The notes beneath the pieces are model-generated. The model saw nothing but the letters and a program-made list of their open reading frames with translations. It did not search any database and was not told the DNA's origin. This document shows, piece after piece, positions 1 through 64,000 of a DNA stretch of 64,000 nucleotides (its first letter is position 1; each line of letters starts with the position of its first letter). Source of the DNA: Metridium senile (taxonomy: Eukaryota > Cnidaria > Anthozoa > Actiniaria > Metridiidae). Position numbers and translations under genes: made by a program. The stretch is from the NCBI GenBank assembly GCA_949775045.1, contig OX459102.1:9209738-9273737 (forward strand), written 5' to 3'.

Positions 1-280
1 ACACAAATAAACAGAGAGAAAAAAACAACAGACAGACACACACACAAATAAACAAACCTAGACAAACAAACATACAACCAAAATATGCAAGGCAATGAAC
101 TGCAGACAGACCAACACAAAGGCAGATAAACAAATGCAAAATAGTGACCAATTTGTATAACTATTCTTCTTGACTGACTAGCCTCTTATACATGTGAAAA
201 ATCCATTTGGTTCCAACATGAATACGAGGTAAGCCAATCAAGAACAATAGCAGGTCACCATATTTGGGTCTATAACTGAC

Positions 281-464
281 CAGATGCACTTGCTTCCTCT
301 GTCGCTTCCTTGTTCTCATTTAACAAATCTTGTTCCTCTTTTACAACAGTTTCCAGCACAGTTGTCTCCCATAACAATGACATGTAGAGTTCTCCTAATT
401 GTGATAGAAGGTTGAGACCCAAGTCGGATCCCCAGTGATTAACACACATTGTACGGATATCCAC
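281..464 (-). CDS. HUWE1: HUWE1 exon 22, last one in the window
   Basis: The acceptor ...ttttcag precedes [20 protein letters not shown] and [14 protein letters not shown], which continue the conserved block of exon 21. The frame meets TAG at 270-272, so the exon must be spliced before that. The only nearby donor is CTG|GTCAGT at 280-279, a weak site, so the 3' edge is uncertain by some bases. The next exon lies outside the window. Confidence 0.75.
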
Positions 465-3400
465 CTGAAAATAAACAAATGAATGAGATAAATGGATGGA
501 TGGATAGATATCAAATGAATGGAAGAATCAATAAATGAACAAATAAATGAATGAATGGATTGATAGATGAATGAATGAACAAATAAATAAATGAATGAAC
601 AAATAAATAATTGAATGGATGAATAGATAGATGAATGAATGAATGGATAAATCAATAGAACAATGAACAAATAAATGAATGAATGGATTGATTGATGAAT
701 AAATGGATAAATAAATAATATTAAATGAACAAATAATTGAATGGATGAATAGATAGATGAATGAATGAATGGATAAATCAATAGAACAATGAACAAATAA
801 ATGAATGAATGGATTGATAGATGAATGAATGGACAAATAAATAATATTAAATGAACAAATAATTGAATGGATGAATAGATAGATGAATGAATGAATGGAT
901 AAATCAATAGAACAATGAACAAATAAATGAATGAATGGATTGATTGATGAATAAATGGATAAATAAATAATATTAAATGAACAAATAATTGAATGGATGA
1001 ATAGATAGATGGATGAATGGACGAATCAATAAAACAATGAACGATGGTAAAAAAAAGAATAACTAAATGGATGGATGGATAATTACAGCGCAACGCGTAA
1101 AAGTATGGCCACTGACAATGTATTACTTCTGTCTCGCAATCGATCCATTGTGTTATCTTGTCTCGGATTGGATCGATGGCGATACAGAAGTATGCGAATA
1201 CATTATCAGTGACCATACTTTTACGCGTTGCGCTGTAAATTGTAAATATTGTGTTCTCTGTTAGATTTTTCATTGTTTAAGTCTCTTATTGCTTCTATTA
1301 TAATAATTATGAAGACCGACTCAAGTACATGGAGAAAATATGGACCCACAATAGATCATTAATTTATCCTATTTAGAACGAGTAGAACATTGTAACAGCC
1401 CATCAACCAGCACACAAATAGGAATGATTATCAAACAAAATCAACCATCACCTTTCTCACCTGTCCTGACCGACAGACGTACAAGAACATTGTTATGTAA
1501 GCATGAACTGCACACACGGCATGTAGAACAGGGGTTTGTTGTGGAGAGTGCATGGCTTTGTCTGGTTTAGATGCCGACACTACTTCATGACAGATTGACA
1601 AGTCTGGGTTCTCTGAGGGATTGTAGACAGAGGTTTGGAGTTTGTCCAAGGATTCTTTTAGTAGTACCATGCCTTGTTTGATTACTTGGGGTTCATGGGC
1701 TAGCATCTATAGAAATCATTGTTGGTTAGTATTATCATCATTAGGTGCTGTCATTATTATCATTATAATGACTGTTACCTCTGTTACTTTATAATTATTA
1801 TCAGTATCATCATGATCACCATTAGTATCATCATCATAAATAATCATTACCACCATCATGATCATGATCATCATTATCTCAATATCATCATCATTATCAA
1901 CAATATCATCATCATCATCATACTAGAATTTAGGATATCATTTAGAACACTATCAGCCTCATTCCGTCCTAGTGTGTCATCAATATATCAGACACAAAAT
2001 GAAGTTTGAATCATTGGCTGACATCATCACTACAAAAATTAGAATCCTGATTATCATCACCGTCATCATGACAACCATTGTTATCATGATCATGATCATG
2101 ATCATTATCCAATTTGGTCAATATACACTACAAGTAGAAAATATAATACTGATCATTGAGAATTATGTTTTCACTTTAAATATATACATAGTTTCATAAT
2201 GTGTAGTCAAAAAAATATCCATACTCCCCGACAGAGGGTCACAGAAATTCAGAATCTAAAAATTGAAAATTTCCGAAGGAGGCCCTGGAGTATATAAACA
2301 TTTTTTTCCAGGGGTTACATAGGATACGTATAGTACCGTAATTCACTATTGGTGACAAGAAACTAAATCAAAAGAAATGCTCTTGCTATTATAGTGCATC
2401 TGAAATTGCTTGTTGTATTGCTTCTGAGACTTTCCAGGAGTTTATTTCAACGCTTCGTCTTGTTAAGTTGCAATTCTTATTTTGATCAAGACAAAATGGC
2501 AGCAAGTCATTTCCAGTCCCTCTAATTGCGCCTTACTGTTCATGTGTCAAATGGATATGGGTATTTTCTGGAACTACACAATTGTTGCTATTCTTACCAG
2601 TAATGATTTAGAGACACTACATACAGCCAGGCAGGAGGGTGAAGAAGGGAAATCAAGGGCTAAGTTGGGCAGGCCAAGGACACCAAGAAGAGGCACAAGA
2701 CCTTTGTGTCTTACAAACTCTCGACAGTGGTCATCGGTGGAGTTGTTACTAAGGATAGCATCTACAAACTTTACCTAGAGAACAAATATACAACCAAAAT
2801 AATAAATGGAAGGATGAGAAAATAAACGGATAGATAGAATGAATGAATGGATGGATAAATGAATGAATGAATAAACAAGCATACATGTAAATGATCAAAT
2901 GAATGAATGAATGATCAAATGAATGAATGGATGAGTTAATGAATGAGTTAATGAATGAATGGATGATTGAATGAGTAAATGATGAATGAATGAGTAAATG
3001 AACATGAATTAACAAACAAATAAATGATCAAAGGGATGGATGGATGAATGAATGAACAAACAGATAATTGATCAAAGGGATGAATGAATGGATGGGTAAA
3101 TGAATAAATATATTAATGGAAAAATAAATGAATGGATTGGTAAGAGAAGGAATTGATGGAATAATGAATTGATAGATGGATTGATGAATAAATGAGTGAG
3201 CAAACAAATAAATAAATGATCAAATGGATGAGTGAATAAATGAACAAATAAATGAATGAATGAAAATGAATTGATGGAATAGTGAATAAATACATGGACT
3301 GGTGAATGAGTGAATGAGCATGTGCATAGATGAAAAGAAAAATGAATGGTCAAATGAATGAATGAACAAATAAATGAATGGATTGGTATATGAATGGATA

Positions 3401-6400
3401 AATGGATGAATGAATGAATTAATGAATAAATGAATGAATAATGAAGACAAGGTTACTTTTTACAGTTATCTACTACATACCACATTTAAAATGTAATCTG
3501 TAAGAGGAACATAAATTCTTTTCTCTTCTTCTGAGCTTCTTAAAACAACAACAAATACATCAATGCATTTCCCAGACTTTAAATTAATAGATTTTCTCAA
3601 GGACTTACTTGCTCAGTTCTTTATCTTTATTGTTATCAACTTCAGGCGAAGTCTTTGACGAAGCACTAGTGAAGCTAAACCTGTCATCATCATCATACTC
3701 ATCATCTGTCATCGGCTCTTCACTGGCTTGGGATGGTAGGTTAGGTGCATTGCTTTGCGTCTGAGGATCCTGTGACTCGTCGTCTTTAGGTTCACTTATT
3801 TTATAGCCAATGTTCTTAGGGTCTTGCCCTAGTTCACAGACCTGCTCTAATAGTTTTACTACAGCCTTCATTGCATCTGTTTTTAAGGTGGGTTGGTGTC
3901 TCATTAGCTCATCCATGGCAATACCAAGATTGGATGCAGTTTCAGCTAGAAATGAATAAACAAATTTAGAAGAAAGACTTGAGATTTGGAACAAAACTAA
4001 AATATAGAAGAAAGAAATGATGAAAGAAAGGGGGGAAGAAGAAAGGAAGGAATAAAAAAGCATGCCCCATCATATCAAATCACATGCATTACACCCCACC
4101 CCACCAAACCACACATCACATCAAACCAAACTTCACACCAAATCATATTAAACCACAACAAACCATATCACACCAAATATCACACATCACATTACAGTGC
4201 GACTCGCCGTACCGTAGTCACCTACAAAAACTTTTGATGAATTTTTGACATTATTTTGACATTTTTTCATCTCAATCTGACCAATTACAGACATCAAAGT
4301 ATCTAAAGTCTCCGCCTCTGATCGATATTAACTCCGCCTCTCAATATAAACTCCGCATCTTGATATAAACTTGTACCTGGTTGGTCCGATTGAGATAAAA
4401 AAATGTCAAAATAATGTCAAAAATTCATCAAATGTTTTTGTAAGTGACTACGGTACGGCGAGTCACACTGTAAATCACACTACATTAAACCACACCACAC
4501 AATATCATACCACACCACACCACACCACACCACACCACACCACCAGTGCAAGTATACCTAATTCTTCAGTGGCCTTTTTTCTTCTCATAGCTGGTAGATA
4601 TTCAGGTGATAACATGACCTTGAACAGCTTATCAAATGGTTGACATGCCATGAATGCCTGTAACCCTCTGTTGTTGAGACATAGGGCACTCAGAACACTG
4701 GGTAATGATGACAGTACCTCTCGCATTGCAGGAATCTACAACCACAATTATATTACAATCAAACACAGTCACAAGAAATATCAAATAGATATCAAAATTT
4801 ATACAGATCAGAATTAATACAGATCAGAATTAATACTGATCAAATGAATACAGCTCAAAATTAATACCCATCAAATACAGTCACTAGAAAGACGAAAATC
4901 AGCAGGGATTTGTCAAGCATTAAACATGAAGTTAACTGTATTTCTACAAGTAAAACACTTCAGAAAAGACCAAAAATGGCCTTCCAGACGCCCCTGAAAA
5001 TGCTGTCCAATCATTATTACAATTGATTTTCAAAATATCTGTCAGTGAATTTACAATGCAATATGTGCAATCCCATGAAATCAGAAAGAAAACTGAATTG
5101 TATATATCAAATAATTATTGTTGTGTGTAGGCTTACATCTTTGAGTACAAGTGCTTTCATGACAACACCAGTCAGACCATTATCTTGTAAAGATGAGAGT
5201 AGAGAAGGTTCATGGAAGACATACACAGTCACTGTATCAATAGCTAAAAACAAACACACCAATGATGTTAGCAATGCAGATGATTTTGATCATGTAGACA
5301 GTGACAATGGTGATGGTAACAATGATGGTGACTGCTATGATGCTGATCAATATCAATAATGTTGATGGCAGAAATGTAAAAAATGGTGTTGGTGAATAAT
5401 TATAATGATGATGACTATGATGATTATGATGATAAAATGACATTGGTGACAATGATGATGGTGATGATGATTATGATGATATTAATAAAGATGATCACAA
5501 TCATAATGGTGATTATAATAACAATAATGGTAATAATGATGCAAATGATAATAATGATGATGATAATAAAGATGATCACAATCATGATAATGGTGATTAT
5601 AATGACAATAATGGTAATAATGATGCAAATGATAATGATGATCACAATCATGATAACAGTGAGATAATGACAATAATGGTGATAATGGTGATAATGAAGC
5701 AAATCTTTGATACCTCCAAGAAAGAGTACTGGTCCATAATATTCCACATTACTGATGATGTACTTCAGAGATGTTGGTAACGAACCATCCATTACTGAAA
5801 GAACAACAAGTATAATTTAAGAAAACCGGAAAGAGGGACCCAATAAATTTTGCTATTATTGTACTTCATTCAATAACACCATTTTGTAAAATCAAAATCA
5901 TTATTACTACTTCTTACTGTTTCTGATAGTCTCAGAGAAGGCTGGGTCAGGAATAGCTTTCTTCAGAAAGCTCAACAAAGCTTTTATCAATGCAGCTCTC
6001 TGTGGCAGGCATCGCTGCTGAGTAACCTGCAGCGAGGTGGGATTAACACGAGACACTGCTGCACTTTCATCCACTTCCATTTTACTTCCATCCACTTCTG
6101 TTCCACTAGGGCCAGCCTGTTCTGTTTCCATAGGGGTACTGTTGGGAGATTCCTGAATGGGTGGGGGTTGGGGAGAATTTTCATTGGTTTCCATGGTGAC
6201 AGGGTTGTCTTGGTTACCAGTGGGCTGAGGGAGGTCTGGTGTGAGGATTCCTCCATGATACTGCATGCAGATTTTAACTTCATGCTGAAACAAACATTAT
6301 CAAGAAATATAGTCAGGGATTCTGGCATTATGCGAAGGAAAAATCAAAATTATGCAGAATTTTTTCGGAAGATTATGCGGACCAAACGATAAATTATGCG

Positions 6401-9400
6401 GAAAATTATGCAGGATGAAGTAATCGCTTAAAACTTAAAATAAAATTAATTCCACTTAATATAGCTCTCCTATTTCGGTTCTTTTTACACATAAATGTCA
6501 TATCCTTTGTTTTTTATCAATAATTCAAACTAATAACAACACTATAACCAAAAGAACTAACGATTTCCGTTAAACGTTCCGCCATCTTGGAAAACCGCCA
6601 AATAGCATGGGGCTTGGGCCGAGATACAGGAAGCCCAATACTATAGAATTAAAAACAAAATGGCGCTGCTTCGACGGCTGGTTCAGTGTAAGCCGTGAAA
6701 ATGAACAATTTGTACTTCGTACTACTGTAACAAAACGGCAAAAAACTATTCAAGCAAGCAAGGGAGATAATTAATATATATCTATTGTTTTATCTTTTTG
6801 TTTTATTGGTGCTTTTTTGGTGCTTTTATCTATTTTTTGTTTTGGCAAATTATGCGGGATTATGCACACCTCCGCATAATGCCAGAATCCCTGTATAGTT
6901 ATGGAATATAAAACGGCATGTGTCTATATATTGTGATATAAACATGCCGGGAGCTATAGAGCAAGAGAAGTTGTAAAGAAACATGACAAGTATTCAAGTG
7001 TTTCTTCGACTCATGTATTGAGTGCTCTACAGCTCCCAGAGTGTTTATATCACAGTATATTGACACAAGCAGACATTTTATATTACTTATATAAAATATT
7101 TTTGAACTTTTTCACTGAACTTGTCTCTGTCCTCTGATATAAACACATTAGCCAGTCAATCACAGCATGTGTAGTATCTCAGATATTTTATAAATGTGGT
7201 TAATATTAAGCAAAGTTAACTTGGAGCTTTGTTCCGGTCAGCGGTTGTTGCTAGCGTGCGCATGCGCCGACTCGATGCATCGTGGTCACTGTTCGCCATC
7301 TTGCTTTTGCTTGGATTGCTATTGCTATTATCGTGTTCTTTGGACCGTTTAATCTAACCATCGTATTTCAATCTTCCGAAAATACTGTTTCCAACGAACG
7401 TCTTTGTGTCGAACCACGCTTCTTTTGTCCTCTCGATTGTTCCCTGGGGATTCGTTTGGTGGCGCTTTGTTATTATGCCTCGTCAAACTCGGAATAGCCT
7501 GGAAAGTATACCATCTACCACTTGTTCTTCTTCTTCGGATTCCGGTTCATCGGGGATCGTGCCGGCGATGTCGGGTACTCCACCAACCGTGTCTGCCCCT
7601 TCCACGGAGCTGGTTGCTTCGCTCGTCGAAGCGTTAAAGGCCCCGTTGTCGGCGATGGTCCAGGACGCGGTCCAAGCGGCTAACGTGGGCCAAGCGCCTT
7701 GTTGGTCGTCAGCCTCGGTTATCTCCTCTTCCTCGACCCCATTACAGGCGCAAACAAACCACTACGCACAGTCTGGCTCTCTTCCCGCTTGGGCGACGGC
7801 GGCGTCTTCGGGACTGGCATTAACTTCTACATCTACATCACATTCAGCTGGCGCAATGGCGGCTCCGCTCGCAGGTACGTCTATAACGAGTGTCCCTTCA
7901 TTTGTGTCTTGCTTCTCTCTCCCTGGGGCCTTACCGAACCCTCCATCGACGAGGTCAGCACCTATTTCTTCGGTTTGGCCAGTGGTGGATCGTCTTCCCG
8001 GCTCCATTCCGTTGAATCAACCATTTGTGGTTGGTCCGGGATATTCCCCGATCCCGTATAAAGTAGTAGCGCAAATTACGGCGGGAAAGTTCGTGCACTT
8101 TGAGGAGTTATTGCCGGAAAACATTTTAGTTAATGAGCCAGAACCTCAGCTTCTCTTCGATGGGCATCTGGTCTTTTCTCCCAATACAAAGAGACATAAG
8201 AGACAAATCTCCGACATCACTTCCTGGGGTGAGGCCTTCACTATTTATTCTCTTATCGTGGGAAAATACTTTCCTGACCGGAAAGACGATCTGCTACGCT
8301 ACAAGCTTTTGATCATGCGAACGTATCGGCAGTTCGCTGGAAATGCTTGGTTAAACTATGACCGGGCTTTCCGCGAACTGGCGGCCGCGGAGAACCGTAC
8401 AACATGGTCGGAAATGAACGTCCAGTTGTACAATTTCCATACAGCTGGGGCCCAAGTTCGCTCTTTGGCCATGGCAGCGCCCTCGCAGGGAAAGTGGGAA
8501 GCCCAGGGTAACCCAGTCTCAAAGACCCATTGCTACTCCTGGAACGCGGGCCAATGCATCGCCACTTCTACCACATGCCGCTTTCGTCATATTTGCAGTG
8601 CTTGTGACGGTGACCATCGAAGAAAAGCATGCCCACACCACCGCCAGCCGCCACATACCGAACACTCCCAGTCAGGGGAACCAGACGAGATTAAGCGCCG
8701 TAAACGCTATTAATGGTCACTGTCTTCGTTAGTTTATAGACTTTGTGTTTGACCATCCTCGGTCAGAGAACAATTTTTAGTTTATTGATTATTATTATCA
8801 CTATTATGATTATTATTATGATTATGATTATTACTATGATTATTATTATTGTTATTATTATTATTATTTTTTTCTTTCTATTTTTATGTGTGTTCTTTAT
8901 TCAAGGTTGTAATTTTAGTTAATTTTCAGCTATTTAGCATGCCCAATTTGTTACGGGATTGTGTTGGTGGAGGGTTATTGTAGTAAAAACCTTTTGTGAT
9001 AGTTGCATCTTATTTCTTGTAGAATCGAGCCCTAAGCTTCCATCGGTTGCGGACATCTCCCCTCTGAACTACAATAGATTTTTGTACGAGCTCCAGAGCC
9101 ACCCTGACAAGCAATGGGTTGAGTTCATCTTACACGGAATCCTTGAGGGCTTTAAATTGGGTTTCAATCCGGCCATCAAGCTAAAGGCCGTCAAGAAGAA
9201 CAAAGCGTCGGCACACCAGCAGGCTCATATTATTGATGCATACTTAGATAATGAAGTGCAACGTGGGAGGTTAGCTGGCCCATTTGATCTCCCTCCCATC
9301 TCCCCACTGCAGGTCAGCGGTTTTGGCGTTATCCCTAAAAAAGGTCAGCCAGGGAAATGGCGCCTTATTTTTGACCTCTCCTCTCCTTTAGGATATAGCG

Positions 9401-12400
9401 TAAATGATGGCATTAATCCAGGGGATTGTTCACTGCAATACATCAATCTTGATGACATTGTGCATATGGTTGCCAAGCTTGGTAGGGGGGCGCTACTCGC
9501 TAAGTTTGATATCGAAAGTGCATACCGCAACGTTCCTATCCATCCTACGGACAGGCACCTCCTAGGCATGAAATGGAGATCCAAGTATTATGTTGACTTG
9601 GCTCTTCCTTTCGGCTTGAGGTCCGCACCATTCATATTTAACTCGATTGCCAGCTCGGTGGAATGGATCCTTCGGTCTAATTATGATATCCCAGACATCC
9701 TTCACTACTTGGATGACTTTGTGCTGGCCGGACCTCCAGGCTCTCCATTGTGCCATAGCAGGTTGTCTACTGCCACTTCAGTTACAGCTGACCTAGGCTT
9801 GCCTCTCCATCCTGACAAGTGTGTGGGTCCTGCAACATGCTTGGTGGTCTTAGGAATCGAAATAGATACACTGGCTGAAACCCTACGCCTTCCTACCGAG
9901 AAGTTTGCAGCGATCCTCGAACTGCTAAGATCCTGGTCATCCCGTAAATCGTGCCGCAAGAAAGAACTCCAGTCCTTGATAGGGGTACTGCACCATGCAT
10001 GCAAAGTGGTATGGCCAGGCCGCACTTTCCTCCGCAGGATGATTGACTTGTTGAAACTGTTCAAGAGAGGGGACCATCCTATCCGCTTGAACGTAGAGTT
10101 CAGAAGGGATCTACAGTGGTGGTTGAAGTTCTTTAACCAGTGGAACGGTATCAGTTTCTTCCTCATCCCCTCTCTGGTGCCACCCCCGACAGTTTGTGTA
10201 GGCTCTGATGCCTCAGGAGCGATCGGCTATGGGGCATACTTAGGAGCTCAATGGTTCAATGGCAAATGGTTGCCCCAGCAGCTGAGCTTGTCTATCGCCT
10301 ACAAGGAACTTTTCCCGGTGGTCCTGGCAGCCCATGTTTGGGGCTACCTTTGGGAGCGTCAACGTGTCTTGTTCAAGGTCGACAACCAGTCAGTGGTGGC
10401 AATTTTGAACAGTAGGACTTCGCGAGATCCAGATATTATGGCATTAATGCGCAGTCTGCTGTTTGCAGCGGCACGCTTCTCCTTTTCCTTTTCAGCTGAG
10501 CACGTTCCAGGTGTGACCAATGGTGTTGCTGATGCTCTTTCTCGTTTTCATATGCAGGCCTTTCGCAACCTGGCTCCACATGCCGACCACCAACCAACAG
10601 TGATTCCCATGCAACTCCTAGCTTCCCTGGGAGCAGAACTCTAGCCAACCAGTGTTTAGCTTATTTGTCTGAGGGTCTGGCTCCCTCGACTCGTCGCTGC
10701 TACACTTCTGCCCAACATAAGTTTGTTACTTTCTGCTATCAGAGCGGTCGCTTGGCCCCCTCTGGTTCACCGTGCCCAACAGACGAGTGGACTTTGTGCC
10801 TCTTTGCGACAATGTTAGCTGAATCCATTCGTCATCCTTCTATTAAAGTGTACTTATCAGCAGTTCGCTCATTGCATATCGAACAAGGTATGCCTGATCC
10901 GCTTTTGAATTGCCTCCAGCTACAGCGGGTTCTAAAAGGCATTAAGCGTGTGCAAGGCGCAAACATTTCAGCTACGCGCCTTCCAGTCTCTCCAGAGGTG
11001 CTCAGTATTGTTAGGGCAGGCTTAAACCTGTCTTCTTTCGATGACTGTATGTTATGGGCAGCATGCACTTTGGCGTACTTTGGTTTCCTCAGATCTGCCG
11101 AATTTACTGTGCCTTCACTGGCGGCCTTTGATCCAGCGGTCCACCTGTCTGCCCAGGATATCACAGTAGATTCAACAGAGGCACCAACTTGTCTGCAAGT
11201 TCATGTCAAAGCATCCAAAACTGATCCATTTCGACAGGGCTGTCACGTGTACATTGGTGTAGGGTCTCCATCGCTGTGTGCGGTTAGGTCAGTTCTGTGC
11301 TATTTGGCCCGCCGTGGTAATACTTCTGGACCCATATTTATTCTGTCTAACGGACAACCGTTAACCAGGCAACTGGTGACTGACCGTCTGAGAGCTATCC
11401 TGAAGTCAGCTGGGGTAACCGGCAACTATTCCAGCCACAGCTTTCGAATTGGGGCTGCAACCATGGCTGCCAAGAGGGGCATCCCGGACCATCTCATTCA
11501 AGTATTAGGACGGTGGCAAAGTGATGCCTACAAACAATATATCAGGACTCCTCGGGAGGCAATTGTAAGTGCTTCAAGCAAATTGGCATGAGATGGTAAG
11601 TTACACTGCCTTGGCTCTAATTTGATGACGTGTTTGTTTAGCGATCCAGTCATAGTCCTGCGATATTAGCATAAGCGTTATTAGTTTTGCCGGCGGGGGG
11701 ATGGTGCCTTGGTGCTTGGAGTGCTAGTTTTGGGTGGTTGGATCGGTCCCATGGCTTTGCCACGGGTCGTCCAGCTCCAAGCACCATATCAAATGCTTGG
11801 AGAGAATTCCTTGGAGGTTGACCCGTGGCTCGGTTGCCATGGTTACCTCTTGCCTATTGCTTCTTGCCTGTTGCCATTGCCTATTGCCATTGCCTATGGA
11901 CATTGCATTGCTCAAGGCACCTACCCTCCATTATAGCGACAAGTTAAATGTGGTTAATATTAAGCAAAGTTAACTTGGAGCTTTGTTCCGGTCAGCGGTT
12001 GTTGCTAGCGTGCGCATGCGCCGACTCGATGCATCGTGGTCACTGTTCGCCATCTTGCTTTTGCTTGGATTGCTATTGCCCCGCCCACCCTTCCCTGGTT
12101 ATTGATGGTAAGTATTGTATTCCACTGTTGTTCAGTGTGACAGGTGCCGAGGTTGACCCGTGGCTCGGTTGCCATGGTTACCTCTTGCCTATTGCTTCTT
12201 GCCTGTTGCCATTGCCTATTGCCATTGCCTATGGACATTGCATTGCTCAAGGCACCTACCCTCCATTATAGCGACAAGTTAATGACTATTATTAAGAGTA
12301 CAAGGCTCGAAATAGCTGCCTGCCAATGGCCAAATGCCAGGCAAAATTTAAGGTTTGGCAGGCAAAAATATTTATGAACTGCCAAATAAATAATAAAATT

Positions 12401-15400
12401 GCAGTCAAAATTTACTGGAAATCATATTTTACGGTTTCTGCGTATCCAATTAGCTGGCCAAATTTTTTTCTTAGTTCCAGCCCTACTGTATGACAGTTCA
12501 AAAAAGTTACCTCAAGACGGTTGATAACAGCTGTCAGTCCATTCTGATATCCAGATGTATCAGTGTTTCCAATCCAGTCCATGATCCGTACACTCCTCGT
12601 TACAAACTACAACCACAAATACAAAACATTTCATTCATACATAATTTTATACATAAGAGAGCTAAATTTCAAAAGTTGAACTTCAAACTAAAACTCTAAT
12701 TTGTATTATAATGTGCCTATATGTCCAGGGCATGGTTCTTGGTGTCAGCCACACCCAACGATGCTGAACAACAGACTGGTTTGATATAGCATTGGTTTAA
12801 CGACCATGAACACAATATGGTATGTTCTGGAGATACCTACAATGCACTATTTTATAGATAATGTTGTCTTTTGTAACTTTAGCTTGCTATCAATAAAATC
12901 AATCAAAGTTATCTTCATCCTCCTCACCATCACTATTATCATCATAATTTACCAAATATAATCATCTAGTATACATGCTTACTACAAATTTCCTCTCAAT
13001 TGAAAGCTATCAGCAGTATGTACAATATACAATTCTTATCACCATTGATCGTCATCACCATCTGGCATCAAAAACATCATCCTCACCATCATCAACACCA
13101 TCATCATCAACGCCATCATCATCAACACCATCATCATCAACATCATCATCATCATCATCAGCATCAGCATCCCCACCACCACAATCAGTGTCTACCATCA
13201 TCATCATTATAAATCACCATTGATCATCATCACCATCTGGCATCATAAACATCGTCATCATAATCATCCCCACCACAACAATCAGTGTCTACCATCATCA
13301 TCATTGTCACAATTGATCATTATCACCATCTGGCATCATAAACATCGTCATCACCACCATCATCATTACCATCAACATCATCATAAACATTATCATCACC
13401 ATCATCCCCACCACAACAATCAGTGTCTACCATCATCACCACGATATTTAAATGCGACTTACTGTTAAATGGTCATCATCACCAGAATATTCAATCACTC
13501 TGAGTAACGACTCAACAAGTCCACTGGATACGAGAGCATCATTTCCTGCAAGCAAACCATAACCATACACTCCTATAAAGACATGATTAAGTGAAATACC
13601 TAGTATGCTTAAAACTATCAGTAGATTTTGTAGATTAAGGACTGTTTCACACAGTGACATAGGCATAAGAGCTATAACATATGCAGCATGACTAAGAACA
13701 AACTCCAAACTAAAACCCCAATTTTTATTATAGAGTTTATGATTAAAAGCAATCAATGTGCATGAATGTCCAGGGCGTGGTTCTTGGTGTCAGCCACACC
13801 CAACGATGCTGAACAACAGACAGATTTGATATAGCATTGGTTTAACGACCATGAACACAATATATATGGTATGTTCTGGAGATACCTACAATGCATTATT
13901 TTATATAAACTGTATACAGCATAATATTTAAAAATGAAGAGGCTGCCAGCATGCTCTGCTGAGTTATACAGCATGTAACACTGGTTCACTCTTCACAATC
14001 CTTATCTTTATGTTACACAGGCTCACACTTCACAATATTTGTGTTTTTGCTAATGTCACCTTGTCAACCAGTCCTAAGAGTTGTCATTGATAAAGGAACT
14101 TACCCACTTCAAAACATGCAAAATGATAAACAAAGGAAAACAAAGCAGTTGAGAATGACATGGGATATGGAGTCTTGGAAGAATCTGGAACAAACATATA
14201 CAGAATCACACATAAATTTTTGAATATCAATAACAAAATGAATTGTAGTTAATAGTCCCCTTCACAGTTCCCTGCGCCATCTTGAAAGGTAGCCTTGCAT
14301 TTACTTTGAAGCAAGGACAGCATTGAGCTTGCAATGATAGAGACCTTTAATATTCTCACGTGAGAGTTATTCCTGTTTTTTTTATCAATGCAAACTCAAA
14401 GTTTGTCGCTCTACAATGCAAAGTCCTGTATACCTTTCAAGATGGTGCAGGGATTTGTGAAGTGAACTATTAATTGAGGATGCAACAGAAATTACTAAAA
14501 CACTAAACACGTACCTGTCAAAGTCTGGATACAAGTACGCATCAGTGTAGGCAGAAAACCATGGTATGACGACATCCCAGCACATTCAACAATAGTGTTC
14601 AACCTGTAACAGTGAAAGGGTTACATACATTTTTATCTCACATCACATAAAATACAGCCAATCATGACACTTGAAAGGCTATGTATATTCAGCAGTAGAC
14701 GACTGCCTCTTCCCTTGAGACATTGCAGGTTCTCTCTATTTTACATGATGTGGGATAAGGCCTATAGGCTTGTGTGTATACTAGAAAATACAAGTGATTC
14801 GTGGGATATTCTATGGTATGCCACTCAAAAACATTGTATAACTAGAATGTATAGCATACTATTGTACTGGTAATTGATCATACTGTATGTACCTTGGGTT
14901 GAATTGCAGATGAATCACTGATGTCAAAAGTCTTATGCCAGCTGTCTTTATATCCTACATAAAATGAACACATGAAAAGATGAATGGATGAATAAATTGG
15001 ATGGATGAATGGATGGATGGATGGATGAATAAATAAATGGATGGATGAATGGATGAATGAATAAATGGAAGGATGAATGAATGAATGGATGAAAAAATAA
15101 ATGGATGGATGAATGAATGAATAGATTAATAAGTGTACATATGTATGTGTGAACCAACAGGGGTATAAATGAAATCATAGATAGATGGATGGATGGATTG
15201 ACAGATGAATGGACATATGTATGTATGAATTGACGAATAAAGTGATGTATAAATAAATGGATGGATAGTTGGATGAACATTTGGATGGATAGTTGGATGG
15301 ATAGTTGGATGAATGGATGATTAAATGAATGAATAAATCAACCGATCAATTAATCATCGAAAATGAGCATTCCAATCAACTCACCAATAGTTTTGGGACC

Positions 15401-18400
15401 TCAAGCTGCAATAATTCCACCACCTCTTCTTCAAAACCCTGATACATGAGTGACTTTTGGATATCTTGACTCACATTGGAATACACTGAAACAAGAAACA
15501 ATCTATATTAGACAAAAAAGTAAAAGGGTGAGCATGCACACTCGAGCTGTGAACACCAGACTTTTTAGGTAGTTATTTCACACTGCTCAGTGGCAGAGCA
15601 TTGTGTCAATAGAGATCTTAAGATTTGAGGAAGACGATGAGCACAAGTACAAGTTTTCTGGATGAATCATACAGTCCAAGTTTTGAAAACTCATTCTATA
15701 CATTCCAAGTTTTGCTACAAAACTCTTTGTCATCCAAGAATGACCATGAGTTTTCAAACAAACATGACATTGTCACTGTCTGATGCATGCACACTAACAG
15801 CAAAAATCTAAAGGTCTCTAATAATCTCAACAATAGTCTGATGACGACTGCTTCAAACCCTCTAAAAATAAAGCATTGAGTTCAAATACGCTAAGTGTTC
15901 AAAATAATCTTACTATTCAAGTCTAATAAATTACTTACCCAAAACAGAGATTGCCCAAAGTCTTGCTTGAACACATTGTAATCTTTCTTCATAGACAGGA
16001 AAGTGTCTTGCTAGTCTTACTCTTGAAAATAACCCAATCTGAAAAAAAGGAAATGAGAGTCAATCGATAAATTTACAGTGTAGATATATGTTAATCAAAA
16101 TATCAAATAATTAGTACTTTGATATAACACATTAGTTTCACCATGCTTATGAATATCACTATGGTAATCATATCATTTATCAGTATCATAATCTTCATTG
16201 TCACCACCATTATTATTCATCACCATCATTCATTCTCACCGTCATTTTTGCCACTGTCATCATCATGATTCATCATCAACAACACTATCATCATCACTAC
16301 CATCATTCATCACCATCACTTTCATCAACATGATTCATCATCAATATTACTATCAACAACATCAACCTCACTATCATCATCATCATCACTACCATCATTC
16401 ATCACCATCACTTTCATCAACATGATTCGTCATCAATATTACGATCAACATCAATCTCACTATCATCATCATCATCATCAACAATCATCATTACCAGCAT
16501 CATCATCATTCATCATTGATCACTATCATCATCATCACCACCATCATAGCTGACATACCTGTTTGTCTGTAGGTACTTTATAATGACCCATCAACTGTTC
16601 CATAACTTCACTGGCATTTTCAGAAAACTGAAAATCACAGATAAATTATTAGATACATTAATAAAAGTACATTAGAAAAAATACATAAGAAAAATACAAA
16701 TAAAATAAGAATTACCTGATAGACTTTCTCTACATGGACAGCACAAATCTGACTCTCCCTCTCATGTTCCTTGATAAACAAAAATGACTTTAGTAGGTAT
16801 TTATAAAATACATGGAATAGAATTGATATTTTCAAAACAAACATACAAACAAACATACAACAAAACAAACATACAACCAAACAAACAAATTCACTTGATC
16901 TATTTTAAAATATTAATCTGTTGAAACTGTAGTTCTAACAACCTACAATGCAAAATACAATTTCGTAGTACACAGACACAAAATTAATATATTAATAATA
17001 ATAGACGAAGGGCTAAAGCTGGAAACGTCAATGTGTAGCAATGTGTAATAAACACATTGGATTCATCGGTGCCTATATGGCAGAATATTTAAGTTGAGAA
17101 TTCAATAAGAATGAAATTTGTAACACCGTAAAAAATGTTAACTTAGCTTTACTGATGTTTCAAGCTTTAGCCCTTTGTCAAAGTAAAATCAAAATTGGCT
17201 TACCACATGTTCATCTGTTTGTCCAGCCTCTTCATTTTGAGAATAAAACTCAAAATGAACATCCCCAGCACTTTCAGGGTATTCCTGTAATGTTTTATCC
17301 TTACAACATTCAGCCAGTGAATAGCCTCCATTCTTTCCTCCCCAGCTTTCTCCAATATGCAGTAGACGTTGCTGTAGAGGCTTTCGTTTGTCAGCTGGTA
17401 GTCTTGGTATAAAACTACACCGCTTGCTGAACACATATAGAAGACCTGTAAAAATAATGAAAATAAATCATAGGTAATAGAATGAAATTTACAGCACATT
17501 TTGTTATTCATTGCCATCATTATTATGACAAAAACATGTAGATAGTAAAATCAAATTTGTACAGGGATTCTGGCATTATGCGGAGGAAAAATCAAAATTA
17601 TGCGGAATTTTTCGGAAGATTATGCGGAAGAAACGATGAATTATGCAAAAAAATTATGCGGGATGACGTAATAATGCCAGAATCCCTGTTTGTAACACTG
17701 AGTAACACTGACAGTAAAAAGCTTAAAAAAATAGTTCTTTGTCGGAGAGCAAAAACTCAAAATGTCAGTAGTTAAGTTAACATTTTTTACAGTTAGAAAT
17801 TTCATTCTACTAGCTATTGGTCATGATAATGATGACAGTGAATAACAAATGTATTGTCTATGACGACAATGATATCAATGATGATGATGGTGGTGGTGAT
17901 GATAATGGTGGTGATGTTGATGGCAATCATAATCATAATCATTGTAACAATGTGAAATGCACTACACGATGTATATAAGCACAAAATATATTTAGATTGA
18001 ACAGCGATATATGGCATAATTACCTAAGACTGATAGAACGACTTCCATATCACTGGCACCAAGAAGAGTAATAAGGTGCTCAGCAGAGTTATACGCAGGT
18101 CTTGAGTATGCATGTTCAATGAGGAGAGCGGTAAAACGCAAAACTTGGTTCACAAGTTCTCGTTTCTCTACAGCAACTTCAGGTCCTTCTAGTTCATCTA
18201 GTTTATCATAAGTCAATATCCATGCACTGCCGTTAGCTGGTTTGGCAACATTGCAGAGGATACCATCAAATCTATCCAGAACATCCGCCCAATGGCCCAG
18301 GTCACACTGAAAAAGTTAACAAGGATGAGTTGTGATTATCTAGGTGTGTGCAGTCTTGAGAAAGTCTGTCTGTGTTAGTGAATTACGTTACAATAGTTTA

Positions 18401-21266
18401 AACCAAGGTGTAAGTGATGATGGTGAGTTGTGATCATCTGGTTGTGTGTAGGTGGAAGACTGTCTGTGTTAGCGAATTACGTTAGAATAGTTTAAACCCA
18501 GGTGTAAGTGATGGTGTAAGCAATGGCCGTATTTACTTGAATAAGCGCTGCAGTGCTAATTAAATTTTTCTCGATCTCACTGTCCCCTTCTTGATCAGAA
18601 CTACGGATATTAGGGAGCTAACGTAATGGGCGAATGGTGAAATATAATTACTTTGAACTGAAGAATAAAGCTTTTGATAAAAAATGTATTTAAGGTGGTA
18701 GGAATGGCTAAAGTACATGTCATTTGACAAACTATTACTGAAAATGTAATAATAATATATCAATAATTATTACATAAACAGATACTACATATAATGTTCC
18801 CGCTAAAAACGTATTGGAAGGTGTGAAATTTCACACCTAAGGTGTCAAAAAACGCAAAGGAAACCCAGGGCTTAAAAATGATTTATTCGAAATATATCGT
18901 CAGGAAAAAAATATTTTGAAAATTAAATTTTGTATATGTGAATTTCAGGCAAAAAAGAAACTTTTCACCGCAGCCCTGAGCAAAAATAAATTTACGCGAG
19001 ATATGAGCGATATTTGACTTTGGCTGGTCGCTAAAGGTTAACAATAAAATATTTTGCTCAGGGCTGCGATGAAAAGTTTCTTTTACGTTTAAATTACTTA
19101 TGTGCCAAGTTTCATACTTCTACGTTATAATTTTGGTTTATTTTTGGTGATTTTAGTAGCCTAAGGTCCGCTATTTACTGTTAAACTTGCCTATAAAACG
19201 CTCACAGCGATTCAAATGGCCGCCATTTTGATTCATATGTTTTGAAATCAATTCAGGTTCGTTTTTCAATCGATGTTGGTCCGTAAAACATCCGAATATC
19301 ACGAGTAAAGGCCGAATTCACGACGATTTCATGAATCCATGCGATGCGGTCAAAACAAATGACGTAATTCATAGTAACGGATATAGCACATGCGCAGATT
19401 TCAAACCAGCAGGACGCCCATCCGCAGTGGATTTGCGTGACAACAACATCTCTTCTTGTTACTTGAAATAACTTCAAATTTTTCTTAGGAAAGAAATGTT
19501 TTACGACGGAAACTGGTCTCTAGATGCTCAATCTTTACGTGGTGCCGCTCTGGAGTGTTAATAACCAGTGAATACCTCACAAATCTTGGCTTGAAAATCG
19601 AGAGGATTTCAATGAGTTTCAAAGGGTTTCAATTTCATAACAGTTAGATGATATCTTATTTCAATATGGCGATCGCAAATGGCGGATTTAGTTACGACAA
19701 ATTCATTGATTTTATATGATATTTCGCAACAAAAATGGCAAAGTTTATTGATAGAAATGTTTTAATATCAAATATGAATTGATGTAAATCGAAAAATTAT
19801 AGTGCATTTCAGCCATTCCAACCATCTTAAAATTCTGTTCTAGAGTAACATTATAGCATTTAAGTGCAGTAATTATTTGGGGGGGGGGGAGCGCTTATTC
19901 AAGTAAATACAGTATGTGAGAATTACAATACTGAGTTTACTCCTGTTGTTTGCCTTGTGTTGGCTCATTCAAGAGATAGTGGTCAGTATTTATTAACAAT
20001 TAACCACTAAAGGCAAAGTGAATATTGGTGAATAAAAATAATGATATTCACAGAGCCTGAGGTGGATACTTGTCTTAGTATTACTGCGGTTTTCATCTAT
20101 CTGCAAACTCAGACATTCCAACGGCTAGCTGTGAAATATGCATTTGGCTGCTGCTAATTACTTGGCACCTTTAATGTTTTTGATTGACGGCAGCCAAAAA
20201 ACGTATTTCACAACTACCAGTTGGAATGTCTGAGTACGCAATATTTTCTATAATCACTTGTGTATCTATAATAATGATATTTATTATATCTATTTTGTCA
20301 ATCAAGGTCCATTTCAGACGTCAAACTTTTGCCATGTTGAATATAATTGCCTTTAAAGCCAGCGGCTAAGAAAAGGCTGATAACTACCATATAAGGTATC
20401 AGCTCTTTTACTTAGTGCCAGGAGACGATGTGTGTTGAGTTTGGTCAACATATTACTAAGTTCGACGAAACAAGGCAATTAGATATGACTCAGCAAAAAA
20501 TTGCAATTCAGCAAACACTTGGCATAATACAAGTCTGTTAGATACACAGATACAAACTTAAAGAAATACAGAAATAATACCTATAAAAACATGTTTTGTA
20601 CATATCCTTTTTCGAATACAACACATTGTGAATAATAATGAAAATTGTACAGTTTTTCACAAACATAAATTCACAAGATTTGCAGTACATATATCAGATA
20701 TTTATTTTTCAAACTACCCCTCTAAATGAATATCATATCACTTGAATACGAAAATTTCACGAGATTATAAGCTGATTTCGTCCATTTTATTAATCTCAAC
20801 AGCAAACTTTCTCAGCCAATGACGCAATGAGCATTTGCTCAGAGCAAAAAGCAAACACATAAGAAAACACACCAAGCACAAACAGGTTTTAGTAAGTAAT
20901 ATTTTGCACATTTACAGAGTTATTGTTGAGATGTAGAAAAGTTAAACCTACCTTCCCATAAAACCACGTGTCAACTGATTTTAAAACGTTTACGAGGTCC
21001 CCATCCTTGGCTTCACTCAGTCTTTCAATCAAACGTTCGCACTCTGGCGCCTTGAGCAAGAAAATAAATAATATATCAGTCAAACGACTCTTGAAACCTT
21101 GAATATAAAAGCATTACCTTGAAAAAATGTGTGGATTAAAACATAACTTTTTAGCTGGCATGATACATGACTGTACTAGAAGCTTAACAACAAGAAGCAC
21201 TGAAGGTTTTTATCTACTTACTGGCTGAGAATGGCTTTTCCTTATCTTGCTCCGATCAATTTTCAT
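281..21266 (-). CDS. HUWE1: HUWE1, HECT-type E3 ubiquitin ligase, N-terminal part (22 exons, runs off the left edge)
   Basis: Exons in transcript order: 21222-21266, 20952-21050, 18024-18306, 17204-17445, 16716-16769, 16559-16627, 15939-16038, 15385-15485, 14893-14954, 14515-14603, 14104-14184, 13463-13545, 12511-12606, 5918-6284, 5714-5794, 5137-5243, 4558-4735, 3609-3945, 3481-3538, 2598-2774, 1461-1706, about 281-464. All junctions are GT/AG and keep phase, giving about 1,046 residues. The start [10 protein letters not shown] and stretches such as [61 protein letters not shown] and [20 protein letters not shown] match the HUWE1 family along its whole N-terminal armadillo-like region (DUF908, then DUF913). 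The UBA, WWE, BH3 and C-terminal HECT parts lie beyond the window. The family ubiquitinates MCL1, p53, histones and others; that is family knowledge. An in-frame TAA lies eight codons upstream of the chosen ATG. Confidence 0.95.
475..1075 (+). repeat. GAAT/GGAT/AAAT tetranucleotide array with a 126-bp higher-order unit
   Basis: In HUWE1 intron 21. AATAATATTAAATGAACAAA recurs at 714, 840 and 966, so blocks of 126 bp were duplicated. The array begins 11 nt from the exon 22 acceptor. Confidence 0.85.
1083..1238. mobile_element. 156-bp MITE in HUWE1 intron 21
   Basis: Inverted ends TTACAGCGCAACGCGTAAAA; the inner arms also pair (GTATGG.CACTGA, GATCGAT). The termini resemble those of the 4192-4473 element. 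Confidence 0.75.
1719..2110 (+). repeat. ATC-type microsatellites (HUWE1 intron 20)
   Basis: Two blocks of ATC/ATT triplets with some ATCATG runs. The rest of the intron (2111-2597) holds no feature I recognise. Confidence 0.75.
2789..3445 (+). repeat. GAAT/GGAT/AAAT tetranucleotide array (HUWE1 intron 19)
   Basis: Imperfect 4-bp repeats fill the intron between exons 19 and 20 almost from splice site to splice site. Long frames in it (IHSFIHLFI) are repeat artefacts. Confidence 0.85.
3609..3945 (-). CDS. HUWE1: HUWE1 exon 18 with acidic tail
   Basis: It starts with [17 protein letters not shown], which is nearly invariant in the family. It then runs into a low-complexity acidic segment ([13 protein letters not shown]) that corresponds to the acidic patch of vertebrate HUWE1. 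It ends in phase 2, matched by the 58-nt exon at 3481-3538 ([12 protein letters not shown]). Confidence 0.92.
4075..4545 (+). repeat. CACA-type simple repeat split by the 282-bp MITE
   Basis: 4075-4191 (CACATCA, AACCA words) and 4480-4545 (CACAC) flank the MITE next to HUWE1 exon 17. Confidence 0.8.
4192..4473. mobile_element. 282-bp MITE in HUWE1 intron 17
   Basis: Ends TTACAGTGYGACTCGCCGTA inverted; inner arms ATTTTTGACATTATTTTGAC also pair. ATCACA flanks both sides, but the host is a CACATCA-type repeat, so the duplication is not certain. Confidence 0.8.
5240..5700 (+). repeat. GAT-type microsatellite, partly with a ~120-bp repeated block (HUWE1 intron 15)
   Basis: AAAGATGATCACAATCATRA followed by TGGTGATTATAATRACAATA recurs twice. 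It starts about 15 nt from the exon 15 donor. Confidence 0.8.
5918..6284 (-). CDS. HUWE1: HUWE1 exon 14, linker into DUF913
   Basis: It begins [10 protein letters not shown] after a 6.2-kb intron that contains the Ngaro element. It has a proline-, methionine- and acid-rich linker (repeated PMETEQ, MEVDES motifs) and then the conserved [19 protein letters not shown]. The linker is longer and more repetitive than in vertebrates. It ends in phase 1 at the donor gtaagaag. Confidence 0.92.
6314..6893. mobile_element. 580-bp MITE with 6-bp target duplication (family CAGGGATTC)
   Basis: The ends are CAGGGATTCTGGCATTATGC and its reverse complement, flanked by TATAGT on both sides (6308-6313, 6894-6899). 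Non-coding. The 6-bp duplication and CAGGG terminus suggest a hAT-like family with 6-bp duplications; IS3EU and Dada are alternatives. Confidence 0.85.
6905..7083. mobile_element. Palindromic element in HUWE1 intron 13
   Basis: The left arm TGTGTCTATATATTGTGATA and the right arm (reverse complement TGTGTCAATATACTGTGATA) continue through GGGAGCT.TAGAGCA. It lies between the 580-bp MITE and the Ngaro element. Confidence 0.7.
7194..7325 (+). repeat. Ngaro terminal repeat A1
   Basis: 132 bp identical by eye to A2 at 11948-12079. It probably holds the promoter and 5' leader, since the gag ATG lies 150 nt downstream. Confidence 0.9.
7475..8713 (+). CDS. Ngaro gag-like protein
   Basis: A 412-residue frame from the first ATG ([11 protein letters not shown]). 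The N-terminal half is Ser/Thr/Ala/Pro-rich. The middle ([26 protein letters not shown]) resembles the structural proteins of DIRS-order elements. A C-terminal Cys/His cluster ([10 protein letters not shown]...C..RHICSAC.GDH..KAC) is the zinc-binding motif usual in these gag-like proteins. The open frame starts upstream of the ATG, but only with GTG. Confidence 0.85.
   Translation: MPRQTRNSLESIPSTTCSSSSDSGSSGIVPAMSGTPPTVSAPSTELVASLVEALKAPLSAMVQDAVQAANVGQAPCWSSASVISSSSTPLQAQTNHYAQSGSLPAWATAASSGLALTSTSTSHSAGAMAAPLAGTSITSVPSFVSCFSLPGALPNPPSTRSAPISSVWPVVDRLPGSIPLNQPFVVGPGYSPIPYKVVAQITAGKFVHFEELLPENILVNEPEPQLLFDGHLVFSPNTKRHKRQISDITSWGEAFTIYSLIVGKYFPDRKDDLLRYKLLIMRTYRQFAGNAWLNYDRAFRELAAAENRTTWSEMNVQLYNFHTAGAQVRSLAMAAPSQGKWEAQGNPVSKTHCYSWNAGQCIATSTTCRFRHICSACDGDHRRKACPHHRQPPHTEHSQSGEPDEIKRRKRY
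8959..10644 (+). CDS. Ngaro reverse transcriptase and RNase H
   Basis: The frame is open from at least 8959 to TAG at 10642-10644. The RT domain shows [35 protein letters not shown] and the catalytic HYLDDF (about 9703-9720). RNase H follows with its acidic residues in [16 protein letters not shown] and GVADALSRF. There is no ATG before the RT core. A good acceptor (TTATTTCTTGTAG, ending 9022) precedes the conserved start, so the frame may be reached by splicing from gag. The frame is +2 (equivalently -1) relative to gag. Confidence 0.92.
   Translation: MCWWRVIVVKTFCDSCILFLVESSPKLPSVADISPLNYNRFLYELQSHPDKQWVEFILHGILEGFKLGFNPAIKLKAVKKNKASAHQQAHIIDAYLDNEVQRGRLAGPFDLPPISPLQVSGFGVIPKKGQPGKWRLIFDLSSPLGYSVNDGINPGDCSLQYINLDDIVHMVAKLGRGALLAKFDIESAYRNVPIHPTDRHLLGMKWRSKYYVDLALPFGLRSAPFIFNSIASSVEWILRSNYDIPDILHYLDDFVLAGPPGSPLCHSRLSTATSVTADLGLPLHPDKCVGPATCLVVLGIEIDTLAETLRLPTEKFAAILELLRSWSSRKSCRKKELQSLIGVLHHACKVVWPGRTFLRRMIDLLKLFKRGDHPIRLNVEFRRDLQWWLKFFNQWNGISFFLIPSLVPPPTVCVGSDASGAIGYGAYLGAQWFNGKWLPQQLSLSIAYKELFPVVLAAHVWGYLWERQRVLFKVDNQSVVAILNSRTSRDPDIMALMRSLLFAAARFSFSFSAEHVPGVTNGVADALSRFHMQAFRNLAPHADHQPTVIPMQLLASLGAEL
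10533..11591 (+). CDS. Ngaro tyrosine recombinase
   Basis: The frame overlaps the end of the RT frame by about 110 nt, in the -1 register, and ends with TGA at 11589-11591. It has no ATG before the conserved N-terminal part ([15 protein letters not shown]), which suggests a frameshift from RT or a spliced mRNA. The catalytic set of the phage-integrase family is visible: Arg in GFLRSAEF, Lys in [12 protein letters not shown] in [11 protein letters not shown], and Tyr in YKQYIRTP. It replaces the DDE integrase of LTR elements. Confidence 0.9.
   Translation, partial: CSFSFSYAGLSQPGSTCRPPTNSDSHATPSFPGSRTLANQCLAYLSEGLAPSTRRCYTSAQHKFVTFCYQSGRLAPSGSPCPTDEWTLCLFATMLAESIRHPSIKVYLSAVRSLHIEQGMPDPLLNCLQLQRVLKGIKRVQGANISATRLPVSPEVLSIVRAGLNLSSFDDCMLWAACTLAYFGFLRSAEFTVPSLAAFDPAVHLSAQDITVDSTEAPTCLQVHVKASKTDPFRQGCHVYIGVGSPSLCAVRSVLCYLARRGNTSGPIFILSNGQPLTRQLVTDRLRAILKSAGVTGNYSSHSFRIGAATMAAKRGIPDHLIQVLGRWQSDAYKQYIRTPREAIVSASSKLA
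11814..11947 (+). repeat. Ngaro repeat B1
   Basis: 134 bp repeated as B2. It ends gcgacaagttaa and is directly joined to A2, as in other split-direct-repeat elements. Confidence 0.9.
11948..12079 (+). repeat. Ngaro repeat A2
   Basis: Second copy of A, abutting B1 with no gap. A 69-bp segment (12080-12148) separates it from B2. Confidence 0.9.
12149..12282 (+). repeat. Ngaro repeat B2 (right end)
   Basis: Second copy of B. The intron sequence resumes with tgactattatt. Confidence 0.9.
12685..12858 (+). repeat. Direct repeat, left copy (flanks HUWE1 exon 12)
   Basis: ATGTCCAGGGCATGGTTCTT...GCCACACCCAACGATGCTGAA...GTTTAACGACCATGAACACAA: about 140 bp is near-identical to 13766-13905, 1,045 bp away, with weaker similarity on its left. 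Confidence 0.75.
12900..13440 (+). repeat. ATC/CAC microsatellite with a ~100-bp repeated block (HUWE1 intron 12)
   Basis: ACAATCAGTGTCTACCATCA recurs at about 13180, 13279 and 13419. The array ends about 20 nt from the exon 12 donor. Confidence 0.8.
13706..13905 (+). repeat. Direct repeat, right copy
   Basis: Partner of 12685-12858. The two flank exon 12 (13463-13545) and a CAT-type microsatellite. Whether they are two insertions or one local duplication is not clear. Confidence 0.75.
14251..14471. mobile_element. 221-bp MITE in HUWE1 intron 10
   Basis: Inverted ends AATAGTCCCCTTCACAG and GCACCATCTTGAAAGGTA. A second member lies at 33807-34186. Confidence 0.75.
14965..15345 (+). repeat. 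GGAT/GAAT tetranucleotide array (HUWE1 intron 8)
   Basis: The array begins about 40 nt from the exon 8 donor and ends close to the exon 9 acceptor. Confidence 0.85.
15486..15938. other. HUWE1 intron 7, nothing recognisable
   Basis: 453 nt of AT-rich intron without a repeat, hairpin or frame that I can support. Confidence 0.6.
16180..16548 (+). repeat. ATC microsatellite (HUWE1 intron 6)
   Basis: It contains a duplicated block (ATTCATCACCATCACTTTCA). It reaches within 12 nt of the exon 6 donor. Confidence 0.8.
17002..17030 (+). ncRNA. Decayed hammerhead-type motif, dispersed copy 1
   Basis: GACGAAGGGCTAAAGCTGGA followed by AACGTC: part of the CUGANGA box, an extra A, stem II GGGC/GCTG, GAAA, and self-complementary ACGT before C. 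The first two core bases (CT) are changed to TA, so it is presumably inactive. The motif is typical of Penelope-like element repeats. Confidence 0.5.
17110..17186 (-). repeat. Member of the dispersed family next to HUWE1 exon 4
   Basis: On the minus strand: TTGACAAAGGGCTAAAGCTT then GAAACATCAGTAAAG, ending GTGTTACAAATTTCATT. Another part (17689-17812) is broken by the 127-bp MITE. Confidence 0.6.
17562..17688. mobile_element. 127-bp internally deleted member of the CAGGGATTC MITE family
   Basis: Same ends as the 580-bp copy; flanked by TTTGTA on both sides (17556-17561, 17689-17694). It is inserted into a dispersed repeat that normally reads aaatttgtaacac. Confidence 0.85.
18326..18510 (+). 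repeat. Two tandem copies of a ~97-bp unit
   Basis: The unit GAGTTGTGATYATCTRGKTG...GTCTGTCTGTGTTAG.GAATTACGTTA...GTTTAAACC occurs twice, next to HUWE1 exon 3. Confidence 0.7.
18529..19910. mobile_element. 1.38-kb inverted-repeat element with two nested palindromes (HUWE1 intron 2)
   Basis: Outer ends GTATTTACTTGAATAAGCGC, inverted. Inside lies 18690-19830 with ends TTAAGRTGGTNGGAATGGCT, and inside that a hairpin (about 18951-19090) with arms AAGAAACTTTTCA.CGCAGCC. No open frame is recognisable as a transposase. Confidence 0.65.
20108..20234. repeat. 127-bp hairpin in HUWE1 intron 2
   Basis: CTCAGACATTCCAACGGCTA and its near reverse complement, then GTGAAATA/TATTTCAC and GGCTGC/GCAGCC. Probably a small palindromic transposon. 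Confidence 0.6.
21222..21266 (-). CDS. HUWE1: HUWE1 first coding exon
   Basis: Fifteen codons, [15 protein letters not shown], followed by the donor gtaagtag. The ATG aligns with the family start and is the first one after an in-frame stop. The 5'UTR and any non-coding first exon must lie to the right of 21266; I could not place them. Confidence 0.88.
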
Positions 21267-22164
21267 CTCTAGCAGCCTCTTAAAACTTTACTTGATACCT
21301 TTATTGTTAAACGACAGTGCATATTGGTGAAGATGCCAGGCTTTGAAGCGTTGTGAAGACTTTTTGTAAAGTACCAGAGTACAAAAATGTATGGCGAAAG
21401 TTCAACGTACGGACCAAGAAGCGAGTTTTTGTAAGCCTTAAAACCAACTTTCCTTGAAACCTTTCAACTTATCCAGCCCGTTTATAACCAAATATAAACT
21501 TAGCTTTTCAAAGAGTTGTCTTTTTAGTTACAGTCGTGCAAACAGGAGATAGTTAAAGCATTTTAAAACCGGTAGTTTTTTCACTGTCTCATAATGATTC
21601 ATTCAACATGGCGTGCACACTAACATCAAAGCGAGGTTCACCAACAAATTACCCAGAATGCCACATAATATCCAGACAAGAAAAATGCTGACGTCAAATG
21701 TTGAATAAAAAAATTAAAAATATAAATGAATAAATAAAATAAAACAAATATATAAGTGAAAATTGCAGATAAAGTGAACATCAGACAATTAAACCGTAAT
21801 ATAAATAAAGATATCGAATCATTTACCATCACCAAAGGGTCTCGAATTCTACAAGGAAAAAAAGAGGGAAAAAGTGGGACGATTCCTCCGATATACGAGA
21901 CATATATAGGATGAAGAATTTAGTCCTAATACGCGCTATCCCGACAGAAAACCTAACTTGCGCTAGTCAAAAGACGGGGAGGTAGGGAAAAGAACCAGCG
22001 GCTATATATAAACGGTTAACCACCTTTGCGCTAACGTACTATGCAACTATCGATTTCTTCATAATAGTCTTTGTTGGTCCTCAACCTTTTAATTTTTTTA
22101 AGCTTCTCCTAAGCTTTCGGCCTTCGCGGATTTCTTTTTTGTTTTTCTTTTTAACAAAAATAAC

Positions 22165-22426
22165 AGGAATTCCATAGGGATTTGTTAGGGATTTCATAAC
22201 GTTTTTATTGAGCAGTTCCATAGACAGGGATTTCATAGGCTTTTCATCAAGTTTTCATAGGCTTAAATTCATAAAGTTTTCATAGGCTTTTCATCAGGTT
22301 TTCATAGGATTTTCTCAAGGTTTCATGGGCTTTTCAGTCAAAGTTTTCATAGGCTTTTTATAGGCTTTTAATTTTCATAGGCTTTTTATAGGCTTTTCAG
22401 TCATATAGGGTTTTCATAGGTGCAAA
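22165..22426 (+). repeat. Degenerate TTTTCATAGGC minisatellite
   Basis: About a dozen imperfect copies of TTTTCATAGGCTTTTCATCA in the spacer between MCM2 and HUWE1. Confidence 0.8.
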
Positions 22427-22604
22427 TAACTATGTCCGTGAAATACACATACTAAATAGTACTACATTAAACAAATAGAAAACAATAGAATAATAGCAAA
22501 AAGTGTACTATTTTAATTTGTTTTTATTTCATGGTTTTAGCGTTTCTACTCTATATAAAAGCTCCATACTTAATTAACAGGAAAAAAAATTAGCTCAATA
22601 CTTT

Positions 22605-22610
22605 TTTATT
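22605..22610 (-). terminator. Candidate MCM2 poly(A) signal AATAAA
   Basis: AATAAA on the minus strand, about 315 nt past the MCM2 stop, is the first canonical hexamer I found downstream. AT-rich DNA gives such hexamers by chance. Confidence 0.45.
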
Positions 22611-22923
22611 CAAACATGAATATCTACATTATAAGATTATTATATTTACCAAACCAACAACTGCACTTAGTGAACACCAATATAAATAATATATTTTACA
22701 AAAAGTATCGCATGACATCGCAAAAGTAGTTACAATAGGGGAATTCGCTGTTTGCTTCTGCATACGATTCTTGGTTTGTCGCAAGAGTTGGAACCAGAAG
22801 AAATTGTAAGTTTTGCCATAGTTAACTATATATCTTGGCTTTAACTTCGTATGAAAGCGTTTATAACTTTGTTTCATTGTATAAGTTTATGAAACGATCC
22901 AATAACTGAAATCGTTTTTCTAT

Positions 22924-40359
<17,436 letters not shown>

Positions 40360-40480
40360 GCTTTCCTGATCGATCGGCTGATTCGTGATCACATGATCAA
40401 GATTTCCCGCGCTTTTGGGAGCTTTAACGCCATAACGAGGCTGCCTCTTCTAGACAATTGCTGAATTGGGTTCCCTGTGT
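40360..40480 (-). promoter_or_regulatory. MCM2 proximal promoter with E2F-type site
   Basis: Immediately upstream of the MCM2 ATG is TTTCCCGCGC (40403-40412), a match to the E2F consensus TTTSSCGC. It lies in a short GC-richer stretch that also has the palindromic GATCGATC and GATCACATGATC. E2F control of MCM genes is well established in animals; its use here is inferred. Confidence 0.65.
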
Positions 40481-40653
40481 ATCCTGATTTTATAATTACT
40501 AATTTTATTTCATTGATTCATTCTATGTGCACTATCCAGTATTTTTTATGTTATTCTTCTATTCCAACATCCTTTATATATGTACAATTATTAATTCAAT
40601 TTTATTGATTATAATTCACTTTAATAATATTAAATATTTTTACTATATATTTG

Positions 40654-41144
40654 CAGTGTCGTGACATGGTATATGGGATCAGGGATCAGCATTATTATTA
40701 TTATTATTGCTTTGGGATCGGGATCACAGCCACTGGGATCAGGATCATGAGAAAATATCGCCGAATCAGGGATCAAATTAATCAGGGATCAGAATCGAAA
40801 TAAAATTTGAGGGGTGGCGAATGGTACCTTCAAACTGACGCTAAGTCTCGGAGTCTCGAATTTTCTAAATTGTTGGTCTCAAAATCTCATTTTTTAAAAA
40901 CGACAGTCTCGGAGTCTCGAATTACTGCCAAGGCTAATATGTTCTACGTTATGTTTACATTTCCGAAAAAATGTATAATTCAAGCATAATTAGATTAGAT
41001 AGTAAGGTGTTGTTGCAGTAAAATCTCGTTCTCGGAAAACGTAAAGCAAAAAATCTCGGTCTCGAATTTTGAAAATTTGACGATCCAAATTTTGGTCAGA
41101 AATACGGGACCACGTGTAAAAAAATATACCATGTCACAACCCTG
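40654..41144. mobile_element. 491-bp inverted-repeat element with GGGATCA repeats
   Basis: The ends are inverted copies of CAGKGTYGTGACATGGTATA. Inside are a run of GGGATCA words, an ATT microsatellite and repeated GTCTCGGAGTCTCGAAT. Non-coding. Further copies lie in each large duplicate (for example 55903-56393). No clear target duplication. Confidence 0.6.
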
Positions 41145-41964
41145 CTGCTATGTATTTTGAGCAGCTAGCTCGCCGCTTTGCGCGTCTCAAAATACGTGGC
41201 AGGGAGAAAGTTAGTCAAGCCCGGCTTGTAACCAGGGTAGATAAAGCTCTACAATTAGCTGTAAATATTGATCTGAAGTGATTCACTTGTCCCAACATAT
41301 ATGTATCGAACAGACTCGGCTCTCGTTAATTACACAAAGTTTATTCATTGTGATGTTTTAAGCTTATCACTAATATATCATCGTAATCGTGAGCCCAGGA
41401 GAATACCACCAATACGATTTCATTCATTTATTATTGAGTTATATATTTACATAATTAATAATTGCACCGTTTTTTAATTAGTACTATTGATAATTGTAGA
41501 TACATTTTTTCGAATCTGCATGATAACTAATTAAAAGGGTATTATCTGTCTCGTTTTTATGGAAATCAGTGGACGTGTTAAATCAGGCATTATGTTTGTG
41601 CGCGCGCTCCTTACACCATGCACGTACCCACGTTTGAAATTTGAGAAAAGAGCACAAATCAGTTTGGAATAAGCTGGATTCAACAATCTTTTTTCAGTAT
41701 ATTATTAATAAAAAAAAATCGCACGATATTCTCGTACAATTCGCAATTCATAGATACTCGTAATGTTTTGAAAGTAAACCGTGAATTAGACTCGCCTAAA
41801 GGCTCGTCCAATTTTGAAATCTTTCAAAACATCACTCGTATACCTATTAATTTACGAATTGTACTCAAGATCGTGCGATTTCCGTCAGAAAATTTGGAAT
41901 AACAAATATACCGATTTTTTATGAAAACTGGTTTGACTGACAAGAATGTCATTTTTATATCGAG
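41145..41964. other. Spacer between the GGGATCA element and the 841-bp array
   Basis: AT-rich, no gene. A weak inverted repeat (TCGCACGATATTCTCGTACA near 41720 against its complement near 41860) marks a possible decayed element. The same stretch occurs in the other large duplicates. Confidence 0.5.
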
Positions 41965-42040
41965 CATTCATCCGCTCACAACCACTTCTACAGTTTCTTT
42001 TAAAGAAATTGACTTACTCAGTGAGCAAAACAAACAACCA

Positions 42041-42108
42041 AAGCTAAAAAGCAACTGACGAAGGATTATTTGGGATATAATCCGAAACCGGTCTTGCACC
42101 CATAGCTT
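42041..42108 (+). ncRNA. Hammerhead ribozyme (first of 16, period 841)
   Basis: Boxes in order: stem I outer AAGCT (42041-42045), loop AAAAA, stem I inner GCAA; core CTGACGA (42055-42061); an unpaired A; stem II GGATTAT/ATAATCC (7 bp) with loop TTGGGAT; GAAA (42084-42087); CCGGT, then C17 (42093). Cleavage is predicted between 42093 and 42094. Stem I then closes with TTGC, loop ACCCAT and AGCTT (42104-42108). All conserved core positions of the hammerhead are present. Stem III is ACCGGT with no loop, so folding is expected as a dimer. The extra A after CTGACGA is the one departure; it also occurs in dispersed relatives. Copies recur at 42041 + 841k, the last at 54656. Confidence 0.85.
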
Positions 42109-42707
42109 GCTTAATAATTAAGCAACGAAAATCTGTCAAGGATCTTCACAGACCTACAACTGTATAGTGTCTTAGAGATTAAATGAACACAAAGACTCTT
42201 TAGTCAGTGTTAAATTTATTTCTCTCGTTTATCTAAACATATTGATTACAACATTTGTACTGCAGTAACAAGCCTAGTTGATTACAATATCGTTTATATG
42301 ATAACACAAAAAGACACTCTAACATGACTGGTCTATTACTGGATTATATTCACCGCAATATAACACGATAACTTTATTCCGAAGAGTGTAGTTTGTGTGG
42401 CTTCGAACATACTATAACCTTGATTTACAAAAACCTCGTTTGCCCCTGTAATCGTACCCTACACTCTTCTTCAGTTGCTCGACCTGTTTCATTGTAAACT
42501 AAAAGAGCCATACCGTTATCGATCAAACTTACTGGTGATTTTAAGAACACGGCAAAGGAGTAACAAATCAGTGATTTTTCCTCAGAAATCTATTGCAAAC
42601 GACAAACTATTGCTAAAAAGATTCAATTAGAGATCACACCTTTAGACTGATCAGTGACCGTATAGAACAATGTATTTGCGCGATTTCTCGCCCCTCATTG
42701 TTTTACA

Positions 42708-42807
42708 ACCGGAAATACAACCTGATCAATAGTTCTTTTAAATGTCCAATCAGATTTCTCCTATTGAAATCTTTGATCTATAAAAAGGCAGCAATTTTGG
42801 TTGATCA
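42708..42807 (+). promoter_or_regulatory. Pol II-type promoter in each 841-bp monomer (first copy)
   Basis: ACCGGAAAT (ETS-like, 42708-42716), CCAAT (42746-42750), TATAAAAAG (42779-42787) and an initiator TCATTC with +1 A at 42807. The TATA-to-start distance is 28 nt. It repeats every 841 bp; the last TATA is at 54553. The predicted transcript reaches the hammerhead cleavage site after about 128 nt. Confidence 0.65.
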
Positions 42808-42947
42808 TTCATCCGCTCACAACCACTTCTACAGTTTCTTTTAAAGAAATTGACTTACTCAGTGAGCAAAACAAACAACCAAAGCTAAAAAGCAACTGAC
42901 GAAGGATTATTTGGGATATAATCCGAAACCGGTCTTGCACCCATAGC

Positions 42948-42966
42948 TTGCTTAATAATTAAGCAA
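42948..42966 (+). other. Palindrome just after the ribozyme
   Basis: TTGCTTAATAATTAAGCAA is a perfect inverted repeat sharing two bases with the outer stem I strand, so it may compete with ribozyme folding. It is present in every monomer (first copy at 42107-42125). Confidence 0.6.
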
Positions 42967-45900
42967 CGAAAATCTGTCAAGGATCTTCACAGACCTACAA
43001 CTGTATAGTGTCTTAGAGATTAAATGAACACAAAGACTCTTTAGTCAGTGTTAAATTTATTTCTCTCGTTTATCTAAACATATTGATTACAACATTTGTA
43101 CTGCAGTAACAAGCCTAGTTGATTACAATATCGTTTATATGATAACACAAAAAGACACTCTAACATGACTGGTCTATTACTGGATTATATTCACCGCAAT
43201 ATAACACGATAACTTTATTCCGAAGAGTGTAGTTTGTGTGGCTTCGAACATACTATAACCTTGATTTACAAAAACCTCGTTTGCCCCTGTAATCGTACCC
43301 TACACTCTTCTTCAGTTGCTCGACCTGTTTCATTGTAAACTAAAAGAGCCATACCGTTATCGATCAAACTTACTGGTGATTTTAAGAACACGGCAAAGGA
43401 GTAACAAATCAGTGATTTTTCCTCAGAAATCTATTGCAAACGACAAACTATTGCTAAAAAGATTCAATTAGAGATCACACCTTTAGACTGATCAGTGACC
43501 GTATAGAACAATGTATTTGCGCGATTTCTCGCCCCTCATTGTTTTACAACCGGAAATACAACCTGATCAATAGTTCTTTTAAATGTCCAATCAGATTTCT
43601 CCTATTGAAATCTTTGATCTATAAAAAGGCAGCAATTTTGGTTGATCATTCATCCGCTCACAACCACTTCTACAGTTTCTTTTAAAGAAATTGACTTACT
43701 CAGTGAGCAAAACAAACAACCAAAGCTAAAAAGCAACTGACGAAGGATTATTTGGGATATAATCCGAAACCGGTCTTGCACCCATAGCTTGCTTAATAAT
43801 TAAGCAACGAAAATCTGTCAAGGATCTTCACAGACCTACAACTGTATAGTGTCTTAGAGATTAAATGAACACAAAGACTCTTTAGTCAGTGTTAAATTTA
43901 TTTCTCTCGTTTATCTAAACATATTGATTACAACATTTGTACTGCAGTAACAAGCCTAGTTGATTACAATATCGTTTATATGATAACACAAAAAGACACT
44001 CTAACATGACTGGTCTATTACTGGATTATATTCACCGCAATATAACACGATAACTTTATTCCGAAGAGTGTAGTTTGTGTGGCTTCGAACATACTATAAC
44101 CTTGATTTACAAAAACCTCGTTTGCCCCTGTAATCGTACCCTACACTCTTCTTCAGTTGCTCGACCTGTTTCATTGTAAACTAAAAGAGCCATACCGTTA
44201 TCGATCAAACTTACTGGTGATTTTAAGAACACGGCAAAGGAGTAACAAATCAGTGATTTTTCCTCAGAAATCTATTGCAAACGACAAACTATTGCTAAAA
44301 AGATTCAATTAGAGATCACACCTTTAGACTGATCAGTGACCGTATAGAACAATGTATTTGCGCGATTTCTCGCCCCTCATTGTTTTACAACCGGAAATAC
44401 AACCTGATCAATAGTTCTTTTAAATGTCCAATCAGATTTCTCCTATTGAAATCTTTGATCTATAAAAAGGCAGCAATTTTGGTTGATCATTCATCCGCTC
44501 ACAACCACTTCTACAGTTTCTTTTAAAGAAATTGACTTACTCAGTGAGCAAAACAAACAACCAAAGCTAAAAAGCAACTGACGAAGGATTATTTGGGATA
44601 TAATCCGAAACCGGTCTTGCACCCATAGCTTGCTTAATAATTAAGCAACGAAAATCTGTCAAGGATCTTCACAGACCTACAACTGTATAGTGTCTTAGAG
44701 ATTAAATGAACACAAAGACTCTTTAGTCAGTGTTAAATTTATTTCTCTCGTTTATCTAAACATATTGATTACAACATTTGTACTGCAGTAACAAGCCTAG
44801 TTGATTACAATATCGTTTATATGATAACACAAAAAGACACTCTAACATGACTGGTCTATTACTGGATTATATTCACCGCAATATAACACGATAACTTTAT
44901 TCCGAAGAGTGTAGTTTGTGTGGCTTCGAACATACTATAACCTTGATTTACAAAAACCTCGTTTGCCCCTGTAATCGTACCCTACACTCTTCTTCAGTTG
45001 CTCGACCTGTTTCATTGTAAACTAAAAGAGCCATACCGTTATCGATCAAACTTACTGGTGATTTTAAGAACACGGCAAAGGAGTAACAAATCAGTGATTT
45101 TTCCTCAGAAATCTATTGCAAACGACAAACTATTGCTAAAAAGATTCAATTAGAGATCACACCTTTAGACTGATCAGTGACCGTATAGAACAATGTATTT
45201 GCGCGATTTCTCGCCCCTCATTGTTTTACAACCGGAAATACAACCTGATCAATAGTTCTTTTAAATGTCCAATCAGATTTCTCCTATTGAAATCTTTGAT
45301 CTATAAAAAGGCAGCAATTTTGGTTGATCATTCATCCGCTCACAACCACTTCTACAGTTTCTTTTAAAGAAATTGACTTACTCAGTGAGCAAAACAAACA
45401 ACCAAAGCTAAAAAGCAACTGACGAAGGATTATTTGGGATATAATCCGAAACCGGTCTTGCACCCATAGCTTGCTTAATAATTAAGCAACGAAAATCTGT
45501 CAAGGATCTTCACAGACCTACAACTGTATAGTGTCTTAGAGATTAAATGAACACAAAGACTCTTTAGTCAGTGTTAAATTTATTTCTCTCGTTTATCTAA
45601 ACATATTGATTACAACATTTGTACTGCAGTAACAAGCCTAGTTGATTACAATATCGTTTATATGATAACACAAAAAGACACTCTAACATGACTGGTCTAT
45701 TACTGGATTATATTCACCGCAATATAACACGATAACTTTATTCCGAAGAGTGTAGTTTGTGTGGCTTCGAACATACTATAACCTTGATTTACAAAAACCT
45801 CGTTTGCCCCTGTAATCGTACCCTACACTCTTCTTCAGTTGCTCGACCTGTTTCATTGTAAACTAAAAGAGCCATACCGTTATCGATCAAACTTACTGGT

Positions 45901-48900
45901 GATTTTAAGAACACGGCAAAGGAGTAACAAATCAGTGATTTTTCCTCAGAAATCTATTGCAAACGACAAACTATTGCTAAAAAGATTCAATTAGAGATCA
46001 CACCTTTAGACTGATCAGTGACCGTATAGAACAATGTATTTGCGCGATTTCTCGCCCCTCATTGTTTTACAACCGGAAATACAACCTGATCAATAGTTCT
46101 TTTAAATGTCCAATCAGATTTCTCCTATTGAAATCTTTGATCTATAAAAAGGCAGCAATTTTGGTTGATCATTCATCCGCTCACAACCACTTCTACAGTT
46201 TCTTTTAAAGAAATTGACTTACTCAGTGAGCAAAACAAACAACCAAAGCTAAAAAGCAACTGACGAAGGATTATTTGGGATATAATCCGAAACCGGTCTT
46301 GCACCCATAGCTTGCTTAATAATTAAGCAACGAAAATCTGTCAAGGATCTTCACAGACCTACAACTGTATAGTGTCTTAGAGATTAAATGAACACAAAGA
46401 CTCTTTAGTCAGTGTTAAATTTATTTCTCTCGTTTATCTAAACATATTGATTACAACATTTGTACTGCAGTAACAAGCCTAGTTGATTACAATATCGTTT
46501 ATATGATAACACAAAAAGACACTCTAACATGACTGGTCTATTACTGGATTATATTCACCGCAATATAACACGATAACTTTATTCCGAAGAGTGTAGTTTG
46601 TGTGGCTTCGAACATACTATAACCTTGATTTACAAAAACCTCGTTTGCCCCTGTAATCGTACCCTACACTCTTCTTCAGTTGCTCGACCTGTTTCATTGT
46701 AAACTAAAAGAGCCATACCGTTATCGATCAAACTTACTGGTGATTTTAAGAACACGGCAAAGGAGTAACAAATCAGTGATTTTTCCTCAGAAATCTATTG
46801 CAAACGACAAACTATTGCTAAAAAGATTCAATTAGAGATCACACCTTTAGACTGATCAGTGACCGTATAGAACAATGTATTTGCGCGATTTCTCGCCCCT
46901 CATTGTTTTACAACCGGAAATACAACCTGATCAATAGTTCTTTTAAATGTCCAATCAGATTTCTCCTATTGAAATCTTTGATCTATAAAAAGGCAGCAAT
47001 TTTGGTTGATCATTCATCCGCTCACAACCACTTCTACAGTTTCTTTTAAAGAAATTGACTTACTCAGTGAGCAAAACAAACAACCAAAGCTAAAAAGCAA
47101 CTGACGAAGGATTATTTGGGATATAATCCGAAACCGGTCTTGCACCCATAGCTTGCTTAATAATTAAGCAACGAAAATCTGTCAAGGATCTTCACAGACC
47201 TACAACTGTATAGTGTCTTAGAGATTAAATGAACACAAAGACTCTTTAGTCAGTGTTAAATTTATTTCTCTCGTTTATCTAAACATATTGATTACAACAT
47301 TTGTACTGCAGTAACAAGCCTAGTTGATTACAATATCGTTTATATGATAACACAAAAAGACACTCTAACATGACTGGTCTATTACTGGATTATATTCACC
47401 GCAATATAACACGATAACTTTATTCCGAAGAGTGTAGTTTGTGTGGCTTCGAACATACTATAACCTTGATTTACAAAAACCTCGTTTGCCCCTGTAATCG
47501 TACCCTACACTCTTCTTCAGTTGCTCGACCTGTTTCATTGTAAACTAAAAGAGCCATACCGTTATCGATCAAACTTACTGGTGATTTTAAGAACACGGCA
47601 AAGGAGTAACAAATCAGTGATTTTTCCTCAGAAATCTATTGCAAACGACAAACTATTGCTAAAAAGATTCAATTAGAGATCACACCTTTAGACTGATCAG
47701 TGACCGTATAGAACAATGTATTTGCGCGATTTCTCGCCCCTCATTGTTTTACAACCGGAAATACAACCTGATCAATAGTTCTTTTAAATGTCCAATCAGA
47801 TTTCTCCTATTGAAATCTTTGATCTATAAAAAGGCAGCAATTTTGGTTGATCATTCATCCGCTCACAACCACTTCTACAGTTTCTTTTAAAGAAATTGAC
47901 TTACTCAGTGAGCAAAACAAACAACCAAAGCTAAAAAGCAACTGACGAAGGATTATTTGGGATATAATCCGAAACCGGTCTTGCACCCATAGCTTGCTTA
48001 ATAATTAAGCAACGAAAATCTGTCAAGGATCTTCACAGACCTACAACTGTATAGTGTCTTAGAGATTAAATGAACACAAAGACTCTTTAGTCAGTGTTAA
48101 ATTTATTTCTCTCGTTTATCTAAACATATTGATTACAACATTTGTACTGCAGTAACAAGCCTAGTTGATTACAATATCGTTTATATGATAACACAAAAAG
48201 ACACTCTAACATGACTGGTCTATTACTGGATTATATTCACCGCAATATAACACGATAACTTTATTCCGAAGAGTGTAGTTTGTGTGGCTTCGAACATACT
48301 ATAACCTTGATTTACAAAAACCTCGTTTGCCCCTGTAATCGTACCCTACACTCTTCTTCAGTTGCTCGACCTGTTTCATTGTAAACTAAAAGAGCCATAC
48401 CGTTATCGATCAAACTTACTGGTGATTTTAAGAACACGGCAAAGGAGTAACAAATCAGTGATTTTTCCTCAGAAATCTATTGCAAACGACAAACTATTGC
48501 TAAAAAGATTCAATTAGAGATCACACCTTTAGACTGATCAGTGACCGTATAGAACAATGTATTTGCGCGATTTCTCGCCCCTCATTGTTTTACAACCGGA
48601 AATACAACCTGATCAATAGTTCTTTTAAATGTCCAATCAGATTTCTCCTATTGAAATCTTTGATCTATAAAAAGGCAGCAATTTTGGTTGATCATTCATC
48701 CGCTCACAACCACTTCTACAGTTTCTTTTAAAGAAATTGACTTACTCAGTGAGCAAAACAAACAACCAAAGCTAAAAAGCAACTGACGAAGGATTATTTG
48801 GGATATAATCCGAAACCGGTCTTGCACCCATAGCTTGCTTAATAATTAAGCAACGAAAATCTGTCAAGGATCTTCACAGACCTACAACTGTATAGTGTCT

Positions 48901-51900
48901 TAGAGATTAAATGAACACAAAGACTCTTTAGTCAGTGTTAAATTTATTTCTCTCGTTTATCTAAACATATTGATTACAACATTTGTACTGCAGTAACAAG
49001 CCTAGTTGATTACAATATCGTTTATATGATAACACAAAAAGACACTCTAACATGACTGGTCTATTACTGGATTATATTCACCGCAATATAACACGATAAC
49101 TTTATTCCGAAGAGTGTAGTTTGTGTGGCTTCGAACATACTATAACCTTGATTTACAAAAACCTCGTTTGCCCCTGTAATCGTACCCTACACTCTTCTTC
49201 AGTTGCTCGACCTGTTTCATTGTAAACTAAAAGAGCCATACCGTTATCGATCAAACTTACTGGTGATTTTAAGAACACGGCAAAGGAGTAACAAATCAGT
49301 GATTTTTCCTCAGAAATCTATTGCAAACGACAAACTATTGCTAAAAAGATTCAATTAGAGATCACACCTTTAGACTGATCAGTGACCGTATAGAACAATG
49401 TATTTGCGCGATTTCTCGCCCCTCATTGTTTTACAACCGGAAATACAACCTGATCAATAGTTCTTTTAAATGTCCAATCAGATTTCTCCTATTGAAATCT
49501 TTGATCTATAAAAAGGCAGCAATTTTGGTTGATCATTCATCCGCTCACAACCACTTCTACAGTTTCTTTTAAAGAAATTGACTTACTCAGTGAGCAAAAC
49601 AAACAACCAAAGCTAAAAAGCAACTGACGAAGGATTATTTGGGATATAATCCGAAACCGGTCTTGCACCCATAGCTTGCTTAATAATTAAGCAACGAAAA
49701 TCTGTCAAGGATCTTCACAGACCTACAACTGTATAGTGTCTTAGAGATTAAATGAACACAAAGACTCTTTAGTCAGTGTTAAATTTATTTCTCTCGTTTA
49801 TCTAAACATATTGATTACAACATTTGTACTGCAGTAACAAGCCTAGTTGATTACAATATCGTTTATATGATAACACAAAAAGACACTCTAACATGACTGG
49901 TCTATTACTGGATTATATTCACCGCAATATAACACGATAACTTTATTCCGAAGAGTGTAGTTTGTGTGGCTTCGAACATACTATAACCTTGATTTACAAA
50001 AACCTCGTTTGCCCCTGTAATCGTACCCTACACTCTTCTTCAGTTGCTCGACCTGTTTCATTGTAAACTAAAAGAGCCATACCGTTATCGATCAAACTTA
50101 CTGGTGATTTTAAGAACACGGCAAAGGAGTAACAAATCAGTGATTTTTCCTCAGAAATCTATTGCAAACGACAAACTATTGCTAAAAAGATTCAATTAGA
50201 GATCACACCTTTAGACTGATCAGTGACCGTATAGAACAATGTATTTGCGCGATTTCTCGCCCCTCATTGTTTTACAACCGGAAATACAACCTGATCAATA
50301 GTTCTTTTAAATGTCCAATCAGATTTCTCCTATTGAAATCTTTGATCTATAAAAAGGCAGCAATTTTGGTTGATCATTCATCCGCTCACAACCACTTCTA
50401 CAGTTTCTTTTAAAGAAATTGACTTACTCAGTGAGCAAAACAAACAACCAAAGCTAAAAAGCAACTGACGAAGGATTATTTGGGATATAATCCGAAACCG
50501 GTCTTGCACCCATAGCTTGCTTAATAATTAAGCAACGAAAATCTGTCAAGGATCTTCACAGACCTACAACTGTATAGTGTCTTAGAGATTAAATGAACAC
50601 AAAGACTCTTTAGTCAGTGTTAAATTTATTTCTCTCGTTTATCTAAACATATTGATTACAACATTTGTACTGCAGTAACAAGCCTAGTTGATTACAATAT
50701 CGTTTATATGATAACACAAAAAGACACTCTAACATGACTGGTCTATTACTGGATTATATTCACCGCAATATAACACGATAACTTTATTCCGAAGAGTGTA
50801 GTTTGTGTGGCTTCGAACATACTATAACCTTGATTTACAAAAACCTCGTTTGCCCCTGTAATCGTACCCTACACTCTTCTTCAGTTGCTCGACCTGTTTC
50901 ATTGTAAACTAAAAGAGCCATACCGTTATCGATCAAACTTACTGGTGATTTTAAGAACACGGCAAAGGAGTAACAAATCAGTGATTTTTCCTCAGAAATC
51001 TATTGCAAACGACAAACTATTGCTAAAAAGATTCAATTAGAGATCACACCTTTAGACTGATCAGTGACCGTATAGAACAATGTATTTGCGCGATTTCTCG
51101 CCCCTCATTGTTTTACAACCGGAAATACAACCTGATCAATAGTTCTTTTAAATGTCCAATCAGATTTCTCCTATTGAAATCTTTGATCTATAAAAAGGCA
51201 GCAATTTTGGTTGATCATTCATCCACTCACAACCACTTCTACAGTTTCTTTTAAAGAAATTGACTTACTCAGTGAGCAAAACAAACAACCAAAGCTAAAA
51301 AGCAACTGACGAAGGATTATTTGGGATATAATCCGAAACCGGTCTTGCACCCATAGCTTGCTTAATAATTAAGCAACGAAAATCTGTCAAGGATCTTCAC
51401 AGACCTACAACTGTATAGTGTCTTAGAGATTAAATGAACACAAAGACTCTTTAGTCAGTGTTAAATTTATTTCTCTCGTTTATCTAAACATATTGATTAC
51501 AACATTTGTACTGCAGTAACAAGCCTAGTTGATTACAATATCGTTTATATGATAACACAAAAAGACACTCTAACATGACTGGTCTATTACTGGATTATAT
51601 TCACCGCAATATAACACGATAACTTTATTCCGAAGAGTGTAGTTTGTGTGGCTTCGAACATACTATAACCTTGATTTACAAAAACCTCGTTTGCCCCTGT
51701 AATCGTACCCTACACTCTTCTTCAGTTGCTCGACCTGTTTCATTGTAAACTAAAAGAGCCATACCGTTATCGATCAAACTTACTGGTGATTTTAAGAACA
51801 CGGCAAAGGAGTAACAAATCAGTGATTTTTCCTCAGAAATCTATTGCAAACGACAAACTATTGCTAAAAAGATTCAATTAGAGATCACACCTTTAGACTG

Positions 51901-54900
51901 ATCAGTGACCGTATAGAACAATGTATTTGCGCGATTTCTCGCCCCTCATTGTTTTACAACCGGAAATACAACCTGATCAATAGTTCTTTTAAATGTCCAA
52001 TCAGATTTCTCCTATTGAAATCTTTGATCTATAAAAAGGCAGCAATTTTGGTTGATCATTCATCCGCTCACAACCACTTCTACAGTTTCTTTTAAAGAAA
52101 TTGACTTACTCAGTGAGCAAAACAAACAACCAAAGCTAAAAAGCAACTGACGAAGGATTATTTGGGATATAATCCGAAACCGGTCTTGCACCCATAGCTT
52201 GCTTAATAATTAAGCAACGAAAATCTGTCAAGGATCTTCACAGACCTACAACTGTATAGTGTCTTAGAGATTAAATGAACACAAAGACTCTTTAGTCAGT
52301 GTTAAATTTATTTCTCTCGTTTATCTAAACATATTGATTACAACATTTGTACTGCAGTAACAAGCCTAGTTGATTACAATATCGTTTATATGATAACACA
52401 AAAAGACACTCTAACATGACTGGTCTATTACTGGATTATATTCACCGCAATATAACACGATAACTTTATTCCGAAGAGTGTAGTTTGTGTGGCTTCGAAC
52501 ATACTATAACCTTGATTTACAAAAACCTCGTTTGCCCCTGTAATCGTACCCTACACTCTTCTTCAGTTGCTCGACCTGTTTCATTGTAAACTAAAAGAGC
52601 CATACCGTTATCGATCAAACTTACTGGTGATTTTAAGAACACGGCAAAGGAGTAACAAATCAGTGATTTTTCCTCAGAAATCTATTGCAAACGACAAACT
52701 ATTGCTAAAAAGATTCAATTAGAGATCACACCTTTAGACTGATCAGTGACCGTATAGAACAATGTATTTGCGCGATTTCTCGCCCCTCATTGTTTTACAA
52801 CCGGAAATACAACCTGATCAATAGTTCTTTTAAATGTCCAATCAGATTTCTCCTATTGAAATCTTTGATCTATAAAAAGGCAGCAATTTTGGTTGATCAT
52901 TCATCCGCTCACAACCACTTCTACAGTTTCTTTTAAAGAAATTGACTTACTCAGTGAGCAAAACAAACAACCAAAGCTAAAAAGCAACTGACGAAGGATT
53001 ATTTGGGATATAATCCGAAACCGGTCTTGCACCCATAGCTTGCTTAATAATTAAGCAACGAAAATCTGTCAAGGATCTTCACAGACCTACAACTGTATAG
53101 TGTCTTAGAGATTAAATGAACACAAAGACTCTTTAGTCAGTGTTAAATTTATTTCTCTCGTTTATCTAAACATATTGATTACAACATTTGTACTGCAGTA
53201 ACAAGCCTAGTTGATTACAATATCGTTTATATGATAACACAAAAAGACACTCTAACATGACTGGTCTATTACTGGATTATATTCACCGCAATATAACACG
53301 ATAACTTTATTCCGAAGAGTGTAGTTTGTGTGGCTTCGAACATACTATAACCTTGATTTACAAAAACCTCGTTTGCCCCTGTAATCGTACCCTACACTCT
53401 TCTTCAGTTGCTCGACCTGTTTCATTGTAAACTAAAAGAGCCATACCGTTATCGATCAAACTTACTGGTGATTTTAAGAACACGGCAAAGGAGTAACAAA
53501 TCAGTGATTTTTCCTCAGAAATCTATTGCAAACGACAAACTATTGCTAAAAAGATTCAATTAGAGATCACACCTTTAGACTGATCAGTGACCGTATAGAA
53601 CAATGTATTTGCGCGATTTCTCGCCCCTCATTGTTTTACAACCGGAAATACAACCTGATCAATAGTTCTTTTAAATGTCCAATCAGATTTCTCCTATTGA
53701 AATCTTTGATCTATAAAAAGGCAGCAATTTTGGTTGATCATTCATCCGCTCACAACCACTTCTACAGTTTCTTTTAAAGAAATTGACTTACTCAGTGAGC
53801 AAAACAAACAACCAAAGCTAAAAAGCAACTGACGAAGGATTATTTGGGATATAATCCGAAACCGGTCTTGCACCCATAGCTTGCTTAATAATTAAGCAAC
53901 GAAAATCTGTCAAGGATCTTCACAGACCTACAACTGTATAGTGTCTTAGAGATTAAATGAACACAAAGACTCTTTAGTCAGTGTTAAATTTATTTCTCTC
54001 GTTTATCTAAACATATTGATTACAACATTTGTACTGCAGTAACAAGCCTAGTTGATTACAATATCGTTTATATGATAACACAAAAAGACACTCTAACATG
54101 ACTGGTCTATTACTGGATTATATTCACCGCAATATAACACGATAACTTTATTCCGAAGAGTGTAGTTTGTGTGGCTTCGAACATACTATAACCTTGATTT
54201 ACAAAAACCTCGTTTGCCCCTGTAATCGTACCCTACACTCTTCTTCAGTTGCTCGACCTGTTTCATTGTAAACTAAAAGAGCCATACCGTTATCGATCAA
54301 ACTTACTGGTGATTTTAAGAACACGGCAAAGGAGTAACAAATCAGTGATTTTTCCTCAGAAATCTATTGCAAACGACAAACTATTGCTAAAAAGATTCAA
54401 TTAGAGATCACACCTTTAGACTGATCAGTGACCGTATAGAACAATGTATTTGCGCGATTTCTCGCCCCTCATTGTTTTACAACCGGAAATACAACCTGAT
54501 CAATAGTTCTTTTAAATGTCCAATCAGATTTCTCCTATTGAAATCTTTGATCTATAAAAAGGCAGCAATTTTGGTTGATCATTCATCCGCTCACAACCAC
54601 TTCTACAGTTTCTTTTAAAGAAATTGACTTACTCAGTGAGCAAAACAAACAACCAAAGCTAAAAAGCAACTGACGAAGGATTATTTGGGATATAATCCGA
54701 AACCGGTCTTGCACCCATAGCTTGCTTAATAATTAAGCAACGAAAATCTGTCAAGGATCTTCACAGACCTACAACTGTATAGTGTCTTAGAGATTAAATG
54801 AACACAAAGACTCTTTAGTCAGTGTTAAATTTATTTCTCTCGTTTATCTAAACATATTGATTACAACATTTGTACTGCAGTAACAAGCCTAGTTGATTAC

Positions 54901-55035
54901 AATATCGTTTATATGATAACACAAAAAGACACTCTAACATGACTGGTCTATTACTGGATTATATTCACCGCAATATAACACGATAACTTTATTCCGAAGA
55001 GTGTAGTTTGTGTGGCTTCGAACATACTATAACCC

Positions 55036-57211
55036 ATATTTCACGAAAGTTATCTGTGTTTGCAAGTTACACGTTGTAATTTTGTAAAAATATCAGACGT
55101 ATTTATTTTAAAACTTTTTTCGATTGATAACAGCGAAACAAAACATTCATAATAATATATCAATATACTAGACTTCGCAAAATATCGAGAATAGCTTGAT
55201 ACAAGAAAAAAAAATACAAAGTTCTTCGTGAATGAATACGCGAAAACTAGAACGCATTGAAAAAACATTTCGCTTATAAATGAACGAATTCCAGCCCATA
55301 AAACGTACACAATTTTCCTTCAAAAAACCGTTTATGGTTTTGAAGATGGGATAGAATAGTTAATAAAGCATTTAAAGCGCTTCTCGAGTAGAGAATTTAA
55401 TATACTCAAAGTTCTCCAAAAGTGGAGGATGCGAAGGAATTCGGATCGTAAAAGTCGAAAAATTACAAGAAATTTTCTCCTGATTGCTACAAAAATTCTC
55501 ATGCACATAGAAATAAGTAATATAAAAATAAACAGCAAAAAGTTAGTTAGTTTAGAAGGATGAATAAGTAGTAAAAAAGGAATAATTTCGCCAATCTTAC
55601 CGCCATGCTTTCCTGATCGATCGGCTGATTCGTGATCACATGATCAAGATTTCCCGCGCTTTTGGGAGCTTTAACGCCATAACGAGGCTGCCTCTTCTAG
55701 ACAATTCTTCTGAATTGGGTTCCCTGTGTATCCTGATTTTATAATTACTAATTTTATTTCATTGATTCATTCTATGTGCACTATCCAGTATTTTTTATGT
55801 TATTCTTCTATTCCAACATCCTTTATATATGTACAATTATTAATTCAATTTTATTGATTATAATTCACTTTAATAATATTAAATATTTTTACTATATATT
55901 TGCAGTGTCGTGACATGGTATATGGGATCAGGGATCAGCATTATTATTATTATTATTGCTTTGGGATCGGGATCACAGCCACTGGGATCAGGATCATGAG
56001 AAAATATCGCCGAATCAGGGATCAAATTAATCAGGGATCAGAATCGAAATAAAATTTGAGGGGTGGCGAATGGTACCTTCAAACTGACGCTAAGTCTCGG
56101 AGTCTCGAATTTTCTAAATTGTTGGTCTCAAAATCTCATTTTTTAAAAACGACAGTCTCGGAGTCTCGAATTACTGCCAAGGCTAATATGTTCTACGTTA
56201 TGTTTACATTTCCGAAAAAATGTATAATTCAAGCATAATTAGATTAGATAGTAAGGTGTTGTTGCAGTAAAATCTCGTTCTCGGAAAACGTAAAGCAAAA
56301 AATCTCGGTCTCGAATTTTGAAAATTTGACGATCCAAATTTTGGTCAGAAATACGGGACCACGTGTAAAAAAATATACCATGTCACAACCCTGCTGCTAT
56401 GTATTTTGAGCAGCTAGCTCGCCGCTTTGCGCGTCTCAAAATACGTGGCTGGGAGAAAGTTAGTCAAGCCCGGCTTGTAACCAGGGTAGATAAAGCTCTA
56501 CAATTAGCTGTAAATATTGATCTGAAGTGATTCACTTGTCCCAACATATATGTATCGAACAGACTCGGCTCTCTAATTACACAAAGTTTATTCATTGTGA
56601 TGTTTTAAGCTTATCACTAATATATCATCGTAATCGTGAGCCCAGGAGAATACCACCAATACGATTTCATTCATTTATTATTGAGTTATATATTTACATA
56701 ATTAATAATTGCACCGTTTTTTAATTAGTACTATTGATAATTGTATAGATACATTTTTTCGAATCTGCATGATAACTAATTAAAAGGGTATTATCTGTCA
56801 CGTTTTTATGGAAATCAGTGGACGTGTTAAATCAGGCATTATGTTTGTGCGCGCGCTCCTTACACCATGCACGTACCCACGTTTGAAATTTGAGAAAAGA
56901 GCACAAATCAGTTTGGAATAAGCTGGATTCAACAATCTTTTTTCAGTATATTATTAATAAAAAAAATCGCACGATATTCTCGTACAATTCGCAATTCATA
57001 GATACTTGTAATGTTTTGAAAGTAAACAAATTAGACTCGCCTAAAGGCTCGTCCAATTTTGAAATCTTTCAAAACATCACTCGTATACCTATTAATTTAC
57101 GAATTGTACTCAAGATCGTGCGATTTCCGTCAGAAAATTTGGAATAACAAATATACCGATTTTTTATGAAAACTGGTTTGACTGACAAGAATGTCATTTT
57201 TATATCGAGCA
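55036..57211. repeat. 2.17-kb flanking duplicate R, right copy
   Basis: It starts exactly where the array ends, at the base homologous to 39793, deep inside what is MCM2 intron 1 in the left copy. To the right it continues into sequence (57212 onward) absent from the left copy. Confidence 0.93.
55601..55720 (-). promoter_or_regulatory. Second copy of MCM2 promoter and exon 1
   Basis: ATGGCG is at 55601-55606 with the same gtaagattgg donor, and the E2F-type site is at 55650-55659. It belongs to the 2.17-kb duplicate on the right side of the 841-bp array. It could be a distant alternative first exon, but no coding exon 2 lies between it and the array. Confidence 0.7.
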
Positions 57212-57411
57212 CGCCAAAAAAAGATTTTTGTATAACAGTCGTTATTTAAAAACAAATATCGTGCAAAGACATGGCTATAAATAAAAGGACAAATGATCGT
57301 GCAAAGAAATGGCTCAAAATCAAAGGACATATAATTCATATTATTATACATTTTACTAACTACATTGAATCTGATTGGCTGAGAGCACACGGCTAAATCT
57401 GAATAGCATGT

Positions 57412-57460
57412 GAACTTGACAGTGATAATTGCATTGTCTGTAGTTATCACTGTCAAGTTC
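57412..57460. repeat. Hairpin with 17-bp arms
   Basis: GAACTTGACAGTGATAA and its reverse complement are separated by 15 nt. It lies within a non-autonomous element (about 57340-57575, ends TATTATACATTTT inverted) present in tandem units 1 and 2 and missing from unit 3. Confidence 0.6.
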
Positions 57461-57806
57461 CCAGGCTCTCTCCGTTCTCAGGGAGTTGATGTGAAAATGG
57501 CAGCGAGATTTGCTTGTTATTGTCTCTTTTACCTGATTATAATTGTACTTTTACTTTAAAAAATGTATAATAAAACAATTATTGAATTCACAGACCTCGG
57601 TCTTGATAATTTACGATATCATACTCAACCTCATCCAATAATTGCTTAATGTTAACACCTCGTTGTCTGTGGTTAATGTTTTGTTCATCATGGGAGAGGA
57701 TGGATGGGAAATGAATATATATATCTATTCAGTTTACGGTCTTTTTAATCTTTTTATAAAATATAACTATTATCATACATCTACGGAGCCCCTAAAGAGT
57801 CATCTC

Positions 57807-58023
57807 GCTTTTTTTCTTTCGCTACTATGTCGACATATATGTTGACATATATCTCGACTTTTGAACCAGGTCGACATATATGTGGACATATATGTGGACA
57901 TATATCTCGACTTTTGAACCAAGTCGACATATATATGTGGACATATATCTCGACTTTTGAACCAGGTGGTCGACATATATGTCGCGATATATATTTCGTC
58001 ATAGTAGCGAAAGAAAAAAAAGC
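57807..58023. mobile_element. 217-bp palindromic element with TCGACATATAT repeats
   Basis: The terminal inverted repeats are gcttttttTCTTTCGCTACTATG-like. Between them are about three copies of a unit that reads CGACATATATGTGGACATAT followed by CTCGACTTTTGAACCAGG. Further copies are at 60855-61071 and, shortened, about 63606-63772. It looks like a MITE expanded internally. Confidence 0.65.
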
Positions 58024-58261
58024 ACCTCGTGTAATCCTTTTTAAGCATGTTAAATACAAAAAAATACAATCAACTAGCTTTATGTATAAACACTTGGTAT
58101 TATGACAAGTTGAAAACATATAATCATATCCTTTATTTAGTAGAATTTTTAAAAAAGACCCCAAACTAGCCAGGGCAAACAATCTTCATTCTTGAGAGGG
58201 GGTTATTTCACAAGAAATTGAAACAAAGGCCTTAACCTACTTGAGTTTGTTTTGCTACGAG

Positions 58262-58600
58262 TAGTTACTCATGTTTACAAGGCCTAAGATGGCCTTAGTC
58301 CTAGCTATATTAGTAATATGTTCAAGTCAATATCAACTATGTCAAAACGTACCACTAGGAGTTCAACTAACAATAATTTATGGTTGCCTAATGCTAAATT
58401 ATCCATTACAAGAAAAGGTCTCCGCTATAATGGAGCAGTACTGTATAATAGTCTACCTGTAGATATTAGTTCTGCAAAATCAATTATTAAGATTTTCAAA
58501 AAAAAATCATATAAATACTTTTTGGACATGCATGTTATATCTTCCTAGAACTTATTTAATGTGAAATTACATTTTATGTATATATTCTCTATTTCATATC
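58262..58600 (+). pseudogene. 3' tail of a non-LTR retrotransposon
   Basis: The frame 58318-58548 encodes TRSSTNNNLWLPNAKLSI, then YNGAVLYNSLPVDISSAKS and IIKIFKKKSYKYFL, the recognisable C-terminal tail of CR1/Jockey-type reverse transcriptases. RT and endonuclease domains are absent, so the copy is 5'-truncated. It is repeated at 61310-61648 as part of the tandem unit. Confidence 0.8.
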
Positions 58601-58671
58601 TAAATTCTTAGTTTAGAAGGATGAATAAGTAGTAAAAAAGGAATAATTTCGCCAATCTTACCGCCATGCTT

Positions 58672-58790
58672 TCCTGATCGATCGGCTGATTCGTGATCAC
58701 ATGATCAAGATTTCCCGCGCTTTTGGGAGCTTTAACGCCATAACGAGGCTGCCTCTTCTAGACAATTGCTGAATTGGGTTCCCTGTGTAT
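58672..58790 (-). promoter_or_regulatory. Third copy of MCM2 promoter and exon 1
   Basis: ATGGCG at 58672-58677 with an intact donor; E2F-type site at 58711-58720. It sits at the start of the second unit of the 3,048-bp tandem repeat. Confidence 0.7.
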
Positions 58791-61309
58791 CCTGATTTTA
58801 TTTCATTGATTCATTCTATGTGCACTATCCCGTATTTTTATGTTATTCTTCTATTCCAACATCCTTTATATATGTACAATTATTAATTCAATTTTATTGA
58901 TTATAATCCACTTTAATAATATTAAATATTTTTACTATATATTTGCAGTGTCGTGACATGGTATATGGGATCAGGGATCAGCATTATTATTATTATTATT
59001 ATTGCTTGGGGATCGGGATCACAGCCACTGGGATCGGGATCATGAGAAAATATCGCCGAATCAGGGATCAAATTATAATCAGGGATCAGAATCGAAATAA
59101 AATTTGAGGGGTGGCGAATGGTACCTTCAAACTGACGCTAAGTCTCGGAGTCTCGAATTTTCTAAATTGTTGGTCTCAAAATCTCATTTTTTAAAAACGA
59201 CAGTCTCGGAGTCTCGAATTACTGCCAAGGCTAATATGTTCTACGTTATGTTTACATTTCCGAAAAAATGTATAATTCAAGCATAATTAGATTAGATAGT
59301 AAGGTGTTGTTGCAGTAAAATCTCGTTCTCGGAAAACGTAAAGCAAAAAATCTCGGTCTCGAATTTTGAAAATTTGACGATCCAAATTTTGGTCAGAAAT
59401 ACGGGACCACGTGTAAAAAAATATACCATGTCACAACCCTGCTGCTATGTATTTTGAGCAGCTAGCTCGCCGCTTTGCGCGTCTCAAAATACGTGGCTGG
59501 GAGAAAGTTAGTCAAGCCCGGCTTGTAACCAGGGTAGATAAAGCTCTACAATTAGCTGTAAATATTGATCTGAAGTGATTCACTTGTCCCAACATATATG
59601 TATCGAACAGACTCGGCTCTCTAATTACACAAAGTTTATTCATTGTGATGTTTTAAGCTTATCACTAATATATCATCGTAATCGTGAGCCCAGGAGAATA
59701 CCACCAATACGATTTCATTCATTTATTATTGAGTTATATATTTACATAATTAATAATTGCACCGTTTTTTAATTAGTACTATTGATAATTGTATAGATAC
59801 ATTTTTTCGAATCTGCATGATAACTAATTAAAAGGGTATTATCTGTCACGTTTTTATGGAAATCAGTGGACGTGTTAAATCAGGCATTATGTTTGTGCGC
59901 GCGCTCCTTACACCATGCACGTACCCACGTTTGAAATTTGAGAAAAGAGCACAAATCAGTTTGGAATAAGCTGGATTCAACAATCTTTTTTCAGTATATT
60001 ATTAATAAAAAAAATCGCACGATATTCTCGTACAATTCGCAATTCATAGATACTTGTAATGTTTTGAAAGTAAACAAATTAGACTCGCCTAAAGGCTCGT
60101 CCAATTTTGAAATCTTTCAAAACATCACTCGTATACCTATTAATTTACGAATTGTACTCAAGATCGTGCGATTTCCGTCAGAAAATTTGGAATAACAAAT
60201 ATACCGATTTTTTATGAAAACTGGTTTGACTGACAAGAATGTCATTTTTATATCGAGCACGCCAAAAAAAGATTTTTGTATAACAGTCGTTATTTAAAAA
60301 CAAATATCGTGCAAAGACATGGCTATAAATAAAAGGACAAATGATCGTGCAAAGAAATGGCTCAAAATCAAAGGACATATAATTCATATTATTATACATT
60401 TTACTAACTACATTGAATCTGATTGGCTGAGAGCACACGGCTAAATCTGAATAGCATGTGAACTTGACAGTGATAATTGCATTGTCTGTAGTTATCACTG
60501 TCAAGTTCCCAGGCTCTCTCCGTTCTCAGGGAGTTGATGTGAAAATGGCAGCGAGATTTGCTTGTTATTGTCTCTTTTACCTGATTATAATTGTACTTTT
60601 ACTTTAAAAAATGTATAATAAAACAATTATTGAATTCACAGACCTCGGTCTTGATAATTTACGATATCATACTCAACCTCATCCAATAATTGCTTAATGT
60701 TAACACCTCGTTGTCTGTGGTTAATGTTTTGTTCATCATGGGAGAGGATGGATGGGAAATGAATATATATATCTATTCAGTTTACGGTCTTTTTAATCTT
60801 TTTATAAAATATAACTATTATCATACATCTACGGAGCCCCTAAAGAGTCATCTCGCTTTTTTTCTTTCGCTACTATGTCGACATATATGTTGACATATAT
60901 CTCGACTTTTGAACCAGGTCGACATATATGTGGACATATATGTGGACATATATCTCGACTTTTGAACCAAGTCGACATATATATGTGGACATATATCTCG
61001 ACTTTTGAACCAGGTGGTCGACATATATGTCGCGATATATATTTCGTCATAGTAGCGAAAGAAAAAAAAGCACCTCGTGTAATCCTTTTTAAGCATGTTA
61101 AATACAAAAAAATACAATCAACTAGCTTTATGTATAAACACTTGGTATTATGACAAGTTGAAAACATATAATCATATCCTTTATTTAGTAGAATTTTTAA
61201 AAAAGACCCCAAACTAGCCAGGGCAAACAATCTTCATTCTTGAGAGGGGGTTATTTCACAAGAAATTGAAACAAAGGCCTTAACCTACTTGAGTTTGTTT
61301 TGCTACGAG

Positions 61310-61648
61310 TAGTTACTCATGTTTACAAGGCCTAAGATGGCCTTAGTCCTAGCTATATTAGTAATATGTTCAAGTCAATATCAACTATGTCAAAACGTAC
61401 CACTAGGAGTTCAACTAACAATAATTTATGGTTGCCTAATGCTAAATTATCCATTACAAGAAAAGGTCTCCGCTATAATGGAGCAGTATTGTATAATAGT
61501 CTACCTGTAGATATTAGTTCTGCAAAATCAATTATTAAGATTTTCAAAAAAAAATCATATAAATACTTTTTGGACATGCATGTTATATCTTCCTAGAACT
61601 TATTTAATGTGAAATTACATTTTATGTATATATTCTCTATTTCATATC
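61310..61648 (+). pseudogene. Second copy of the non-LTR retrotransposon tail
   Basis: Identical to the 58262-58600 copy apart from a rare substitution; carried by the 3,048-bp duplication rather than by a new insertion. Confidence 0.8.
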
Positions 61649-61709
61649 TAAATTCTTAGTTTAGAAGGATGAATAAGTAGTAAAAAAGGAATAATTTCGC
61701 CAATCTTAC

Positions 61710-61828
61710 CGCCATGCTTTCCTGATCGATCGGCTGATTCGTGATCACATGATCAAGATTTCCCGCGCTTTTGGGAGCTTTAACGCCATAACGAGGCTGC
61801 CTCTTCTAGACAATTGCTGAATTGGGTT
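61710..61828 (-). promoter_or_regulatory. Fourth copy of MCM2 promoter and exon 1
   Basis: ATGGCG at 61710-61715 with an intact donor; E2F-type site at 61759-61768. It lies in the last tandem unit, which is cut by the window edge. Confidence 0.7.
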
Positions 61829-64000
61829 CCCTGTGTATCCTGATTTTATTTCATTGATTCATTCTATGTGCACTATCCCGTATTTTTATGTTATTCTTCT
61901 ATTCCAACATCCTTTATATATGTACAATTATTAATTCAATTTTATTGATTATAATCCACTTTAATAATATTAAATATTTTTACTATATATTTGCAGTGTC
62001 GTGACATGGTATATGGGATCAGGGATCAGCATTATTATTATTATTATTATTGCTTGGGGATCGGGATCACAGCCACTGGGATCGGGATCATGAGAAAATA
62101 TCGCCGAATCAGGGATCAAATTATAATCAGGGATCAGAATCGAAATAAAATTTGAGGGGTGGCGAATGGTACCTTCAAACTGACGCTAAGTCTCGGAGTC
62201 TCGAATTTTCTAAATTGTTGGTCTCAAAATCTCATTTTTTAAAAACGACAGTCTCGGAGTCTCGAATTACTGACAAGGCTAATATGTTCTACGTTATGTT
62301 TACATTTCCGAAAAAATGTATAATTTAAGCATAATTAGATTAGATAGTAAGGTGTTGATAGATAGTAAAATCTCGTTCTCGGAAAACGTAAAGCAAAAAA
62401 TCTCGGTCTCGAATTTTGAAAATTTGACGATCCAAATTTTGGTCAGAAATACGGGACCACGTGTAAAAAAATATACCATGTCACAACCCTGCTGCTATGT
62501 ATTTTGAGCAGCTAGCTCGCCGCTTTGCGCGTCTCAAAATACGTGGCAGGGAGAAAGTTAGTCAAGCCCGGCTTGTAACCAGGGTAGATAAAGCTCTACA
62601 ATTAGCTGTAAATATTGATCTGAAGTGATTCACTTGTCCCAACATATACGTGTCGAACAGACTTGGCTCTCGTTAATTACACAAAGTTTATAATTCATTG
62701 TGATGTTTTAAGCTTATCACTAATATATCATCGTATAATCGTGAGCCCAGGAGAATATCACCAATACGATTTCATTCATTTATTATTGAGTTATATATTT
62801 ACATAATTAATAATTGCACCGTTTTTTAATTAGTACTATTGATAATTGTAGATACATTTTTTCGAATCTGCATGATAATTAATTATAAAAGGGTATTATC
62901 TGTCTCGTTTTTATGGAAATCAGTGGACGTGTTAAATCAGGCATTATGTTTGTGCGCGCGCTCCTTACGCCATGCACGTACCCACGTTTAAAATTTGAGA
63001 AAAGAGCACAAATCAGTTTGGAATAAGCTGGATTCAACAATCTTTTTTCAGTATATTATTAATAAAAAAAATCGCACGATATTCTCGTACAATTCGCAAT
63101 TCATAGATACTCGTAATGTTTTGAAAGTAAACAAATTAGACTCGCCTAAAGGCTCGTCCAATTTTGAAATCTTTCAAAACATCACTCGTATACCTATTAA
63201 TTTACGAATTGTACTCAAGATCGTGCGATTTCCGTCAGAAAATTTGGAATAACAAATATACCGATTTTTTATGAAAACTGGTTTGACTGACAAGAATGTC
63301 ATTTTTATATCGAGCACGCCAAAATGAAAAATTTTTGTATAACGTGAGTCGTTATTTAAAAACAAATATCGTGCAAAGACATGGCTATAAATAAAAGGAC
63401 ATATGATCGTGCAAAGAAATGGCTTAAAATCAAAGGACATATAATTCATAATGTTAACACCTCGTTGTCTGTGGTTAATGTTTTGTTCATCATGGGAGGG
63501 GATGGATGGGAAATGAATATATATCTATTCAGTTTACGGTCTTTTTAATCTTTTTATAAAATATAACTATTATCATACATCTACGGAGCCCCTAAAGAGT
63601 CATCTCGCTTTTTTTCTTTCGCTACTATGTCGACATATATGTGGACATATATCTCGACTTTTGAACCAAGTCGACATATATATATATATGTGGACATATA
63701 TCTAAACTTTTGAACCAGGTGGTTGACATATATGTCGCGATATATATGTCGTCATAGTAGCGAAAAAAAAAAAGCACCTCGTGTAATCCTTTTTAAGCAT
63801 GTTAAATACAAAAAAATACAATCAACTAGCTTTATGTATAAACACTTGGTATTATGACAAGTTGAAAACATATAATCATATCCTTTATTTAGTAGAATTT
63901 TTTAAAAAGACCCCAAACTAGCCAGGGCAAACAATCTTAATTCTTGGCAGGGGGTATTTTCACAAGAAATTGAAACAAAGGCCTTAACCTACTTGAGTTT

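What the first reader, a model, noticed from the sequence alone, without database searches (positions are those of the whole stretch)
41965..55035. Macrosatellite of self-cleaving RNA units: 15.5 x 841 bp, each with a complete hammerhead ribozyme
Every monomer has CTGACGA, a 7-bp stem II, GAAA, and GGTC in the right order, with stem I pairing GCAA/TTGC and AAGCT/AGCTT across an internal loop placed for the loop I-loop II contact of fast hammerheads. A transcript of the array would be cut into 841-nt monomers with ends suited to circularisation. Known metazoan hammerhead satellites and retrozymes are mostly a few hundred bases long; an 841-bp unit with its own promoter, beside a replication gene, looks undescribed to me.
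Basis: partly seen in the sequence, partly recalled or inferred. Interest (0 to 1): 0.88.

Follow-up and report, generated by a model that had tools for sequence, protein, structure and literature searches.

The report
Tandem self-cleaving Penelope-type retroelement
A 13-kb block of near-identical 841-base repeats in an animal genome looks like a stripped-down jumping element that carries an RNA-cutting ribozyme, and several of its scattered copies begin at or within two bases of the point where that ribozyme would cut, which suggests the ribozyme really cuts RNA that then jumps.

Summary
In detail: 16 hammerhead (HHR) cores at exact 841-bp steps, 15.5 units, one base change. Rfam misses the motif (stem III is one pair around a palindromic CCGG, plus an extra core A), but a descriptor finds it 16 times in the window and never in 20 Mb of random sequence. 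The "macrosatellite" reading is incomplete. The host genome (389 Mb) holds dispersed relatives. Their 3' ends pile up at ...CTATAACC (unit +454; 26 of 35 loci within +450..+467), the phase at which the array ends. Of 19 copies with a readable start, three begin at the predicted transcription start (+1..+5, the array included) and five at the HHR cut (+129..+131; L134 and L152 exactly +129 by alignment, L153 by reading). A longer relative (L146) has the same tail, promoter region and HHR before a broken reverse-transcriptase ORF. The unit therefore looks like a non-autonomous, ORF-less derivative of a Penelope-like element, retroposed from linear RNA. L146's HHR covaries with the window's in stem II and a loop-loop pseudoknot. 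A 14-nt anti-ribozyme half a unit away may block the HHR (suggestive only). Not shown: transcription, cleavage, circles, host identity; no GIY-YIG domain was found in the partner.

The parts
41965..55034 (+). Tandem array of 15.5 units of 841 bp; begins at the predicted transcription start of the unit, ends at the 3' end shared with dispersed copies (unit +453)
   Evidence: dispersed copies
42807..43647 (+). One representative unit, numbered from the predicted start A = +1
42041..42108 (+). First hammerhead ribozyme copy; further copies every 841 bp up to 54656-54723 (16 in all)
42882..42949 (+). Hammerhead in the second copy; predicted cleavage 3' of C at 42934 (unit +128/+129)
   Evidence: 5' ends of dispersed copies
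42779..42786 (+). TATA box (TATAAAAA) of the unit promoter
42805..42810 (+). Initiator-like TCATTC; A at 42807 = +1, 28 nt from the first T of TATA
   Evidence: the array's left end and the 5' ends of L136 (+4) and L139 (+5 with strict, about -10 with relaxed scoring) fall here
42746..42750 (+). CCAAT box at about -61
43189..43260 (+). 72-nt 3' tail (unit +383..+454), about 93% identical in the RT-encoding relative and found without the rest of the unit at other loci
43307..43320 (+). Putative HHR blocker CTTCTTCAGTTGCT (unit +501..+514), 13 of 14 complementary to the HHR catalytic strand
   Evidence: 14 of 14 conserved in L146
39793..41966 (.). Left copy of a 2.17-kb direct duplication that abuts the array
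55036..57211 (.). Right copy of the same duplication (99.1% identical)
51225..51225 (+). The only substitution among full units (G to A)

Best explanation
The 841-bp unit is a non-autonomous, internally deleted derivative of a Penelope-like reverse-transcriptase element. It keeps the partner's promoter region, its hammerhead near the start of the transcript and its 3' tail, and has lost the ORF. Proposed cycle: (1) Pol II starts at +1 (inferred from TATA/Inr and from 5' ends); (2) the HHR folds early and cuts at +128/+129, best as a double hammerhead between tandem copies because stem III is the self-complementary ACCGGU (inferred from sequence and energies; cutting supported by genomic 5' ends); (3) the partner's RT recognises the tail and starts at about +454, copying the linear RNA to its 5' end, either +129 (cut) or about +1 (uncut) (both end classes seen in the genome; RT identity inferred); (4) templates that read through more than one unit give copies with a complete promoter (L131 seen); (5) at this locus such an insertion, flanked by a 2.17-kb duplication, was later expanded or homogenised at DNA level into 15.5 near-identical units (inferred). 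Released 841-nt monomers may also circularise (untested), and an anti-ribozyme half a unit away might keep the circle from recutting (inferred, weak).
For: Genome search: 52 matches outside the window; 35 loci read. 3' ends: with one strict scoring 26 of 35 loci have a matched stretch ending in +450..+467 (0.75 expected), 18 of them in +452..+456; the array ends at +453. 5' ends of 19 copies: three at +1..+5 (array, L136, L139), five at +129..+131 on five contigs with unrelated flanks (L134, L152 exactly +129 by alignment; L153 +129 by reading across a deletion; L135, L151 at +131); binomial 6e-9 for five in three positions, 6e-7 without L153; with 10 further fragments counted, n=29, 6e-8 and 4e-6. 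L146: tail, blocker, promoter region and HHR at 1986-2597 (70% to the unit), ORF pieces 2620-5362, second tail; the 121-bp repeats around the ORF are 96.7% identical. L148: open 433-aa RT frame followed by the same tail; RVT_1 E=6.6e-6; named homologs among the 120 listed are coral and Nematostella proteins, 55-66% identical. HHR covariation: 3 pairs changed on both sides, two of them in the loop-loop pseudoknot; 0 of 500 shuffles reach it. Promoter pattern expected 0.0035 per 841 bp, 0.00025 with CCAAT.
Against: No RNA data. No Rfam hit. No GIY-YIG domain found in the partner pieces scanned or in 6 homologs, and L148's RVT_1 score is below Pfam's cut-off, so 'Penelope-like' rests on architecture and on RT motifs recognised from memory. 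No target-site duplication in 14 of 16 dispersed stretches tested; the other two (L137/L138) sit in a microsatellite. Covariation rests on one diverged sequence, and one of five measures (further pair types) is reached by 71 of 500 shuffles. Eleven of 19 copies start elsewhere. Nine of 35 loci have no stretch ending near +454. The TSS class is weak if L139 is left out (2 of 19, p 0.006). L136, L137/L138 and L141 have mutated HHR cores. Energies do not favour the catalytic fold outright: -13.0 against an MFE of -16.5 for the monomer, -33.7 against -36.0 for the dimer. In Anolis PLE work, HHR cleavage was not needed in vitro and uncut RNA was the main substrate (PMC11167929). The left end at the TSS of a 13-kb array would need a 15-fold uncut transcript if taken literally; I invoke later expansion instead.
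Confidence: 0.78

Rival explanations
1. A classical metazoan retrozyme: self-cleaved 841-nt RNA circles are reverse-transcribed by rolling circle, giving tandem identical copies.
For: Tandem type I HHR repeats, GC about 35%, no ATG-started ORF above 45 codons printed, near-identical copies, as in PMC7229834. The circle is more stable than 200 of 200 shuffled backgrounds.
Against: Copies of a circle should have no preferred 5' phase; dispersed copies begin at +129 or about +1 more often than chance and end near +454, which needs linear templates. Circle predicted 58% paired against above 70% quoted in PMC4918200.
Confidence: 0.11
2. A DNA-level satellite: a fragment of a retroelement was amplified by unequal exchange or extrachromosomal circles; the HHR is a passenger.
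For: One substitution in 13 kb while the flanking duplication differs by 6 mismatches in 2,182, or about 3 after setting aside sites shared with the downstream repeats: the array is younger or homogenised.
Against: Explains this array's copy number but not the dispersed copies with RNA-like ends; the array ends at the same phases as those copies.
Confidence: 0.08
3. Copy number or flank duplication is an assembly artefact (collapsed or mis-joined haplotypes).
For: Exact identity of nearly all units and an exact 2.17-kb duplication abutting both ends.
Against: The unit itself is confirmed by independent loci on other contigs; a mis-join would not by itself put both array ends at element ends.
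Confidence: 0.1

Closest known systems
Metazoan non-LTR retrozymes (PMC7229834; parts 1-4 of 6 read)
   Same: Tandem noncoding units with type I HHR, low GC; axolotl HHR_Amex1 is described there with a one-pair stem III and a palindromic tetraloop, and as more active in dimers.
   Different: 841 bp against 150-450 bp; carries a promoter-like element; shares its tail, promoter region and HHR with an RT-encoding element; preferred linear ends near +129 and +454; has a possible anti-ribozyme, which that paper says most metazoan retrozyme circles lack (some mussel ones excepted).
Penelope-like elements with HHR in pseudo-LTRs (PMC11167929, PMC7761336; passages read)
   Same: HHR near the ORF start, repeated pseudo-LTR/tail around the ORF (L146), tandem organisation; internal RT start at an AC-rich stem-loop reported there, an AC-rich 3' end here.
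   Different: The unit has no ORF; its HHR has full stems I and II and a loop-loop contact instead of the minimal form; no GIY-YIG found. PMC7761336 calls the role of PLE HHRs unknown; PMC11167929 saw no RNA reads at the cut site and found cutting unnecessary in vitro, while here genomic 5' ends sit there.
Plant LTR retrozymes (PMC4918200, PMC12029980, PMC7761336, PMC6155905; passages read)
   Same: Unit of 600-1000 nt, promoter shown in NbRZ1, HHR blocked by pairing.
   Different: Type I instead of type III HHR; animal host; LTR, PBS and PPT motifs were not searched for here.
HHR W-elements of Schistosoma (PMC8490949; sections 6 and 11 and passages read)
   Same: Large tandem arrays with active type I HHR and dispersed autosomal copies.
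   Different: HHR-bearing monomers there are 332-428 bp; one family is SINE-like.
CChMVd (+) hammerhead (PMC3705267; passages)
   Same: Extra A between A9 and the first pair of stem II.
   Different: A viroid; type III HHR (recalled).

Membership tests
Type I hammerhead ribozyme | CUGANGA...GAAA...UH core, stems I and II | tested here: met
   one extra A after A9, a variant known from CChMVd
Type I hammerhead ribozyme | Stem III | tested here: inconclusive
   1 bp + CCGG in the monomer; 6 bp only as a dimer, whose catalytic fold (-33.7) is close to but not the MFE (-36.0)
Type I hammerhead ribozyme | Rfam covariance model above gathering score | tested here: not met
   a model limitation is likely but no positive control could be run
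Type I hammerhead ribozyme | Self-cleavage | not testable with these tools
   indirect support: five of 19 copies start at +129..+131
Metazoan retrozyme | Tandem noncoding repeats with type I HHR, GC below 45% | tested here: met
Metazoan retrozyme | Unit about 150-450 bp | tested here: not met
   841 bp
Metazoan retrozyme | No own promoter (stated in PMC7761336) | tested here: not met
   TATA + Inr + CCAAT present; promoter activity untested
Metazoan retrozyme | Circular RNA, strongly self-paired | tested here: inconclusive
   58% paired; more stable than 200 of 200 shuffled backgrounds; RNA not testable
Penelope-like element (as partner, L146/L148) | Reverse transcriptase | tested here: met
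   RVT_1 E=6.6e-6 but below Pfam's cut-off for L148; above cut-off for one of six homologs scanned, P0134; many of the 120 listed homologs carry PF00078
Penelope-like element (as partner, L146/L148) | GIY-YIG endonuclease | tested here: not met
   none by Pfam in four pieces of L146 (not its whole length), one of L145, L148, or six homologs; endonuclease-deficient PLEs exist (title of a reference seen)
Penelope-like element (as partner, L146/L148) | HHR in a repeated pseudo-LTR near the ORF start | tested here: met
   HHR cut 45 nt before the ATG at 2629 in L146; 121-bp repeats 96.7% identical around the ORF, which do not themselves include the HHR
Non-autonomous derivative of that partner | Shared 3' end, promoter region and HHR without the ORF | tested here: met

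The most novel reading that the evidence does not exclude
The hammerhead sets the 5' end of the transposing RNA: cut linear RNA (+129..+454) is a preferred template of the partner's RT, while a conserved anti-ribozyme half a unit away switches the HHR off once the transcript is complete, so that one sequence chooses between cut templates, uncut multimers that renew full promoters, and stable circles. Animal retrozymes would then be parasites of Penelope-like elements in the way SINEs are of LINEs.
Probability: 0.37. Interest if true: 0.82.

Novelty: new variant of a known kind. Interest (0 to 1): 0.67.

Why it matters
The role of hammerheads in Penelope-like elements is called unknown in a 2020 review (PMC7761336, passages), and who mobilises animal retrozymes was an inference (PMC7229834). 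Here one genome holds a retrozyme-like tandem unit, a longer RT-encoding relative with the same tail and a covarying HHR, and insertions whose 5' ends lie at or within 2 nt of the cut. That makes both questions directly testable by RNA end mapping and by counting insertion ends in other genomes.

Tried and rejected
Rfam as proof or disproof: no hit, not taken as disproof because stem III is nearly absent in the monomer; no positive control of the model was possible. Rolling-circle copying as sole origin: rejected for the dispersed copies because of their ends. A 15-fold uncut transcript as origin of the array: possible, not preferred. Target-site duplications: none in 14 of 16 dispersed stretches from 15 loci; L137/L138 have 6 nt inside a microsatellite; the array's 2,173-bp duplication is exact and unexplained.

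Anti-ribozyme: 13 of 14 complementary; 2 of 5000 shuffles do as well for the catalytic strand, 5 of 1000 for any 14-mer of the HHR. Against it: in the predicted circle only 9 of the 14 positions pair with it (P 0.66-0.78); the HHR fold has already dropped to about 0.2-0.3 in 400-480-nt transcripts, before the blocker is made, and partly returns at 560 nt; 18 of 200 shuffled backgrounds bury stem I as fully; its conservation in L146 lies inside a block (+395..+514) that is 90-100% conserved anyway. The complementary (minus) strand folds even more stably as a circle, -211 against -176.5 kcal/mol, unexplained.

The 4-bp loop-loop pairing alone has a 6% chance expectation; it gains weight from in-register change in L146. 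In one search the low score of the outer stem I (70%) seems partly a misalignment of L137 and L139. The first double-hammerhead energy was wrong by input format and was redone. Host species: not identified; the named relatives of the RT are coral and sea-anemone proteins, which does not fix the host.

Selections. 5' ends: of 35 fetched loci, 15 were left out by eye (L142, L145-L149, L154, L157-L163, L165: the RT element itself, tail-only or internal fragments) and two merged (L138 with L137; L164 with L144, which share the 5' flank, 78 of 80 letters on reading, but not the 3' flank); about 10 of these are added in the n=29 figures. L150 was counted as starting at +194 although its edge is unclear. 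3' ends: the list was typed by hand and held errors (L164, which ends at +440 with strict scoring); the figures used here are the recount (strict: 48 stretches, 18 ending in +452..+456, 26 of 35 loci in +450..+467; relaxed: 45 stretches, 15, and 28 of 35). One search is a lower bound (39 of 115 candidates scored); one of its 52 rows (C1:44553675) was not fetched. The confidence was lowered from 0.80 to 0.78 and the novel case from 0.40 to 0.37 after this recount.
Full report
OBSERVATION. The window holds 16 CTGACGA cores of the array at exact 841-bp steps from 42055 to 54670 (a 17th CTGACGA on the + strand, at 23867, is not a hammerhead by the descriptor), each inside an identical 68-nt motif. 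Of 15 full intervals one differs from the first, by one base at 51225. The array spans 41965/41966 to 55033/55034. GC is about 35%, no tRNA was found in the window, and a six-frame scan printed no ATG-started ORF above 45 codons in the unit.

THE RIBOZYME. Read directly: stem I AAGCUA/UAGCUU, an internal loop, then GCAA/UUGC; core CUGACGA; one extra A; stem II GGAUUAU/AUAAUCC with loop UUGGGAU; GAAA; A-CCGG-U; C at the cut. A descriptor finds exactly the 16 sites, none on the other strand, and no match in 20 Mb of Markov sequence. Rfam finds no hammerhead at gathering score or up to E=10. The likely reason is the near-missing stem III and the extra A; the same extra A is known from the CChMVd plus-strand hammerhead (PMC3705267, passages), and a one-pair stem III with palindromic tetraloop is described for axolotl HHR_Amex1, which is more active as a dimer (PMC7229834). 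Closing stem III costs energy in the monomer (-13.0 to -6.7 kcal/mol), while two copies sharing ACCGGU reach -33.7; the unconstrained minima are -16.5 and -36.0.

THE PROMOTER AND THE LEFT END. Each unit has TATAAAAA with an initiator-like TCATTC whose A lies 28 nt from the first T, and CCAAT at about -61. Random sequence gives TATA+Inr 0.0035 times per 841 bp and 0.00025 with CCAAT. I number the unit from that A (+1, window 42807 in copy 2). The array begins at +1, within one base either way because the flank shares CA.

THE GENOME. After many unanswered requests the host genome search worked once: 389 Mb in 169 contigs, 52 matches outside the window, a lower bound since 39 of 115 candidates were scored. 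I read 35 loci covering 51 of the 52 rows and mapped them on the unit.

3' ENDS. With strict scoring 48 matched stretches from 35 loci were found; 18 end in +452..+456, and 26 of 35 loci have an end in +450..+467, where 0.75 would be expected; with relaxed scoring 15 of 45 stretches and 28 of 35 loci. The remaining ends are inner breaks or lie elsewhere. Printed junctions show ...CTATAACC or close variants followed by unrelated sequence. The array's right end (+453) is the same point. This could not be seen from the window alone.

5' ENDS. Nineteen copies have a readable start (selection told in Tried and rejected). Three start at +1..+5: the array, L136 (+4), L139 (+5 with strict, about -10 with relaxed scoring). 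Five start at the HHR cut on five contigs with unrelated flanks: L134 and L152 at exactly +129 by alignment, L153 at +129 by reading (TTGCACCCAT at its boundary, then a deletion to +177), L135 and L151 at +131. L152 is an old copy (72% identity). Uniform starts over 841 positions give 6e-9 for five in three positions; without L153, 6e-7 for four in three positions and 2e-4 for two at +129. TSS class 2e-4, or 0.006 without L139. With about 10 left-out fragments added (n=29) the values are 6e-8, and 4e-6 without L153. The other 11 starts are scattered, as early RT stops would give. A template with 5' end at +129 and RT start near +454 is linear and cut; a circle would have been copied past +129.

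THE PARTNER. L146 carries, in order, the tail, the blocker stretch, the promoter region and an HHR (1986-2597, about 70% identical to the unit), an ATG at 2629 that is 45 nt after its predicted cut, ORF pieces to 5362 in several frames (a broken copy, searched in pieces only), and a second tail; 121-bp repeats around the ORF are 96.7% identical. L148 keeps an open 433-aa RT frame followed by the same 3' region. The RT matches RVT_1 at E=6.6e-6, under Pfam's cut-off; named homologs among the 120 listed are coral and Nematostella proteins, 55-66% identical. RT motifs were recognised as Penelope-like from memory; the layout is that of PMC11167929 (passages). No GIY-YIG domain was found in the pieces or the six homologs scanned, so I do not file it as a canonical Penelope-like element. 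Unit +158..+454 also resembles the 3' end of the partner (64-67% in L146, L147, L148), so the unit is best read as the partner with nearly all the ORF removed.

COVARIATION. Aligned HHRs (window, L146, L139, L137, L136, L141) give three pairs changed on both sides, one in stem II (U-A to C-G) and two in a loop II/internal-loop pseudoknot in the same register (UGGG/CCCA here, AGAG/CUCU in L146); 0 of 500 shuffles reach this and no slid version shows any such pair, though the count of further pair types is reached by 71 of 500 shuffles. All three come from L146. About 40% of hammerheads are said to use such a pseudoknot (PMC3088659, passages). In L136, L137/L138 and L141 the core is mutated, so these copies are probably dead.

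A POSSIBLE SWITCH. CTTCTTCAGTTGCT at +501..+514, 425 nt from the HHR strand, pairs 13 of 14 with it. Two of 5000 shuffles do as well. In the predicted circle nine core positions pair with it at P 0.66-0.78 and catalytic stem I has P 0.003. In transcripts of 145-300 nt the HHR fold dominates (stem I 0.77-0.80, stem II 0.93-0.95); it falls to 0.2-0.3 at 400-480 nt, before the blocker is made, to nearly nothing at 520 nt, partly returns at 560 nt (0.13) and is near zero at 700 nt and above. The blocker is 14 of 14 conserved in L146. Against: 18 of 200 shuffled backgrounds hide stem I as well, and the stretch lies in a generally conserved block. Most metazoan retrozyme circles are said to lack such blocking, unlike plant ones (PMC7229834). 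I rate this as suggestive.

THE ARRAY. It is flanked on both sides by the same 2,173-bp sequence, abutting exactly. The two flanks differ by 6 mismatches and 6 gaps in 2,182, about 3 private substitutions once sites shared with the downstream repeats are set aside, whereas the 13-kb array has one. So either the array expanded after insertion or it is kept uniform. An exact duplication of this size is not typical of target-primed insertion (recalled) and stays unexplained. No duplication was found at dispersed copies outside a microsatellite.

NOVELTY. Ten full-text searches and reading of parts of ten papers gave animal HHR units of 150-450 bp, a statement that retrozymes seem to lack promoters and that PLE hammerheads have an unknown role (PMC7761336), and, in the listings and in what I read, no report of insertion 5' ends at the cut site. 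Primary papers on PLE hammerheads were not held, so I cannot say it is unpublished.

VERDICT. A complete hammerhead in every unit; best read as a non-autonomous, ribozyme-bearing derivative of a Penelope-like element, here in a recent tandem array. Shown by sequence: motif, array, shared ends, partner, covariation in one relative. Inferred: transcription, cutting, reverse transcription, expansion, switch.

Noticed in passing
window 23429-39000 (- strand): MCM2 gene: MCM OB domain at 32.9-33.4 kb, MCM2 winged helix at 23.4-23.8 kb; an acidic stretch at about 38.8-39.0 kb that looks like its N-terminal exon (likeness recalled). The array lies about 3 kb upstream.
   Followed up: partly
window 7358-11591 (+): DIRS-like element: gag-like ORF, RT with RNase H-like match, and a tyrosine recombinase (Phage_integrase); many relatives of its RT in public records.
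   Followed up: no
window 3605-6300 (- strand): An exon matching DUF913 at 3.6-4.1 kb, probably a HUWE1-type ubiquitin ligase (name recalled; domain); a second stretch at 5.9-6.3 kb had no Pfam match.
   Followed up: no
window 55547-64000: A second tandem array with a period of about 3.05 kb (98.6% between units) that continues the right flank of the HHR array; contains a fold-back stretch at about 57.8-58.0 kb.
   Followed up: partly
window 38180-38394: Palindrome with 107-nt arms 88% complementary and 1 nt between, and a (GTAA)n array at 39.0-39.3 kb.
   Followed up: no
L146, L148 and homologs P0123, P0138: RT family whose ORF ends shortly after ...LKD.LV.AK(L/I), with no GIY-YIG found, common in cnidarian records among the named hits: possibly an endonuclease-less Penelope-like clade.
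   Followed up: partly
L137 and L138; L144 and L164: L137/L138 share both flanks (later duplication of one insertion); L144/L164 share the 5' flank but differ at the 3' side, perhaps a chimeric repeat.
   Followed up: partly
unit, minus strand: The complementary strand is predicted to fold more stably as a circle (-211 kcal/mol) than the HHR strand (-176.5).
   Followed up: no
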